Positions 1 to 64,000 of a stretch of 64,000 nt of DNA are shown here, one piece after another. A program made the position numbers and the translations under genes. Position 1 is the stretch's first letter, and every line of letters begins with the position of its first letter. The notes beneath the pieces are model-generated. The model saw only the letters and a program-made list of their open reading frames with translations, searched no databases and was not told where the DNA came from. The stretch comes from Gallionella capsiferriformans ES-2 (GTDB taxonomy: Bacteria; Pseudomonadota; Gammaproteobacteria; Burkholderiales; Gallionellaceae). The stretch is taken from assembly GCF_000145255.1 (NCBI RefSeq), contig NC_014394.1:1922001-1986000 (forward strand), written 5' to 3'.

Positions 1-2
1 CT

Positions 3-440
3 CATGGCTCATCGCTGGGGCTGGCGGTCAGCGTGCCGCTGTTCTCGGGGTTTACCCCCACCTACCGGATACGCGCGGCCGATGCGCAAGTCGAAAGCAA
101 AAAAGCGCAAATGGATCGTATTCGTTTGCAAATCGCACTCGATGTCTGGAACGCGTATCAAAATCTGGCCACAGCATCACAAAACAGGCGCTCCACTAGC
201 GATTTACTCAGCAGCGCCGAACAATCCGAACGCGTCGCCTCGGGGCGTTACAGGGCGGGTGCAGGTACTATGCTTGATTTACTTAATGCGCAAACCATAC
301 TGGCCAGCGCACGCCAGCAACGCATCCAGGCCGATCTGAACTGGAATATCAGCCGCGCCACACTCGCGCAGGCGATGGGCAGTCTGGATGCGCAATTATT
401 AACGTCCTTACCCGACGTCACAACATCCTTTAAGCCATGA
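3..440 (+). CDS. TolC-family outer-membrane efflux protein, C-terminal part only
   Basis: The frame is open from the first bases of the window, so the gene starts upstream; the 145 residues present are the C-terminal end. The long amphipathic helices with regular Gln/Ala/Asn spacing, the GRYRAGAGTMLDLLNAQ segment and the closing ARQQRIQADLNWNISRATL helix are typical of the second repeat of TolC/OEP-family channels. A GTG at 33 is an internal valine, not a start. The stop overlaps the start of the macA-like gene by 4 bases (ATGA), so the three parts of a tripartite pump (outer-membrane channel, adaptor, ABC transporter) are translationally coupled. The substrate cannot be told from sequence. 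Family assignment is firm; the exact channel name is not. Confidence 0.85.
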   Translation, partial: HGSSLGLAVSVPLFSGFTPTYRIRAADAQVESKKAQMDRIRLQIALDVWNAYQNLATASQNRRSTSDLLSSAEQSERVASGRYRAGAGTMLDLLNAQTILASARQQRIQADLNWNISRATLAQAMGSLDAQLLTSLPDVTTSFKP

Positions 441-1624
441 AAAAATTTCTGCTCTCCCCTCTCTCACTCCTGCTAATCAGCGCAGCGCTCGCGATCGCGG
501 GATGGTCAATCTACCGGCAATTTAATCAGACTACGCCCGAACAGCAATACCGGATGCAAGCGGTGGAACAGGGCGACATCAGCCAGACCGTTTCAGCCAA
601 TGGCACGATCAACCCGGTGACGCTGGTCAATGTTGGCACTCAGGTGTCGGGCACGGTAAAAAAACTGTACGTCGATTTTAATAATGCGGTTGAAAAGGGA
701 CAGGTGCTGCTCGAGTTAGATAATGCGTTACTCTCAGCCCAGCTCAAACAGGATATGGCAAACGTGGAAATTGCACGCGCATCGGTGGAATTGGCGAGCG
801 CAAATGAAGCGCGTACCCGCAGCCTGTTTAATCAGGAATACGCCTCCCGCCTTGAGCTCGACACAGCGATTCAGGCCAAAAAAGCAGCGCTGTCACAAAT
901 GAAACTCACTCAAGCCACCGTCGAAAAGGACCGCGCAAATCTGGCCTACTCGGTCATCCGCTCCCCCGTATCAGGCGTCGTCATCGACCGCTCGGTTGAT
1001 GTCGGTCAAACCGTTGCCGCCAGCTTACAGACACCGACTCTGTTCAAGATCGCACAGGATTTATCTAAGATGCAGATCAACAGCAGCTTTGCCGAAGCCG
1101 ATATCGGGAAAATCCGCGTCGGCCAAACCGTGCGCTTCACGGTGGATGCGTATCCGAACCGAAATTTTCAGGGGTCGGTGCGCCTGATACGCTTAAATCC
1201 CACCACCGTGCAAAACGTGGTCACTTACGACGTGGTCATCAACGTCGCCAATCCGGAACAGATTTTAATGCCCGGCATGACCGCCTACGTGAGCATCGCG
1301 GTGACTGAACGCCGCAATGTGCTGTTCGTGCCCAACGTCGCCCTGCGTTTCAAACCCGTTGAAAAATCAGGCGCAAACACAAAACCCCGCAGCGAGACGG
1401 CAAAGCCTAAAGAGGACAAGCGCGACGGATTTTCCGGACGATTGTATGTCATGAGAAACGGCCAGCTCCTCGCCGTGCCGGTTAAACTCGGCATCACCGA
1501 CAACCGCAACACCGAGATTCTGTCAGGCGACATCAAAGCGGGCGATCAGATTGTCACGGGCGATGCACAGGGCGGCAGCACGGCGCAAACAGGAACTCAA
1601 CCGATGCGCATGAGAATGTTCTGA
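437..1624 (+). CDS. macA: MacA-like periplasmic adaptor of an ABC efflux pump
   Basis: A 395-residue membrane-fusion protein. Residues 1-28 form an N-terminal membrane anchor or signal, followed by the barrel-sandwich half (GDISQTVSANGTI), a helical hairpin rich in Ala/Glu (about 105-160), the second half (SVIRSPVSGVVIDRSVDVGQTV) and a beta-barrel domain. It would bridge the inner-membrane MacB-type transporter and the TolC-like channel encoded just upstream. Residues about 304-331 form a charged Lys/Glu/Pro-rich insertion in the distal domain, which looks like a flexible loop. The gene overlaps its upstream neighbour by 4 bases and shares the A of its TGATG stop/start with the ATPase gene. 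The MacA name rests on context with a MacB-type transporter; drug, lipid or peptide substrates are all possible. Confidence 0.85.
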   Translation: MKKFLLSPLSLLLISAALAIAGWSIYRQFNQTTPEQQYRMQAVEQGDISQTVSANGTINPVTLVNVGTQVSGTVKKLYVDFNNAVEKGQVLLELDNALLSAQLKQDMANVEIARASVELASANEARTRSLFNQEYASRLELDTAIQAKKAALSQMKLTQATVEKDRANLAYSVIRSPVSGVVIDRSVDVGQTVAASLQTPTLFKIAQDLSKMQINSSFAEADIGKIRVGQTVRFTVDAYPNRNFQGSVRLIRLNPTTVQNVVTYDVVINVANPEQILMPGMTAYVSIAVTERRNVLFVPNVALRFKPVEKSGANTKPRSETAKPKEDKRDGFSGRLYVMRNGQLLAVPVKLGITDNRNTEILSGDIKAGDQIVTGDAQGGSTAQTGTQPMRMRMF

Positions 1625-2322
1625 TGAGCGAGGCTGTCATCCGCATTGTGGATTTGAGTAAATCCTATGCGACTTCCGCAGGCTTGTTTCCGGCCCTGAA
1701 AAATGTCAGCCTGACGATTAGCCGCGGTGAATTTGTCGCCATCATGGGTCCGTCAGGCTCCGGCAAATCGACCTTCATGAATATACTAGGGTGCCTTGAT
1801 GAGCCCACCGGTGGCCAGTATCAACTCAACAACCGCTCGGTCGCAGAACTCAGTCGCGACGAGCTGGCACTGCTGCGTAACCAAACCATAGGCTTCGTAT
1901 TTCAAGGGTTTAATTTGTTGCAGCGCATGACGCTGCTCGACAACGTCGCCCTGCCGCTGATCTACGCAGGTATCGAGCATGCAGAACGGTCGCAGCGCGC
2001 GCATGAATTGCTCACGCGCGTTGGACTGGCCGATAAAGCGAATTCACTGCCCAATCAGATTTCCGGCGGACAACAACAACGGGTTGCCATCGCACGCGCC
2101 CTGATCAACCGCCCGCGCCTGCTACTGGCGGATGAGCCGACCGGCAATCTGGACAGCCACACCAGCATCGAAATCATGGCGCTGTTCAGTGAATTGAATC
2201 TCGAAGGCATCACCATCGTGCTGGTTACCCACGAGGCCGACATCGCCAGCCACGCCAAACGCCAGGTGCGCTTTTACGACGGCAGCATCATCAGCGATCA
2301 AGCAACGGAGCATCAGTCATGA
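1624..2322 (+). CDS. MacB-type ABC transporter ATP-binding protein
   Basis: A 232-residue ATPase of the MacB/LolD class. The Walker A motif GPSGSGKST lies at residues 42-50, the signature SGGQQ at 148-152 and Walker B LLLADEP at 167-173, with a Q-loop in FVFQGFN and a switch His in LVTHEAD. The start overlaps the macA stop by one base (TGATG), and the stop overlaps the permease start by 4 bases, so the subunits are made together. Here ATPase and permease are separate polypeptides, unlike E. coli MacB, where they are fused. MacB-class ATPases drive mechanotransmission of substrate through the periplasmic adaptor rather than transport across the inner membrane. Confidence 0.9.
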   Translation: MSEAVIRIVDLSKSYATSAGLFPALKNVSLTISRGEFVAIMGPSGSGKSTFMNILGCLDEPTGGQYQLNNRSVAELSRDELALLRNQTIGFVFQGFNLLQRMTLLDNVALPLIYAGIEHAERSQRAHELLTRVGLADKANSLPNQISGGQQQRVAIARALINRPRLLLADEPTGNLDSHTSIEIMALFSELNLEGITIVLVTHEADIASHAKRQVRFYDGSIISDQATEHQS

Positions 2323-3539
2323 CACTAGCGATGCTGGGCGAAGCGTGGCGCGCAATGGGGGCGAACCGTATGCGCACGGTGCTGACCATGTTAGGGATGG
2401 TCATCGGGGTTGCGGCCGTCGTGCTGATGATGTCGATCGGACAGGGTGCGCAATATGCCATCAAACAATCGATTAGCGCGATGGGCAGCAATCTATTCAT
2501 TTTGCTCTCCGGCAGCACACAGGCCGGCGGCGTACGTACCGGCAGCGGCGGCGCGCTGACGTTGACGGTGAACGATGCGGCCGCCATTGCCGAATTGCCC
2601 GGCGTGCAGGCGGTCGCCCCGATCAATCCGGGCGATGCGCAGGTCGTTTACGGACCGGCCAACTGGAATACCGCCATTATCGGCACGACACCAGCCTACT
2701 TAGATGTGCGCGCCTGGCAGGTCGTCAGCGGTGCGGCGTTTACCGCCTCCGATGTGCGCTCGGCCACCCGTGTGGCGCTGATAGGCCAAACTGCCGCACA
2801 AAACCTGTTCGGCGATGACAATCCGCTCGGCAAAACCATCCGTATCAAGCAAAGTCCTTTTATCATTTTAGGGGTGTTAGCGAGCAAGGGTCAGGGCATG
2901 GATGGCCGCGATCAGGATGACACCATTATCATTCCGTTAACCACCGCGCAGCGTAACGTGTTCGGTATCCGCTTTCCCGGCACCGTGCGCATGATCATGG
3001 TGCAATCGACGGGGCTGGACGTGATGCCGGAAGTGGAAGCAGCCATGACAGGCCTGCTGCGTCAACGCCACCGCATCCGTGAAAATGCTGACAACGATTT
3101 TTCGCTGCGTAACCTCACTGCAGTCGCCAATTCAGCCGCAGAGAGCACCCGCATCATGTCGATGCTGTTGGGGGCGATCGCCTCGGTCTCGCTTCTGGTC
3201 GGCGGCATCGGCATCATGAACATCATGTTAGTCTCGGTCACAGAACGCACCCGCGAGATCGGCATCCGCATGGCGATCGGCGCGCGTGAACGCGACATTC
3301 TGCTGCAGTTTCTCCTCGAAGCCATCATCATTTCTGTGGCTGGCTGTCTGATTGGTCTGCTGTTGGGCGTTGGCGGTGCACTACTGACCGAGGCGCTGAC
3401 CGGAACGCTGGTGATTATCTCGGGAAATTCGGTGCTAGTCGCTTTTGGCGTGGCGGCGACCGTGGGAATTTTCTTCGGTTTTTATCCCGCCAGAAAAGCC
3501 GCCCGCATGGATCCGATCGAAGCATTGCGTTACCAATAG
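2319..3539 (+). CDS. MacB-type ABC transporter permease (FtsX-like)
   Basis: A 406-residue permease. One membrane helix at about residues 20-42 is followed by a periplasmic MacB-PCD-type domain of roughly 230 residues. The C-terminal FtsX-like block has three helices (about 280-305, 328-355, 365-388) and the conserved loop SVTERTREIGIRMAIGAR. The protein ends with ARMDPIEALRYQ, the usual terminus of MacB/LolE-like permeases. It is the last gene of the four-gene efflux operon and overlaps the ATPase gene by 4 bases. A separate small gene follows after 36 bases. Confidence 0.9.
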   Translation: MTLAMLGEAWRAMGANRMRTVLTMLGMVIGVAAVVLMMSIGQGAQYAIKQSISAMGSNLFILLSGSTQAGGVRTGSGGALTLTVNDAAAIAELPGVQAVAPINPGDAQVVYGPANWNTAIIGTTPAYLDVRAWQVVSGAAFTASDVRSATRVALIGQTAAQNLFGDDNPLGKTIRIKQSPFIILGVLASKGQGMDGRDQDDTIIIPLTTAQRNVFGIRFPGTVRMIMVQSTGLDVMPEVEAAMTGLLRQRHRIRENADNDFSLRNLTAVANSAAESTRIMSMLLGAIASVSLLVGGIGIMNIMLVSVTERTREIGIRMAIGARERDILLQFLLEAIIISVAGCLIGLLLGVGGALLTEALTGTLVIISGNSVLVAFGVAATVGIFFGFYPARKAARMDPIEALRYQ

Positions 3540-3575
3540 GTGCGCCTGAGTCGAATTTTTAACGGCTAAAACCCC

Positions 3576-3887
3576 ATGGACATCTTCGCTGCACTGCTCA
3601 TCTTCGCCCTTGTTGCCTGGTACTGGTTCGACAGTATGGGCGCACTGGACGCGGCCAGAAACTATGGCAGACAAGTCTGTCAGGATGCCAACCTGCAGTT
3701 TCTCGACGATACGGTCGAGAATATCAAAATCCGGATTGCACGTGACAAACAGGGCCGACGCGTAATACGCCGTACCTACCAGTTTGAATTTAGCGAAACC
3801 GGCAACAGCCGACTGGAAGGACAATTAATCCTGAGTGGAACCACGTTAGAATCGGTCACGCTAGATCCTTACCGGATTGAACCATAG
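3576..3887 (+). CDS. DUF3301-type small membrane-anchored protein
   Basis: A 103-residue protein with one N-terminal membrane helix (about residues 4-20, ending in WYWFDSMGALDAAR) and a short soluble domain. The soluble part has a Cys (QVCQ) and a basic RRVIRRTYQFEFS strand. The pattern matches the DUF3301 family, widespread in beta- and gammaproteobacteria and without a known function. It follows the efflux permease closely, so it may be co-transcribed, and is followed by a strong hairpin terminator. The family call is from memory of its N-terminal WYW...A..YGR pattern. Confidence 0.75.
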   Translation: MDIFAALLIFALVAWYWFDSMGALDAARNYGRQVCQDANLQFLDDTVENIKIRIARDKQGRRVIRRTYQFEFSETGNSRLEGQLILSGTTLESVTLDPYRIEP

Positions 3888-3924
3888 ACAAAACAGTCTC
3901 TTGGCATTTTTAACCCCGTAAATA

Positions 3925-3958
3925 AAAACCCCCTCAAGCTTGGGCCTGAGGGGGTTTT
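3925..3958. terminator. Bidirectional Rho-independent terminator
   Basis: A perfect 12-bp stem AAAACCCCCTCA / TGAGGGGGTTTT (3925-3936 and 3947-3958) with a 10-base loop. The T-run follows the stem on both strands, so it can end transcription of the efflux operon (plus) and of the cytochrome gene (minus), which converge here. Confidence 0.9.
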
Positions 3959-3974
3959 CAACAACAACGTCGAA

Positions 3975-4379
3975 TTACTTGAATGTCAGCACATAAGCAA
4001 TGAAATTGCCTTTGTCTTTGGCAGAGCAATCTTTACCGTAAACTTGTTTGCAATGCTTAGTGAAACCCTTAGCAGATTCGTTCAGGTCAGAAAAACGTTT
4101 TGGATTCGCAGAAGGCGCCATAGGCTGAATTTCTTTGCCGGATTCATTGTGCTTGCCCTTGTTTGCAGGATTATCTGTGTGGCAAGTTGAACAGGCCAAA
4201 TCTTTACCCTTAACCATTTGCTTGCGAGTATAGAATTCTTTACCGTCATCAGCCGACAGAGTCGACTTTGCAAACAAAGAATATTGCGTGGCAGCTTGCT
4301 CGGCAGTCGTAACATCTGCTTGTGCAGAAAAACTGATCAAACCAAAAATTGCGAGCAACAAGTATGATGCTTTTTTCAT
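3975..4379 (-). CDS. Periplasmic c-type cytochrome, DUF1924/SHP-like
   Basis: A 134-residue precursor. Residues 1-21 are a signal peptide with likely cleavage at SAQA-D. One haem motif CSTCH lies at 63-67, and the C-terminal half carries two further cysteines (HCKQVYGKDC) and ends GNFIAYVLTFK. The layout matches the DUF1924 family related to the sphaeroides haem protein, a high-spin or ligand-switching monohaem cytochrome. A GGGAGGG ribosome-binding site sits 8 bases before the ATG. It lies just downstream of the ccm operon but is separated from it by a terminator and its own 5' region, so it is probably transcribed separately. The electron partner is unknown. The region 4380-4583 upstream has no gene and must hold its promoter. 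Confidence 0.85.
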   Translation of the reverse strand: MKKASYLLLAIFGLISFSAQADVTTAEQAATQYSLFAKSTLSADDGKEFYTRKQMVKGKDLACSTCHTDNPANKGKHNESGKEIQPMAPSANPKRFSDLNESAKGFTKHCKQVYGKDCSAKDKGNFIAYVLTFK

Positions 4380-4584
4380 CTGTGAATCCCTCCCATGGGT
4401 TTAAGTTTGTACAACAGGCTGTATTCTCCAGCACCCAACCACACGCTGTCAATAACTATATGCAACGTAGGTTATTGTCTCGTGCACGGCTGACATTTAG
4501 GTACTTTACACCCCGTCATACCCCTTAAATGGGCGCGATCACGGATTGAGGCGACCACACAAATTCGTGTAAAACCTACGCCCG

Positions 4585-4619
4585 TAAAAAAGCGGCACCC
4601 CAAATATAAAGGATGCCGC
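4585..4619 (-). terminator. Rho-independent terminator of the ccm operon
   Basis: On the minus strand, the stem GCGGCATCC / GGGTGCCGC (one mismatch, 4611-4619 with 4592-4600) is followed by a run of six T. It lies 18 bases after the ccmI stop. Confidence 0.85.
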
Positions 4620-4636
4620 CCTTAAATGCACCAGTA

Positions 4637-5896
4637 CTATTTCACTGTACTGTCAATCGTGATATTTAAACCCTTAGTGCCAGGCTTAACGACACCGGCG
4701 GACCCTTCCAGATCGCCAGTTTGCGCCATCGGCGTGCCCGATTTTGACACCCGTGCCAGCACCACGACCTTGTCGAAACCCGAGAGTTTCAATTGCGGCT
4801 GCATCGCCATGCTGTCGTCGAGTGTAAACTCCATCGGCAAATCTTTAACCTGCTTGCGTATCACCGCGAGCGGCATTTTAGGGCCTTCGGCTGCACGCGC
4901 CAGGATGAAGACAACATCGGTAGGTGACGCTTTAGCCAGCAAAGCTGGACTCAAAGTGACGCGCCCGGTAATTGCAACAGCCGGGTTGGCCGCCACTTTT
5001 TCAGGTGCATTAGCCGCCGGCAATTTAGCCAGCATCTCCTTGCCCCCCTTTTGCTGAGACAGATATTCGCGCGCCTGATTAATCCCGTCATGGATCATCT
5101 GGATTTGCGGATAGTCCGGCGGCAACAGAGTGACCAGCTTCTGCCAGTGCGTGATCGCCGACACATAATCACCGCGTTCCATATCGGATGAGCCCGCCAG
5201 CGCCAACGCGGTAGTATTTTCCGGATCGAGTTGCAGTGCCTTGCTGATGAATTTGGTCGGCTCGCCCAGCAGCGACTGATTGTTGTTCATCGCCATCGCA
5301 TCAGCATAATTTGTCCAAAGTTGCGACTCATTCGGCACCAGTTTGACTAACTCGCCGTAGGCACGAACGGCATCCGCATAGCGCTGCAGTTCGGTGTAGG
5401 AGCGCGCAAGCATCAGCCAGCCATCTGGATTTTCCGGCAGTTTCACAAGCTTCGCCTCCAACTCCTGCAAAGCCGCTTCAGAGCGTAAAACCCCAAACCC
5501 TTCCGCGCCTTCGCCTTGTATCTGCTGCGGCTGCATGGCCTTCAAACTACCTATTTGCAGATAGAGCAAGACACTGCCAAGCGGAATCAGCAACGCCAGC
5601 ACAATCGCCAGCAACCGTGCCGGATTGCGAACCACCGCCTGCGGCACCGCGGTCGTTTTAACTTCTTCTATCAAACGCGCCTGCAATTCGCGACGCCCCT
5701 GCTCGAAGGACGCCTGCGTGAGTAAGCTGTTATTGAGATCAGCCTGAAGCTCATCGGCCTGATCGCGCAGGATTTCCAAATTAGCTGCATCACGCAGCAC
5801 ATCATTGTTCGCTGCGTGCTTGCGCCACAGCGGCCAGATGACAAAAGGCAGCGCCACGAGCAGCAGCGCTGCACAGATTATCCAGAATAGGGTCAT
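4637..5896 (-). CDS. ccmI: Cytochrome c maturation protein CcmI (CycH)
   Basis: A 419-residue membrane protein and last gene of the ccm operon. It starts with a membrane helix (about 3-22) and has a second near residue 92-112 (LLAIVLALLIPLGSVLLYL), the two-helix CcmI-1 module. TPR-like repeats follow (WLMLARSYTELQRYADAVRAY, WTNYADAMAMNNN and so on, about 160-270), then a C-terminal domain of roughly 120 residues. CcmI holds apocytochrome c for the CcmF/H ligase: the TPR part binds the C-terminal helix of the substrate. Its start overlaps the ccmH stop by 4 bases. Confidence 0.93.
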   Translation of the reverse strand: MTLFWIICAALLLVALPFVIWPLWRKHAANNDVLRDAANLEILRDQADELQADLNNSLLTQASFEQGRRELQARLIEEVKTTAVPQAVVRNPARLLAIVLALLIPLGSVLLYLQIGSLKAMQPQQIQGEGAEGFGVLRSEAALQELEAKLVKLPENPDGWLMLARSYTELQRYADAVRAYGELVKLVPNESQLWTNYADAMAMNNNQSLLGEPTKFISKALQLDPENTTALALAGSSDMERGDYVSAITHWQKLVTLLPPDYPQIQMIHDGINQAREYLSQQKGGKEMLAKLPAANAPEKVAANPAVAITGRVTLSPALLAKASPTDVVFILARAAEGPKMPLAVIRKQVKDLPMEFTLDDSMAMQPQLKLSGFDKVVVLARVSKSGTPMAQTGDLEGSAGVVKPGTKGLNITIDSTVK

Positions 5897-6387
5897 GCGT
5901 GTGTATCCTTGTGTGGTTCAGGTGCATCATTCAAATCGGGATCATTGAGTAAGGCGCAGGCGCGCAGTTGTTCCTGTGCAGACAGTTCAACGTCAACGAC
6001 CTGTCCTTTGCGACGTCTCAACTGATAAAACAATCCCGCCCCGCCCAACAGCAGCAAGATGAACGGCGCCGACCACAATGGCATGGTTTCCTTATCGACC
6101 GGCGGATCAAACAACACCGACTTGCCGAAGCGCTCAACAAGCAGATCGAGTATTTCCTGATCGGTGGCCCCGGCCTGCATTTTCTCGCGCATGATTTGAC
6201 GCACATCTTTCGACCAGTCCGAATGCGAATTGGACACCGGCTCACTCTGACACACCAGACAGCGCACTTTTTCAGCCAGCAGCATCATGCGGCGCTCCAT
6301 CACAGGATCATCTGCGATGTCCTTTGCAACGCCGGCAAATGACATCGCCGGCAATAGGCAAAACAGCAAAATTGAAAGGTATCTCAT
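5893..6387 (-). CDS. ccmH: Cytochrome c maturation protein CcmH (CcmL), apocytochrome thioredoxin-like reductant
   Basis: A 164-residue protein with a signal peptide (1-19), the redox motif VRCLVCQ with Cys43 and Cys46, and one C-terminal membrane helix (LWSAPFILLLLGGAGLFY). This is the short CcmH type; the TPR part is carried separately by ccmI. It helps keep the CxxCH cysteines of apocytochromes reduced for haem ligation by CcmF. It overlaps both neighbours by 4 bases. Confidence 0.95.
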   Translation of the reverse strand: MRYLSILLFCLLPAMSFAGVAKDIADDPVMERRMMLLAEKVRCLVCQSEPVSNSHSDWSKDVRQIMREKMQAGATDQEILDLLVERFGKSVLFDPPVDKETMPLWSAPFILLLLGGAGLFYQLRRRKGQVVDVELSAQEQLRACALLNDPDLNDAPEPHKDTHA

Positions 6388-6911
6388 TTGGCTTGTAACT
6401 CCGCGACCTTCGGCAAAATTGTATCGCGCAAATTCTGTGCAGTCAGCGCGCCGATCAACTTGTAGGCAATCATTCCTTGCTTGTCGATCACATAGGTTTC
6501 CGGTACGCCATATACGCCGTAATCGAAGCCAACTTTGCCATCAAGATCCGCGATCACCAGAGAATACGGGTCACCCGCGCGCTTTAATGTCATTTCACCG
6601 TCGACAGCCTTATCCTTGTAATCCAGCCCCACGATAGGCACGATATTCTGACGGGACAATTCCATCAAAATAGGATGCTCGTCCTTGCAGGCACCACACC
6701 AGGAAGCCCAGACATTGAGCAGCCAGACTTTGCCTTTCATCTCTTCAGGTGAAAACTTTTTTTCCGGCTCATGCAATAGTGGCAATACAAAAGCAGGCGC
6801 AGCTTTCCCGACCAGCGGCGAAGGTACTTCGCGCGTATCGCGCCCTAGGCCCTTATATAAGAACACCGACAAGACCAGAAAAATCACAAACGGTAAAATG
6901 AAACGCATCAT
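6384..6911 (-). CDS. ccmG: Cytochrome c maturation thiol-disulfide oxidoreductase CcmG/DsbE
   Basis: A 175-residue thioredoxin-fold protein anchored by an N-terminal helix (4-20). The active site is WCGAC with Cys72 and Cys75 in the context LLNVWASWCGAC, and the cis-Pro region is GVYGVPETYVID. CcmG passes reductant from DsbD/CcdA to CcmH or to apocytochrome c in the periplasm. Start and stop overlap ccmF and ccmH by 4 bases each. Confidence 0.95.
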   Translation of the reverse strand: MMRFILPFVIFLVLSVFLYKGLGRDTREVPSPLVGKAAPAFVLPLLHEPEKKFSPEEMKGKVWLLNVWASWCGACKDEHPILMELSRQNIVPIVGLDYKDKAVDGEMTLKRAGDPYSLVIADLDGKVGFDYGVYGVPETYVIDKQGMIAYKLIGALTAQNLRDTILPKVAELQAK

Positions 6912-8917
6912 GATGCGACTCCTTGATCAATTGCGGAAGACCGTGCAATTTTCCCCGCCTTCTTGTGGATGCGATAACGACGATCAGACACGGCCAGCAT
7001 ACCGCCCAGCGCCATCAACAGCGTGCCAGCCCATATCCAGTCGATAAATGGTTTGATATAAACGCGCACCGCCCACGCACCTTCCGATTCCGGAATAGGC
7101 TCGCCCAGCGACACATACAGATCGCGGAACACGCCGGTCTGAATCGCAGCTTCCGTCAGCGGCATACCGGAGACATTGTACTGACGTTTTTCAGGGGTCA
7201 ATTCACCGACAATTTTGCCGTCATGACTGACCGTGACATGGCCGACACCGGCAACATAATTAGGCCCCTCAGTCTCAGTCACGCCGTTGAAACGGAACTC
7301 ATAGCCACCCGCCATCACGGTGTCGCCGACATTCATGCGCACATCGCGTTCGGTTTCATACCCCTTCACCAGCGTTACGCCGATGATAAACAACGCCACA
7401 CCCAAATGCGCCAGTTGCATACCGTAATAGCTCATGCTTTGCTTGCGCACCCGCGCCATGAATGCGCCCTGCCCTGATAAGCGCTGGCGCAAGCCGACGA
7501 ACAGGGTCGCGATAATCCAGAACGCCATCAACAGCCCCAACACGATCATCGGCGACCATTTGTTCGATTCCAGCGACAAAAAACGACCCATCAAGAGTGG
7601 CAGCAGCAAGGCCAATACCAGCGAACTGGCAAACGCCCATTTCACACGCTGCGCTAGATCAGGCACGGCCATTTTTTTCCAGCGCGCCAGTGGCCCTAAG
7701 CCCATCATGAACACCATCGGCATCATCAGCGGCACGAAAACGGCTTCGAAGTACGGCGGACCGACCGAGAGTTTTCCGTAACCTAAGGCATCCATGAACA
7801 GAGGATACAACGTACCGATAAAGACGGAAGCCGAGGCAACCGACAGCAACACGTTATTTGACAGCAGCAAGGACTCGCGCGACAGCATATCGAACTTGCC
7901 GCCCAAACCGACCTTAGGTGCACGCCAGGCGAACAACAGCAAGGAAGCACCGATCACCAGCACTAGAAAACTCAAAATAAAGATACCACGCTTAGGGTCG
8001 GCGGCGAACGAGTGTACCGAGGTCAACACACCGGAGCGCACGAGGAAGGTACCCAACAGGCTAAACGAAAACGCCGCGATCGCCAGCAACACCGTCCAGC
8101 TTTTGAATGCGCCGCGCTTTTCAGTTACGGCCAGCGAATGAATCAGGGCCGTGCCTAGCAACCATGGCATGAACGAGGCGTTCTCGACCGGATCCCAGAA
8201 CCACCAGCCGCCCCAGCCCAATTCGTAATAGGCCCAGCCGCTGCCCAGCGCAATGCCGATGGTCATAAACACCCACGCCACCGTCGTCCAAGGACGCGAC
8301 CAGCGCGCCCAGGTTGCATCAAGCTTTCCACCTAGCAAGGCTGAGATCGCAAAAGCATACGCCACGGAGAACCCGACATAGCCCATATAGAGCATCGGCG
8401 GATGAATTACCAGCCCCGGATCTTGCAACAGAGGGTTCAGATCGCGACCATCGGCAGCCGCCGGCAACAGGCGATCGAACGGACTGCTGGTGAACAACAT
8501 GAACATCAGGAATCCGACCGAAATCAATCCCATCACGCCCAACACACGTGCGACCATCTCTTCAGGCAAATGACGGCTAAACATCGCAACCGCAGCGGTC
8601 CAAACCGATAGCAGCAAGGCCCACAGCAAGAGCGAGCCCTCATGCCCGCCCCAGATCGCCGCAAAACGATATTGCCCGGGCAATTGAGAGTTCGAATGTT
8701 GCGCGACATACAAGACAGAGAAATCGTTGCCCAAAAAGGCATAGGCTAGCGTGGCAAACGCAAGTCCGATAAAAAGCAACTGCCCGTAAGCCAAAGGTCG
8801 CGCAACCCCCATCAAGACAGGATTGTTGCGCGCAGCGCCCACTATGGGCAGCACACCTAAGACGATCGCCAGACACAGCGCGACAATGAGAGAAAAATGA
8901 CCTAGTTCTGGAATCAT
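6908..8917 (-). CDS. ccmF: Haem lyase subunit CcmF
   Basis: A 669-residue polytopic protein of the usual CcmF length. It has the tryptophan-rich WWD haem-handling domain GWGGWWFWDPVENASF in the first half, conserved His residues in periplasmic loops, and about 15 hydrophobic segments. CcmF takes haem from holo-CcmE and attaches it to the CxxCH motif of apocytochrome c together with CcmH/CcmI. It starts 17 bases after ccmE and overlaps ccmG by 4 bases. Confidence 0.96.
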   Translation of the reverse strand: MIPELGHFSLIVALCLAIVLGVLPIVGAARNNPVLMGVARPLAYGQLLFIGLAFATLAYAFLGNDFSVLYVAQHSNSQLPGQYRFAAIWGGHEGSLLLWALLLSVWTAAVAMFSRHLPEEMVARVLGVMGLISVGFLMFMLFTSSPFDRLLPAAADGRDLNPLLQDPGLVIHPPMLYMGYVGFSVAYAFAISALLGGKLDATWARWSRPWTTVAWVFMTIGIALGSGWAYYELGWGGWWFWDPVENASFMPWLLGTALIHSLAVTEKRGAFKSWTVLLAIAAFSFSLLGTFLVRSGVLTSVHSFAADPKRGIFILSFLVLVIGASLLLFAWRAPKVGLGGKFDMLSRESLLLSNNVLLSVASASVFIGTLYPLFMDALGYGKLSVGPPYFEAVFVPLMMPMVFMMGLGPLARWKKMAVPDLAQRVKWAFASSLVLALLLPLLMGRFLSLESNKWSPMIVLGLLMAFWIIATLFVGLRQRLSGQGAFMARVRKQSMSYYGMQLAHLGVALFIIGVTLVKGYETERDVRMNVGDTVMAGGYEFRFNGVTETEGPNYVAGVGHVTVSHDGKIVGELTPEKRQYNVSGMPLTEAAIQTGVFRDLYVSLGEPIPESEGAWAVRVYIKPFIDWIWAGTLLMALGGMLAVSDRRYRIHKKAGKIARSSAIDQGVAS

Positions 8918-8934
8918 GTACGATCTTTCAACAA

Positions 8935-9390
8935 TTATTTGGTAGCAGGGGCGCTGACTGCAGAGGCGGCTTCCGCCCTCTTCAATGCATCGGCAGCTTC
9001 AGGCGGCATGTAGTTTTCATCGTGCTTGGCCAGCACTTCTGAGGCGTGCATCACGCCATCCGCCTCCATCTTTCCTTGCGCGACAACCCCCTTACCTTCC
9101 TTGAACAAGTCGGGCAGGATGCCTTTATAGACGACCGGCAATTTTTGTTTTAAGTCGGTAATCATGAAATGCACGGTTAGCCCGTCCTTCTGGCGCTCTA
9201 TACTGCCCTCTTCGACCAGCCCGCCAATACGAAAACTACGTCCCTGCGGTGCCTCCTTGTTGTAAACCTGAGTCGGCGTAAAATACAGACTGACGTTATC
9301 TTTGAGCGCATTGAGCACTAAACCTACCGCAAGCCCTACCGCAGCAATCGCGAGCACAATGTATAAAATTCTTTTCTGACGCGGTTTCAT
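8935..9390 (-). CDS. ccmE: Periplasmic haem chaperone CcmE
   Basis: The start chosen is the ATG at 9390 ([13 protein letters not shown]). It sits one base after the ccmD stop, with GAGGAA just upstream; a start at 9414 would add eight charged residues and overlap ccmD. The 151-residue protein has a membrane anchor (about 8-28) and an OB-fold domain. The covalent haem-binding His123 lies in [11 protein letters not shown], which also holds the conserved Tyr127. CcmE receives haem from the CcmABCD complex and delivers it to CcmF. Confidence 0.95.
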
Positions 9391-9391
9391 C

Positions 9392-9559
9392 TTATTCCTC
9401 TTCCGAAGCTTCACGCATCAGGCGCACCTGCTGCAGGGTAATTTTTCGTTTATGTATCACCATCGCGATTTCAACCGCGAAGATGATAAAAGCAACTGCG
9501 TAAGAGCCCACCCAGATATAGGTAAGCGGATTTTCTCTCATCCAGATGTCCAGTCCCAT
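9392..9559 (-). CDS. ccmD: Small membrane protein CcmD
   Basis: A 55-residue protein beginning [20 protein letters not shown], with one membrane helix (about 15-35) and a charged C-terminal tail ([19 protein letters not shown]). This is the typical CcmD layout. The start overlaps the ccmC stop by one base (TAATG), and ccmE starts right after its stop. CcmD is needed to release holo-CcmE from CcmC/CcmAB. Confidence 0.92.
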
Positions 9560-10293
9560 TACTTAACCTCCGCCAATTCAGTGATCCATTTGGTATTTTT
9601 TTCACGTTCGAGGATGATGCTGCGCACCCGCATCAACGCAATCGCAATCGCATACAGCCAGCAGGCAGCCAGCATGGTGAACATCGCCTGTTGCATCGCG
9701 ATGTGCATTGAGGTACCCGAGTACTTAATGGTTGAGCCTTGATGCAAGGTGTTCCACCATTTAACCGAGAAATAAATGATAGGCACGTTCACGGAACCGA
9801 CGATCGCCAGCAAGGCTGCTGCGCGGTCAGCCCGACGAGGATCATCAATCGAGGCGTGCAGCGCGATAAATCCGAGGTACAGGAACAACAAGATCAGTTC
9901 CGAGGTCAGGCGCGCATCCCAGACCCACCACGCGCCCCACATCGGTTTTCCCCACAGGGCACCGGTCCAGAGCGAAATAAAGGCAAACAAAGCGCCGGTC
10001 GGCGCTATCGCGCTGGCCATCATCGAAGATAGCCGCGTGTTGAAGATTAGGCCAAGCGCAGCATAACCTGCCATGATCAGATACAAAAACATCGAAATAA
10101 TCGAAGATGGCACGTGAATAAAGATGATGCGATAAAACTCGCCCTGCGTAGCATCACTAGGCGCCACGACAAAGCCGATGTACAAGCCGACCGCAAACAG
10201 GATCGCTGAGGATATCGCGAACCAGGGAATCAACTTGCCGGCGAGCGGATAGAAGGTGGTCGGTGCTGAGTATTTAAACCAGTTAATTGCCAT
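9559..10293 (-). CDS. ccmC: Haem exporter/handling protein CcmC
   Basis: A 244-residue protein with six membrane helices and the WWD motif MWGAWWVWDARLTSEL between helices 3 and 4, the hallmark of the CcmC/CcsA haem-handling family. CcmC presents haem to CcmE at the outer face of the inner membrane. It lies 3 bases after ccmB and overlaps ccmD by one base. Confidence 0.95.
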   Translation of the reverse strand: MAINWFKYSAPTTFYPLAGKLIPWFAISSAILFAVGLYIGFVVAPSDATQGEFYRIIFIHVPSSIISMFLYLIMAGYAALGLIFNTRLSSMMASAIAPTGALFAFISLWTGALWGKPMWGAWWVWDARLTSELILLFLYLGFIALHASIDDPRRADRAAALLAIVGSVNVPIIYFSVKWWNTLHQGSTIKYSGTSMHIAMQQAMFTMLAACWLYAIAIALMRVRSIILEREKNTKWITELAEVK

Positions 10294-10296
10294 ACA

Positions 10297-10980
10297 TTAC
10301 TCCATCGAAATTCTTAATGCCTGTGCCGTCACCCAGGGGGTAAAGGCCAGCGCCAACACCAGCAATGCGCCCATCAAAGATAGATGAGACGACACATTCA
10401 AACCGCTGGTCACCGCCTGCACCGCACCGGTGCCAAAAATCAGCACCGGAATACATAAAGGCAGCACCAGCAGGGAGAGCAGCACGCCGCCGCCTCGCAA
10501 ACCTAAGGTCAGCGCGGCACCGATTGCACCGACCATGCTCAATATGGGCGTACCCAAAAGCAAACTCAACATCAACACGCCGATCGCTTCAACCGACATA
10601 TCGAACTGCAAACCCAGCACCGGCGTCATCAAGACCAGCGGCAAACCCGACACCATCCAGTGTGAGGCCATTTTACCCAGCACCAGCACCGACAATGACT
10701 GGGGCGCGAGCAGCATTTGCTCTAGCGTACCATCCAAATAGTCTGCCGAGAACAATCTGCCCAACGACAACATTGATGCGAGTAAGGCTGCTACCCACAA
10801 AACACCGGGTGCCATTTTGCGCAACATATCCATTTCTGGACCGACACCCAATGGAAACAAACTCACCACCATGACAAAAAAGAACAGTGTCGTCAGTACG
10901 TCCGCGCGGCGACGCATCGCCAGCACGAGATCACGACGTATAACCAGCAACAATAAAGAAAATAACGATAATTTCTTCAT
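10297..10980 (-). CDS. ccmB: Haem ABC exporter permease CcmB
   Basis: A 227-residue hydrophobic protein with six predicted membrane helices and the conserved loop GRLFSADYLDGTLEQMLLAP near residues 73-92. CcmB and CcmA form the ATP-driven part of CcmABCD, which frees holo-CcmE. The start overlaps the ccmA stop by 4 bases. Confidence 0.95.
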   Translation of the reverse strand: MKKLSLFSLLLLVIRRDLVLAMRRRADVLTTLFFFVMVVSLFPLGVGPEMDMLRKMAPGVLWVAALLASMLSLGRLFSADYLDGTLEQMLLAPQSLSVLVLGKMASHWMVSGLPLVLMTPVLGLQFDMSVEAIGVLMLSLLLGTPILSMVGAIGAALTLGLRGGGVLLSLLVLPLCIPVLIFGTGAVQAVTSGLNVSSHLSLMGALLVLALAFTPWVTAQALRISME

Positions 10981-11591
10981 GACAACGACAGACTGCGCAT
11001 CTCCATACCCGCCACGACCAGCGGCTGATGGGTGGTAAAAATAACCATCCCCCCCCCTGCCAAATGTTCGCGGATCAATTCCCCGATCAACGCCACCGCT
11101 CCGACATCTAAAGCGGCCAAAGGTTCATCCAACACCCACAGCCTGGCATCATTCACCAGCAGACGCGCCAGCGAAACGCGGCGGCGCTGCCCTTGTGAGA
11201 GCACCTTAGTCGGCAACCGCTCGCGCCCCTTGATCCCCATGCGTCGCAAGGCGGCAATGGCATCCGCCTCACTCAGTTCCATGCCCGACAACCCCGCCGA
11301 AATACGCAGATTCTCAAGCGCGCTCAATTCATCCTTGATGGCATTCAAATGCCCCAAATACATCATCTGGGCAAAATAATCCTCAGCCAGTTCGCGCACA
11401 TCGGTGCCCCCCCAGGAAATACAGCCCTCATCAGGGGAAATAAAACCGCACAGGGTACGCAACAAGCTGGTCTTTCCGCTGCCATTCGCGCCCTGAACCT
11501 GCATGATCTGCCCCGGCGACAGCGCAAAGCATAATCCCGAAAACAGGCGATGATCACCGCGACTACAAGCAAGATTGCTGACTTCCAGCAT
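10977..11591 (-). CDS. ccmA: Cytochrome c biogenesis ATP-binding protein CcmA
   Basis: The start at 11591 ([17 protein letters not shown]) gives 204 residues, the normal CcmA size; the longer frame to 11807 runs into the divergent fabI promoter and carries no homologous sequence. Walker A is GANGSGKTS, the signature LSQGQRRR and Walker B LWVLDEP. It is the first gene of the nine-gene ccmABCDEFGHI operon. The 114 bases up to fabI on the other strand must hold both promoters. Confidence 0.95.
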
Positions 11592-11705
11592 GAAAAAAGA
11601 CCTGAAATTGAACAACTCAGGATTATATACGATTGCATACGCCCGATGCGCGACATTCAATTGCTTTATAATTCGCCCACTTTTGACCAACCTGAAGGAG
11701 TACAC

Positions 11706-12494
11706 ATGGGATTTTTGGCCAACAAACGCATTTTGATTACCGGCATGATCAGCACGCGCTCCATTGCCTATGGCGTCGCCGTTGCGATGCACCGTGAAGG
11801 CGCGCAACTAGCGTTCACCTATCAGGGAGAACGCGTGCGCGAGCGCGTTTTAGGATTAGCCCGCGAATTTAACAGTGAACTGGTGTTTGAATGCGACGTC
11901 GCCTCCGACGAGGACATCAACAACTTGTTTATCAACTTGAAGCAGCACTGGGACGGTTTTGACGGTTTTGTGCATGCGATCGCCTTTGCGCCGCGCGAAG
12001 CACTCGAAGGTGAATTTCTCGACGGCTTCAGCCGCGAAGCCTTCCGCGTTGCCCACGACATCAGCTCCTACAGTTTTCCTGCTATGGCCAAAGCTGCACT
12101 GCCGATGATGGAGGGACGCAATGCGGCCATCTTAACATTAAGCTATCTGGGCGCCGTACGCACTATGCCGCATTACAACGTGATGGGCATGGCCAAAGCC
12201 AGCCTTGAAGCGTCCGTGCGATATCTCGCGATGCAGCTGGGTGCACGCGGTATCCGCGCAAACGGCATATCGGCCGGCCCAATCCGTACACTGGCAGCAG
12301 CGGGCATTGCTGATTTCGGGAAACTGCTGGGTTACAACGAAAAACACGCGCCACTTAAACGTAACGTTACGGCCGAAGAAGTAGGCAACGCCGCCGCCTT
12401 CCTGTGCAGCGATCTGGCCAGCGGCATTACCGGCGAAATCACTTATGTCGATGGCGGTTTCAACACCACCTCTCTGGGTTCAACTGAAGCCTGA
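11706..12494 (+). CDS. fabI: Enoyl-[acyl-carrier-protein] reductase [NADH] FabI
   Basis: The start at 11706 follows AAGGAG (11695-11700) by 5 bases and gives 262 residues, the normal FabI length. The Rossmann start is [17 protein letters not shown]. The catalytic set is Tyr147, Tyr157 and Lys164 (HYNVMGMAK), and the C-terminal region is [13 protein letters not shown]. FabI carries out the last step of each fatty-acid elongation round, reducing trans-2-enoyl-ACP with NADH, and is the triclosan target. A TATAAT box at 11667-11672 is a likely -10 element, but no good -35 lies 17 bases before it. A longer in-frame start at 11550 would overlap ccmA and is not supported. Confidence 0.96.
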
Positions 12495-12552
12495 ACAGGC
12501 ATCACTGCTTTACGACAGCTAAAGACTGCGTACGCGCTGCAAAAGGGCTCTC

Positions 12553-12942
12553 ATGGGAATTGAAGATACTAAATTTTTGGTCGTGGATGATTTTTCCACC
12601 ATGCGCCGCATCATCAAAAACTTACTCAAAGAACTTGGCTTTGCTAATGTTCAGGAGGCTGAAGACGGCGTCGATGCATTGAAAAAATTACGTGCAGACA
12701 CATATGATTTCGTCGTATCAGACTGGAATATGCCCAATATGACCGGGATTGAACTATTGCGTGAGATTCGTGCGGATACCAAGCTACGCCATCTGCCCGT
12801 TCTGATGGTCACCGCAGAAGCCAAGCGCGAAAATATCATTGAAGCCGCTCAAGCGGGCGCCTCAGGTTATGTAGTCAAGCCGTTCACCGCCTCAACACTG
12901 GATGAAAAGCTGAAAAAAATATTTCAAAGTTTGAACAAGTGA
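12553..12942 (+). CDS. cheY: Chemotaxis response regulator CheY
   Basis: A 129-residue single receiver domain with the exact CheY residue set: Asp12/Asp13, phospho-acceptor Asp57 ([10 protein letters not shown]), Thr87 (MVTAEA) and Lys109 (GYVVKPF). Phospho-CheY binds the flagellar switch protein FliM. The stop overlaps a GTG of the cheZ frame, and cheZ follows at once, so activator and phosphatase are co-expressed. No other che or fli genes lie nearby in this window. Confidence 0.95.
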
Positions 12943-12959
12943 ACGCGGGCATAACAAAC

Positions 12960-13652
12960 ATGAACGAATCGAACGACGAAGATCTTGAATTGCTGTTTGA
13001 AAGCATACTGGCGAATAACAAGCCTGCCGTTATCGAACCGGCCGAGGCCGCGCCTACCCGTTTGATTAATCAGCTGGGACAAATCACCCGAACCTTGCAC
13101 GACACGCTGCGGGAGTTGGGTTTAAACACACACATCGAACAGGTTGCCTCCTCAATTCCCGATGCCCGCGACCGCTTGAATTATGTAGCAACACTCACAC
13201 AGCAAGCCGCCGAACGGGTGCTCAATGCCACGGAGGCTGTACAACCCCTGGTGCAAAATCTGGAGGCAGAATCACAACAACTGGATCAGCAATGGGATCT
13301 GCTGCTGGCAGGAAAATTAAGCCCTCATGAATTCAAAACATTGGTCATGCGCAATAAAGGCTTTCTGCAAACCCTGCCGGACAAAACCCGCACGGCCAAT
13401 GGTTATCTGATAGAAATTATGATGGCGCAGGACTTTCAGGATTTAACAGGTCAAGTCATCAAAAAAATTATCGATTTGACACAAAACATGGAACGACAAT
13501 TGCTCGGTCTGTTACTGGAAAATTCGCCTATAGAAGGCAGTTCAGAACCCGACAGCAGCCTGGAAAACGGCCCTGTGATTAACCAGAACAACCACAATGT
13601 GGTGACTAATCAGGATCAGGTGGACGATCTACTAGAAAGCTTAGGATTCTAA
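12960..13652 (+). CDS. cheZ: CheY-P phosphatase CheZ
   Basis: With the ATG at 12960 the protein has 230 residues; an upstream in-frame GTG at 12939 overlaps cheY and would add seven. The long helical hairpin ends in MMAQDFQDLTGQVIKKI, where Asp161 and Gln165 match the catalytic Asp143/Gln147 of E. coli CheZ. The C-terminal tail DQVDDLLESLGF is the CheY-binding peptide, joined by an Asn-rich linker. Which start is used is uncertain because neither has a strong ribosome-binding site. Confidence 0.95.
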   Translation: MNESNDEDLELLFESILANNKPAVIEPAEAAPTRLINQLGQITRTLHDTLRELGLNTHIEQVASSIPDARDRLNYVATLTQQAAERVLNATEAVQPLVQNLEAESQQLDQQWDLLLAGKLSPHEFKTLVMRNKGFLQTLPDKTRTANGYLIEIMMAQDFQDLTGQVIKKIIDLTQNMERQLLGLLLENSPIEGSSEPDSSLENGPVINQNNHNVVTNQDQVDDLLESLGF

Positions 13653-13677
13653 AAAATATGCTCCAAGCGGCGCATGC

Positions 13678-14343
13678 TCATGAAGTAGAGCGCAACGTCA
13701 TTGAAAACAGCGCCCCCCCCCCTGCGACATTACCCAGTCGTACCTCTCCACCGCCATGCGCTTCAGCCACCGCCTTGCATAAAGCCAATCCCAGCCCTGT
13801 CGAGGATGACTGATCAGGAACATTACGCTGTACGAGTTCACCGACGACACCTACCCCGACGCCATCGTCCTGCACGTTTAAAATCAGCGCGTCCGGGGTT
13901 TGCTCAACCCATACGCCAACCCGGTGATGCGTATAACGAATCGCATTATTGATTGCGGACTCCATCGCCAACTCCACCAGATTCTCATCCAGCCACGCTG
14001 TCGCCATGCTGCCCATCTTCATCTTCTCGTAATCAATGCTCACGGTAATTTTGTGACCGTGGTGACTTTCTGCCGCCATGCCGGATTGACTGTTGCGAAC
14101 CAAATCTTCGATGAATTCGAGCAAAACGACTTCCTGCCTCAGCGGTTGTAGCCCCGATTGGTCATGCTTATAAAGCGTTAAGAAACTGATCAGGCGGCTC
14201 TTCAAATCGACACAGCGCCGATACGCCCGGAGCCCTTCAGTCGGCGCATTCTCGCGGTGTATCAATTGCTCAAGATCGATTTCCAGCAAGGCCAAGGCAT
14301 TTTTAATGTCATGAACAACCAGTGCAGACAAGGTTTTTTCCAT
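13678..14343 (-). CDS. Soluble sensor histidine kinase without a sensor domain
   Basis: A 221-residue protein consisting only of a short dimerisation region with the phospho-acceptor His11 (VVHDIKNALALLEIDLEQL) and an HATPase_c domain: N box AINNAIRYTHH, G1 box NVQDDGVGVG, G2 box STGLGLALCKAVAEAHGGG. There is no membrane segment and no input domain. Its ATG follows the stop codon of the upstream response-regulator gene with no gap, so the two form a two-component pair. It converges on cheZ, 25 bases away. The signal must come through protein partners, perhaps the regulator's TPR-like region; this is inference. Confidence 0.85.
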   Translation of the reverse strand: MEKTLSALVVHDIKNALALLEIDLEQLIHRENAPTEGLRAYRRCVDLKSRLISFLTLYKHDQSGLQPLRQEVVLLEFIEDLVRNSQSGMAAESHHGHKITVSIDYEKMKMGSMATAWLDENLVELAMESAINNAIRYTHHRVGVWVEQTPDALILNVQDDGVGVGVVGELVQRNVPDQSSSTGLGLALCKAVAEAHGGGEVRLGNVAGGGALFSMTLRSTS

Positions 14344-16008
14344 TTATTTGCTCGCAATCTCATTAAAAAATCGATAGAAATTCATCACCTTCTGATTGTT
14401 TGGCACGAGTTTATCCAGCATCGACAAATAGTTCTTGGCGCGTGCCATAATCTTGTCATCCAGCCCCCCGTGCTTTAACCACAACAAATGTAACTGCGCT
14501 GCCGTCATCAGCGTTTCAATATTTTCTTCCTGAATATCGAGTGCCTCAACAACCATTTGATTAGCCTCCTCGAAATGCGCAGTTCGCATCAGCTTAGTTG
14601 CCTCATCGAGCAGCAGTAAAATCCGCTTGCGTCCGCCATCGATGACATCCTCCACCTTGTCTTTTTGCCCAGTGTCTACCATGGATTTTTTGACGTATCG
14701 CGCGATGCGCATTTCATCCTTACCGCTGCACTGAATGGCCTTGGTTAATAACTTCAAACCTAGAATGACGTCACCCACCTTAAGCGCGGCTTTCCCCAAT
14801 GCCGTCATCACAAAGCTGTTTTTACGGCTGGCCAGCAGGGAAATCGAACGATCCATCAATTTTTTTGCCTTTTCGCGTTCACCGGCATCGAAATAAGCCT
14901 GGGCGAGTATGGCGCCCTTTGCCACACCGAATATCCCTTCATCGCCATGTTTGCGGGCATTTTTCTCCAGCGTGAGCATGGCCGACTTATGGTCTCCCAT
15001 ATCCACCAGCGTCTGAGCAAGCGACAGGTAGTCCCCCGACCTCTCGACCATCGAACCTGTAGACAACTGAATTGCCGCCTCCGCGTTCGCTTTGGCTTCG
15101 TCAAGCCTCCCTAACAAAAAGGCCGCTTGCGCTACAGAACGGAGTCGCTTTGCACTGGGCAAAATTGCGGAGGAGCGTAAGAGCAGATCAAAAGCACCCT
15201 CTTCGTCGTCTGCTTCCAGGCGAATTTTTGCCAGCAGCTCATAAGCTGCGACATAACTCTTATTTTTATCGATCAGTTCACTGGCGAGAGTGGACGCCTG
15301 CGCAGAATCGCCGAGCGCGTAATGCGCACGTGCCATGCCCAGCAGTATCCACGGGGTATCCGCCCGGATGGTTGCGGCCCGCGCATAGGTATCGAGCACC
15401 GCGGTATATTCTTCTAGTTTTAACTGAGCTTCAGCCTTGCGCCGCAACACATCCATCCTGCGCCGGTCGTCTGCGGCCGTTGCGAGCAACTTATTACACT
15501 CATGGATCGCCACATCGTAGCGACGGATATCCATCGCTTTGAGCACCCGCATTAGATAAGTGCGCCGGTCTATCAGACGTTCCAGTCGTGAACGCAACTT
15601 CGCCTCAGAACAGGGTTTGAGCAAATAGTCGTCTGGGATAAATTCAACCGCATTGGCCACAAAACTGTATTCCGTTTCAGCGGTTAGCATGATAAACAAC
15701 GTGGTAGCACTGAGAATATTTTCGTTGCGCAGATATTCTAAGAAGTGCTGGCCGGAGCTCGACTTATTCAAGTTGTAATCGCACAAGATCACATCATAGG
15801 TATTCAGCCCGATCAACTCCAAGGCTTCATGTGCATTGACTGCCACACCAACAGAATTCATTCCGATCGACTGTAATTGCGTGCGTATCGCATGTCGCAT
15901 CGAACTAATGTCATCGATGACCAGTGCAGACAATTTATCGAAACGAATGTATTCGTTTTCTACATGCTTGTCGAAAATGCTCGCGCCCTGAGGGAGGATA
16001 GTAGCCAA
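14344..16008 (-). CDS. Response regulator with a C-terminal TPR-like repeat region
   Basis: A 554-residue protein. A receiver domain covers about residues 25-150 with acidic pair Asp32/Asp33, phospho-acceptor Asp77 (VILCDYNL) and Lys131 (DDYLLKP). It is followed by about 400 residues of helix pairs with TPR spacing, for example WILLGMARAHYALGDSAQA, DEAKANAEAAIQLSTG and AQAYFDAGEREKAKKLMD. There is no DNA-binding or enzymatic output domain, so output is probably by protein binding. Similar REC-TPR proteins occur in Pseudomonas and betaproteobacteria, but I recall no settled function. It is co-transcribed with the histidine kinase gene that follows directly. Confidence 0.85.
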   Translation of the reverse strand: MATILPQGASIFDKHVENEYIRFDKLSALVIDDISSMRHAIRTQLQSIGMNSVGVAVNAHEALELIGLNTYDVILCDYNLNKSSSGQHFLEYLRNENILSATTLFIMLTAETEYSFVANAVEFIPDDYLLKPCSEAKLRSRLERLIDRRTYLMRVLKAMDIRRYDVAIHECNKLLATAADDRRRMDVLRRKAEAQLKLEEYTAVLDTYARAATIRADTPWILLGMARAHYALGDSAQASTLASELIDKNKSYVAAYELLAKIRLEADDEEGAFDLLLRSSAILPSAKRLRSVAQAAFLLGRLDEAKANAEAAIQLSTGSMVERSGDYLSLAQTLVDMGDHKSAMLTLEKNARKHGDEGIFGVAKGAILAQAYFDAGEREKAKKLMDRSISLLASRKNSFVMTALGKAALKVGDVILGLKLLTKAIQCSGKDEMRIARYVKKSMVDTGQKDKVEDVIDGGRKRILLLLDEATKLMRTAHFEEANQMVVEALDIQEENIETLMTAAQLHLLWLKHGGLDDKIMARAKNYLSMLDKLVPNNQKVMNFYRFFNEIASK

Positions 16009-16082
16009 AGCAGTCGAACTCCGGAAAATGTGAGTTTGGTATTCTAGCCTTGATCAGATGAGTCTGCTGACCCTTTATATGT

Positions 16083-16697
16083 TCAGTCGCGCTCAATCAG
16101 CACGCGGACTGGCTTGAAACTCCTGCGATGAACAACACTGACGCCGTGCGCCTGCAAAGCGGCAAGATGCGCGGCGGTTGGATAGCCCTTATGCAGTGCG
16201 AATCCATAGTGCGGATACTGCTCATCGAGCTGCAACATCAGTGCATCTCGATCTGTTTTTGCCAGTATGGACGCAGCAGAAATGGCGGCGACCTTGCTGT
16301 CACCCTTAACAATCGCCTCACTGGCAATCCCCGTATCAGGGCAGTACAAACCGTCGACTAATACAAGCTGCGGCTGAACCTGCAAGGCCTGCACTGCACG
16401 CCTCATCGCAAGCAGCGTCGCCTGCAGGATGTTGAGCCGGTCAATTTCCTCCACTGTTGCATAGGCCACGGCCCAGGCCAGCGCGCATTCGCGGATCAGC
16501 GACGCTAATTTTTCACGCTGTTTTTCGCTAAGTTTTTTCGAATCATTCAGGCCGGGGATGGGATTATTCGGGTCAAGAATTACCGCCGCCGCGCTCACGG
16601 GTCCGGCCAACGGCCCTCGCCCCGCCTCATCCACACCACAGATCAGTGTGAATTTTTCATCATTTAACGCCATCTCGCCTGAGCTGAAGAGCGGCAT
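16083..16697 (-). CDS. rnhB: Ribonuclease HII
   Basis: A 204-residue enzyme with the RNase HII signature [14 protein letters not shown], where Asp and Glu bind metal, plus further acidic residues in LVDGLYCPD and AKTDRDALM. It removes ribonucleotides and RNA primers from DNA. Its ATG shares one base with the lpxB stop (TGATG). A second ATG eight codons in (16673), preceded by AGGCGAG, is also possible. It is the last gene of the envelope cluster, as in many proteobacteria. Confidence 0.95.
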
Positions 16698-17851
16698 CAG
16701 ACTGCGGGGAGATAGGGCAGGATTGCAGCGGCGGCTTTCTCACTGGTATTCTGGCGCAGCGTGGCATGCAGCTCAGAAAAAACACCTTCCAGCTGCGCGA
16801 TAGCATCCTTATCGTTCAGCAAGTTGAGCAACGCCTGTGCGAGATTTTCAGGAGTTGCATCGTCCTGTATTAGTTCGGGCACGACAAAGCGCCCGAACAA
16901 AATATTGGGCAAGCCGAAGTAAGGCAGGTAGCTTTTACGCTTCATCATCCGCCAGGTCATCGGATTCAAACGATAAGTAATCACCATGGGGCGTTTGAGC
17001 AGGGCGCATTCGAGCGTTGCAGTGCCTGAGGCCACCAGCACAATATCGGCCGCAATCATAGCGTCCTGCGCATGGCCGAACAACAGCACAAATGGCAAGT
17101 CTTCCGCATCGCAATCGTAAATAGCCTGCTCAAAAATAGTCCGCGTTTCGCGACTAATCAGCGGCACCAGAAAGCGCGCTTCCGGCTCCTGCTGCAAGAT
17201 CAGCTTAGCCGTTTCGATATACAAACGAGCCAGTTGTTTCACCTCAGACTGACGGCTACCGGGCAGAAAAGCAAATACCCTCGCTGACAGCGGAAGGCGC
17301 ATCGACTCCCGCATCCGGTCTCGATTGGGCGAATCGGGCAACATATCCGCTAAAGGATGGCCGACATAATCCACAGAAATTCCGGCATCCCGGTACAGTT
17401 TTGGCTCATGCGGAAAGAGTGCCAGCATGTGCGTCACGGCCCGCTTGATTTTTTTGATGCGCTCGCCGCGCCACGCCCAAATAGAAGGACTGACATAGTG
17501 CACGGTTGGAATGTCGTGTCCTTTGAGCGCCTGTTCCAGATCAAGGTTGAAGTCAGGCGCATCAATACCAATGAACAAAGCCGGACGATGTGCCAGAAAG
17601 TACGCGCGCAACTTAGCCCGGATACCGGTAATTTCACGATAATGGCGCAATACTTCGACATAGCCGAATACCGCGAGTTTTTCCATCGGAAACAAAACTT
17701 GCATACCTGCAGACTGCATTTTAGGCCCGCCAATACCGACAAACTCGATATCCGGACGAGCCAGTTTAAGGGCCACCATCAAATGGCTTGCGAGCAGGTC
17801 ACCTGAGGCCTCGCCTGCGACGATACCGATGACAAGTTTTTTCTGAATCAT
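16697..17851 (-). CDS. lpxB: Lipid-A-disaccharide synthase
   Basis: A 384-residue GT-B glycosyltransferase of family GT19. It starts with [17 protein letters not shown], continues [19 protein letters not shown] and [17 protein letters not shown], and has the donor-site motif [18 protein letters not shown]. It joins UDP-2,3-diacylglucosamine and lipid X to form the lipid A disaccharide at the inner face of the membrane. It lies 6 bases after lpxA and shares a base with rnhB. Confidence 0.96.
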
Positions 17852-17857
17852 ACCCGA

Positions 17858-18637
17858 CTACCGAACGATGCCGCGCTGAGTACTCGCCAGAAAATCGACC
17901 AGAGGCTGCAACTCGGCCTGATCCATTTTTGCGATGGCAGTCTGTGCCTCGAGCAGACTTAAACCTGACTTATACAAGACCTTGTAAGCTCGCTTGATGG
18001 CCATAATCGACGCACTTGAAAAACCGCGTCGTTTAAGGCCTTCGGAATTAATACCGTGCGGCGCACTCGGATTGCCGGAAACCAGCACAAAGGGCGGCAC
18101 ATCCTGGAGCAGAATCGTGCCCATGCCGGTGATGATGTGCGCGCCGATACGAACAAACTGATGCACAACGGTAAAACCGCCCAGAATCGCATAGTCCGCG
18201 ACCTCAACATGACCTGCAAGCTGTGCATTGTTGGCAAAAATCGTGTGATTACCGACCTGACAGTCATGCGCCAAATGCACGTAAGCCATAATCCAGTTGT
18301 GATTTCCAACGCGCGTCACGCCGCCATCCTGAGCAGTACCGAGATTGAAAGTACAGAATTCCCGGATGGTATTGTGATCGCCGATTTCCAGTCTGGTCGG
18401 CTCACCTGCATATTTTTTGTCTTGCGGCACTTCGCCTAGCGAACAAAATTGAAAAATATGGTTATGCTCACCGATCGTCGTATGACCGTTGATGACCACA
18501 TGGGGACCTACCACCGTACCGGCACCGATGGTGACATGTTCACCGATCAGCGAGTATGCACCGACTTCAACGTCAGGGGCAAGACGCGCACCCGGATGAA
18601 CAATAGCGCTTGGATGTATTTTCGACTGAGTCATCAA
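17858..18637 (-). CDS. lpxA: UDP-N-acetylglucosamine acyltransferase
   Basis: A 259-residue left-handed beta-helix protein built of hexapeptide repeats ([18 protein letters not shown] and so on), with the catalytic His in [12 protein letters not shown] and the C-terminal helical domain [16 protein letters not shown]. It carries out the first step of lipid A synthesis, moving a 3-hydroxyacyl chain from ACP to UDP-GlcNAc. The start overlaps the fabZ stop by 4 bases. Confidence 0.96.
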
Positions 18638-19104
18638 GCCACCGTCTTAACCGTGCACATTAGTTCAGCCTCAGCCGCCAACTGCCCGTCGACTTCAGCG
18701 ATGGCTTTAAATTTGTACACTCCGCGCATGCTGCGGGTCAATTCCACCTTAAAAATGAGCTGATCACCCGGGGTGACAGGACGTTTAAAGCGCGCGCCGT
18801 CGATACCGGCAAAGTAATACACTGTGTTTTCATCCGGTTTTTTTTCCATGCTCTGAAAAGACAGCAAAGCAGCAACCTGTGCCATCGCCTCAATAATCAG
18901 CACACCGGGCATAACCGGGTGGTGCGGATAATGCCCCGGAAAAAACGGCTCGTTGATCGTGACATTTTTCAGCGCAACGATATTTTTACCCGGCTCGACC
19001 GACAACACGCGATCAACCAATAAAAAAGGATAACGGTGCGGCAAGCTTTCAAGAATTGCATGAATGTCCATCGCGTGGCCGGCCTTCTCGGACTGAGTAC
19101 TCAT
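18634..19104 (-). CDS. fabZ: 3-hydroxyacyl-[acyl-carrier-protein] dehydratase FabZ
   Basis: A 156-residue hot-dog-fold enzyme. The active-site helix is [19 protein letters not shown], with catalytic His and Glu, and the N-terminus has [13 protein letters not shown]. FabZ dehydrates 3-hydroxyacyl-ACP in fatty-acid elongation and competes with LpxA/LpxD for the same substrate, which explains its place between them. The ATG at 19104 overlaps the lpxD stop by 4 bases; a later ATG at 19071 is less likely. Confidence 0.95.
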
Positions 19105-20150
19105 TCTGTATTACCTTTCTGTGATTCTTGTTTTAGCAAGCACATCTCTTGCTCCAGTGTTTTCAAGCGTTTCGCCATTTCATCCAGATGACGCAGATGA
19201 ACCGCATTTTTGCGCCAGTCGTCCGTCTTGGCAAAGGGATAAATCGCGGCATAAGAGCCCGCTTCGCGGATGGATTTTCCAATCAGGGTAAATGAAGAAA
19301 TCACCACACGATCCGCGATTTTCAAATGTCCGAGGATACCCGCACTGCCACCGATCTGACAGTACTTGCCGATCGTGGTACTGCCGGCAATTCCCACACA
19401 ACCTGCAATCGCGGTATGCGCACCGATGCGCACGTTATGCGCGATCTGAATCTGGTTATCCAGCTTCACGCCGTCTTCGATCACCGTATCGTCCAGGGCA
19501 CCACGATCAATGGTGGTATTCGCACCGATTTCCACATCGCGACCGATCACGACCCTACCGATTTGCGGAATCTTCAGCCAGCGCCCCTCGTCCATCGCGA
19601 TGCCAAACCCATCGGAGCCGATCACCACACCGGAATGCGCGATCAAATTGTCGCCGATCACACAATCGTGGTAAATCACGACACGGGGATACAGCCTGAC
19701 ATGACAACCAATCACAACGTTTTCTCCGATGCTGCATCCCTCGCCAATCAGGGTATGCGCACCGATCACAGCGCCCGCGCCGATCACCGCCGTCGCGCAA
19801 ATACAGGCGGAGGGATCTATCTGCGCGCCCTCGCTGACGACGGCAGCCGGATGCACCCCCGGCTTGATCTCAGTAGAGGGATTGAGCAAGGCGGAGACGC
19901 GGGCAAAATAGGCATAAGGATTTTCAGAAATAATGCGCGGCAAATCGGTCGCATCCGCATCCGCCTCGCCAAGTATGACCGCTGACGCACCGGTATTCGC
20001 TAACTGCGCATGATATTTACTGTTGGTAAGAAAACTGATCTGACCGGCCGTGGCCCGCTCCAGCGTGGAAATTTGATCGATGAGCACCTCGCCATCACCG
20101 AACAGGCACCCGCCTAATTGCTGCGCAATCTGAGCTAATGTATAAGCCAT
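19101..20150 (-). CDS. lpxD: UDP-3-O-acylglucosamine N-acyltransferase
   Basis: A 349-residue trimeric acyltransferase. An N-terminal uridine-binding domain (to about residue 100) is followed by a hexapeptide-repeat beta-helix with [16 protein letters not shown] and the catalytic His region QIAHNVRIG, and a C-terminal helix ([18 protein letters not shown]). It adds the second 3-hydroxyacyl chain in lipid A synthesis. It follows the skp gene by 8 bases. Confidence 0.95.
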
Positions 20151-20158
20151 GCTATCGG

Positions 20159-20674
20159 TTACTTGTTGTCTGTTTTGTCCGATGCAAGATTTTTGATGAC
20201 CTTATCGGTAATATCGATCTTAGGATTGCGATAAACCGCTTCTTGCAAAATCAAATCAAATTTTTCTGTTTCGGCAATCATTTGAATGGCCTTATTGGCA
20301 CGTTCCAGCACCACGGCTAACTCTTCATTTTTGCGCAAACTCAAATCCTCGCGAAATTCGCGCTGCATGCGTTGCAAATTGACGTTAAGCGCATTGAGTT
20401 CGCGCTCCTTATTGCGCCGGTCGGCCTCAGGCAGCGTACTCGCGTCCTTTTCCAGCAGCACCTGCAAATCTTTGGCCTGCCTCATCGTTTTCTTGATTTC
20501 CTGATCTCGTCCGGAAAATTCTTTTTCGATTTTCTTCTCGGCCTTCACCGCGGGGGCTGATTCGCGTAATACGCGCTCCGTATCGACCACACCCACCTTA
20601 AAATCTCCTGCCATAGCAGAACCTGCAGCCAGCAATGCTGCAATAAACGCCAACTTAATCATTTTCGTATCCAT
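20159..20674 (-). CDS. skp: OmpH/Skp-family periplasmic chaperone
   Basis: The start at 20674 (MDTKMIKLAFIAALLAAGSAMAG) has AAGGAA upstream and begins with a clear signal peptide; the longer frame to 20722 adds 16 residues before it. The 171-residue protein has long coiled-coil tentacle helices (KKIEKEFSGRDQEIKKTMRQA) and the OmpH strand segments GVVDTERVLRES and FDLILQEAVYRN. It keeps unfolded outer-membrane proteins soluble on their way to BamA, encoded directly upstream. Confidence 0.93.
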   Translation of the reverse strand: MDTKMIKLAFIAALLAAGSAMAGDFKVGVVDTERVLRESAPAVKAEKKIEKEFSGRDQEIKKTMRQAKDLQVLLEKDASTLPEADRRNKERELNALNVNLQRMQREFREDLSLRKNEELAVVLERANKAIQMIAETEKFDLILQEAVYRNPKIDITDKVIKNLASDKTDNK

Positions 20675-20724
20675 CGTGAGTTCCTTTTTATATTTATCCG
20701 GTACAGGCAGTCGAACAGACACGT

Positions 20725-22998
20725 CTAAAACATGGTACCCAAAGTAAACTGGAAGGCCTGCAACTTATCAACAGCCTGTTTATTCAACGGCAAACCATAA
20801 CTGAATTTCATTGGTCCCATCGGTGACAACCAAGTGACCGCAGCACCATACGAATAACGCATCCCGACACTGCCCGGCAGCGTACCGGTACCATAGACGG
20901 CCCCGCCATCGACAAAGCCGCTCAAACGAACCGATTTATCCTTGATACCCGGAATAGGCGCCATAATTTCCATGCTTGCTGCAACGCGACGCTGACCGCC
21001 CAGTGAAAAATTATTGGCATCACGCGGTCCTAGCGAGTTGGCTTCATAACCGCGCACCGAACCGCTACCGCCCGCGTAGAAATTCTTGAAGAACGGCATT
21101 TGCTTGCCACCGTACCCCCGACCTGCGCCGGCCATGCCATTGAGCATCAAGGTAAAGTCCGATGAAATCGGGTAATACCACTGTTGATCATAATTGACCT
21201 TGTAATAGCGCATATCCATCACCGGCAAAGCAACCTCTGCATACGCGCGTTGCACCGTACCTTCAGTGGTGTAGATTGCGCTGTCACGACTATCGCGCCC
21301 CCAGCCTAATGTGCCTAGCACCGTTGTGTTGGTACTGCCGAAGGTCGTCACATAATTTTGATAGGACAACGGACTCAGGGCGGTCAAACCAATCGTAGAT
21401 TTTTCAGCAGATAACCCGAATGAGATACTTTGATCCTCGCTGATAGGGATCCCGAAGCGCACGCCACCGCCGGTTGTAGCAGAGGTATATCGACTCATGA
21501 TTGTATTGGTCGCATTGGTGTTGCGCTGATAGATATCGAAACCGCGACTCACACCTTCGTCCGTATAATACGGATTGGTATACGACACCGAAATGTTCTT
21601 GTTGATCTTGCTGGTATTTAACTGGGTTGAGAGCATATTACCGCTACCAAACAAGTTTGCCTGCGTTACGCCCCCCGAGAGCACCAGACCTTCTCCCTGA
21701 CTGATACCCGCACCGACCGTAAAACTACCCGTCGATTTTTCCTTGACGGAGGCATTCACATCCATTTGATCAGAAGTCCCCTGTACGGCGGGCGTTTCAA
21801 CATTCACTTCGGAGAAGAAATTCAACCGGTCAACGCGTTGTTTGGATTTTTTAATTTTAGTCACGTCAAACCAGGCACCTTCAACCTGACGGAATTCACG
21901 GCGAATGACTTCATCGCGCGTCTTGGTATTGCCCGCGATATTAATGCGGCGGATATACACGCGCTGCCCGGGATCCACTACAAAATTGAACGCGACCTCA
22001 TGCTTTTCCTTATTCAGATCGGGAATCGCATTAACGTTGGCAAAAGCATACCCCTCCGCCGCCAGACGTTCACCAACCAGCTTACTGGTTTCAGACAACG
22101 CCTTACGAGAAAACGCATCGTTCGGTTTTACCTGAACGAGTTTTTCGATCTCTTCCTTAGCAACCAGCGTATTTCCGGAAACGGCGACTTTAGAAATCGT
22201 GTACTTTTCACCCTCAGTGACATTGATGGTGATATAGATATCCTTCTTATCGGGCGTAATGGAAATCTGCGTGGAATTGATATTGAATTCCAAAAAACCG
22301 CTGTCCATGTAGAACGAACGCATCGACTCCATATCGGCAGACAACTTCTGCTTCGAGTACTGATCGTTCTTGCTCATCCAGCTCATCCAGTCGGGTGTGC
22401 TAAGTTTCATCAAATCGAGCAGATCTGCTTCAGAATAAGCCTTATTTCCGACGATGTTGATCTGTTTGATCTTGGAAATTTCTCCTTCGACCACGTCAAA
22501 CACAACGCCGACGCGGTTGCGTTCCAATTCCGTTACCTTGGCATTCACGCTCACGCCGTATTTTCCGCGCGCCACATACTGGCGCTTCAAGTCCTGCACT
22601 GCCTTATCCAGCGCGCCTTTATCAAAGATGCGCGCTTCAGCTAAGCCTGCATACTTCATGTTGTCTTTGAGTTGATCTTTGGAAAAGTCTTTGACGCCAT
22701 TCACCTGAATACTGGCAATCGACGGCCGCTCTTTGACCAGTACGATCAGCACGCCCTGTTCAACTTCAAGGCGTACATCCTTGAAAAATCCGGTGCCATA
22801 CAGGGCGCGTATCGCGACAGCGGCCTGTTCGTCGTTCATGACCTCGCCGACTTTGACGGGAAGGTAGCTAAATACAGTCCCCGCTTCTGTGCGCTGTATG
22901 CCTTCGACGCGAATATCGGTAACCGTAAAGGGGCTAATCGCCCATGCGGGCGCTGCAAACAACAATGAAAGAATTCCTGCCAGTTTTGTCTTGTTCAT
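20725..22998 (-). CDS. bamA: Outer membrane protein assembly factor BamA
   Basis: A 757-residue precursor with a signal peptide ending near AWA, five POTRA domains (about residues 22-420) and a 16-strand beta-barrel ending in a C-terminal Phe (FQFTLGTMF). The barrel contains the conserved lid-lock motif GSVRGYEANSLGPRD. BamA is the core of the complex that inserts outer-membrane proteins. It sits between rseP and skp, as usual. Confidence 0.96.
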   Translation of the reverse strand: MNKTKLAGILSLLFAAPAWAISPFTVTDIRVEGIQRTEAGTVFSYLPVKVGEVMNDEQAAVAIRALYGTGFFKDVRLEVEQGVLIVLVKERPSIASIQVNGVKDFSKDQLKDNMKYAGLAEARIFDKGALDKAVQDLKRQYVARGKYGVSVNAKVTELERNRVGVVFDVVEGEISKIKQINIVGNKAYSEADLLDLMKLSTPDWMSWMSKNDQYSKQKLSADMESMRSFYMDSGFLEFNINSTQISITPDKKDIYITINVTEGEKYTISKVAVSGNTLVAKEEIEKLVQVKPNDAFSRKALSETSKLVGERLAAEGYAFANVNAIPDLNKEKHEVAFNFVVDPGQRVYIRRINIAGNTKTRDEVIRREFRQVEGAWFDVTKIKKSKQRVDRLNFFSEVNVETPAVQGTSDQMDVNASVKEKSTGSFTVGAGISQGEGLVLSGGVTQANLFGSGNMLSTQLNTSKINKNISVSYTNPYYTDEGVSRGFDIYQRNTNATNTIMSRYTSATTGGGVRFGIPISEDQSISFGLSAEKSTIGLTALSPLSYQNYVTTFGSTNTTVLGTLGWGRDSRDSAIYTTEGTVQRAYAEVALPVMDMRYYKVNYDQQWYYPISSDFTLMLNGMAGAGRGYGGKQMPFFKNFYAGGSGSVRGYEANSLGPRDANNFSLGGQRRVAASMEIMAPIPGIKDKSVRLSGFVDGGAVYGTGTLPGSVGMRYSYGAAVTWLSPMGPMKFSYGLPLNKQAVDKLQAFQFTLGTMF

Positions 22999-23004
22999 TT
23001 AGTA

Positions 23005-24360
23005 CTAACCTGAGATGAGGCGATTAATATCATTATAGATGGCAAAAACCATCAAGGTACCCAGTAATGCAATGCCGATCTTCTGACCGATTTCCCAGGC
23101 CTGCTCGGAAACCGGACTGCCTTTGATCAATTCAGCGACATAATACAGCAAGTGCCCGCCATCCAATAAGGGAACAGGCAGTAAATTCAACACCCCTAAG
23201 CTAATGCTGATCAGCGCCAAAAATCCCAGATAAGCGGTCAGCCCCATGTGGGCCGACTGCCCGGCATAATCTGCGATTGAAATCGGCCCGCTGATATTCT
23301 TCATGGACACTTCGCCCAATAACATTTTCCCCAGCATTTTCAAACTGATAGCAGCGGTATCCCATGTCTTCTTCAGCGACTGTCCGATCGCATCAACCGG
23401 ACCGTAGCTCACCTCGGTGAACATCGCCGCAATTACCGCAGGATCGACACGAGGCGCAGCGCCGATTTTTCCAACCATTCTGCCTGATTCTAAAACGGAT
23501 TGCGGCGTCAGCGAAATCGTCTGCACGCTTCCCGCACGCTGGATTTCAAGCGCAACAGACTGACCGGGATGCGTGCGGATAATATCGACGAGGGCACTCC
23601 AACTGGCGAGCGTTTTTCCGTCAGCACGCAAAACAAGGTCCGATTCCTGCAAGCCCGCCAGTTTAGCGATGCCGTCGGCAGTCAATTTTCCGATGACCGG
23701 CATAACAGCCGGTTGATTTAAATGCAGCCCCAGTTTATCGAGAAACTCGCCCTCTAAGTCGTGCGCGTCGAGACTGCTCAAACTCAAGGTATGCCGCACC
23801 GTGGTTCCGCTGGCTGTTTGCGCCTCAACGGCAACCTCGCCTTTTTGCAGGGCCAGCGTCAAAAGCGTCCAACGCAACTCCTGCCAGCTTGGAATGGGCT
23901 CGTCGTTGATACGGATGATCGTCTCACCGACCATCATCTGTGCATTGGCAGCGGGCGTCCCCTGCACGACTTCACCTAGCACCGGCTTCAAACCCGGCAC
24001 GCCGTGCACGAACAAAATCCAATACAAAAAAACCGCCAGCAACAAATTAGCAACCGGGCCTGCCACGACGATCGCCATGCGCTGCAAAACGGGTTTGCGA
24101 TTGAAAGCCCTGTCCAGTTCACCGGGCAGCACTTCCCCCTCACGCTCGTCAAGCATCTTAACGTAACCGCCTAGCGGGATCACTGACAACACCCATTCCG
24201 TATCGGAACCGGCAAAACGCTTGCGGTACAAGACGGGGCCGAACCCCAGCGAAAATCGCAGCACCTTGACCCCGCAGCGCCGGGCAACCCAGTAATGACC
24301 GTACTCATGAAATACCACCAGCAGCGCGATGGCTGCCGCGAAGGATAACAGCGTAATCAT
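23005..24360 (-). CDS. rseP: RIP zinc metalloprotease RseP
   Basis: A 451-residue site-2-type protease. The zinc motif HEYGH (residues 18-22) is in the first membrane helix, two PDZ domains lie in the periplasmic part ([18 protein letters not shown] and [18 protein letters not shown]), and the third zinc ligand is in [16 protein letters not shown]. RseP cleaves anti-sigma factor RseA inside the membrane in the sigma-E response and clears signal-peptide remnants. Its start overlaps the dxr stop by 4 bases. Confidence 0.95.
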
Positions 24361-25538
24361 TTAACTAAAGTTGAAATGACGTTCTCTGCGGCGCGACGCG
24401 CCGCCAGATCTGCATCCAGCACATCGTCAATGACCGTTACGACATTAACAGGCAAGCGATTGAGCACCTCATTAATCACACGCGGTATCGATAAAAAAGA
24501 AATTTTATGATCTAAAAAGGCGGCAACCGCGATTTCATTTGCCGCATTGAGCACGGCAGGTGCCGTCCCTGCGGTGCGCAGCGCCTGATAGGCTAACGCC
24601 AGACAAGGAAAGCGCTCAAAGTCAGGCTCGTCAAAACTTAACGTGGCTACCTTGAACAAATCGAGCGGTGCCACGCCTGAATCGATGCGTTCAGGATAGG
24701 CCAGGCCATAGGCAATCGGCGTGCGCATATCAGGGTTCCCCAACTGCGCGATCACCGAGCCGTCGATGTATTCAACCAGTGAATGAATCACGCTCTGCGG
24801 GTGGATAACAACCTGAATATCATCAGCGCTGGCATTAAACAGCCAGTGCGCTTCAATGACTTCCAGACCTTTGTTCATCATGCTGGCCGAATCAACTGAA
24901 ATTTTACGACCCATCGTCCAGTTGGGATGCGCGCAAGCCTGATCCGGGGTGACATTTTGCAATTCAGATAACGGCGTATTGCGGAACGGCCCGCCGGATG
25001 CGGTGAGCAGGATGCGTCGCACGCCATGATCAGCCATATTGCCGCTGTAATTGCGCGGCAAGGCCTGAAAAATTGCGTTGTGTTCGCTGTCGATCGGCAG
25101 CAAGGCCGACCCGCTGATGCGAACGGCGTCCATAAACACATTGCCCGCCAGCACCAGCGTTTCCTTGTTGGCCAGCAGAATTTTTTTGCCGGCTTTTGCC
25201 GCAGCCAGTGTAGGCCGCAAGCCTGCCGCGCCGACAATCGCCGCCATCACCGCATCGACTTCCGGCAACACGCACACTTGTTCTAACGCATCCACGCCGC
25301 ACAACACCTCGGTCGCAAGTCCAGCATCACAGAGCAGCGCACGCAACTGCGCAGCGGAATTCTCATCGAGCAGCACGGCAAAGCGGGGTTTGAACTGCAT
25401 GCACTGGCGAAACAACAGGTCAATCTGACGATGAGCCGTTAAAGCCGTAATCCGGTACTTATCGGGGTGACGCGCCACCACATCCAGTGTACTGGTGCCG
25501 ATACTGCCGGTTGAACCTAATACCGTAATGTTTTGCAT
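24357..25538 (-). CDS. dxr: 1-deoxy-D-xylulose 5-phosphate reductoisomerase
   Basis: A 393-residue enzyme with the NADPH-binding start [15 protein letters not shown], the catalytic region [13 protein letters not shown] (metal ligands Asp and Glu) and [15 protein letters not shown]. It makes 2-C-methyl-D-erythritol 4-phosphate, the first committed step of the MEP isoprenoid pathway, supplying the next enzymes toward undecaprenyl carrier (uppS lies two genes upstream). One base separates it from cdsA. Confidence 0.96.
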
Positions 25539-25539
25539 A

Positions 25540-26352
25540 TTAACTAAACTGCCCCAACAGAATCACCATCGCAGCCAGCGGCAGCGTCGAAGTCAATGCA
25601 TCGATACGATCGAGCAGCCCGCCGTGCCCCGGCAGCAGGGTTCCGCTGTCTTTGACTCCAGCCTGACGCTTGATCGCTGATTCAAACAAATCGCCAATCA
25701 CGGCCAGTCCCACCCACCACCAGGCCGCCAGCAAAATTATAGGCAGCATGGCGAACGGGAAGATATACCAGACGATCAGCACATAAATCGTCACAGCGAA
25801 CATAGCGCCTGCCACCCCTTCCCAGGTTTTTCCGGGACTAATGCTGGGCGCCAGTTTATTTTTGCCAAACCTGCGACCTGAAAAATAGGCCCCGATGTCA
25901 GCGACCCACACCAGCGCCATCAGCAACAGCAAGACCCAGGGACTCACGGCGTGCAAATCGAGCATCGCAAGCCCCGTCGGAATCAAAAGCGCCCACCCCA
26001 CTACCGCCATCAATACCGGGCTCTCGATGCGCCAGGATGCGATCATCCAAGTCGGCACGATGATTAACCACAACAATGCGGAAACGGCATAGATCATCAA
26101 ATGAACAAACAGGCGGTCGGGCTCGCTATAATTTGCGTCAAACCAGAGTAAAGCCAGCATGGCCGCCAAGGTCAGGCCCGCATTGACATAGGCGCCCATA
26201 ATCTGTAATTTAGCCAATTTCGACCACTCAATCGTCCCCTGCATCACAAGCAGTACGACCAAAGCCGACCACCACGCAACCGGCAAGGTAAAAAGCACGC
26301 CCAACAGCAACAGCAGGAGAATGACGGCAGTAATGATTCTGGATTTAAGCAC
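25540..26352 (-). CDS. cdsA: Phosphatidate cytidylyltransferase
   Basis: A 270-residue polytopic protein with about eight hydrophobic helices and the CdsA signature (consensus S-x-x-K-R-x-x-x-K-D-x-x-x-x-x-P-G-H-G-G) in [13 protein letters not shown] followed by LLPGHGG. It forms CDP-diacylglycerol for phospholipid synthesis. The start is taken as GTG at 26352: AAGGAG lies 6 bases upstream and overlaps the end of uppS by 8 bases. An ATG at 26367 lacks such a site, and the frame open to 26442 lies inside uppS. Confidence 0.92.
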
Positions 26353-27130
26353 GCGACTCTCCTTCATTCGATTGCACAGGGACGCCCACCAGTTGCTCAC
26401 TGGTGCGACCAAAACGCCGTTCGCGATTTTGATACGAAGCAATGGCTTTTTCCAGTTCTTTCCGATCGAAAACCGGCCACAGGGTATCGGTGAAATACAA
26501 CTCCGTATAAGCTAACTGCCACAACATGAAATTGCTGATGCGCATCTCGCCACCGGTACGAATAAAGAGATCCGGCTCAGGCGCATCCCCCATAGACAGA
26601 TAAGGCTGCAGATCATCCTCAGTAAACGAAGTCGCAAGTTCAGGATGAACGCTCAGCAAACGCTGCACGGCGGCCATCATATCCCAGCGTCCGCCGTAAT
26701 TAGCCGCAATGGTCAGCGTCAAACCCGTGTTACCGGCCGTGAGCGACTCTGCATGCGACATCGTATTTTGCAGCTTTTCATCAAAACGGCTGCGGTCTCC
26801 GATGATTTTCAGACGGATATTGTTTTTGTGCAGGCTGGCAACTTCGCGCTCCAGCATTTTCAGGAACAGCGACATCAAAAAGGAGACTTCATCAACCGGA
26901 CGACGCCAGTTCTCACTGCTGAAGGCAAAAACGGTCAGATATTGTACGCCCAGATCGCGGCAGGCGCGCACCGCCGCGCGCAAGGATTCCACGCCGCGCT
27001 GATGCCCCATGATGCGCGGCATGAAGCGTTGCTTCGCCCAGCGCCCATTACCATCCATGATGATGGCAATATGACGCGGCACACGAGCCACATCCGGAAT
27101 AGCACGCGTGGAACTGGGCAAAATGGCCAT
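26345..27130 (-). CDS. uppS: Undecaprenyl diphosphate synthase
   Basis: A 261-residue cis-prenyltransferase with HIAIIMDGNGRWAKQR near residue 20, where the Asp is catalytic, FAFSSENWRRP, and the C-terminal region PEPDLFIRTGGEMRISNFMLWQLAYTE. It builds the C55 lipid carrier for peptidoglycan and O-antigen. The start shares one base with the frr stop (TAATG). Confidence 0.95.
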   Translation of the reverse strand: MAILPSSTRAIPDVARVPRHIAIIMDGNGRWAKQRFMPRIMGHQRGVESLRAAVRACRDLGVQYLTVFAFSSENWRRPVDEVSFLMSLFLKMLEREVASLHKNNIRLKIIGDRSRFDEKLQNTMSHAESLTAGNTGLTLTIAANYGGRWDMMAAVQRLLSVHPELATSFTEDDLQPYLSMGDAPEPDLFIRTGGEMRISNFMLWQLAYTELYFTDTLWPVFDRKELEKAIASYQNRERRFGRTSEQLVGVPVQSNEGESRA

Positions 27131-27687
27131 TACACTGCCATCAAATCGACTTCTTTAGCGGCCAGCATCTGGTCAATTTCAGAGACAAAACGGTCGGTCA
27201 GTTTCTGAATATCATCCTGAACGCGACGCTCATCGTCTTCGGAAATTTCTTTTTTCTTGAGCAAATCCTTTAGAGAGCCATTGGCATCGCGACGGATATT
27301 ACGCACCGCAATTTTCGCATCTTCGCCTTCTGACTTGACCAGTTTGATCATATCGCGACGACGCTCTTCGGTGAGCATCGGCATCGGTACACGAATCAGT
27401 TCGCCGTTCGTTGCGGGATTGAGCCCCAGATCCGCATCGCGGATCGCGCGCTCAACCTTGCCCACCATGCTTTTCTCATAAGGCTGCACACCGATGGTGC
27501 GCGCATCGACCAGCGTGATGTTGGCCACCTGCGTCACCAGTGTCGGACTGCCGTAATAATCCACCATCACGTGGTCCAACAGACCTGTATGTGCGCGACC
27601 GGTACGAACCTTGCCTAAATCCGCGCGCAAGGCGTCCAGCGACTTGCGCATTCTGGCTTCGGCATCTTTTCTGATTTCAGTAATCAC
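27130..27687 (-). CDS. frr: Ribosome recycling factor
   Basis: A 185-residue protein of the standard RRF length with [43 protein letters not shown] and the helical bundle end [16 protein letters not shown]. With EF-G it splits post-termination ribosomes. Its 5' neighbour pyrH and 3' neighbour uppS match the common proteobacterial order. Confidence 0.97.
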
Positions 27688-27713
27688 AACTTTCTCCTGT
27701 ATTTGCGAGAGTA

Positions 27714-28433
27714 CTACTCAACACGCACCAGCGTACCTTCACCTTCGCCGAACACCACGCGTTTTAACGCGCCCGCTTTGAAGATGCTAAATACGATGAT
27801 AGGCAATTTCTGGTCACGGCACAAAGTCAGCGCAGTGGCATCCATCACCTGTAAATTTTTGCTGATCGCCTCATCAAAGCTCAGGCTCTGATAGCGAACC
27901 GCGTGCGGATCCTTTTTAGGATCTGCGGTATAAATCCCGTCCACCTTGGTGGCCTTGATCACCACTTCGGCACTCATTTCCACGCCGCGCAAAGCTGCAG
28001 CCGTATCGGTGGTAAAAAACGGACTACCGATACCTGCCGCAAAAATGACGACCTTGCCTTCTTCCAAATAACGCAGGGCCTTGCCGCGAATGAAAGGCTC
28101 AGCGACTTGCTCCAGGTTCAGCGCTGACTGCACGCGGCAATCGAGCCCCGCGCGATTCATCGCATCCTGCAGCGCCATTGAGTTCATCACCGTGGCCAGC
28201 ATCCCCATGTAGTCGGCGGTAGCCCTGTCCATTCCCGCTGCGGCAGGCGCCACACCGCGAAAGATATTGCCGCCGCCGATGACCATCGCCACTTGCACAC
28301 CCATCGCCACGACTTCTGCTATCTCGGCAACGATGCGCTCGATGACCGTGCGATTGATACCATAACTGTCGTCGCCCATCAGGGCTTCGCCGGAAAGTTT
28401 TAACAGAATACGTTTATAAACGGGTGCGCTCAT
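27714..28433 (-). CDS. pyrH: Uridylate kinase
   Basis: A 239-residue amino-acid-kinase-fold enzyme beginning [15 protein letters not shown], with GGGNIFRG and [18 protein letters not shown]. It phosphorylates UMP to UDP with ATP and is usually activated by GTP and inhibited by UTP. It lies 5 bases after tsf, in the conserved rpsB-tsf-pyrH-frr operon. Confidence 0.97.
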
Positions 28434-28438
28434 GGCAA

Positions 28439-29338
28439 TTATCCTTGTGCAGCTGCGATGGTTGCAGCAACTTCTGCCGCGTAGTCTTCTACCTTCTTCT
28501 CGATGCCTTCACCGACCACAAACATCTGGAATGCAGACACCGAAGCGCCACGCGCCTTCAACAGTTGCTCGATGGTTTGCTTGCCGTCTTCAGCCTTAAC
28601 GAAAACCTGCCCCAACAGCGTTACTTCCCTCAGGAATTTCTGCACAGTACCTTCAGCGATTTTTTCCAGCATCGCTTCAGCCTTGCCGGCTTCACGTGCT
28701 TTTTCGATCGCAATGCGGCGTTCAGTTTCGATATCCGCAGGATTAACACCTGAACTATCGACCGATTTAGGTTTAGAAGCTGCGATGTGCATGCAGATAT
28801 CACGACCCAAAGTTTCATCGCCGCCGGTGAAATTCAGCAGAACACCGATCTTGCTACCGTGCAGATAGCTTGCCAATGTGCCAGTAGTCGTTTCGTAACG
28901 CTCGATACGACGAACGGTCAGATTTTCGCCCAATTTCATTACCAGCGCCTTGCGGGTTTCTTCAACCGTATCGGTTCCGTTGGCAATCGTGAGTTCGGAC
29001 AACGCAGCGATATCGGCAGGATTATGCTTTGCAACCGTTTCGGCAACATTCTTTGCAAAGGCAACAAAGTCATCGTTCTTAGCAACAAAGTCAGTCTCGC
29101 AATTCACTTCAGCAACCGCACCCGACTTGGCATCCGCAGCGATAAAGGCACTTACCACGCCTTCAGCTGTTACACGTGAAGAAGCCTTGCTGGCCTTCGC
29201 ACCGCTCTTGATGCGCATCTGCTCTTCAGCCACCTTGAAATCACCGTTCGCTTCAACCAACGCTTTTTTACATTCCATCATGCCGAGGCCGGTGGCTTCG
29301 CGCAATTCCTTAACCATACTTGCAGTAATTTCTGCCAT
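28439..29338 (-). CDS. tsf: Elongation factor Ts
   Basis: The ATG at 29338 ([19 protein letters not shown]) has GGAG upstream and gives 299 residues; the frame open to 29350 adds only four. The protein has the N-terminal UBA-like module, the core motif [12 protein letters not shown] and a C-terminal module. It exchanges GDP for GTP on EF-Tu. A terminator-like hairpin lies between this gene and rpsB. Confidence 0.97.
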
Positions 29339-29370
29339 AACTAACTCCAAAAATTCTTAAAAAACTTACA

Positions 29371-29393
29371 AAAAAAGGGGCTTGCGCCCCTTT
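29371..29393 (-). terminator. Rho-independent hairpin between rpsB and tsf (attenuator)
   Basis: On the minus strand, the stem AAGGGGC / GCCCCTT with a 4-base GCAA loop is followed by seven T. It lies 18 bases after the rpsB stop and 33 bases before tsf, so part of the transcripts should stop here and S2 should be made in excess of EF-Ts. A hairpin at the same place is known in E. coli. Confidence 0.85.
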
Positions 29394-29410
29394 CAACGCC
29401 TAAAGAAAAC

Positions 29411-30139
29411 TTAGGCTACTTGTTCTGGCTCTTCAGCTACTTGCTGAACCAATTCATTCAAGGCCTGTGCGCGACCTTCCAATACCGCGTCAGCGATACC
29501 GCGTGCGTACAAACGAATTGCCTGAGTCGAATCGTCGTTACCAGGGATCACGAAATCCACACCGATCGGTGAGTTATTGGTATCAACGATACCGATAACA
29601 GGGATACCCAACTTCTTGGCTTCAACGATTGCGCCCTTTTGATAGCCCACGTCGATGACGAAAATTGCATCCGGCAGATTAGGCATATCCTTGATACCGC
29701 CCAGACTGCGATTGAGCTTTTCCAGTTCGCGCGCCATAACCAGCGCTTCTTTCTTGGAAACGCCTTCAGCGCCTTCAGCGGTGATCGCTTCGAGTTCGCG
29801 CAGACGCTTGATCGATTGCTGAACGGTCTTGTAATTGGTGAGCATACCACCCAACCAGCGGTGATTTACGAACGGTGAATTTGCACGAACAGCTTCTTCT
29901 TGCAAAATTTCACGTGCCTGACGCTTAGTCGCGACGAACAGGACAGTGCCCTTTTTCGCGGACAATTTGCGCACATAGCTTTCTGCTTCTGCAAACAGGG
30001 CTACGGATTTTTCCAGGTTGATGATGTGAATACGATTGCGGTGACCGAAGATGAACGGAGCCATCTTAGGATTCCAGAAACGAGTTTGGTGACCAAAGTG
30101 AACACCAGCATCCAGCATTTGACGCATTGTTACAGCCAT
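29411..30139 (-). CDS. rpsB: 30S ribosomal protein S2
   Basis: The start at 30139 ([18 protein letters not shown]) has AGGAAT upstream; the frame open to 30172 adds 11 residues from the leader. The 242-residue protein has the S2 signatures [19 protein letters not shown] and [21 protein letters not shown]. It is the first gene of the long minus-strand run ending with rnhB. A leader of about 140 bases separates it from its likely promoter, which fits autoregulation of rpsB by S2 as known in other bacteria. Confidence 0.97.
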
Positions 30140-30288
30140 GTTTATTCCTAACGTAAGGGTTAAAACTACCACTCGCCAGCCTGACTCTTACGAAAACCGC
30201 AAAAACCTTACGATTTTTACCGCTTCCTACGAGCACCCCAACTTGTGCGAGCGGGAAATTTGCACCGGCCAATTCCGATGCAACACGC

Positions 30289-30318
30289 ATTCTACCACCA
30301 ATTTACCATCCGGCTCAA
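30289..30318 (-). promoter_or_regulatory. Likely sigma-70 promoter of rpsB
   Basis: On the minus strand, TTGAGC (-35, 30313-30318) is followed after 18 bases by TAGAAT (-10, 30289-30294). The inferred start lies about 140 bases before the rpsB ATG, leaving a long leader. Confidence 0.6.
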
Positions 30319-30330
30319 CACGCTTATCAA

Positions 30331-32109
30331 TCAAAAACTCGATTCAAACGGTGGCGCCACCTTGACCACCTCAGCCAAAGTCGTCAGACCTGCGGCCACT
30401 TTTTCGGCACCCGAGAGCCGCAAGGGCTTCATACCTTCCTTGATTGCCAGCGCCTTGATCGCCGCCAAATCGGCAACGCCTGACACCAGCCTTTGCATGT
30501 CCACACTGAACGGCAGCATTTCATAAATCCCCGTGCGCCCGCGATAGCCGGTCATGCGACACTCCAGACAGCCGGTCGCCACACTGACACTGGGCGGCAC
30601 GGGCGCCTGCCACGGACGCACCAACTCCTGCCATTCATCGGTGTTTATTTTACCCGCCGCCTTGCAATGCGGACACAGCGTGCGCACCAGACGCTGCGCC
30701 ATTACCCCCAACAACGTGGAATTGAGCAGATAGGACGGCACCCCCAGTTCGTGCAGACGCATGATGGCGGAGGGCGCATCCCCGGTATGCAGCGACGACA
30801 ACACCAGATGCCCCGTCAGTGCAGCCTGTATCGCCATTTCGGCCGTTTCCGCGTCGCGAATTTCGCCGACCATAATAATATCGGGATCCTGCCGCAACAA
30901 CGTGCGCACGCCAGTGGCAAAATTCAAACCAATATTTTGCTGCACCTGCATCTGATTGAAGGCAGGCTCGATCATCTCGATCGGATCTTCCACGGTGCAG
31001 ACATTGACTTCCGGTGTCGCCAACTGCTTGAGCGTTGAATACAGGGTCGTCGTCTTTCCCGATCCGGTCGGCCCCGTCACCAGAATGATGCCACAAGGCT
31101 GGGCCGTCCATTGATCCCACAGCGCCGTCTGCCCCCGCGAAAATCCCAGATCGGCAAAACTTTTCACCAGAATTTCCGGATCAAAAATCCGCATCACCAA
31201 CTTCTCGCCAAAGGCGGTGGGCATCGTTGACAGTCGCAACTCGATTTCATCGCCCGAGGCGCTCACCGTCTTGATGCGTCCATCCTGTGGGCGACGCTTC
31301 TCCACCATATCCATGCGCCCCAACAGTTTGATGCGATTGGTAATCGCGTTATTGACACTGACTGGCAACTGATAAACCTGATGCAGCACGCCGTCGATAC
31401 GAAAACGTACGATGCCAATGTCGCGGCGCGGCTCAAGATGGATATCGCTGGCGCGCTGCTCGAAGGCGTATTTGAACAGCCAGTCGACCAAGGTCACAAC
31501 ATGCTGTTCGTTTGCGTCGAGATTCTTGTTTTTACCGAGCTCGACCAGCTGCTCAAAATTTTGCACGCCGACCGCCTGCCCGGCGCGAGCCCTACTCGCC
31601 TGCTGAACCGAATTGGCAAGACTGTAGATTTCCGGCAAATAGCGGTTGATATCGAGCGGGCTTGCCAGCACCCGGGTAATCTTTAGATTCAGGATGCGTT
31701 CCAGCTCTGCCACCCAGTCGGTCACAAACGGCTCGGAGGTTGCAATCACCACCTCGCCCTCCCCGACCTTCACTGGCATAATTTTAAGCCGCTCGGCATA
31801 GGATTTTGAAACCACATTGGCGACGCTGCCAAAGTTCAACTGCAAAGGATCGATATGAAAATACGCCATGCCTGTGCGCGCCGCCAGCCACTCGGTCAGA
31901 TACTCGACCGTCAAAAGCCTCGCAGGCAATGTCCGGCTGAGCCACTTTTGCTCCGCGATCAGAACCAGCGGATACAGGCCGTGCTCCCCCTTGCGATTGC
32001 CCGCAAGAAGCTCAGCATCCGCCGCCAGGATCACGCCATCCTGTGCAAGCCAGCCCAACAACTGAACGAGCGTCAACCTTGCCTCGAGCGGCCTCACTTC
32101 TTTACTCAT
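30331..32109 (-). CDS. GspE/PulE-family secretion or pilus assembly ATPase
   Basis: A 592-residue hexameric ATPase. An N-terminal T2SSE_N-type domain (about 1-160) precedes the NTPase core with ASDIHLEPR, Walker A GPTGSGKTTT, Asp box QDPDIIMVGEIRDAETAEMA, His box LTGHLVLSSLHTGDAPSA, and a zinc motif CPHC...CLEC typical of GspE and PilB. It would power a type II secretion system, a type IV pilus or a related machine. No other gsp or pil gene lies nearby, so the system cannot be named. Unlike its neighbours it is not part of the ribosomal operon: it ends just before the rpsB promoter. Confidence 0.88.
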   Translation of the reverse strand: MSKEVRPLEARLTLVQLLGWLAQDGVILAADAELLAGNRKGEHGLYPLVLIAEQKWLSRTLPARLLTVEYLTEWLAARTGMAYFHIDPLQLNFGSVANVVSKSYAERLKIMPVKVGEGEVVIATSEPFVTDWVAELERILNLKITRVLASPLDINRYLPEIYSLANSVQQASRARAGQAVGVQNFEQLVELGKNKNLDANEQHVVTLVDWLFKYAFEQRASDIHLEPRRDIGIVRFRIDGVLHQVYQLPVSVNNAITNRIKLLGRMDMVEKRRPQDGRIKTVSASGDEIELRLSTMPTAFGEKLVMRIFDPEILVKSFADLGFSRGQTALWDQWTAQPCGIILVTGPTGSGKTTTLYSTLKQLATPEVNVCTVEDPIEMIEPAFNQMQVQQNIGLNFATGVRTLLRQDPDIIMVGEIRDAETAEMAIQAALTGHLVLSSLHTGDAPSAIMRLHELGVPSYLLNSTLLGVMAQRLVRTLCPHCKAAGKINTDEWQELVRPWQAPVPPSVSVATGCLECRMTGYRGRTGIYEMLPFSVDMQRLVSGVADLAAIKALAIKEGMKPLRLSGAEKVAAGLTTLAEVVKVAPPFESSF

Positions 32110-32179
32110 CGTTCACCCCACACCTTAAAGAGTTGAGCCACGCCCCGGAGTCGCCCAAGGCTTATCGCTCTCATCACAG

Positions 32180-33109
32180 CTAAAAACCCGCCAGCATCTT
32201 CCTGACGGCGGCCGGATCGCGCTCAGTGCGCAACGACTGGTACTGCTCCTGCGCCTCAGGATATGCCGCGCGCATCATTCCCATCCATTGCTTGAGCCGC
32301 CCCGGCGCATGCCGGTGTTCCATTCTGGCACACAACAAATCGAAGTAATCGAGCACCCAAGGCCGCAACGCCTCCCAGCTCATCGCCTCACCCCCCTCTT
32401 TGATGCGCCGCATCAGATCGGGCCTGAGGATAACCCCGCGCCCGACCATGACATCCTCACACCCGCTGACCCTGCGTATATTCTGACCATCCTCCGGCGT
32501 CCAGACGTCCCCGTTGACTACCATCGGCAGCGTCACCACCTCACGAATCTGGCTGAGCCACTCCCATCTCGCAGGCGGACGGTAGCCGTCTGAGCGCGTA
32601 CGCGCATGAACGGTGATCTCATCTGCGCCGCCCGCCTCAATTGCACGAGCGCATTCCAAGGTCAGCGAAGTATCAGAAAGCCCCAGACGCATCTTGGCTG
32701 TCACGGGAATACCTTCCGGCACAGCCCGGCGCGTAGCCGCCACAATGGCGTGGATTTGTTCGGGAAACGCAAGCAGAACAGCCCCGCCGCCGTGCCGGTT
32801 AACGGTCGGTGCGGGACAACCAAAGTTAAGATCAATCCCCGGCGCGCCAAGGCTTGCAATAAATGCAGCATTTTCAGCAAGGCAGACGGGATCGCTTCCC
32901 AGCAACTGCACACGCACCGGCACACCGGAAGGTGTACAGCCTCCGTGGTCGAGCTCAGGCACCGTGCGCAGCACAAATTTTTCGGTGAGCAGATGATTCG
33001 TGACCCGCACGAATTCAGCCACACAAAGGTCGATGCCGCCCAGTCGCGTCAAGATGTCGCGCAGACTGGGATCGGCCAATCCCTCCATCGGAGCAAGAAT
33101 CAAGCGCAT
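32180..33109 (-). CDS. dusC: tRNA-dihydrouridine synthase C
   Basis: A 309-residue FMN-dependent TIM-barrel enzyme beginning LILAPMEGLADPSLRDIL, with the catalytic Cys in IDLNFGCPAPTVNRHGGGA, followed by MRLGLSDTSL and ITVHARTRSDGYRPPARWEW. The replacement of the DusA/DusB loop by GGCTPSGVPVRVQLLGSDP and the C-terminal helix set fit DusC, which reduces U16 of tRNAs. It reads away from the tRNA-Ser gene. Confidence 0.9.
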   Translation of the reverse strand: MRLILAPMEGLADPSLRDILTRLGGIDLCVAEFVRVTNHLLTEKFVLRTVPELDHGGCTPSGVPVRVQLLGSDPVCLAENAAFIASLGAPGIDLNFGCPAPTVNRHGGGAVLLAFPEQIHAIVAATRRAVPEGIPVTAKMRLGLSDTSLTLECARAIEAGGADEITVHARTRSDGYRPPARWEWLSQIREVVTLPMVVNGDVWTPEDGQNIRRVSGCEDVMVGRGVILRPDLMRRIKEGGEAMSWEALRPWVLDYFDLLCARMEHRHAPGRLKQWMGMMRAAYPEAQEQYQSLRTERDPAAVRKMLAGF

Positions 33110-33206
33110 GTATTTATCTGCAATTTTGAGGACTTGTGAGTTTAGTGTAAAAACACCTCGATAATGCTAGTTTTGCGCCGAGTATTTTAAATATGTCACA
33201 TGCCGA

Positions 33207-33235
33207 TTGCACTAAAGCGCAATCTGGTTTATTCT
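33207..33235 (+). promoter_or_regulatory. Sigma-70 promoter of tRNA-Ser
   Basis: TTGCAC (33207-33212), a spacer of exactly 17 bases, then TATTCT (33230-33235). A GC-rich discriminator GCGCGCCC follows, as is usual for growth-rate-controlled stable-RNA promoters. The mature tRNA starts 12 bases after the -10 box. Confidence 0.8.
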
Positions 33236-33246
33236 GCGCGCCCTTC

Positions 33247-33337
33247 GGAGAGGTGGATGAGCGGTTTAAGTCGCACGCCTGGAAAGCGTGTTTGGGATAA
33301 TATCCCAACGGGGGTTCGAATCCCCCCTTCTCCGCCA
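33247..33337 (+). tRNA. tRNA-Ser (anticodon GGA)
   Basis: The 91-base cloverleaf has a seven-pair acceptor stem (GGAGAGG with CTTCTCC, one G-U), a D-loop GATGAGCGGTTTAAGT, the anticodon loop CTGGAAA, a long variable arm (TTGGGATAATATCCCAA) typical of serine tRNAs, the T-arm GGGGGTTCGAATCCCCC and an encoded CCA. Its last 17 bases are the attachment site of the element that follows. Confidence 0.97.
33321..33337 (+). repeat. attL: 3' end of tRNA-Ser
   Basis: TCCCCCCTTCTCCGCCA is identical to 40714-40730. This side is the intact tRNA gene end; the repeats diverge at once on both sides, as expected of an integrase core site. Confidence 0.9.
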
Positions 33338-33397
33338 GTTGATAAAACTGGTTGATTTATGAATATAATCAGCTAGTTAGGTAAGCGTCTAATTTAC

Positions 33398-33435
33398 CTC
33401 ACCCACACGTTATACCCACACAGCTCACCCACACG
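33398..33435 (+). repeat. Putative integrase arm-type sites, left end
   Basis: CTCACCCACACG occurs at 33398-33409 and 33424-33435, with a shorter TACCCACAC at 33413-33421 between them. The same 12-mer recurs at the right end (40627-40638). Just before them, 33364-33379 carries AATATAATCAGCTAGTTA-like sequence that is also found at the right end. Confidence 0.6.
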
Positions 33436-33612
33436 GCAGGCTATTAGGCAAGCTCCTAGAATCTCAGGAACATCCCAACTCCCCATATCTGGGCAATCAA
33501 AGACAACCCCCTAGTATCGCGTTTAAGCGCCTCTCATAGCTTCGCCCTTGTGTTGGTATCAATAAATGATAACAATCCACTGTATCACCCTTAGAGCGCC
33601 TCCTTGCATCCT
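33436..33612. other. Non-coding left end of the element
   Basis: No gene is visible between the arm sites and the first small gene. The stretch holds one TGTTGGTATCAA box at 33551-33562, the first of four in the element. Confidence 0.5.
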
Positions 33613-33945
33613 CTAGGGTCTAATCTTCCCCTGTTGTACTGCCTTGATGTACCCCGTAGTCAGCCTGTCCAGTGCCTCCCATCCATCCTCAGGCAGTGCC
33701 TTGAATTGAATCATGGCTTCGTTGAGTTCCCGCCTGTAGTAGTCCGATAGGTTATCCGCTGGTTCAAGTGGGGGAGGTATGGCGCGGCTGATCGCCAACC
33801 CACGAGAGACCGCCTCCCGATAGTTCTTCATGGTTGCCGTGAGTGCGGCTCTGTGTTGCTCGGTGGGTTGGTACTGGAAGGTCTGCATTGCTGAATTCAA
33901 GAATCTGATATGGTCATACAGGATTGCGGTATGGTTGTGGGGCAT
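33613..33945 (-). CDS. Hypothetical protein of the tRNA-Ser element
   Basis: The start at 33945 (MPHNHTAILYDHIRFLNSAM) has AGGAGGGG directly upstream, a near-perfect ribosome-binding site; the frame open to 34038 is longer but unsupported. The 110-residue protein is soluble and probably helical, with a basic centre (HRAALTATMKNYREAVSRGLAISR) and an acidic second half. I do not recognise it. A copy of the 62-bp repeat lies about 100 bases upstream and a TGTTGGTATCAA box 50 bases downstream. Confidence 0.7.
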   Translation of the reverse strand: MPHNHTAILYDHIRFLNSAMQTFQYQPTEQHRAALTATMKNYREAVSRGLAISRAIPPPLEPADNLSDYYRRELNEAMIQFKALPEDGWEALDRLTTGYIKAVQQGKIRP

Positions 33946-34045
33946 GACCCCTCCTTTGTTGGTTGATGGCTGGGAACTGTGCAGATGTGCACAATTGGCT
34001 GAAGGCTTAAAGCAGCCCCTCAAGGCGCTCAATGCCAATCGCTAG

Positions 34046-34107
34046 GTGTTGGTATCAAATAAATACACGGATGCGCTCTAGGTGGCTTAAAGAGGCTCTG
34101 TGGGTGC
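34046..34107. repeat. 62-bp perfect direct repeat, copy 1
   Basis: Identical to 34599-34660 over all 62 bases and in the same orientation; the flanks differ at once. It begins GTGTTGGTATCAAATAAATA and ends GGCTCTGTGGGTGC. Its first part is the TGTTGGTATCAA box found twice more in the element (33551-33562, 35494-35505). Confidence 0.95.
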
Positions 34108-34170
34108 GCTGGTGCTGGCTAGCACTCCTGATTAGTGATATTCAGAAAAGTGACAGATACGCCATACACG

Positions 34171-34213
34171 AAAAAAACCCCTACCGGACAGCGTTAGCCA
34201 TTCGATAGGGGTT
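34171..34213 (-). terminator. Rho-independent terminator inside the element
   Basis: On the minus strand, the stem AACCCCTA / TAGGGGTT (34206-34213 with 34176-34183) is followed by a run of seven T. It lies about 530 bases after the serine-recombinase stop and well before the next minus-strand gene, so it ends a long untranslated transcript or a separate small RNA. Confidence 0.75.
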
Positions 34214-34269
34214 AGTGTGGTGCGCGCTACTAAGTTTGTGTGGCGGAACTCTCGGGTTCAGCCCTGCCA

Positions 34270-34314
34270 CATTCTGAACTTCCTTGAGTACACCACCCAG
34301 AGAGGTTCAGAATG
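34270..34314. repeat. 10-bp inverted repeat
   Basis: CATTCTGAAC (34270-34279) and GTTCAGAATG (34305-34314) are perfect inverted copies separated by 25 bases. This could be a hairpin in RNA or a protein-binding site. Confidence 0.6.
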
Positions 34315-34389
34315 AGCCTGAAGTAAAGCACTGATGAGTGTAATCAATAGTTAATTCACACCCACTTGCGTATCGGTGACTACCTAAGG

Positions 34390-34432
34390 AATCATTAAGA
34401 ACTTCTTTAAGTAATCATTAAGAACTTCTTTA
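34390..34432. repeat. Two tandem 20-bp units, 23-bp spacing
   Basis: AATCATTAAGAACTTCTTTA occurs at 34390-34409 and again at 34413-34432. Each unit holds an imperfect palindrome (TTAAGAACTTCTTTA), so the pair looks like a double operator or iteron-type binding site; the spacing is close to two helical turns. Confidence 0.7.
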
Positions 34433-34598
34433 TGTATCTTCTCTTTTTATCAACCACTATAACCCCCCTATCACGCAGCCCAATGAATACGCGGCTTGCA
34501 GCCCTGTGGATAACTTTGGTAATGCGGGGCTTGAGTAGTGGTACTAAATGATGCTCCCGCTAGGATTGCATTTAACGCTATCTTATCGCTCCGCCTAT

Positions 34599-34660
34599 GT
34601 GTTGGTATCAAATAAATACACGGATGCGCTCTAGGTGGCTTAAAGAGGCTCTGTGGGTGC
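34599..34660. repeat. 62-bp perfect direct repeat, copy 2
   Basis: The second copy of 34046-34107, 85 bases downstream of the serine-recombinase stop. Recombination between the copies would delete 553 bp. Confidence 0.95.
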
Positions 34661-34743
34661 TGACTGAGCATTATTAATCAATATGGCAGCACATCCGCGA
34701 TGAGTTCCCTTGTGTAATCCTCAGGGCTGGCGCTGGCTAGGTA

Positions 34744-35313
34744 CTATTTCATCATCCGCTGTAATGTGGACAGGGATATATTCAAATCAGTAGCGGCCTT
34801 CCTCCAGCTAGTACCGCCATCAAGTAAAGCCTGTGCGCTGGCCTTCAGGTCTGCATTGTTGATCTTCATAGGTCTACCCAGTTGCACCCCGTTGGCCTTC
34901 TTGATCGCCAGTGCTGCCTTGGTACGCTCACCTATCAGCTCACGCTCAAACTGGCTAATAGCTGCCAACATGGTCAGGGTCAATCTTGAGGTCGGGGAAC
35001 TATCCAGCACACCCAGCCCCAGCACCACTACTGAGACACCACGGGCTATCAGTGCTTCAATGGTGGCGATTACATCCATCGTATCCCGCCCCAATCTATC
35101 CAGCTTGGCAACCACTAAAGAATCCCCTGAGGTGATCTGTGTACTCAGTTGCTTGAACTGCTCACGCTGCATGGCTGGAATCTTCCCTGATACACCATGC
35201 TCTGTGTATACCAGCCGCTCACCTACAGCATGACCAGCCTGTTCAATTGCATATAGCTGCTGCTCGGTAGTCTGATCCTGTGTACTGACCCGAAGATATG
35301 CGAAGATTGCCAT
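34744..35313 (-). CDS. Serine recombinase (resolvase/invertase family)
   Basis: The start at 35313 (MAIFAYLRVSTQDQTTEQQL) follows AGGGGAA by a few bases and puts the catalytic Ser at position 10; the frame open to 35343 adds 10 residues. The 189-residue protein has the catalytic Arg region LVVAKLDRLGRDTMDVI, the long E-helix (TLTMLAAISQFERELIGERTKAAL) and a C-terminal helix-turn-helix (DGGTSWRKAATDLNISLSTLQRM). Small recombinases of this type resolve or invert DNA between short specific sites. The repeated TGTTGGTATCAA boxes around it are candidate sites. Its GC content and neighbours mark it as element cargo. Confidence 0.93.
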   Translation of the reverse strand: MAIFAYLRVSTQDQTTEQQLYAIEQAGHAVGERLVYTEHGVSGKIPAMQREQFKQLSTQITSGDSLVVAKLDRLGRDTMDVIATIEALIARGVSVVVLGLGVLDSSPTSRLTLTMLAAISQFERELIGERTKAALAIKKANGVQLGRPMKINNADLKASAQALLDGGTSWRKAATDLNISLSTLQRMMK

Positions 35314-35595
35314 GATGATTCCCCTGTGTGTTTGATTACTCAAAATAGGGGTGCATTATCTCGGTACAGTGTATCGCTGTCAATACCCCATTTAAGAATA
35401 CGCATTCACTGTATTCATTTTCGTACCTGTAAACGTTGGTTAAAGAATACAGTGTGAGAGTGCCAGCAAGGGGTTAGCGGTAGCTTGCCTATATGTTGGT
35501 ATCAATTGATTGCAGCGGTGCGCCGTATGGCTTCCTGAGGGTTCTATAGGGCTGTGCGCTGTCCTGCTGTGCTGCGTGGCTACATCAACAGGCAA
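35314..35595. other. Intergenic region with the fourth TGTTGGTATCAA box
   Basis: Upstream of the serine recombinase. It holds the recombinase promoter and a TGTTGGTATCAA box at 35494-35505, followed by a sequence loosely like the rest of the 62-bp repeat (GCGC-, GGCTT-, GAGG-, GCGCT-containing). No gene is visible. Confidence 0.5.
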
Positions 35596-35618
35596 AGAAA
35601 AAGCCGCACAGTGGCGGC
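35596..35618 (-). terminator. Rho-independent terminator after the 91-residue protein gene
   Basis: On the minus strand, the stem GCCGC / GCGGC (35614-35618 with 35603-35607) with a 6-base loop is followed by TTTTT. It lies 30 bases after the stop at 35648. Confidence 0.75.
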
Positions 35619-35647
35619 CTGATGTATTCCTTAGAGCTGATGCTGGA

Positions 35648-35923
35648 TTATTGCCAGCTATGCGCCGCACCTGAGCGGATCGCCCCCGCATAGTGACCCA
35701 GCCCCCCGAAGCTTTCTAGGAGTTCATCAATCCCTTCTTTAAGCACAGCACCCGATATATCCCACTCCGTTGGGGTCGCCTTATTGAGGCTGTACGCCTT
35801 CACCGTATCAAAGTCATCAAGGAACTCGCGCACCCTTGCGGACAGGATCGCTTCAATGTCTGCCCGTTGGTAGTCCTCTATGCGCTGTGCTGATTCAAGT
35901 GCTGCTGTGTGTACCTGTGTCAT
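35648..35923 (-). CDS. Hypothetical protein of the tRNA-Ser element
   Basis: The start at 35923 (MTQVHTAALESAQRIEDYQRA) has a purine-rich GGAGCAACGGAAC upstream; the frame open to 35986 is less likely. The 91-residue protein is acidic, probably helical, with the phrase WDISGAVLKEGIDELLESFGGLGHYAGAIR. I do not recognise it. It is followed by a good terminator, so it is a single-gene transcript. It reads away from the lipoprotein gene at 36310 across a 386-base region. Confidence 0.65.
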   Translation of the reverse strand: MTQVHTAALESAQRIEDYQRADIEAILSARVREFLDDFDTVKAYSLNKATPTEWDISGAVLKEGIDELLESFGGLGHYAGAIRSGAAHSWQ

Positions 35924-36309
35924 GTTCCGTTGCTCCGTTGTGGTTGAAAGAGGGCGCACTGTATCGGATATAGATGGGCTGCACAAGAGTTAATTATCAA
36001 TATAATCAATCACATATCAAACTCTTTGACTCTTGATAACACCCTGACAATTGAGAAGGGAGGTTAGTCAGGCTACCCGCCCTTGGTACTTCAAAGCCCC
36101 CGAAGATTCCCACGCCACACCATAGGCACAGCGACTGGGCACAGGGGGAAGAACGGTGCGGAAGACCTTTAGGACACCCCTCGAAAATTTACAGAAAATA
36201 TAATCCAGTTCATGCCTAAACTGTAAGTGTGCTTATCAGGTTAACCCCGTACAATCCGCCCCCTCACCAAGATCAACGGAGAAGCATCGTTCACAGCCGA
36301 GAAGTTTTT
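35924..36309. other. Divergent intergenic region in the element
   Basis: No gene is visible in these 386 bases. It must carry the promoters for the minus-strand gene ending at 35648 and the plus-strand pair at 36310 and 36684. A TATAAT box lies at 36199-36204 on the plus strand, but no good -35 hexamer precedes it. Confidence 0.4.
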
Positions 36310-36654
36310 ATGAATAAAGTTATTAACTCGTTATCAATAGGCGTTTTGGTATCCATCCTGTGTACCGGATGTAGCCCACAGCCAGCACAAAACACAAAGT
36401 CCGAAGGTGTGCCGTTCATCATGCACTGCACAGAACATCTCCCTGAGTTCTCTCTAGGCGTTAACTCACACCCGAGCATTGAGCAGCAATCTGCCCTTTG
36501 CTCCTGTATATATAACGGACTCAGTGAATGGACACGAGAAGTAGCTGAAAAACTCCATCAAAAGAAAGACGCCGAACTAACATATTTTGAACAACGAGCC
36601 TTCCCTAGCGGCTTTGGTGAAGCGTACCAAAAATGCGGCGGCATGAATTTATAA
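36310..36654 (+). CDS. Putative lipoprotein of the tRNA-Ser element
   Basis: The start at 36310 (MNKVINSLSIGVLVSILCTGCSPQ) gives 114 residues with a signal peptide ending in LCTGC, a slightly unusual lipobox with Cys at -3. The mature part has three more cysteines (MHCTEHL, ALCSCIYNG) and a final CGGMNL, so disulfides are possible. No known family is recognised. The membrane-protein gene at 36684 follows after 29 bases. Confidence 0.65.
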   Translation: MNKVINSLSIGVLVSILCTGCSPQPAQNTKSEGVPFIMHCTEHLPEFSLGVNSHPSIEQQSALCSCIYNGLSEWTREVAEKLHQKKDAELTYFEQRAFPSGFGEAYQKCGGMNL

Positions 36655-36683
36655 ATTTATATACAAATCAAGGAGATAATATA

Positions 36684-36923
36684 ATGATTAGAATTATAAG
36701 AACTATTGGATATGCGCTGTTTTATGCAGCCCTCGGCTTCATCATTTTGGGCTTTATCGGGGTATGGATGAAGGAAGGATTCTCGGCTGCCATAGAGCTA
36801 ATGAGTCCCTACAATCTGATTAATTTCATTTCCATGCTAATTACGGTTGCCCCCGGTATTGGCCTAATTGTTTGGGCTGAGAAGATGGAAGATAGAAAAC
36901 TTAACAAGTCACCCTTGCGTTAG
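36684..36923 (+). CDS. Small two-helix membrane protein of the element
   Basis: The start at 36684 follows AAGGAG by 7 bases. The 79-residue protein has two membrane helices (about 8-30, TIGYALFYAALGFIILGFIGV, and 46-66, FISMLITVAPGIGLIVWA) and a charged tail. It is not recognised. It lies just after the putative lipoprotein gene in the same direction, so the two may act together at the envelope; small membrane proteins of this kind can serve in superinfection exclusion, but no evidence here shows that. Confidence 0.65.
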   Translation: MIRIIRTIGYALFYAALGFIILGFIGVWMKEGFSAAIELMSPYNLINFISMLITVAPGIGLIVWAEKMEDRKLNKSPLR

Positions 36924-36928
36924 TTAAT

Positions 36929-37426
36929 TCAGAATGGATACTTCACCCGCTCCATCGCCGCCTGTTTGACCTTCAAGGTAGCGCCCCCTGAGTAAAGCCC
37001 GTAGGTGATCCTCGGCTTCTCATGGCCTACTATGTCAGCCGCTAGGTTCTCACTCACTCCAGCATTCTCAAGTAACGTGGTGAGGGTTTTCCTGATTGAG
37101 TGGAACACATGGCCGCCGCTGTATTTCAGGTCAGTCTTGAGAATCCCGAAGCGCTTCCCTATAGCATTTGACCTGTCCCCGTACTTGTTGAAGGTAAGCC
37201 CTGAGAGCAGATAGCCATCTACGGATTCCGCCTTGAGTTTACCCACCAGCTCCTTAATGGATGAGTGAATAGGCACTTCCCTCACTCCAGCCCCTGTCTT
37301 GGCCTCAATGATATGGAAGGAAGAGTCCGTCACATCGGCAACCTTGATGGCGCATAGCTCGGCTATCCGTGCGCCCGTGTACGCTCCCAACATAATCAGG
37401 CTTTGTAGCTGGCTGTCCTGTTTATC
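36929..37426 (-). pseudogene. Tyrosine integrase, C-terminal catalytic part (split by IS66)
   Basis: This part carries the whole active site of a phage-type integrase: Arg in YTGARIAELCAI, the His-x-x-Arg box HVFHSIRKT, His in IVGHEKPRI and the nucleophile Tyr in YGLYSGG. Joined to 39832-40616 by removing the IS66-family element and one copy of its 8-bp duplication, the reading frame is continuous (...KKAGDKQ-DSQLQSLIML...) and gives about 424 residues. Without its N-terminal half it has no start of its own, apart from residues borrowed from the IS end. Confidence 0.93.
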
Positions 37427-37465
37427 GTAAGCGTCCGGCCGCTCCACCTGTTCGGATGAGCCGGT

Positions 37466-38995
37466 TTATGCAGTCGGTTTGATAGGCAGCAATTCGTCGA
37501 TGCGGCGCATAGTCCAGACGGGGAGTTTTTCCAGTGTGTCTTTCAGCCAGGCGGACGGTTCAATGCCATTGAGCTTGGCGGTAGCGAACAAGCTTTGAAT
37601 TGCAGCAGCCCGTTTGCCCGTACGTTCACTTCCTGCAAATAACCAGTTCTTCTTACCCAGTGCAATCGGGCGGATCGCATTTTCCACCGGGTTATTATCG
37701 ATGGGTAGATTGCCGGTCTGTGCATAGCGAATCAGGCTGGGCCAACGATGCAGGCTGTAGTCGATCGCACGGGCCAGTCCGCTGCCGTCAGCCGTTGCGA
37801 TACGTAAGCGGATCAGCCAGTCGTGCATGTCCACCAGTATCGGCAGACTGTTTAGTAGGCGGTGTTCTCCACGGGCCGCATGGTCCATTTCGCGAGCCTC
37901 TGCTTCAACAGCGTAAAGTTGGGCAATACGCCGCAACGCTTCCGCCGCCTGTGGATGTGCGCCACTGACCTGAAGGTCGAAGAATTTGCGCCGGGCATGC
38001 GCCCAGCAGCCAAGCTCGGTAACAGCAAATTGTGCATCGGCGGCAAACATCTTCTTGTAGCCGCCGTAGTCGTCGACCATGAGACTTCCTTGCCAGCCAT
38101 GCAGAAAGTCTCGCGCATGCTGACCGGATCGGCTGCACTGGTAATCGAACACCACGATCGGAGGTCCCTCATCCAGATCGTTACTCCGGTAGCTCCACAG
38201 ATAAGCACGCTTGGTCTTGCCTGCTCCCGGATCCAGTTGTTTCACCGGTGTTTCGTCGGCATGCAGTACCTGCCGTTGCCTGAGCAGTTCAGATAGCCTG
38301 TCTGCAAGCGGTTGCAGGGCAAAGCCCATGCGACCGATCCATTCGCTCATGGTGCTGCGCGACAGATTGACTTGTTGCCGGGCGGCGATCTGTTCCAGCC
38401 TGTACAGCGGCAGATGATCCAGATATTTGCTAGTGGCAACCCAGGTCAGCAAACCGGGCGCGGCCAACGAGCCGTCGATTACCGCAGGCGCCACGGGTGC
38501 TGCGGTGATGGTTTCGCACTTGCGGCAGGCATACTGCGGGCGAATATGGCGAATCACAAAGAAGCGCGCCGGTTCGATGTCCAGTTGTTCGCTGACATCT
38601 TCGCCGATCTTGACCAGATCGGACTGGCAGGCGGAACAGGTGCAGGAATCCGGTTCGTGGCGCACAACGACACGCTCCAGATGTTCGGGCAAGGTCTGGC
38701 GACCGGAACGCGCTCTCGGTGCTGCAGTCGTTGCCGGTAGCTCGGCTTCAACGGCGGCGATATCCTGAACCACATCATCCTCGAACAATGAGCGCTGTTC
38801 TGCGCTCATCGCTTCGTTCTTGACGCCATACCGCATGCGGCGCAGATAAGCCACCTCCTGGATCAGTGCCTGAATCTTGATATCTTGTGTTTTGAGCGTT
38901 GAATTCAGCGACTGAACAAGTTCGGTGAGACGGGCAATCTCGTCATCGCGAGACTGAGAAGTGACAGAATGATCGGTTTTATCCAGTGAATTCAT
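37466..38995 (-). CDS. tnpC: IS66-family transposase TnpC
   Basis: With the ATG at 38995 (MNSLDKTDHSVTSQSRDDE) the protein has 509 residues. An N-terminal coiled coil and a zinc-binding region (CTCSACQSDL ... CRKCE) precede the DDE domain: Asp in VLHADETPVKQL, Asp in SLMVDDYGGYKKMF and Glu in PIDNNPVENAIRPIALG. It ends with the IS66 C-terminal segment WLKDTLEKLPVW...DELLPIKP. A GTG at 39031 is an alternative start. Confidence 0.95.
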   Translation of the reverse strand: MNSLDKTDHSVTSQSRDDEIARLTELVQSLNSTLKTQDIKIQALIQEVAYLRRMRYGVKNEAMSAEQRSLFEDDVVQDIAAVEAELPATTAAPRARSGRQTLPEHLERVVVRHEPDSCTCSACQSDLVKIGEDVSEQLDIEPARFFVIRHIRPQYACRKCETITAAPVAPAVIDGSLAAPGLLTWVATSKYLDHLPLYRLEQIAARQQVNLSRSTMSEWIGRMGFALQPLADRLSELLRQRQVLHADETPVKQLDPGAGKTKRAYLWSYRSNDLDEGPPIVVFDYQCSRSGQHARDFLHGWQGSLMVDDYGGYKKMFAADAQFAVTELGCWAHARRKFFDLQVSGAHPQAAEALRRIAQLYAVEAEAREMDHAARGEHRLLNSLPILVDMHDWLIRLRIATADGSGLARAIDYSLHRWPSLIRYAQTGNLPIDNNPVENAIRPIALGKKNWLFAGSERTGKRAAAIQSLFATAKLNGIEPSAWLKDTLEKLPVWTMRRIDELLPIKPTA

Positions 38996-39052
38996 GGGCT
39001 TGATTATATCAAATCCAGCCAAAAAACTCACTTAACATCAGGTGGTTAGGCG

Positions 39053-39391
39053 CTAAACTCGCCACTGCACGGAAGGTGATGCACACAGCCGTTGCCAGTC
39101 CACTCCGGTTGTCAACCAACGCCATTGTTCCGCGCTCATTTGGAACAAGGTTTCACCGGGTGCAGGCCATTTAAAACGTCCCTTGTGCAGGCGACGATGG
39201 CACAACCAGACGCCGGTGCCATCCCAGATCAATAGCTTCAGGCGGGAGTAATTGCGATTGGTGAATCCATAGGCTGTGCCATCGCAGGGAGAACGTCCGT
39301 CAATCTGCTGGATCAGCAATGACAGTCGATCCATGCTCCAGCGCATGTCTACGGGTTCCGCGTGCAGGAATACCTGTTCCGGCTGGATCAT
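39053..39391 (-). CDS. tnpB: IS66-family accessory protein TnpB
   Basis: The ATG at 39391 overlaps the tnpA stop by 4 bases (ATGA) and gives 112 residues, the usual size of IS66 Orf2. Typical motifs are VDMRWSMDRLSLLIQ, FTNRNYSRLKLLIWDGTGVWLCHRRLHKGRFKWP. It is required for IS66 transposition in studied members; its role is unknown. The frame remains open to 39421. Confidence 0.93.
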   Translation of the reverse strand: MIQPEQVFLHAEPVDMRWSMDRLSLLIQQIDGRSPCDGTAYGFTNRNYSRLKLLIWDGTGVWLCHRRLHKGRFKWPAPGETLFQMSAEQWRWLTTGVDWQRLCASPSVQWRV

Positions 39392-39750
39392 TTGAGCCAC
39401 GCACTTAACCATGTGGCACAAGCTTGCGCTTGATTGCCTGGCCAGCGGATGTTGATGTGCGTGGTGCGCTTGGTCAGACTAATCTCAATGGGCTCAGTGC
39501 AAGCGGCTTCAGTCTGAGCCTTTACCGGCAATTCGACTTGAACGGCAACCAGTTTTGAAGGTTCTGCTGAGACAGAGGCTGGCAGTTGATTCCGGTAGCG
39601 GTCGATCCATTTGCGCAGCAGGTTGGTATTGATACCGTGCGCCAGCGCGATTCTTGAAACAGATACGCCAGGCTGGCATTGTGCGACCAGTCCTTGCCTG
39701 AACTCGGTTGTATACGTGCGTCGGCGAGGTGCAGGATTCGTAGTACTCAT
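39388..39750 (-). CDS. tnpA: IS66-family accessory protein TnpA
   Basis: A helix-turn-helix protein of 120 residues from the ATG at 39750 (MSTTNPAPRRRTYTTEFRQ); an ATG four codons earlier at 39762 is also open. The HTH part QCQPGVSVSRIALAHGINTNLLRKWIDRYRN is typical of IS66/IS3 OrfA. It overlaps tnpB. Confidence 0.92.
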   Translation of the reverse strand: MSTTNPAPRRRTYTTEFRQGLVAQCQPGVSVSRIALAHGINTNLLRKWIDRYRNQLPASVSAEPSKLVAVQVELPVKAQTEAACTEPIEISLTKRTTHINIRWPGNQAQACATWLSAWLK

Positions 39751-39827
39751 GATGGTGTCCACTTAAATTAGGTGGACACCATGCTCTTATCTTTCGCTTA
39801 ACGAATCAATGTGGCGCGGATGGACGC

Positions 39828-40616
39828 TTACTGTTTATCCCCTGCCTTCTTCCATAGGGTGACAACATCGGAGGGCTTAAAGGGAATCCATGAGCCAGCC
39901 GTGGAAGCCTTCTTGTTCTTGGTGAGGTTGACAACCCCGAAGAATGGGTCAATATCAATCGGCACAACATCCTGTGATTGCAGGTACTTCCAGTAATTAC
40001 GGCAGAAGCTGACTATGCGCTCCAGTGAGGCGGACTTCTTGCCGTCCTTCTCCAACTCCTCAAGCCAGCCCTTCACAGCCTTCTTATTGATGGACTCAAG
40101 GGATGAAAACTTACCCAACATCATTGAGACATCCTTTACCATCTGGTCAATGGTCTTGGGTTTCAGGTGGCCTAGTTGCGCCTTCCATGCCTCATAGTGT
40201 GCATTGCTCTGGGTGCGTGTACCTGTGGCGATGCCGTGGAACTCTTGGGCAGCTTCCTTCCCTTTGGTTTTAACCAACTCCCGCGCTTTGTCAGTTAGGA
40301 ATTCCTCGGCAATCTGTAGCTGATCTGGGTCATGCGCCTTGGATTCCAACTCACGTTTCCATAGTAGCGCCTCAAGATGCACGGGGTTGGTTATCCCCAT
40401 TGCTTGTCTGAATTGAGCCTTCCAGCTTGCCACCAGTGGCGCTGCCAATATCTCAGCTTCCCGCTTGTCAGGTGTACCGAGTGACTTAACCAACCTCCGC
40501 TTACCATCAAAGAGGCTTCTAACTCCCGTTGGGACTTCTAGTGTTGCGTACCAAAGCTGACGGCGGCGTTCTATGTGTGCCATGTTGGGCGCTCTATGAG
40601 GTGAAAAGGAGGCCAT
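39828..40616 (-). pseudogene. Tyrosine integrase, N-terminal DNA-binding part (split by IS66)
   Basis: The likely start at 40616 has GAGG about 8 bases upstream; ATG at 40583 (MAHIERRRQLWYATLEVP) and GTG at 40637 are alternatives. The arm-binding domain (GTPDKREAEILAAPLVASWKAQF) and core-binding SAM-like domain (AHYEAWKAQLGHLKPKTIDQMVKDVSMML ... SLERIVSFCRNYWKYL) are complete. The frame then runs into the IS66 end and stops after GDKQ. The right-end arm-type sites lie around its start, so the integrase may control its own transcription. Confidence 0.93.
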
Positions 40617-40626
40617 TATATCACGC

Positions 40627-40650
40627 CTCACCCACACGTTTCACCCACAC
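40627..40650 (+). repeat. Putative integrase arm-type sites, right end
   Basis: CTCACCCACACG (40627-40638) followed by TCACCCACAC (40641-40650), matching the repeats at the left end. AATATAATCA and GCTAGTTA also follow before attR, in the same order as at the left end. Confidence 0.6.
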
Positions 40651-40713
40651 ACTCAGGGTAAATAATTCAATATAATCAATGCTATTAGCTAGTTACGCCC
40701 ACCTTACGGAGTC

Positions 40714-40730
40714 TCCCCCCTTCTCCGCCA
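40714..40730 (+). repeat. attR: duplicated tRNA-Ser 3' end
   Basis: The same 17 bases as 33321-33337 without the rest of the tRNA. This marks the right border of the element. Confidence 0.9.
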
Positions 40731-40787
40731 AACAGCGCAAACCCATTGATTTTACGGCACTTTTTTTAAAATCATGGTGAAACGATT

Positions 40788-40822
40788 AGGGGACACAACT
40801 TGACGGTTGGAGTCCCCTTTTT
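40788..40822 (+). terminator. Rho-independent terminator, probably the tRNA-Ser gene's original one
   Basis: The stem GGGGAC...CAAC / GTTG..GTCCCC (40789-40799 with 40806-40817) is followed by five T. It lies 58 bases after attR, so before integration it would have stood just behind the tRNA-Ser gene, now 7.4 kb away. Confidence 0.8.
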
Positions 40823-41127
40823 AATGCCTCCCCCCTCGCAACACGCCTCAAAACCTCACGCCACGGCATTTATTGCTTTCGCCCCCCATTCAAAAGCGAT
40901 ACACCGCCCCCGACTGTTCAAAGAAAACTCTCGATTTAATATTTTTAAATTTATCAGTTAGCTCTTGAGTTTCTGCCCCACAGCTTTATGCGTCCAAAGA
41001 GGTTAATCAGCGCGACTGTAAGCAATGCAACATTACTCATCTTCTGCATAAATATTTGCTACTTGAAAGATAGTGCCGAAATCATTTTCAAGGTTAAAAT
41101 CAGCAAGAACCAACAGGGAGCGTAACG
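40823..41127. other. Gene-free region before the aldo-keto reductase
   Basis: About 300 bases without a credible gene. It should hold the promoter of the following gene; I see no clear paired -35/-10. Confidence 0.4.
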
Positions 41128-42162
41128 ATGGAATACCGGCAATTAGGCAGCAGCGATTTACAGGTGTCAGCACTCAGTTTGGGAACCATGACTTTCGGCG
41201 AGCAGAACAGCGAGGCGGATGCCCACGCGCAACTTGATCTGGCCACGGCGCATGGTGTGAATTTTATCGATACCGCCGAGATGTATCCGGTGGCCCCCAG
41301 AGCCGAAACCCAAGGACTCACCGAACGCTATATCGGCTCATGGCTCAAACACCAGCGACGCGATCAGCTGATCATAGCCAGTAAAATTGCGGGCCCCGCT
41401 CGCGGCTTCTCGTGGATACGCAACGGCCCGCGCATCAACCGTGAACACCTGAATGCTGCGATCGACGGCAGCCTCAAGCGCTTGCAGACCGACTATCTGG
41501 ATTTGTACCAGATTCACTGGCCGGACCGCTACGTACCGATGTTCGGTGCGACCAGCTATGAAGCATCGCAGGAACATGAAACCACACCGATTGCAGAACA
41601 ACTGCTGACCCTCTCCGAATTAGTCGAAGCGGGAAAAATACGCCATATCGGTCTGTCCAACGAAACGCCATGGGGGGTCGCCGAATTTGTGCGCTGTGCG
41701 GAGCAAATGGGACTGCCGAAAGTGATCAGCATCCAGAATGCCTACCATCTGATGAACCGCACCTTTGAGAGCGGACTTGCCGAAGTCTGCCATCATACTC
41801 ACATCGGACTCTTAGCTTACAGCCCGCTAGCCTTTGGCCATCTGTCAGGCAAGTATATCTCCGACCCGAAGGCTGTCGGACGCATCACGCTGTTTCCCGG
41901 TTTCGGCCAGCGCTATAACAAGATCAACGTTCCCTCTGCCAGTGCCGCCTACGTGCAAATCGCCATGCAAGCCGGACTTGACCCCGCACAGATGGCCTTA
42001 GCCTATGCCCGCACCCGCTGGTTCACCGCGAGCGTGATTCTGGGCGCAACAACGCGCTCGCAACTGCTCGATAATCTGGCGAGTGCAGAACTGACACTCT
42101 CAGCCGAGGTCATCGATCAGATCGACGCCATCCACAAACTGTATCCGAATCCTGCACCGTAG
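41128..42162 (+). CDS. Aldo/keto reductase, Tas-like
   Basis: A 344-residue NADPH-dependent aldo-keto reductase. The catalytic tetrad is Asp48, Tyr53 (FIDTAEMYP), Lys86 (IIASKIAG) and His130 (YLDLYQIHWPDR); cofactor-binding segments are GLSNETPWG and SVILGATTRSQLLDNL. Insertions such as DRYVPMFGATSYEASQEHE are those of the Tas/YghZ-type branch, whose natural substrate is not settled. It stands alone with GGGAGCGTAACG before the ATG. Confidence 0.9.
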   Translation: MEYRQLGSSDLQVSALSLGTMTFGEQNSEADAHAQLDLATAHGVNFIDTAEMYPVAPRAETQGLTERYIGSWLKHQRRDQLIIASKIAGPARGFSWIRNGPRINREHLNAAIDGSLKRLQTDYLDLYQIHWPDRYVPMFGATSYEASQEHETTPIAEQLLTLSELVEAGKIRHIGLSNETPWGVAEFVRCAEQMGLPKVISIQNAYHLMNRTFESGLAEVCHHTHIGLLAYSPLAFGHLSGKYISDPKAVGRITLFPGFGQRYNKINVPSASAAYVQIAMQAGLDPAQMALAYARTRWFTASVILGATTRSQLLDNLASAELTLSAEVIDQIDAIHKLYPNPAP

Positions 42163-42198
42163 ATAAAACGCTTACGACATGCTTAAAAATCTTCTTGG

Positions 42199-43998
42199 CT
42201 ACGCAGCTTCCCGAAAAATCCTCACGGCATTACGTCCGCTGTTTTTGGCTTGATACATTGCAATATCCGCATGTTGGCATAAAGCGTGCTCATCGAGACC
42301 GTGCTCAGGATAAATAGCAATCCCTATGCTCGATGAGATGCTCAACTGCTCACCTGACAGGTAAAACGGCAGGTTAAGCGAGGCGCGAATTTTCTCTGCA
42401 ACCCCGCACGCATCCAGTTCAGTTTCAATAACAGGCAATAGCACAATGAATTCATCTCCGCCAATGCGGGCCACTGTATCTGATTTACGCAGGCATTCGT
42501 GTATGCGTCTAGCCGCTTCTTTGAGCAATAAATCACCCACTGCATGACCATACTTGTCATTAACCGGTTTGAACTCATCCAGATCGATAAACATCAGTGC
42601 CATGGTAGTTTTTTCGCGCCGCGCAGCCGACAACGCCTGCAGCAGGCGATCATTCACCAACTGCCGATTAGGCAGTCCGGTCAGCGCATCATGAGTCGCC
42701 AATTTGGTGAGCTCATCGTTAGCAATCTGCAACTCGCGGGTACGCTGAGCAACGCTGTCTTCTAAAGAGGCATTGATCTCGTTAATCTGTTGAATCTTCT
42801 GTTTTACGGCTTGACTCATCGCAAAAAAACTTTCGGCAAGCTCGCCCATTTCGTCTCCACGATGCCCCGCCAATTCGGCAAGCTCACGATTGACCATCCC
42901 GCGTCCACTTGCCACACCGCGAAAGACCCGACTTAGCAGGGTCAATGGACGTGAGATGGAGTTTGCTAAATACCAGGCGAACGGCAAGATGACTACCAGA
43001 CTAGAAATAGCAATCAATCCCAGTATCTCAAGCATTTGTCTGGTATTTTTTAATACGGCCTCCTGCGAACTCAATACCGCGATTGTCGCGATACGACGGC
43101 CTTCGCCCATGACAGGTAACAGGCGCTGATAAAAAGAGTTTCGCCCAATCACAATCTCATTAAAGCCCCCCTCATCCACCTTGCCCGCCCCTCCGTCTGA
43201 CAAGGTCTGGTAAGCCGGCAAATTCGCACTGCTTAACATATTGCCGACAAAAACATTGACTCGAGTGTCAGTCAGGTGCGAGACATGATCAACAAAAGCC
43301 TGCCCTAATGGCTGCACCATCACCACCCATCCGAGTTGCTTCGCCTGCGCCCCCAGCCCAAACACCTCGCCCATAATCGGCATTTGCGACCGGATCGCCA
43401 GCCCACCGGCATTGATGACATAGTCGATCTTTTCATAACTTAGCATTGGGTCGCTTAACTGTGCACTCAACCCGGCAACGGTGCTGATCGTTCGCATGTT
43501 ATTCCGGGTCAACTCTTCGCCATCCGCTAATACAGCAACTGAAAACACGACTTTCGGGGTGCGCTCTACAAAACCGACCCGCGTACGATGCCCGTCAAAC
43601 TGAGCAAAACTTACCAGCTTCCCTTCAAAATCATAAATAGCAATGTCCGATAATTTTGCAACACGACCCATTTTATAGGTGTCCTTAACCAACTGCTGGT
43701 AAGTGACGAATAACGTTTCACGATTTTCCCCGCTATGAGCATATTGCGAGAGATACCAGAGCGTCGATCCTAAATTTTTTTGACTTGCCAACTGGCGCGA
43801 TGCGATCAACTGATTGGATTTACGCTCGTTCAAATTGTCGTTAATAATGGCAGCATCCTTTGCCGAATGCTCACTGGCTTGCTCCATGTATTGGCGGCTG
43901 ACAGCCCATGATACGACCAGCATGGAGACGACTGTGATCAGAACACCAAAAAAAATTGTGCCTAACAGTAATCGGGTCCGCAATCGCAACGTGTTCAT
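42199..43998 (-). CDS. Membrane diguanylate cyclase with periplasmic sensor and HAMP domain
   Basis: A 599-residue protein. A membrane helix at about 8-30, a periplasmic domain of roughly 290 residues, a second helix near 323-345, a HAMP domain and a coiled coil (VKQKIQQINEINASLEDSVAQRTRELQ) lead to a GGDEF domain. The active-site GGDEF is at 513-517, and the inhibitory I-site RKSD at 504-507 is intact, so it should make c-di-GMP with product feedback. Its ATG formerly overlapped the stop of the TorT-like gene by 4 bases; an IS4-family element now lies between them and separates it from the shared promoter. The periplasmic part probably receives the ligand-bound TorT-like protein (inference). 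Confidence 0.92.
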   Translation of the reverse strand: MNTLRLRTRLLLGTIFFGVLITVVSMLVVSWAVSRQYMEQASEHSAKDAAIINDNLNERKSNQLIASRQLASQKNLGSTLWYLSQYAHSGENRETLFVTYQQLVKDTYKMGRVAKLSDIAIYDFEGKLVSFAQFDGHRTRVGFVERTPKVVFSVAVLADGEELTRNNMRTISTVAGLSAQLSDPMLSYEKIDYVINAGGLAIRSQMPIMGEVFGLGAQAKQLGWVVMVQPLGQAFVDHVSHLTDTRVNVFVGNMLSSANLPAYQTLSDGGAGKVDEGGFNEIVIGRNSFYQRLLPVMGEGRRIATIAVLSSQEAVLKNTRQMLEILGLIAISSLVVILPFAWYLANSISRPLTLLSRVFRGVASGRGMVNRELAELAGHRGDEMGELAESFFAMSQAVKQKIQQINEINASLEDSVAQRTRELQIANDELTKLATHDALTGLPNRQLVNDRLLQALSAARREKTTMALMFIDLDEFKPVNDKYGHAVGDLLLKEAARRIHECLRKSDTVARIGGDEFIVLLPVIETELDACGVAEKIRASLNLPFYLSGEQLSISSSIGIAIYPEHGLDEHALCQHADIAMYQAKNSGRNAVRIFREAA

Positions 43999-44021
43999 TT
44001 TGCTATTTTTACAGTCGGGTC

Positions 44022-45364
44022 CACTACTGTCCGGTAGATTTTAAGTTCATTTCGCTGTAGCCCTTTATTGACGTGGCTTTCAGCACGTTTTTGCATTCCG
44101 ACGATTTCAAATACTATCTGGAATCGCCTTTGGTTAAAAAACCGTATCGTTTGCCCTTTAATCGGCAGACGGAGCGGCAGCATGAATCGGGGCAAAACAG
44201 TTTTCGCACAATTGCTGGACTTCGTGCCGTTCAATCATTTCGAATATCTGACCGAGCGCTTTGCCGCCAACCACGGGATCAAGCATTTCTCCGCATGGAG
44301 CCAATTCATCTGCATGGCCTATGCACAACTGACCCGGCGCGATGGCTTGCGTGATTTGGTTGCCTGTCTCAATTCTCAGAAGAGCAAGCTTTACCATATC
44401 GGTATCCGCAGCAAAGTATCCCGTTCCACACTGGCCGATGCCAACGAACGGCGCGACTGGCGGCTGTTCGAGGCACTCGGCCATCGTTTGATCTCCATAG
44501 CGCTCGAACTGTACCGGGACGAGGACATCGGCCTGGGACTCAAAGAACCGCTCTACGCCATGGACTCGACCACCATCGATCTGTGCCTGACGCTGTTCCC
44601 CTGGGCGGAATTTCGTTCAACCAAGGCCGCCGTCAAAGCGCACACCATCATTGATCTGCGCGGTTCAATCCCTGTGTTTCTGTCCATTACCACCGGCAAG
44701 GTTCACGATGTCAATCTGCTCGACGTGATCCCATTCCCCGCTGGCACCATCGTCGTCATTGATCGGGGCTACCTGCACTTCGCCAGATTGTATGCGCTAC
44801 ACCAGCGCCAAGTTACCTTTGTCATCCGCGCAAAGAACAATCTCCGCTTTACCTGGATTGCGTCGCGCGAAGTGGACAAAGCCACTGGATTACGCTGCGA
44901 TCAAACCATACTGCTGGCGACACCCAAATCAAAAACCGCTTACCCGGAACGCCTGCGCCGGGTTTCTTTCCGCGACCCGGAAACCGGCAAGCATTTGGTG
45001 TTCCTGACCAATCGCTTCGATTTGCCCGCGCTGACCATCGCCAATATCTACAAAAATCGCTGGCAAATCGAACTGTTCTTCAAGTGGCTCAAGCAAAACC
45101 TTGCCATCAAACATTTCTATGGCAATTCCCTCAATGCCGTCAAATCCCAAATCTGGATCGCAATATGCGTTTACCTGCTGGTCAGCATTGCCAAAAAACA
45201 GCTCAATCTTCCTGCCTCCCAGCAGATTTTACTGAATCTTTTTGAGGTCAATATGTTCGATAAAACCCCAATAAATCAAATGGTTGCAAATGCGATACAG
45301 AATCTTGACGAACCGGACATCAGTAAACAATTGAATCTATTCGATTTTTAACCGGACAGTAGTG
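44022..45364 (+). mobile_element. IS4-family insertion sequence (1343 bp)
   Basis: Flanked by the 9-bp duplication AGTCGGGTC (44013-44021 and 45365-45373). Terminal inverted repeats are CACTACTGTCCGGT at both ends. It carries one transposase gene on the plus strand. The insertion lies at the last codons of the TorT-like gene, just before the diguanylate cyclase start. Confidence 0.96.
44182..45351 (+). CDS. IS4-family transposase
   Basis: The start at 44182 (MNRGKTVFAQLLDFVPFNHFEYL) gives 389 residues; the frame is open further to 44068 but only this start begins with the DUF4372-like N-terminal domain. The DDE residues are Asp in YAMDSTTIDLCL, Asp in VVIDRGYLHF and the YREK motif YKNRWQIELFFKWLKQN that defines the IS4 family. 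It appears intact. The end lies 13 bases from the right inverted repeat edge. Confidence 0.94.
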   Translation: MNRGKTVFAQLLDFVPFNHFEYLTERFAANHGIKHFSAWSQFICMAYAQLTRRDGLRDLVACLNSQKSKLYHIGIRSKVSRSTLADANERRDWRLFEALGHRLISIALELYRDEDIGLGLKEPLYAMDSTTIDLCLTLFPWAEFRSTKAAVKAHTIIDLRGSIPVFLSITTGKVHDVNLLDVIPFPAGTIVVIDRGYLHFARLYALHQRQVTFVIRAKNNLRFTWIASREVDKATGLRCDQTILLATPKSKTAYPERLRRVSFRDPETGKHLVFLTNRFDLPALTIANIYKNRWQIELFFKWLKQNLAIKHFYGNSLNAVKSQIWIAICVYLLVSIAKKQLNLPASQQILLNLFEVNMFDKTPINQMVANAIQNLDEPDISKQLNLFDF

Positions 45365-46507
45365 AGTCGGGTCATAGGAAAGCACGGTCCGGTAAGCCGG
45401 AGGAGACGTTGAGACATCGTAGTTGTACTGTGCATAATTATCACGATCAACCATACCGAGCTTAATCAACATGGTATGAGGACGCGATTCGATGCGCCCC
45501 TCCAGATAATTAACTGTTGCATTGATAGCGACCCGCGCCTGACTCACCCCCTTAACATCAGTGGCCGCATAAATTTCGCCACGACGAATATGACCTATCA
45601 TCTCGCGGGTCAGTCCGAAAGCAACAATTCTGATTTTTTCCTTTAGCCCGGCGTCATGAACCGGCAAAATAGCGGCAGGCGCACACGCCGTACAGCCTAA
45701 AATATAGTCCAGTTTTGAGCCGTGCGCAGCCAACAACTGCTCCGCCAACTGCGATTGGCCAACCAGATCGCTGTCGCCGTATCGGATATCGGCAATATTC
45801 ACTTTAATCGGTGATTTTTTTGCGGCAGCGCGCGCCCCCGCCACCTCACCCATCACCCATCCCGCATCGGCAGGCCCCGGCAGCAATGCAACATTGATTG
45901 CCTTTAAACCGCGCCGCTGCGCATCGCGAATGACCCAGCCCATGGTATCAACGCCCATGCCTTTAAGCGACGAGGTAATTTTGATGGTCAAATCGTCACT
46001 GGTACTGTCGTTCGCCAGTTGAAAAACAGGAATACCTCGGGATCGAGCCTTGGCAATACTAGGATTGTTGGCGGTCTGACTGATGGGTGAAATGACGATT
46101 GCATCGTATTTTTCTGCGATAACCTCGTCCATCTTGCGTAATTGCCCGATCAGATCGTCATAACCATCAGCAGGAAATATATCGATTGCAACGCCCAAAC
46201 GTTTAGCTTCGCTGATTAAACCGTAGGTACAATCGACCCAGTAAGGATCCTTAACATGCGGAAACAGAAAAGCGATGCGCCACGGACGACTTGCCGGCTC
46301 TGCCATCACATAAGTGCTGTCGACCACACGTCCGGTGGACAATGCATCATCGGCAGAACCACTTCTTTTCAGGGGAGGAAAAATCGAAAAAACCGGCACG
46401 GGTTCAAATTTTACGGTCGAGGACACCTGAGGCGTTTCCGCCGACGCCGCAACGCCACCGTGCAGACAGCATAACAGTAATGCACCATACATATATTTCT
46501 GGGACAT
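45320..46507 (-). CDS. TorT-like periplasmic substrate-binding protein with IS-altered C-terminus
   Basis: A 395-residue precursor with a signal peptide (cleavage likely after ASA, residue 23) and a two-lobed periplasmic binding protein of the sugar-binding type: WRIAFLFPHVKDPYWVDCTYG, KYDAIVISPISQTANNP, VALLPGPADAGWVMGE, YILGCTACAPAAI. The pattern is that of TorT, which binds TMAO and signals through sensor TorS. Here the partner is a membrane diguanylate cyclase. The last residues (HYCPVKNRIDSIVY) are encoded by the IS; before insertion the protein ended YDPTVKIAK. The change removes only the last five native residues, so the binding fold should be intact. AGGA lies 5 bases before the ATG. 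Confidence 0.88.
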   Translation of the reverse strand: MSQKYMYGALLLCCLHGGVAASAETPQVSSTVKFEPVPVFSIFPPLKRSGSADDALSTGRVVDSTYVMAEPASRPWRIAFLFPHVKDPYWVDCTYGLISEAKRLGVAIDIFPADGYDDLIGQLRKMDEVIAEKYDAIVISPISQTANNPSIAKARSRGIPVFQLANDSTSDDLTIKITSSLKGMGVDTMGWVIRDAQRRGLKAINVALLPGPADAGWVMGEVAGARAAAKKSPIKVNIADIRYGDSDLVGQSQLAEQLLAAHGSKLDYILGCTACAPAAILPVHDAGLKEKIRIVAFGLTREMIGHIRRGEIYAATDVKGVSQARVAINATVNYLEGRIESRPHTMLIKLGMVDRDNYAQYNYDVSTSPPAYRTVLSYDPTHYCPVKNRIDSIVY

Positions 46508-46586
46508 ATTTATCCTGCCAAGTGCGTAGTTGATCCCACAAACGGCTTAAATGCCTGCGGAGCTGCCAATGCAGTGTGCTGAACGA

Positions 46587-46615
46587 CTAACCTAAAATTA
46601 ACAACCGAAGGTTAG
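46587..46615. promoter_or_regulatory. Operator-like inverted repeat upstream of the TorT-like gene
   Basis: CTAACCT (46587-46593) and AGGTTAG (46609-46615), 15 bases apart, lie about 90 bases before the gene start on the minus strand. They could bind a dimeric regulator; no regulator is known. Confidence 0.35.
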
Positions 46616-46669
46616 AGACACGATAAATTTCGGGGATAGGGGCTCACTATAAATCAAATTCAGATAAAG

Positions 46670-46695
46670 GGGTATTAGCTCATGAGCTAATACCC
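46670..46695 (-). terminator. 26-bp perfect palindrome after clpB, probable terminator
   Basis: GGGTATTAGCTCA and its exact reverse complement form a perfect 26-bp palindrome 18 bases after the clpB stop. On the minus strand it is followed by CCTTTAT, a weak T-tract. A terminator is the simplest reading; a protein-binding site is possible. Confidence 0.6.
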
Positions 46696-46713
46696 GATCG
46701 TTCACGCGGCCCG

Positions 46714-49299
46714 TCAAGCCTTCTCGAATTTCATCACGCCGCCCCGGCAATCTACTTGTATCGTATCTTTTGCGGCAAAACGCCCTTCCAATATCAGTTT
46801 AGCCAGCGGATTTTCCAGTTGCGACTGAATGGCACGCTTCAACGGCCTTGCACCATACACCGGATCAAACCCGGCAGTCGCAATCTCAGCTAAAGCTGAC
46901 TCACTCACTGCCAGCTTCATCTCCATCGCCGCCAGACGTTTTTCCAGATACTGCAACTGGATGCCCGCGATGGACTTGATATTCTTCTCATCCAGCGCAT
47001 GAAACACCACCACCTCATCGATGCGGTTAATAAACTCCGGCCTGAAATAGGTTTTGACTTCACCCATCACCGCAAGCTTGATCACCTGATAATCATCACC
47101 CGACATCTGCTGGATCATCTGACTACCTAAATTGGAGGTCATCACAATCACGGTATTTTTAAAGTCCACCGTGCGCCCCTGCCCGTCGGTCATGCGCCCG
47201 TCGTCCAGCGCCTGCAGCAAGACATTAAACACGTCAGGGTGCGCCTTTTCGACTTCATCGAGCAGAATCACCGAATAGGGCTTGCGGCGCACGGCCTCGG
47301 TCAAGCCACCGCCTTCTTCATAGCCGACATAACCTGGCGGCGCACCGATCAGACGCGCGACCGAATGTTTCTCCATATATTCGGACATATCGATGCGGAT
47401 CAGATGATCTTCAGAGTCAAACATGAAACCTGCCAGTGCCTTGCACAGTTCGGTCTTGCCGACACCGGTAGGACCTAAAAACAGGAACGAACCATAGGGG
47501 CGATTAGGATCGGACAAACCAGAGCGCGAACGGCGGATCGCATCCGACACCAGCCGCACCGCCTCATCCTGCCCCACGACACGCTCATGCAACTTGTCTT
47601 CCATTTTGAGCAGCTTGTCGCGCTCACCCGTCATCATCTTGGAGACAGGAATGCCGGTCGCGCGACTCACCACTTCGGCAATTTCTTCAGCTCCCACCTG
47701 AGTGCGCAACAGTTTATTCTTTGATACGCCCCCTTCAGCTTCGCGCTGCGCCGCTTCTTTGAGCTTTGCTTCCATCATAGGCAACTGGCCATATTGCAAT
47801 TCGGCCACTTTTTCCAGTTTCCCTTCCCTTTGCAGACGGACGATTTCGGCGCGCACCCTGTCAATTTCTTCCTTCAACTGCGCCGTGCCTTGTGCTGCGC
47901 CCTTTTCAGCCTTCCAGATTTCTTCCAGATCGGCATATTCACGGCTCAATTTGGCGATTTCCTCTTCGATCAGCGCATGGCGCTTTTTAGATGCCTCGTC
48001 CTTTTCTTTCTTAACCGCTTCGCGTTCGATCTTGAGCTGAATCAAACGGCGCTCCAGCTTGTCCATCACTTCAGGCTTGGAGTCGATCTCCATACGCACG
48101 CGCGCGGCCGCCTCGTCGATCAGATCGATCGCCTTGTCCGGCAAGAAGCGGTCGGTGATATAGCGGTTGGAGAGTTCCGCGGCAGCGATGATGGCAGGAT
48201 CCGTGATATCCACGCCGTGATGCAGCTCGTAACGCTCGCGCAGCCCGCGCAAAATCGCGATAGTCGATTCAACCGATGGCTCGTCTACCAGCACCTTTTG
48301 GAAACGACGTTCTAAAGCGGCATCCTTCTCAATATACTTGCGATACTCATCGAGCGTTGTCGCACCCACACAGTGCAGCTCGCCGCGCGCCAGTGCAGGT
48401 TTCAACATATTGCCCGCATCCATCGCACCTTCCGCTTTACCCGCGCCGACCATGGTGTGTAATTCATCGATAAAGACGATCGTTTTCCCTTCATCCATCG
48501 CCAGCTCTTTGAGCACGTTTTTCAGACGCTCCTCAAATTCACCGCGATACTTAGCGCCTGCCAGCAGTGCTGCCATATCCAGACTTAGCACCTTTTTGTT
48601 CTTTAAGGATTCGGGCACTTCACCGTTGACAATGCGCTGCGCGAGTCCCTCGACAATGGCGGTCTTGCCCACACCCGGCTCCCCTATCAGCACCGGATTG
48701 TTTTTGGTGCGGCGCTGCAACACCTGTATCGCGCGACGAATCTCGTCATCCCGCCCGATCACAGGATCCAATTTTCCCTGTCTTGCGCGCTCAGTCAGAT
48801 CGACCGTATATTTTTTAAGCGACTCGCGCTGCCCTTCAGCCTCTTGAGAGCCGACCGACTCGCCCCCGCGTACCGCAGCAATCGCCTGCTCCAGCGGTGC
48901 ACGCGCAACCCCGTGGGTTTTTAGCAAGCGCCCTGTCTCACCCTTATCGCCCGTTGCGGCCAGTAAAAACATTTCACTGGCAATGAACTGGTCGCCGCGC
49001 TTCTGCGCTTCCTTGTCGGTCAAGTTAAACAGATTAGACAAATCGCGCCCCACTTGAACTTCGCCGCCGTGTCCTTCCACTTTAGGCAAACGTGACACCG
49101 CATCGGTCAATGCGACTTTCAAGGCGTTGACATTGCCCCCTGCACGAGCCAGCAGCGATCCGGCACCACTGTCGGCATCGTTCAACATCGCCAGCAACAA
49201 ATGCTGCGGCTCGATAAACTGAGAATCTGAACCGACTGCCAGACTCTGTGCATCGGTCAGTGCTTGCTGCAACTTGGTAGTAAATTTGTCGAAACGCAT
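46714..49299 (-). CDS. clpB: ATP-dependent disaggregase ClpB
   Basis: The start at 49299 ([18 protein letters not shown]) has AAGGAGAG upstream and gives 861 residues, the usual ClpB size; the frame open to 49362 crosses the promoter. It has the N domain, NBD1 with Walker [10 protein letters not shown], the coiled-coil M domain (about 410-525), and NBD2 with GPTGVGKTE and the pore loop GYVGYEEGG. With DnaK it pulls proteins out of aggregates after heat shock. A sigma-32-type promoter precedes it. Confidence 0.97.
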
Positions 49300-49334
49300 A
49301 ATGCTCTCCTTGATAAACAATTCAGTTAATGCGC

Positions 49335-49363
49335 AGGTGGGGGGAGAGAGTAACAATTTCAAG
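49335..49363 (-). promoter_or_regulatory. Sigma-32 (RpoH) heat-shock promoter of clpB
   Basis: On the minus strand, CTTGAAA (49357-49363) is followed after 14 bases by CCCCACCT (49335-49342), close to the sigma-32 consensus CTTGAAA...CCCCATNT. It lies about 35 bases upstream of the clpB ATG. Confidence 0.8.
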
Positions 49364-49425
49364 TCTGCACGATGAACGCTTATACTACGCTACCTTATCG
49401 GACAATACTGTTACTTGCCGCACCT

Positions 49426-50259
49426 ATGAACAATCTAACCTCTCACATTCAGAACAATGTCAAAAACTCGCTCGATGAGGACATCGGCGACGGCGATTTA
49501 ACGGCACAACTCTTGCCTGCAACGGCCCGCGCTCGTGCTCAGGTCATCACACGCCAGAGCGGCATCCTGTGCGGCAGCGCATGGTTTAACGAATGCTTTC
49601 TGGCGCTCGACCCGGCCTGTGTCATCACATGGTACGCAAAAGATGGCAATGCACTCCGTCCCGGGCAAACCCTGTGTGAAATTGAAGGGTACGCGCGCGC
49701 GCTGCTCACAGGAGAGCGCAGCGCACTAAACCTGTTGCAGACGCTGTCCGCGACCGCCACGCACACCCGCCGCTATGTCGATGCGGTGGCCGGCATTAAT
49801 GTCAAAATTATGGATACGCGAAAAACCTTGCCCGGACTGCGCCATGCACAAAAATACGCAGTGACGGTCGGCGGCGGACACAATCAGCGTGCCGGGCTTT
49901 TTGACGGCATCCTGATCAAGGAAAACCATATCGCAGCAGCAGGCAGCATCAAGGCTGTTTTGGATGCGGCTTTCAAACTCGCTAAGTCTGACGTATCAGT
50001 ACAAATCGAAGTGGAAAACATGATGCAACTTGATGAAGCACTGAATGCCGGCGCAAAATTGATCCTGCTCGACAACTTTGATCTCGACGCATTACGTTTT
50101 GCCGTAGAACACACCCGTGGGCGCGCTGAACTGGAAGCCTCCGGCGGCATCACCTTATCGGGTTTGCGCGAAATCGCCGAAACCGGCGTGGACCGCATTT
50201 CGATCGGCACACTGACCAAAGATATCGAAGCGCTGGATTTATCGATGCGAATTATGTAG
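49426..50259 (+). CDS. nadC: Nicotinate-nucleotide pyrophosphorylase (carboxylating)
   Basis: A 277-residue enzyme from the ATG at 49426 (MNNLTSHIQNNVKNSLDEDIG); the frame is open to 49372, but the extra 18 residues overlap the clpB promoter. Motifs are DIGDGDLT, GERSALNLLQTLSATAT, KIMDTRKTLPGLRHAQKYAV, GGGHNQRAGLFDGILIKENHI and EASGGITL. It converts quinolinate and PRPP to nicotinate mononucleotide in NAD synthesis. TATACT at 49381-49386 may be its -10 box. Confidence 0.94.
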   Translation: MNNLTSHIQNNVKNSLDEDIGDGDLTAQLLPATARARAQVITRQSGILCGSAWFNECFLALDPACVITWYAKDGNALRPGQTLCEIEGYARALLTGERSALNLLQTLSATATHTRRYVDAVAGINVKIMDTRKTLPGLRHAQKYAVTVGGGHNQRAGLFDGILIKENHIAAAGSIKAVLDAAFKLAKSDVSVQIEVENMMQLDEALNAGAKLILLDNFDLDALRFAVEHTRGRAELEASGGITLSGLREIAETGVDRISIGTLTKDIEALDLSMRIM

Positions 50260-50302
50260 CAAGTGGGAAGTGGGAAGTGGCAAAATATTTTAGGAAAAAA
50301 TC

Positions 50303-50737
50303 ATGACTGAATCTTTGCACATCGTCTGCCCGCATTGCGACGGCATAAACCGGGTACCTGGCGACAAATTAACGGAAAACCCGGTCTGCGGAAAATGCAA
50401 GGCATCGCTGTTCAACGCGCATCCGGTCGAACTCAATGCAGGAAATTTCAACCGCCATATCGGGCGCAGCGATATTCCTGTGCTGATCGATTTCTGGGCG
50501 CCCTGGTGCGGACCTTGCAAGATGATGGCGCCGGCTTTTGTAAAAGCGGCAGCGTTACTCGAACCCCGGATGCGGCTTGCAAAACTGGACACCGAGCAGG
50601 CGCAGGAACTGGCTGCTCAATACAACATCCGCAGCATCCCCACCCTGGCGCTGTTCAAAAATGGCCGCGAAATAGCTCGCCAGGCAGGCGCAATGGATGT
50701 AAACGGGATCGTCCAGTGGGCCCGCGCAAAACTTTAA
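50303..50737 (+). CDS. trxC: Thioredoxin 2 (TrxC) with N-terminal zinc finger
   Basis: A 144-residue protein. An N-terminal zinc ribbon with Cys9, Cys12, Cys29 and Cys32 (CPHC, CGKC) precedes a thioredoxin domain with WCGPC (Cys69, Cys72) and the cis-Pro region IRSIPTLALF. This arrangement defines thioredoxin 2. It reduces cytoplasmic disulfides, often under oxidative stress. AGGAAAAA precedes the start. It ends well before a structured non-coding stretch. Confidence 0.95.
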   Translation: MTESLHIVCPHCDGINRVPGDKLTENPVCGKCKASLFNAHPVELNAGNFNRHIGRSDIPVLIDFWAPWCGPCKMMAPAFVKAAALLEPRMRLAKLDTEQAQELAAQYNIRSIPTLALFKNGREIARQAGAMDVNGIVQWARAKL

Positions 50738-50868
50738 AGTCCAGCCGACTCATAGATGAGCTAAAAGAATACAAAACAGGAGTTATCCTACAAAAAATAA
50801 CGGCATTGGCCGACATTTTATTTTTTGCCGATATGGCATCATCCTCACAGTGGGTTTTAAGAGAGGGA

Positions 50869-50992
50869 CGGATTTCCATCCGCACTTTTCACCGTATTTT
50901 GCAAAATCTGCGGTGAAACTTCACTTGAAATTCACAGAGGTATGCAATTTATCTCTCCTCCTTGGGGCAATCTTCGGGTTGCCCATTTTTTC
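50869..50992 (+). ncRNA. Candidate structured RNA or 3' UTR downstream of trxC
   Basis: Three hairpins in a row: CGGAT-TTCC-ATCCG (50869-50882); TTTCACCG / CGGTGAAA (50887-50894 with 50911-50918) enclosing the perfect inner palindrome ATTTTGCAAAAT; and a strong terminator. Between the second and third lies an unpaired TCTCTCCTCC, complementary to ribosome-binding sites. The 5' end is not known: the RNA could be a separate small RNA or a processed 3' end of the trxC message. No clear promoter was found. Confidence 0.35.
50964..50992 (+). terminator. Rho-independent terminator downstream of trxC
   Basis: GGGCAA / TTGCCC (50965-50970 with 50979-50984), an 8-base loop and a run of six T (ATTTTTT). 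It acts on the plus strand only. Confidence 0.85.
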
Positions 50993-51024
50993 ATAGTCGC
51001 CCCGCAATAGCTAACCCGGTAATA

Positions 51025-54000
51025 TCAAACGGCGGATCCCTTTTCCGCCTCACGCTGAGCAGGTTTAAAGCGACGTGATAGCCACTGCACGACATCGTCC
51101 ACATAGGTAAACACGACCGGCACGACCAGCAGACTCAGGAAGGTTGACGTAATCAGCCCGCCGATCACGACGATTGCCATCGGCTCTCTGAAGCTACCAT
51201 CCCCCATGCCGAGATTGAGCGCGACCGGCAGCATGCCCGCCCCCATTGCCATCGTCGTCATCACAATCGGACGCGCGCGTTTGCGACAGGCGTCGAGCAG
51301 CGCATCTCCCCGGTTCATGCCCCGTTCGCGGCGCGAAATGATTGCATATTCAACCAAAAGTATGGAGTTTTTGGTCGCGATCCCCATCAACATGATCAAA
51401 CCGATCATCGAGGGCATCGACAGCGCAGTGCGCGAGAGAAATAACGCTAAGAACGCACCGGGTATTGACAGCACGAGCGCGGCCAATATCGTGGTCGGCT
51501 GCATAAAGTCCTTGAACAGAAGCACCAGCACGATATAGATACACAAAACACCGGTCGCCATCGCCAGACCAAAGCTTGCAAACAGTTCCTTCATCGCCTC
51601 GGCGTCCCCTATCGGTGCCAGCTCGATCCCGGCGGGCAACGTCAGGATTGACGGCAACGCCAGCGCGGCCGATTGCACCTTGCCCAAGGGTTGCCCCGCC
51701 AGTTCAATTTCGAAGGTCACATTGCGCTGCCGGTCATAACGGTCAATTTGCGCCGGCCCCGCATTCATCTCGATGCTGGCGATATTACCCAGCATCACAG
51801 GCCCCTTGGCGCCCGGCACGACCAGACGTGAGAGCAGCGCGATATTCTGTCTTGCCTCATCCTGCAACTTCACGACGATCGCCAACTGCCGGTCGGGCAG
51901 ATTGAGTTTAGCCAGCGCCTGATCGTAATCGCCATTGGTTGCCACCCGCAGGGTTTCGGCAATGGCGCTGGATGTCACCCCCAGATCCGCCGCTTTCGCA
52001 TAATCCGGACGCACCACGATCTCGGGGCGCAACAATCCGGCATTGGATACCACATTGCCCACGCCCGGTATCGTGCGCAACTCCTGCCCCACCTTGATCG
52101 AGTACTCATTGAGCAACTCGCCGTTTTCAGAGGACAGCACCAGTTGGTATTTATCGGCCGATGAGCCCATCCCCACCTTGACACGCACCCCGGGCAAGAC
52201 CGACAGTGCATCGCGCAGTTCGGCCTCGATCTTCTGCTTGGCAGGACGCTGATCCATGGGTTTCAATTGAACCGACAAAGTCGCACGACGCACTTCGGAA
52301 ACCCCGCCCGGCTCGAACGGATTACCCGCCGCAGAGCCGCCGCCGATCGCCGCATACACGAGTGTCACGTTGGCATTTTTAATCAGAATTTGACGCGCCT
52401 GCTCGGTCATCGCGAGCGAACTGTCAAAATTGCTGCCCGGGGCCAGCGTCAAAGACACCTGAGTTTGTGACTGGTTGTCTTTGGGCTGAAACGCCTTTTC
52501 AAGCGTACCGGCAAGGCCTAATGACCCCGCAAAAAAAATCGCCGTAACCAATAGCGTTGTTTTGCGGTGGGCAAGACACCAGCTGGCCCATGTCAGATAC
52601 ATGCCCATCCACGCGGGTTCGGCATGGGGCAACCGCGGGCGCAACAAATAGGCCGACATCATCGGCGTGAGCATGCGCGCCACCAGTAAGGAAAACAGCA
52701 CGGCAATCGCGGAGGTCCAGCCGAACTGCACGAAGAAGCGTCCCGGAATGCCGCTCATAAAGGCGGTTGGCAAAAACACCGCGACCAGCGTGAAAGTGGT
52801 CGCAATCACCGCCATACCGATCTCATCGGCTGCCTCCATTGCAGCCTCATAGGGTGTTTTTCCCATTTCCAGATGGCGCATAATGTTTTCGATTTCGACA
52901 ATCGCATCGTCCACCAGCACCCCCACCACCAGCGACAGCGACAACAAGGTAATCACGTTGATGGAAAAGCCGAACAGATACATCACGGCAAAGGTCGGAA
53001 TGACGGCCAGCGGCAAAGCCGTTGCGGCGACGACCGTTGCACGGGTATTGCGCAAAAAGAAGATCACGACGATCACCGCCAGCAACGCTCCCTCGAAGAT
53101 CATCTCCATCGAGCCCCGGTAGGCATCTGAAATCCGCTCGACGGTATCGAATACCTTTTCAGTATGCACATCGGGTCGTGAGGCTTGCAGTTTGTTGAGC
53201 GCTGCGGTCACACCATCGAACACCTCGACATCGCTAGAGCCCAACGATCTCATGATCTCAAAACCCACCACAGATTTTCCGTTAAGCATCGCCGCCTGAC
53301 GGCGCTCCGCGATGGTGTCACGAACGGTTGCCACTTCGCCCAGTCTGATGCTGCGACCGTCTTTAAGGCTCAGCGTCATCTGTTCGAGCTGCTCGGCTGT
53401 CTGCACGGTTGCGACGGTACGCACGGCCTGCTCCATGCCGCCAATATCCATACGCCCGCCGGGTGCTTCCTGCTCGATCAGTTTCAGCCTTGCGGACACA
53501 TCCGCCGCCGACAGGTTGAGTGCAAGCAGTTTGGCCGGATCAAGCTCTACACGCACCAGCCGCGTCACGCCGCCCACCCGACTGACCGCACCAACGCCCT
53601 TCACGCCCAGCATCAGCCGCGTCATGTTGTTGTCGACGAACCAGGACAATTCTTCCTCGCTCATGTTCGGCACGGTGACCGCATAAGTCAGTATGGGTTT
53701 ACCTGAAATCTCGACCTTGCTGATGACAGGCTCGTTGATTTCGCGCGGCAGATCGCTGCGCACCCGCGTGACGGCTGAACGCACATCTTCCAAGGCCGCA
53801 TGAGAGTCGCGCTCCAGCCTGAATTCGGCCGACACGATCGCTACGCCCTCTTTAACCTGGGTGTACAGGTGTTTTAAACCTTGCGCGCCCACTAGTGCAT
53901 TTTCGATCTTGCGCGCAACCTCCGCCTCCATCTGGTCGGGCGATGCGCCGGGCAAAGTGGTGGTCACCGTGATCATCGGCAAATCGATGTCGGGAAACAG

Positions 54001-54105
54001 CTGGACCTTCATGGCCGAAAAGCCCATGAAGCCCGCCAGCGTCAACAGTACAAACGCGAGTATCGCGGGTATCGGATTTTTGATCGACCAGGCTGAAACG
54101 TTCAT
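51025..54105 (-). CDS. RND efflux transporter permease (AcrB-like, HAE1 class)
   Basis: A 1026-residue inner-membrane pump. It has the standard first helix after MNVSAWSIKNPIPAILAFVLL, two large periplasmic loops, and the proton-relay pair in helix 4 (VGVLVDDAIVEIENIM). The second half repeats the fold (TSIPGAFLAL-type segment, GLIMLMGIATKNSILLVEYA). It would export hydrophobic compounds with the adaptor encoded just upstream (4-base overlap) and an outer-membrane channel located elsewhere. The exact substrate class, drug or other, is not visible; metal-type (HME) motifs are absent. Confidence 0.92.
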   Translation of the reverse strand: MNVSAWSIKNPIPAILAFVLLTLAGFMGFSAMKVQLFPDIDLPMITVTTTLPGASPDQMEAEVARKIENALVGAQGLKHLYTQVKEGVAIVSAEFRLERDSHAALEDVRSAVTRVRSDLPREINEPVISKVEISGKPILTYAVTVPNMSEEELSWFVDNNMTRLMLGVKGVGAVSRVGGVTRLVRVELDPAKLLALNLSAADVSARLKLIEQEAPGGRMDIGGMEQAVRTVATVQTAEQLEQMTLSLKDGRSIRLGEVATVRDTIAERRQAAMLNGKSVVGFEIMRSLGSSDVEVFDGVTAALNKLQASRPDVHTEKVFDTVERISDAYRGSMEMIFEGALLAVIVVIFFLRNTRATVVAATALPLAVIPTFAVMYLFGFSINVITLLSLSLVVGVLVDDAIVEIENIMRHLEMGKTPYEAAMEAADEIGMAVIATTFTLVAVFLPTAFMSGIPGRFFVQFGWTSAIAVLFSLLVARMLTPMMSAYLLRPRLPHAEPAWMGMYLTWASWCLAHRKTTLLVTAIFFAGSLGLAGTLEKAFQPKDNQSQTQVSLTLAPGSNFDSSLAMTEQARQILIKNANVTLVYAAIGGGSAAGNPFEPGGVSEVRRATLSVQLKPMDQRPAKQKIEAELRDALSVLPGVRVKVGMGSSADKYQLVLSSENGELLNEYSIKVGQELRTIPGVGNVVSNAGLLRPEIVVRPDYAKAADLGVTSSAIAETLRVATNGDYDQALAKLNLPDRQLAIVVKLQDEARQNIALLSRLVVPGAKGPVMLGNIASIEMNAGPAQIDRYDRQRNVTFEIELAGQPLGKVQSAALALPSILTLPAGIELAPIGDAEAMKELFASFGLAMATGVLCIYIVLVLLFKDFMQPTTILAALVLSIPGAFLALFLSRTALSMPSMIGLIMLMGIATKNSILLVEYAIISRRERGMNRGDALLDACRKRARPIVMTTMAMGAGMLPVALNLGMGDGSFREPMAIVVIGGLITSTFLSLLVVPVVFTYVDDVVQWLSRRFKPAQREAEKGSAV

Positions 54106-55202
54106 TGAGCGCGTCCTGCTACACGCACCAGATCACCCTCGACCAGAAATGCCCCACCCGATTCGACCACCTGCACCTCAGGCGAGAGTCCGCTGACAAT
54201 CTCAATCAGATTGCCCTGACGTCGCCCGGTGATAATTTTTTTCGCCGCAACATGGGAATCGGCCCCAAGCACGAACACAAACGCTGAATTGTCACGCAAC
54301 AGTACGGCCGACTGAGGCAATACCGTTGCCGTGTTTTCACCTGCGAGAAATACTCCCTTGGCAAACATACCTGCAACCAGTTCCGAATCAGCCGGCAGAT
54401 TGACCAGCACCTGCCCGTAGCGCGTCTGCTGATTGATCGCAGGCGATACCGCGCGCACCACCCCCTGCACCGGCTTACCCTGCGCCGTAGTCAATTCGAC
54501 TTTCATGCCTTTTTTGATCAGCCCCAGCTCGTCTGCCGTCACATCGGCGTGCCATTCCAGCCTGCCCTGACGGATCAGTCTGAACAGTTCCGCAGCAGGC
54601 TGCGTGATCGCGCCCACCGTGGCGTTGCGCGCTGAAATCACCCCCGCATCTGGCGCGGTGATATTTTGCTGCGCCAGTCGTTGTGCGCTGACCTTCAGAC
54701 GGGCGCGTTGCGCGTCCAGTTTGGCGCGCGCCGTATTTTCCAGCGTCACAGCCTGTCCCGCCTGCTGCGCGCTGACAAAACCCGATTCAAACAGTTTGCG
54801 TATGCGCGCGGCATTGGCCGATGCATCAGCCAGCACGGCCTCGCTCTCCCGCAAGGCTGCCTGAGACTCAGCCTCATTTGCCTGCAAAGTATCGTTTGCA
54901 AGCGTAGCCAGCACCTGTCCGCGCACAACCTCGTCGCCCACGCTCACCCGCACGTCTGCGATGCGCACGCCGGTAATTTCCGATCCGATGATCGCCTCCT
55001 GCCACGCCACGATGCTGCCGTTCGCCTGCAGCGTTTGCTGCCACTGTGCCGATTTCAACGTGGTCGTGACCACTGTCAGTGCGGGTTTAGCAGACTGGGG
55101 GATGCCTTTTTCAGCCGGCGCACGATGCAACACCAGCACGCCTGCCACCAAGACCACGCCTAGCATCGCCCAGCGGACTTTATTCGATTTCAATGCACTC
55201 AA
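54102..55202 (-). CDS. RND efflux periplasmic adaptor (membrane-fusion protein)
   Basis: A 366-residue HlyD-like protein with an N-terminal anchor (about 10-28), the lipoyl half-motifs (VSVGDEVVRGQVLATLAND and NITAPDAGVISARNATVGAI), a short coiled-coil hairpin and beta-barrel domains. It connects the pump of the next gene with an outer-membrane channel. It overlaps the permease by 4 bases and is the first gene of the pair. Confidence 0.92.
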   Translation of the reverse strand: MSALKSNKVRWAMLGVVLVAGVLVLHRAPAEKGIPQSAKPALTVVTTTLKSAQWQQTLQANGSIVAWQEAIIGSEITGVRIADVRVSVGDEVVRGQVLATLANDTLQANEAESQAALRESEAVLADASANAARIRKLFESGFVSAQQAGQAVTLENTARAKLDAQRARLKVSAQRLAQQNITAPDAGVISARNATVGAITQPAAELFRLIRQGRLEWHADVTADELGLIKKGMKVELTTAQGKPVQGVVRAVSPAINQQTRYGQVLVNLPADSELVAGMFAKGVFLAGENTATVLPQSAVLLRDNSAFVFVLGADSHVAAKKIITGRRQGNLIEIVSGLSPEVQVVESGGAFLVEGDLVRVAGRAQ

Positions 55203-55225
55203 AGTACTCTCCGTATTCCCGATAG

Positions 55226-55828
55226 TCAGGTGCGTTTACGCGCGACCAGATCGATCAGCGCCGACATGCCGCAATGGCCTGCGCCTTCACATAGTTCGCT
55301 GTCATGTTCTGTCAGATGCAGAATATCCATATCGGCAAACGCATCGCGCAAGAGTGCCTCCGTATACAGATTCTCCGCAGCAGAAGGCCCGCCGGTTTTA
55401 TATTCCAGCTGGCGCGGCGTATAGCCTTGCAGCAGCAACAGCCCGCCGGGTTTTAAGCAGCGTTTGATGCCTGCAAATTGCTGTTCGCGCGCAGCCGGAT
55501 TCGCGTACTGTATAAAGATACCGGCAACCAGATCGAAACGACTTTCCGGCCAGTCCCAGTGCGCCAAATCGACTAATTCACAGTCCATCTTGACGCCGCG
55601 CAGTTGCGCTAACGCGCGCGCCTTTTCAACCGCCACGCTGGCACTATCCACCGATAAAACCTGCAAACCTTGTTCAGTCAGCCACACGCCGTTACGCCCT
55701 TCGCCGTCCGCCACGGCAAGACAGGACGTACCGGGTTGCAGACGGTTCTGCTGCGAGACTAAAAAGGCATTCGGCTCGGTGCCAAAATGATATTCCTCAC
55801 CCGCATAACGCGCATTCCATACGCTCAT
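55226..55828 (-). CDS. Class I SAM-dependent methyltransferase
   Basis: The start at 55828 (MSVWNARYAGEEYHFGTEPNAFL) overlaps the psd stop by 4 bases and gives 200 residues; the frame open to 55873 lies inside psd. Motif I is CLAVADGEGRNGVWL, motif II VLSVDSASVAVEKARAL and the later acidic loop FDLVAGIFIQYA. The N-terminal WNARYA..EYHFGTEPN is typical of TehB/thiopurine-type small-molecule methyltransferases. The substrate is unknown. Confidence 0.87.
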   Translation of the reverse strand: MSVWNARYAGEEYHFGTEPNAFLVSQQNRLQPGTSCLAVADGEGRNGVWLTEQGLQVLSVDSASVAVEKARALAQLRGVKMDCELVDLAHWDWPESRFDLVAGIFIQYANPAAREQQFAGIKRCLKPGGLLLLQGYTPRQLEYKTGGPSAAENLYTEALLRDAFADMDILHLTEHDSELCEGAGHCGMSALIDLVARKRT

Positions 55829-56661
55829 AATCCCATCCCCTCGCCCATGCGCACGGGCAGCTGCGGCGCCCATTGCGCGTTAAATTTCAACGTGTCTTTC
55901 GGGAACAGCATCACGACCGTGGAACCTAGCAAAAAGCGCCCCATTTCATCGCCCTTTTTCAGATTAATTTGCTGATCGTCGTAGCGCCATTCACGCACCT
56001 CGCCGGTACGCGGCGGATTAACCACGCCATGCCAGACGGTCGCCATACTGCCGACGATGGTCGCACCGACCAGCGTCAAAACAAACTCACCCTGCGCGGT
56101 ATCAAAGACGCACACTACCCGTTCATTGCGCGCAAACAAACCCGGCACGCCGCGCGCGGTCACAGGATTCACCGAAAACAGATCGCCCGGCACATAGATC
56201 ATGCGCGTCAGGCGTCCGTCGCAAGGCATGTGGATGCGGTGATAATCGCGAGGACTCAGATAGATGGTGGCAAAGCTGCCGTCCTGAAACTGTGCCGCCA
56301 GCGTAGCATCGCCGCCGACCAGCGCGGTCGTCGAATAGGTGTGACCTTTCGCCTGAAACAGCTGATCATTTTCAATCGCTCCGAACTGGCTGATCGCGCC
56401 ATCGACCGGACAAACATAGGTAGCCGACGCCAAAGGACGCGCATCAGACTTTAAGGCGCGTGTGAAAAAATCATTGAAAGTGGCATAACTCTGCACATCG
56501 GGATTGGCCGCTTCCGCCATGTTCACGTTGTAACGTGCGATGAACCACTTGATCAACGAGGGCGTCCATGAGGCCTGCGCACTGGCGACTTTTCCGGCGA
56601 TTTCGGTCAGAGTCTGTTTTGGAAGAAGGTATTGCAAGAGAACTGCGAGACGATCGAACAC
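55825..56661 (-). CDS. psd: Phosphatidylserine decarboxylase
   Basis: A 278-residue proenzyme starting with GTG at 56661. The self-cleavage motif LGST has Gly246-Ser247, where cleavage creates the pyruvoyl cofactor from Ser247; the catalytic region YLSPRDYHRIHMPCDG is complete. It makes phosphatidylethanolamine at the inner membrane. A TATAAT at 56694-56699 (minus strand), 33 bases before the start, is the likely -10 box. Confidence 0.95.
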   Translation of the reverse strand: MFDRLAVLLQYLLPKQTLTEIAGKVASAQASWTPSLIKWFIARYNVNMAEAANPDVQSYATFNDFFTRALKSDARPLASATYVCPVDGAISQFGAIENDQLFQAKGHTYSTTALVGGDATLAAQFQDGSFATIYLSPRDYHRIHMPCDGRLTRMIYVPGDLFSVNPVTARGVPGLFARNERVVCVFDTAQGEFVLTLVGATIVGSMATVWHGVVNPPRTGEVREWRYDDQQINLKKGDEMGRFLLGSTVVMLFPKDTLKFNAQWAPQLPVRMGEGMGL

Positions 56662-56693
56662 GGTAGCCTGTCTGATTTTTATATCGGGTGCGC

Positions 56694-56699
56694 ATTATA
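56694..56699 (-). promoter_or_regulatory. Likely -10 box of the psd promoter
   Basis: A perfect TATAAT on the minus strand 33 bases before the psd GTG. No clear -35 lies 16-18 bases upstream. Confidence 0.45.
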
Positions 56700-56811
56700 C
56701 CCAATCATGCTGGTAAAAATTTTTAGCTATGCCCGCTTGATTCCATATAAAGCGAAAATCCCTTGCAAAATCAGAATTTTCCAATAGCGCCGAAAGCATT
56801 CGAGACACATA

Positions 56812-57018
56812 ATGTACAGCACAAATTTATTGCCCACCTTGGATTTCGTCAGCAATTATGAAAAGGTTGGCACAAAGCTGACGATCGTGACAAGCAACAA
56901 TGCGCCAATAGCAGCCACTCAATTTTCAATAGGTAGCCGATACAACTCTCCCCAAGACATTTCATTTTCGATTGATATTAAAAGCAACATTAGGCCAAGG
57001 GCGCGGCATGAATTTTGA
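56812..57018 (+). CDS. Doubtful small ORF overlapping the RelA/SpoT-like gene
   Basis: A 68-codon frame starting ATG (MYSTNLLPTLDFVSNYEKV) and ending 11 bases inside the following gene. Composition is Ser/Asn-rich, with no recognised domain and only a weak GAGA upstream. It could be a leader peptide or a small partner, but chance is as likely. Confidence 0.2.
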   Translation: MYSTNLLPTLDFVSNYEKVGTKLTIVTSNNAPIAATQFSIGSRYNSPQDISFSIDIKSNIRPRARHEF

Positions 57019-60000
57019 TGATTACGAAAAACGGTACTTTTCGCTCTACACCGAATATGCAGAGACCGTGCGGTTCATTATAGAGAAGGCAATAGCCGCT
57101 ACTGGCGGTTTGCCTGTCCTTCAGTCAATTCAAGCGCGAGCAAAAGCGCCGGACAGACTGAAAGATCGCCTTGAGGAAGTAGGCTTGATTGAGTCGCAGA
57201 ACATTGAAGAGGATCGAAAGGACCTCGCTGGGATCCGACTGATCTTTTACACAAATACTGACGTTGATAGGTTTTTAGCATCTCGCCTTATTTTCGAGAA
57301 TTTCGAGATTGACTTGCAGGCCACTAAGATTCACCACCCTACGAAAGAAAATGAGGGCACGCGATACCAAGCAATACACTATGTCGTAAGCCTGAAAGAA
57401 GAGCGCGCCAAGCTTCCGGAATATGCAAAGTTCAAAAAATTGCGCTGTGAAATTCAAATCCACACCATCTTGAATCATGCATGGTCTGAAACTTCACACG
57501 ATATTCTTTACAAGGATCGTCCGCATGCCGGGTTTGGCTCCAAGGCAATGGAGTCCATTTCCAAACGCTTCAACAACATCATGGACACGTATCTGATGCC
57601 AGCTGGCTACGAGTTTCAGCGAGTTCAGCATGATTACGAGCGGCTTCAACAAGGCAAGAAGCTTTTCGACAGAGGCGCTATTGCATCGCTACTCAGTGCA
57701 AAGAATAACAACGAGCGATACGATCTTCTCGTGTCTCTAAAGGAAGTCGCATTACCCAATTACGACGACATCGCGGCGATTTTCAGTGATCTGTACGAAC
57801 CATTACTCGAAAGTGCCAAACTGGCGCGATCAACACCAGACGAGCAAATCGACACGCCATTCGGTAAGCTTAAAGGTAAGAGCTCAACTGATGTATTGCG
57901 TGTCATCGTTCAGATTTTTGATTACCTTCGATATGTAAATATTGAGAAAACATTCAACGCTTACTGCGAACTATTTGAGGCGGAGTCAGACGCTGATGTG
58001 CGTAAACAAATTCTGGATAGTGTAAAGCGCCTATCCGAATACGAGTTTAAAACTTGGAATCAAGTTGGGCCACAAATTCAGCAGTTTCTGGCAAATATGC
58101 TTTCTCAAATGAAGCCAGAGAGACAAGCATCCCTCCGCTCACTAATCATAACTGCATGGCGCGAACTATTAGCCGGAGACATCTCGGGTACGACTTGGTC
58201 AGCCGATTCAGTGACATGGCAAACCGGAGCCTTGCCTGTATCGGACACGCTAAAACAGATACGAGGTCTGGCTATCGCTGGTCTATTCGACCTCTTTCAA
58301 AGTGCGCAAACAGACAAGGAGAAAAGGGATGTTTTATCCGCCTTGGATGCCGCTGCACAGTTGCCCCATCAAGCTGCATACTCCAATGAATTGATGGCGC
58401 TTACCCTTGTCAATTCAAAGCAAATAGTCGATTTTTATATAGGAGCGTCTGACACGCTTTCCTATGAACTGCTGGAACATGTCGAGCATAAGCTTCTGTG
58501 GAATTATCGACGTACTCCCCAACTTGCTAATGACGAAGGAGGCAAGTTCAATTGCCAAGCTGAAGCCCAAGCACTCATCGGCGCTATCGAGGCATTTCGT
58601 GACCGCATAAATACGAACGATGATTTTGTGCGTTATAAGACGCTCGTGGGGTACGAGGCAGTCTTTCCACAACATTGGATCAATAATAAATTCGACTACC
58701 AAGAAGTCGAGAAGTATCGAAAAAAACAAATAGACCAGTTTGTGAATTCCATAATTGCCGAAAACGAAGCTGAATGGTTTGCGTGCATGGAGCGATGTGC
58801 TCTTACCAAGTCAAACGACTTGGCTACCTTCCCAACCTTCGTTACCTTTGTTGTGGCTCTGTCGAAAACAAAGCCTGCGGTTGTTGATAGATACCTTGAG
58901 GCTGCAACAGAGAACCTTCTTAATTTCTTGCCGGGTTTTCTTGATGGGCTAGCTCAAAGCGGTAATGAGGATATTTACCTGCGTGTGGTGGCAAGGTTTA
59001 TAGAACAAGGGACACAACTAACAGCGCTGGCAAGACATTGGAGAAATTCAAAGCCAGCGCAGCCCTCGCTGATTTTCGAAGTTCTCAGGAAGGCGATTGC
59101 CGCTAAAGACAATATTGCAGTTATCGAATGCATGCTCTTTTCGATGGAAGAAAGCGGGAGCCAAAGAGTTCCACCAAGCAATGACCTCTTCCGCCCCGCG
59201 TTGGTTTACCTGACAGAAAGCAAGGACGCGCGTTGGGTGCATGGGGCTTGGTTTTTGGGGGAAATACCAGACTTCTTTAAGCACTTGTCTGACGATGACG
59301 CCTCACTCCTATTGCAAAACCTTGTCCCAGCACCGCGAATCGAGTTCGACTCTGAAAGGCTGCTTGAGCTGATTGCCGAGCATCACCTCCAAGCTGTCTG
59401 GAAGTACTTCGGCGACCGGCTAATCTACGAGGCAGATAAAGGAGAAGATGATAAATACGAAGCCATACCATATGGATTTGGTGGACTTGAAAAACAACTC
59501 TCGCGAGACGTCTCACTCGCAATATCATTCGGACGCACTTGGTTTGCTCAAGATAAAGAAATATTTCAATACAGAGGTGGACGCCTACTAAGTTCGGCAT
59601 TTCCACACTGTGCTGAGACTTTTGCGCAGGCGTTGGCTAACCTAGTAACTAACGGCAACGATACCGATGCAGATTTTGTGTTAGATGTTATGCAAAACTA
59701 TAATGAAGAGCCTTCCACTCACGAAGTTCTCAAACGAATCGTGGATCGCTATTCTCAGGACGATTCAAAACTAAACAGGGTGGAAATTTGTTTCGACAAG
59801 ACTGGCGTGGTAATGGGGGAGTTTGGATTTGCCGACGCATATCGAGCAAAAAAACAATCCATATTGGCATGGGTGGATGATCCACGCTTGGCAGTCCGCA
59901 ATTTTGCCGAGGCTCATTCTGCGGAGTTAGATGTCCGCATTGCTTCAGAGCAAAAGCGAGCTGATGAACGCATCGAAATGAGACGTCGCAAGTTTGATGT

Positions 60001-60034
60001 CGACCTCGGTTCCGATGGCAATGGGGAATCATAA
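57008..60034 (+). CDS. Large RelA/SpoT-domain protein with long helical C-terminal region
   Basis: The ATG at 57008 (MNFDDYEKRYFSLYTEYAE) has AAGGG 7 bases upstream and gives 1008 residues; an ATG at 56972 would add 12. Residues about 15-215 match the (p)ppGpp-synthetase fold: RAK at 44-46, DLAGIRLIF at 72-80, GTRYQAIHY at 117-125 and CEIQIHTILNHAW at 147-159 followed by H164 and YK 168-169. The catalytic Glu (148 in EIQIHT) is present. No HD hydrolase, TGS or ACT domain is seen. The remaining roughly 780 residues look all-helical with no membrane segment, perhaps HEAT/ARM-like, and the C-terminus is charged (EQKRADERIEMRRRKFDVD). It stands alone between psd and a long non-coding stretch, and is AT-richer than its neighbours, which suggests transfer. 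Function inferred: alarmone-type or nucleotide-modifying effector; the long part may be the sensor. Confidence 0.85.
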   Translation: MNFDDYEKRYFSLYTEYAETVRFIIEKAIAATGGLPVLQSIQARAKAPDRLKDRLEEVGLIESQNIEEDRKDLAGIRLIFYTNTDVDRFLASRLIFENFEIDLQATKIHHPTKENEGTRYQAIHYVVSLKEERAKLPEYAKFKKLRCEIQIHTILNHAWSETSHDILYKDRPHAGFGSKAMESISKRFNNIMDTYLMPAGYEFQRVQHDYERLQQGKKLFDRGAIASLLSAKNNNERYDLLVSLKEVALPNYDDIAAIFSDLYEPLLESAKLARSTPDEQIDTPFGKLKGKSSTDVLRVIVQIFDYLRYVNIEKTFNAYCELFEAESDADVRKQILDSVKRLSEYEFKTWNQVGPQIQQFLANMLSQMKPERQASLRSLIITAWRELLAGDISGTTWSADSVTWQTGALPVSDTLKQIRGLAIAGLFDLFQSAQTDKEKRDVLSALDAAAQLPHQAAYSNELMALTLVNSKQIVDFYIGASDTLSYELLEHVEHKLLWNYRRTPQLANDEGGKFNCQAEAQALIGAIEAFRDRINTNDDFVRYKTLVGYEAVFPQHWINNKFDYQEVEKYRKKQIDQFVNSIIAENEAEWFACMERCALTKSNDLATFPTFVTFVVALSKTKPAVVDRYLEAATENLLNFLPGFLDGLAQSGNEDIYLRVVARFIEQGTQLTALARHWRNSKPAQPSLIFEVLRKAIAAKDNIAVIECMLFSMEESGSQRVPPSNDLFRPALVYLTESKDARWVHGAWFLGEIPDFFKHLSDDDASLLLQNLVPAPRIEFDSERLLELIAEHHLQAVWKYFGDRLIYEADKGEDDKYEAIPYGFGGLEKQLSRDVSLAISFGRTWFAQDKEIFQYRGGRLLSSAFPHCAETFAQALANLVTNGNDTDADFVLDVMQNYNEEPSTHEVLKRIVDRYSQDDSKLNRVEICFDKTGVVMGEFGFADAYRAKKQSILAWVDDPRLAVRNFAEAHSAELDVRIASEQKRADERIEMRRRKFDVDLGSDGNGES

Positions 60035-60527
60035 AAATTTTAGAGTATTTGGAAGAAAATACATGCTGTTCTTTCCAGGTATATATCCTGCAATAACGCC
60101 AACCTAATCAATAAGTTAGTAGCATAAACTTTTGAATTTTTAAACAGAATAAATGAAGTATCCTAACTGACTGCTGTGTCTCGATTGCAGATATACAGGA
60201 TTGAAAATTGTTTGCTCATTAGCAGACCGTCACGCACGGGGCAGGGATTTTCATTTAAATGAACACCAAGTCAGGCAATAGCGGAAAAATCGCCATTCCT
60301 CATCGCGCAGGCAGATCCAGCTCCCCTGCGCTCCTCGCACTTGTACTATGCGCATCTATTTAATGCACCAGCTCGATACTGACTATGCAGCGCGCCGTCA
60401 CTCTGTTGTGTGTTATTAACCCGCATTCTCGCAATAGACCGAAATACATAGCCCATCAGACATATTGATTCGTTGTTGACTTGCCATTATCGTCTGCGCT
60501 CAGGATTTGCAGAGATTTTCAGCATGA
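60035..60527. other. Long gene-free region after the RelA/SpoT-like gene
   Basis: About 490 bases with no credible gene on either strand and no strong terminator. The one clear element is a 14-bp perfect palindrome TTCATTTAAATGAA at 60250-60263. It may be decayed sequence or hold the promoter for the next gene. Confidence 0.45.
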
Positions 60528-60914
60528 CCCGGACTGCAAAATAGCTCGATTGAAGGCTCGGCTGCAGCGGTTGACAGGCAAGTTACACCCCTCTGCCGAC
60601 ACCGCGCACCATTCTGTGTAACCCACATATTCTTCTGTGAACACGGCAGAACATTCGGTGAAGAGATCATCGCATTCGACGGGCACGGAATAGCGTTCGG
60701 TAGCGATTACATTTCATTCGGTGGGTACCGCATAGCATTCGCTGGGAACATAGCACCGGTTAAAAACAATTTCACACCTCTCGCTCGCAACCCGCGAGAG
60801 GTTGACAAGAAGTTCAGAGCAATCAACAGGAAGCTTCCAGCACAAAAAAATGGCTCTAAAAAGCAGGATTTACTCGCAGCGTTAACCGCGTCATCAATCA
60901 AGGGAGTTACTCAC
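60528..60914 (+). other. Start-less open frame in phase with the following gene
   Basis: From just after a TGA at 60525-60527, the frame is open for 129 codons and runs in phase into the 60915 gene, but it contains no ATG, GTG or TTG. It includes seven degenerate heptapeptides. It may be the decayed or frameshifted N-terminal part of a longer ancestor, or be translated from a rare start (CTG at 60534 or ATT at 60549). Confidence 0.5.
60612..60758 (+). repeat. Seven tandem 21-bp repeats (heptapeptide-coding)
   Basis: Units start at 60612, 60633, 60654, 60675, 60696, 60717 and 60738. Each begins TTC (Phe), and the best ones read TTCGGTGGG...ATAGCA. Translated in the frame of the next gene they give FCVTHIF, FCEHGRT, FGEEIIA, FDGHGIA, FGSDYIS, FGGYRIA and FAGNIAP, consensus F-G-x-x-x-I-A. 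Confidence 0.85.
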
Positions 60915-61607
60915 ATGCCGAATGCCACTTACATGCCGCAAAACGAAACAGCGAAACTCGAACTACTGGAACATCTGGCCGCTATTTCTCCGAAGTACCA
61001 GAGCACGGTTGAAATCAGTGATGCTGACATGGAGGCTCTGAAAAACGATGCGATTAACCTGCGCCTCGCTCACACACTGAAGCATCAGGCGCAAAGTTTT
61101 GGGCACCAATGTACCGCTTACATGCATCTGCTCTGGGAGGGCGACAGCGGCGATACGAGCTGGCCTACCGCACCCGCTATCGTACCGAATCCCGCACAAA
61201 TCATCACACCCGGCGCTACCGCGCGACTCTCTTCTCTGGTGGCACGCATCAAGGCGCATAAAAATTACACCACCGCAATCGGACAGGATTTACATATTAT
61301 AGGGGCCGCAATCGTGCTTGATACGGCAAGCTTGAAACCCGCTTTAAGCGTTAAGTTCAATGCCGGTCATCCGGTTATTGCATGGACTAAAGGCCAGGCC
61401 GCTGCGATTGAAATCCATGTAGATAGAGGGGATGGCAACGGCTTTACATTTTTCACTATCAACACCGAGCCTGACACCCTTGATGACACACCGCTCCCTG
61501 CTGCTGGCACCGGCGTTAACTGGCAATACAAGGCCATTTATCGTTTGCATGATGCACAGGTCGGCCAATGGAGCGATGTCGTAAGCATCAAGGCCGTCAG
61601 CTCATAA
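60915..61607 (+). CDS. Unknown protein with C-terminal FN3-like domain
   Basis: The ATG at 60915 follows AGGGAG by 8 bases and gives 230 residues. The N-terminal half is helical (ELLEHLAAISPKYQSTVEISDADMEAL); the C-terminal part (from about residue 150) has the strand pattern of a fibronectin type III-like domain: AIEIHVDRGDGNGFTFF and WQYKAIYRLHDAQVGQWSDVVSI. No signal peptide or membrane helix. I do not recognise the family. The heptapeptide-repeat frame upstream is in phase, so an older form of the gene may have been longer. It ends before a bidirectional terminator. Confidence 0.75.
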   Translation: MPNATYMPQNETAKLELLEHLAAISPKYQSTVEISDADMEALKNDAINLRLAHTLKHQAQSFGHQCTAYMHLLWEGDSGDTSWPTAPAIVPNPAQIITPGATARLSSLVARIKAHKNYTTAIGQDLHIIGAAIVLDTASLKPALSVKFNAGHPVIAWTKGQAAAIEIHVDRGDGNGFTFFTINTEPDTLDDTPLPAAGTGVNWQYKAIYRLHDAQVGQWSDVVSIKAVSS

Positions 61608-61652
61608 TTTTTTCTGCGATGTATATAAGACAGTCTGACTGTCGCCAATTAA

Positions 61653-61683
61653 AAGTGTGCCTAGAGCATATTCCGGCACACTT
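61653..61683. terminator. Hairpin terminator between convergent genes
   Basis: AAGTGTGCC (61653-61661) pairs perfectly with GGCACACTT (61675-61683). On the minus strand it is followed by TTTAATT, so it suits the AEC transporter gene best; it may also act on the plus strand. Confidence 0.75.
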
Positions 61684-61693
61684 ACTTAACCAT

Positions 61694-62599
61694 CTATATA
61701 CCCCGCATCAGCCACCACCACCCGGTGAGGGTGAAGAAGGACGCAATCAGTCCTACCGCGACCATCAGATTCACCAGCGGCGGATCCAGATCGTGCTCGG
61801 CGGCGACAATAGCCGCCGTAATCATAGGCGGCATCGCGGCTTCAAACAGCGTGACCTGAATCGCCTGACCGTGCGCACCCAGTATCGGCACATACAGCAG
61901 CAAAACGGCAAGCGGCGCCAGAATCAGCTTAAATCCTAAACCCAGCGCCAGATTGCGCTTGTGCTCGCTGACATGTCCGAGGCGCAGTTGCAGACCGACC
62001 GACAGCAAAGCCAACGGCGCCAGTGTATCCCCTAAGCGTTTGAGTAACACGGTAAACCAGTCGGCATACTCGACTGGTATCAGCAGCAAAGCAATCGCCA
62101 ATGAAATGAAAGGCGGAAACAAGGCGATGCGCTTGAAAATCTGCATCGCCGTCGGACGCCCCGATGAGTAAATACCCGCCACGGTGATGCCCAGAATAGA
62201 TAAGGCAAAGAAGGAGCCTAGTTGATCGGCGATAATGGCGGTGGTCAGGCCCGAGGACCCGTAAAACGCCTCCACCATCGGCAGACCGAAAAACGAGGTA
62301 TTGCCTAAACCGCCCACCAGAATTAACGCGCCTGTGGTGGCTCGCGGTAATTTCAGCCAGCGCCCGACAAAATAGAAAAAGCCTGCCGACAGCCCGAACA
62401 CCAGCCAAGCCATCAAGCCTGTGAGGAGAATATCGCCCGAGAGTGTCAGCCGATGAATGTACAGCAGCGACAAGGCCGGCAATGACACGTGAATAATAAA
62501 ACTGTTCAGCGTTGCCGGCGCATTGTCCGGCATGCGTCGAAAATACCGCAGCAGCATACCTGCGACAAAACAGAGGACGAGCAGCAGCAGATTGTTCAT
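61694..62599 (-). CDS. AEC-family (auxin efflux carrier-like) transporter
   Basis: A 301-residue protein with about ten membrane helices and typical features of the AEC/BASS-like family: FVGRWLKLPRATTGALILVGGLGNTSFFGLPMVEAFYG in the first half and LGLGFKLILAPLAVLLLY followed by EAAMPPMITAAIVAAEHDLDP in the second, with broken helices at GNTSFFG. Bacterial members export or import small carboxylates such as malate or malonate; the substrate here is unknown. It lies 18 bases after thrC in the same direction. Confidence 0.88.
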   Translation of the reverse strand: MNNLLLLVLCFVAGMLLRYFRRMPDNAPATLNSFIIHVSLPALSLLYIHRLTLSGDILLTGLMAWLVFGLSAGFFYFVGRWLKLPRATTGALILVGGLGNTSFFGLPMVEAFYGSSGLTTAIIADQLGSFFALSILGITVAGIYSSGRPTAMQIFKRIALFPPFISLAIALLLIPVEYADWFTVLLKRLGDTLAPLALLSVGLQLRLGHVSEHKRNLALGLGFKLILAPLAVLLLYVPILGAHGQAIQVTLFEAAMPPMITAAIVAAEHDLDPPLVNLMVAVGLIASFFTLTGWWWLMRGI

Positions 62600-62617
62600 G
62601 CCTCTGTCAGGTGCCGA

Positions 62618-64000
62618 TCAATTAGGGATGTGCGCAGAAATGAATGCCTTGAGCTGCATCACATCCGCATCCATCACCTCGACTTTTTGCGGCAGTTCTT
62701 CGATTCCCATCATCGACTCCGGACGTTCAGGTTTGCGCCCCAATGCCTCGACGATGGTTTCTTCGAACTTGGCGGGCAGTGCTGTTTCCAGACAGATCAG
62801 CGGCAGACCGGGACGGCGCTGCTCAAGGCCGACCTTCAGCCCATCTGCGGTATGCGGATCCACCATCACGCCGTACTCTTCCCACAACTCACGGATCGTT
62901 TTGAGGCGATCCAGATGAGTGCTTTTTCCCGACGAGAATTTAAACTTTGCCAGCTCGTGCCAGCAGTCACTTCCCTTGATGTCGAACGCAGCGGTATCTG
63001 TTGAACTGGCAGCATCCACTCGGCTCCAGAATTCCCGCACCTTCTCGCCATCGCGTCCGACCAGATCGTACACGAAACGCTCGAAATTGGACGCTTTGGA
63101 AATATCCATCGACGGGCTGCTGGTCTGATAGGTGTGATCTGTGCCGCGCGGACGATAAGCCCCCGTGCGGAAAAATTCGTCCAATACATCGTTTTCGTTG
63201 GTGGCCAGAATCAGCTGACCGATCGGCAATCCCATCATGCGCGCGATGTGACCTGCACAGATATTGCCGAAATTGCCCGACGGCACGGAAAACGCAACTT
63301 GCTCGTCGTTCGATTGGGTCGCCGCGAAATAGCCCTTAAAGTAATACACGATCTGCGCCGACACACGCCCCCAGTTGATCGAATTGACGGTGCCAATCTT
63401 GTGAGCGGCCTTGTAAGCGTGATCATTGGACACGGCTTTGACCATATCCTGCGCGTCGTCGAACATGCCGTTGATCGCGATATTGTGGATATTCTCATCC
63501 TGCAGCGAATACATCTGCGCGCGCTGGAAGGCCGACATTTTCCCGTTCGGCGAGAGCATAAACACACGGATGCCGCGTTTTCCCCGCATCGCGTATTCGG
63601 CAGCCGATCCGGTGTCGCCCGAGGTCGCGCCGAGAATATTCAGCTCCTGATGCTGCTTGTCCAGCGCGTATTCGAACAGGTTGCCCAGCAGCTGCATCGC
63701 CATGTCCTTGAACGCCAGCGTCGGCCCGTTGGACAATTCGAGTATATGCACGCCCGGCACCAGGGTGCGCAACGGGGTAATCTGGGAAAAGTCAGAATCT
63801 GCACGACCGTTGTTATAGATGTCAGCCGTATAGGTTCGTGCGACGATCGCCTGCAAATCCGCTGCCGGAATGTCAGTGGCAAACTTGGACAGCACCGCAT
63901 ACGCCAGATCCGCATAGGACAGCGTGCGCCATGCATCGAGCTCAGCGCGCGTGACCTGCGGATATTCCTCAGGCAGATACAATCCGCCATCGGGCGCCAG
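62618..64000 (-). CDS. thrC: Threonine synthase, N-terminus beyond the window
   Basis: The frame is open to the last base (reading LAPDGGLYLPEEYPQV at the edge), so the true start lies beyond 64000; a TTG at 63982 is internal. The 460 residues present have the PLP-lysine region LSNGPTLAFKDMAMQ, the phosphate loop LGATSGDTGSAAEYA, VPSGNFGNICAG and a C-terminal small domain. It converts O-phosphohomoserine to threonine. Length and motifs fit the long, E. coli/yeast-type threonine synthase. Confidence 0.95.
   Translation of the reverse strand: MAPDGGLYLPEEYPQVTRAELDAWRTLSYADLAYAVLSKFATDIPAADLQAIVARTYTADIYNNGRADSDFSQITPLRTLVPGVHILELSNGPTLAFKDMAMQLLGNLFEYALDKQHQELNILGATSGDTGSAAEYAMRGKRGIRVFMLSPNGKMSAFQRAQMYSLQDENIHNIAINGMFDDAQDMVKAVSNDHAYKAAHKIGTVNSINWGRVSAQIVYYFKGYFAATQSNDEQVAFSVPSGNFGNICAGHIARMMGLPIGQLILATNENDVLDEFFRTGAYRPRGTDHTYQTSSPSMDISKASNFERFVYDLVGRDGEKVREFWSRVDAASSTDTAAFDIKGSDCWHELAKFKFSSGKSTHLDRLKTIRELWEEYGVMVDPHTADGLKVGLEQRRPGLPLICLETALPAKFEETIVEALGRKPERPESMMGIEELPQKVEVMDADVMQLKAFISAHIPN

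What the first reader, a model, noticed from the sequence alone, without database searches (positions are those of the whole stretch)
57008..60034. 1008-residue protein fusing a RelA/SpoT-type synthetase domain to a giant helical region
The N-terminal 200 residues keep the synthetase motifs (DLAGIR, GTRYQAIHY, CEIQIHT with the catalytic Glu), but there is no hydrolase domain and no TGS/ACT regulatory part. Instead about 780 helical residues follow, which I cannot match to a known family. RelA/SpoT-fold enzymes without hydrolase include toxic small alarmone synthetases and the phage-sensing CapRel, some of which pyrophosphorylate tRNA. A long helical repeat region fused to such a catalytic head looks like a sensor or scaffold in a defence or stress system. 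The gene stands alone, is AT-richer than its neighbours and lies next to a long non-coding stretch, which suits horizontal gain.
Basis: partly seen in the sequence, partly recalled or inferred. Interest (0 to 1): 0.78.

Follow-up and report, generated by a model that had tools for sequence, protein, structure and literature searches.

The report
Solenoid-mounted RelA-like growth-arrest switch
This bacterial gene, missing from the same spot in three related genomes, fuses a RelA/SpoT-type enzyme domain to a long predicted coil of helices whose relatives elsewhere sit beside a predicted RNA-cutting enzyme, and it is likely a mobile immune switch that would stop growth when the coil senses infection.

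Summary
In detail: window 57008-60034 encodes 1008 residues, a RelA/SpoT synthetase head with conserved motifs (1-~195), then ~800 residues that AlphaFold2 predicts with high confidence (pLDDT 93) as a HEAT/ARM-type solenoid. Hundreds of relatives exist. The gene is patchy (full length in 2 of 37 genus genomes) and lies in a ~5-kb block missing from three relatives; its 92%-identical relative sits elsewhere with no shared flank. Head and tail are under purifying selection. Key finding: the same solenoid, headless, is a stand-alone ~800-aa protein directly downstream of a PIN-ribonuclease-like gene (4 of 4 loci with context), and a diverged version ends a STAND-like NTPase. So one solenoid family works with different effectors. 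At least 4 of 14 loci examined carry recognised defence genes (Dsr2-like, AbiE, restriction-modification, Fic); four carry integrases. Best reading: an enzyme-plus-solenoid immune switch working like DSR2 or CapRel, in which an unknown trigger bound by the solenoid would release pyrophosphokinase activity. Substrate (tRNA or purine nucleotide), trigger and phage protection are untested. The tail is not detectably homologous to the one Dsr2-like tail tested, and no convincing sequence relative of it was found in the PDB.

The parts
57008..60034 (+). CDS of the 1008-residue RelA/SpoT-solenoid protein
   Evidence: AAGGG ribosome-site-like run at 56997-57001
57008..57592 (+). RelA/SpoT synthetase head, residues 1 to ~195; R44/K46 (57137-57145), D72 (57221-57223), Y120 (57365-57367), E148 (57449-57451)
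57605..59992 (+). helical solenoid, residues ~200-995 (predicted)
   Evidence: AlphaFold2 models; HEAT/ARM-type neighbours only; homologous to stand-alone solenoid proteins beside PIN genes
56705..61694 (.). block inserted relative to three genomes of the genus, between an ORF that I recall as phosphatidylserine decarboxylase (55825-56661, -) and a membrane-transporter-like ORF (61694-62599, -; name also recalled)
   Evidence: BLASTN against G001, G011, G015 regions: matches end at 56701-56704 and resume at 61695-61698, with 10-13 bp between them in those genomes

Best explanation
The gene encodes a RelA/SpoT-type synthetase domain with conserved active-site motifs fused to a predicted HEAT/ARM solenoid, and it is likely a mobile single-gene immune switch in which the solenoid would hold the head inactive until it binds an infection cue. 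Shown here: the fusion, the conserved motifs, the purifying selection, the inserted block, and the occurrence of the same solenoid family beside a PIN-ribonuclease-like gene or behind a STAND-like NTPase. Inferred: the solenoid is the sensor and regulator, and the head is a growth-arresting effector. On triggering, the head would transfer pyrophosphate from ATP to an acceptor. [quoted passage not shown] this step is untested. It would thus work like DSR2 (SIR2 head on a HEAT array) or CapRel (toxSAS head with a sensing antitoxin domain).
For: Active site: FaRel2's donor-site and catalytic residues R64, K66, D90, G93, R95, Y128, E145, Q147 (PMC11782079, section 8 read) correspond by motif to R44, K46, D72, G75, R77, Y120, E148, Q150; all of these but G75 were counted and are kept in 120-121 of 121 sequences. 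dN/dS against the G029 relative (ratios from the dN and dS): 0.108 for residues 1-200, 0.254 for 225-1008, 0.216 overall. Effector change: plasmid tblastn finds residues ~300-999 alone in two plasmids, each in an ~800-aa protein starting 2 bases after a PIN gene; the same in G545 and one IMG/VR contig, 3 bases after. Tree of tails: 10 stand-alone tails (4 with a seen PIN partner) form one clade, 100/100, against 30 fused tails. STAND-like link: BLASTP 8e-11, hhalign 99.6%; control: the same profile against a Dsr2-like tail gives 0.2%. Defence neighbours in at least 4 of 14 loci: Dsr2-like (E 1.5e-125), AbiEi/AbiEii, methyltransferases and PDC-S15, Fic. Integrases at four loci: L054, L057, L007, L008. 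Empty sites.
Confidence: 0.52

Rival explanations
1. A stress-responsive alarmone synthetase, not a defence protein: the solenoid binds a host component or metabolite and the head makes (p)ppGpp or (p)ppApp to tune growth, as RelP and RelQ do.
For: Head fold and sequence are nearest to RelQ/RelP-type enzymes; the G-loop Tyr120 and His124 are invariant in the subfamily; several solenoid motifs are invariant.
Against: Patchy, mobile distribution; same solenoid family beside a PIN-RNase-like gene in other loci, which fits alarmone tuning poorly; defence neighbours in at least 4 of 14 loci.
Confidence: 0.25
2. An addiction-type fused toxin-antitoxin element: the solenoid simply neutralises the head, and the gene persists by plasmid or element stabilisation rather than by sensing phage.
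For: Relatives on plasmids and beside integrases; fused toxin plus inhibitor layout as in CapRel; the G000 and G029 copies share only the gene itself.
Against: An 800-residue conserved solenoid is far larger than the antitoxin domains I know of; a single-polypeptide fusion cannot give the usual unequal-decay addiction; some copies are on chromosome-size contigs (G000, G567).
Confidence: 0.13
3. A scaffold or RNA-processing enzyme: the solenoid is a substrate-binding platform that presents RNA to the attached head or to the PIN protein, in ordinary RNA metabolism.
For: Both partner effectors are of kinds that act on nucleotides or RNA; the nearest solved folds of the tail are scaffolds and carriers.
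Against: Rare distribution (full length in 2 of 398 phylum genomes) does not fit a housekeeping role; a diverged solenoid lies behind a STAND-like NTPase, a signalling architecture.
Confidence: 0.07

Closest known systems
CapRel (toxSAS head fused to a phage-sensing antitoxin domain)
   Same: One polypeptide; N-terminal RelA/SpoT-type synthetase head with the G-loop Tyr and no hydrolase; a C-terminal part that would sense and restrain. CapRel facts from passages of PMC13423816.
   Different: CapRel chains in the PDB set are 372-373 aa with a pseudo-zinc-finger domain; here the C-terminal part is a ~800-residue solenoid, the head has a shorter N terminus, and no sequence match to CapRel appears at E<=1.
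DSR2 (SIR2 head on a HEAT-repeat array that binds phage tail tube protein)
   Same: About 1000 residues; N-terminal enzyme head followed by a long helical/HEAT region and a C-terminal domain (passages of PMC11263360). A Dsr2-like gene is the third annotated gene downstream of the Rhizobium plasmid relative.
   Different: Different enzyme; the solenoid profile is not detectably homologous to the tail of that Dsr2-like protein (hhalign 0.2%).
Small alarmone synthetases of the RelQ/RelP kind
   Different: The solved ones are 209-255-aa free chains; this is a rare, mobile 1008-aa fusion.
PIN + ~800-aa solenoid two-gene pairs (found here, unnamed)
   Same: Homologous solenoid, 23-29% identical to this tail.
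   Different: The effector is a PF16289 PIN protein encoded by a separate upstream gene.
RelA domains among effectors of NTP-dependent conflict systems (PMC7159879, passages only)
   Same: RelA nucleotidyltransferase and PIN domains both named as effector domains of conflict systems; EAD10, matched weakly by the Aulosira relative, is described there.
   Different: No solenoid fusion of this kind is described in the seven passages I saw; I did not read the whole text.

Membership tests
RelA/SpoT synthetase domain (PF04607) | Sequence match above the curated cut-off, with catalytic motifs | tested here: met
Long RSH (Rel/RelA/SpoT) | HD hydrolase domain and TGS/ACT regulatory part | tested here: not met
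   Only PF04607 passes in Pfam; ~40 residues before it and a predicted solenoid after ~200
toxSAS / CapRel | Synthetase head without hydrolase | tested here: met
toxSAS / CapRel | CapRel layout: ~370 aa with a pseudo-zinc-finger domain after the head | tested here: not met
   1008 aa; residues ~200-995 predicted as a solenoid; the two CapRel entries align with model residues 2-219 and 2-228 only
toxSAS / CapRel | Toxic when unrestrained; pyrophosphorylates tRNA CCA ends or makes (pp)pApp | not testable with these tools
   needs experiment; residue evidence is mixed
DSR2 | SIR2 NADase head | tested here: not met
   head is RelA/SpoT
DSR2 | Homologous helical tail | tested here: not met
   hhalign of the solenoid profile with one Dsr2-like tail (from L008): probability 0.2%; the solved DSR2 itself was not compared
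Olokun OloA | Specific match to the OloA model | tested here: not met
   No match for this protein at E<=1; one PIN-type relative matches at 3e-7, but the model also rings in 2 of 14 control genomes, so that match looks like generic HEAT similarity
PADLOC PDC-S33 (phage-defence candidate) | Match over the whole 349-position model | tested here: inconclusive
   E 8e-10 but only model positions 94-196, the synthetase core; I did not find a definition of the candidate beyond the model

The most novel reading that the evidence does not exclude
A previously undescribed immune-sensor module: one conserved HEAT/ARM solenoid family that plugs into interchangeable effectors, a fused RelA/SpoT pyrophosphokinase, a separately encoded PIN ribonuclease, or a STAND NTPase in a cyanobacterial plasmid, so that bacteria can couple the same kind of infection cue to tRNA pyrophosphorylation, RNA cleavage or a signalling switch.
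Probability: 0.4. Interest if true: 0.78.

Novelty: new variant of a known kind. Interest (0 to 1): 0.62.

Why it matters
Effectors of bacterial immunity are usually recognised first, and their sensors stay unknown. A single solenoid family found with three kinds of partner makes the sensing half the constant and the effector the variable. That allows a direct test: find the trigger once and ask whether it also works for the PIN and STAND-like relatives. It would also extend RelA/SpoT-type enzymes from short toxins to large solenoid-gated switches, and it offers a clean case (a single mobile gene with empty sites) for phage challenge.

Tried and rejected
Olokun: an OloA match of one PIN-type relative was dropped as generic, because the OloA model also rings in Synechococcus elongatus and Methanosarcina acetivorans, 2 of 14 controls. 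A Cas8b match of this protein at E 0.0034 covers 199-356 of the helical region and was taken as chance. The MzaA and RT_UG29 rows are false friends: on the L007 plasmid they fall on the annotated rpoD and dnaG, and each family rings in 7 of the 14 records searched and in 10 and 11 of 14 controls; not counted as defence genes. The mad2 and RTasDnaG-like rows were not counted either. G1033 matches only 63 residues, in an ORF that Pfam calls ADP-ribosylglycohydrolase; ignored. G457 has only an 82-residue piece with a stop; not counted as a gene.

Control for defence neighbours: 47 ORFs of the window gave no Dsr2, AbiE, restriction-modification or Fic match at 1e-8, but did give 7 other PADLOC families. 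This control is one genome region, not matched by genome or element, so no enrichment is claimed. Terminal repeats: a 14-nt imperfect inverted pair flanks the gene (56796-56809 / 60175-60188), but the G029 relative does not share these flanks and chance pairs are common; not interpreted. Promoter and terminator scan: 3 and 4 sites, all on the other strand and no more than in shuffles.

Literature: the listings (titles and abstract starts of 1 to 20 papers each; some queries matched hundreds more) showed no paper on this fusion or on the PIN-solenoid pair. The library holds open-licence papers only, so this is not proof of absence. Passages only were seen of PMC10121019, PMC10952713, PMC11263360, PMC11559606, PMC12691689, PMC13092281, PMC13423816 and PMC7159879; of PMC11782079, sections 8 and 12 and passages. 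The DefensePredictor main text has no whole word RelA or SpoT.

Full report
What is there. The ORF at 57008-60034 (+) encodes 1008 residues. Pfam finds one domain above its cut-off, RelA_SpoT at 44-171, 42.9 bits against 27. A protein search scored 7992 candidates and found 811 relatives at E<=1e-3; the 120 listed cover 82-100% of the query at 47-95% identity. A second search with a distant plasmid relative (28% identical) found 242, of which 120 are listed. I call the listed sets subfamily 1 (121 with this protein) and subfamily 2 (120).

Active site. FaRel2 residues that hold ATP and magnesium, and its G-loop Tyr, are given in PMC11782079 section 8. The matching positions here were found by motif, not from a structure of a complex. 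In subfamily 1, R44, Y120, E148 and Q150 are kept in 121 of 121, and K46, D72 and R77 in 120 of 121. In subfamily 2, R44, K46, D72 and R77 are kept in 118 of 120 (the other two are gaps), and E148 and Q150 in 120 of 120; but Y120 is Phe in 96 of 120 and H124 is Asn in 97 of 120. This protein itself has Arg at 50, where 96 of 121 have Ser. So the donor-site motifs are kept, while the acceptor loop differs between subfamilies. Against the 90%-identical G029 protein, dN and dS (NG86) are 0.035 and 0.319 for residues 1-200, and 0.053 and 0.208 for 225-1008: in this one pair, both parts are held by selection.

The solenoid has other partners. tblastn of plasmids (13 records matched) gave two where only residues ~300-999 match: Pseudanabaena (E 1e-68) and Legionella adelaidensis (E 1e-59). 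In both, the match is an ~800-aa stand-alone protein that begins 2 bases after a gene annotated as PIN domain-containing. A solenoid-only profile (A2, 16 sequences) then found the same pair in genome G545 and in one IMG/VR contig. All four upstream proteins match PF16289 (E 4e-25 to 4e-14) and keep acidic residues at the aligned PIN positions (which acids are catalytic is from recall). Eleven solenoid-only proteins were found by protein search; their gene neighbours were not seen. In a tree of tails, the four with a seen PIN partner and six of those eleven form one clade, 100/100, against 30 fused tails. Two very long-branched rows, SAS_L086 and STAND_L058, were left out of that tree; with them in, both fall outside the two groups and the tool warns that their place is unsure. 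A third architecture is a 1206-aa protein of an Aulosira plasmid with EAD10 and AAA/STAND matches below Pfam's cut-offs at the N terminus and a tail related to this one (tblastn 2e-8 with the L007 solenoid; BLASTP 8e-11 over 212 residues, 21% identity; hhalign 99.6% over 693 columns). As a check that helical repeats do not match each other freely here, the same profile against the tail of a Dsr2-like protein gave 0.2%.

Mobility. In 37 genomes of the genus (this one included) the full-length gene is in 2; one more has a head-only match. In 398 phylum genomes, 57 had some match: 2 full length, 1 part of a tail in a longer frame, 54 head only. In 399 genomes of the order, 5 matched the solenoid: three fused, one with PIN, one fragment. 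In 360 genomes of the class, 3 matched: this one, one divergent fused protein (L086) and one probable chance match. The window block 56705-61694 is missing in G001, G011 and G015, where the two flanks lie 10-13 bp apart. A fourth genome (G033) has other DNA of about 1.6 kb there; two more regions (L080, L081) match only the left side and say nothing about the block. The G029 relative is 92% identical in DNA over 56980-60021 only; its 10 kb on either side share nothing with window 48001-64000, and a PDDEXK-family transposase gene lies about 1 kb upstream. So the gene itself, not a block, is what these two genomes share.

Neighbours. I scanned 131 neighbour proteins from 14 loci (one row with stop codons dropped) against PADLOC at 1e-8, and 28 proteins of my choice one by one (not all are neighbours). 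Recognised defence genes: L008, a Dsr2-like SIR2 protein (E 1.5e-125); L057, AbiEi and AbiEii (3.9e-134, 5e-112); L086, methyltransferase models and PDC-S15 (that frame has a stop in the search output); L060, a Fic/Schlafen-type protein 348 bp after the gene (Pfam; PDC-S04 5e-22, SoFic 1e-16). That is at least 4 of 14 loci; the PADLOC table showed only 25 of 95 families, so weaker ones may be hidden. Four of the 131 carry a phage integrase domain: at L054, L057 (92% identical to the L054 one), L007 and L008 (annotated). L054 and L057 are thus related elements, not independent cases. Two strong-looking rows, MzaA and RT_UG29, turned out to be rpoD and dnaG.

How it most likely works. The layout, an enzyme head on a long solenoid, is that of DSR2, whose HEAT and C-terminal domains bind a phage tail protein (passages of PMC11263360), and the head is of the kind that CapRel uses to pyrophosphorylate tRNA when a phage protein relieves autoinhibition (passages of PMC13423816). 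I infer that the solenoid senses and restrains, and that the head arrests growth. The tRNA choice is weak: the K8/R9 pair lies at FaRel2's K28/R29 offset, needed there for tRNA binding (passages of PMC11559606), but is only partly conserved, and the head is nearer to RelQ/RelP-type enzymes overall. The alternative, nucleotide pyrophosphorylation, could also arrest growth.

Limits. I have no activity, toxicity, trigger or phage data. Gene names of the window's flanking ORFs are recalled.

Noticed in passing
window 60652-60749: Short direct repeats built on CATTCGGTG (three 35-nt copies, two of them 66% and 71% like the first, spacing 42 and 21) in the non-coding stretch after the gene.
   Followed up: no
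window 60915-61607 (+): A 230-aa ORF in the same inserted block has no Pfam match at 0.01.
   Followed up: partly
window 56796-56809 and 60175-60188: A 14-nt, 93% complementary inverted pair flanks the gene; could be chance.
   Followed up: partly
L008:6653-10585: In the Rhizobium plasmid the RelA/SpoT-solenoid protein continues in frame into a poly-gamma-glutamate hydrolase domain (1310 aa).
   Followed up: no
L010:6571-7581: A filamentous Vibrio phage of 8.1 kb encodes a 336-aa protein with a RelA/SpoT-like head.
   Followed up: no
L013-L040: Proteins with a related RelA/SpoT head but no solenoid, mostly in frames of about 320-480 aa, are common in the phylum sample: 54 of 398 genomes have a head-only match.
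   Followed up: partly
L086:5666-8668: A very divergent RelA/SpoT-solenoid protein (hhalign 99.6%, 16% identity over the tail) lies near restriction-modification genes.
   Followed up: partly
L079:3312-4881: In genome G033 the same intergenic spot holds about 1.6 kb of different DNA, so the spot may be a small insertion hotspot.
   Followed up: no
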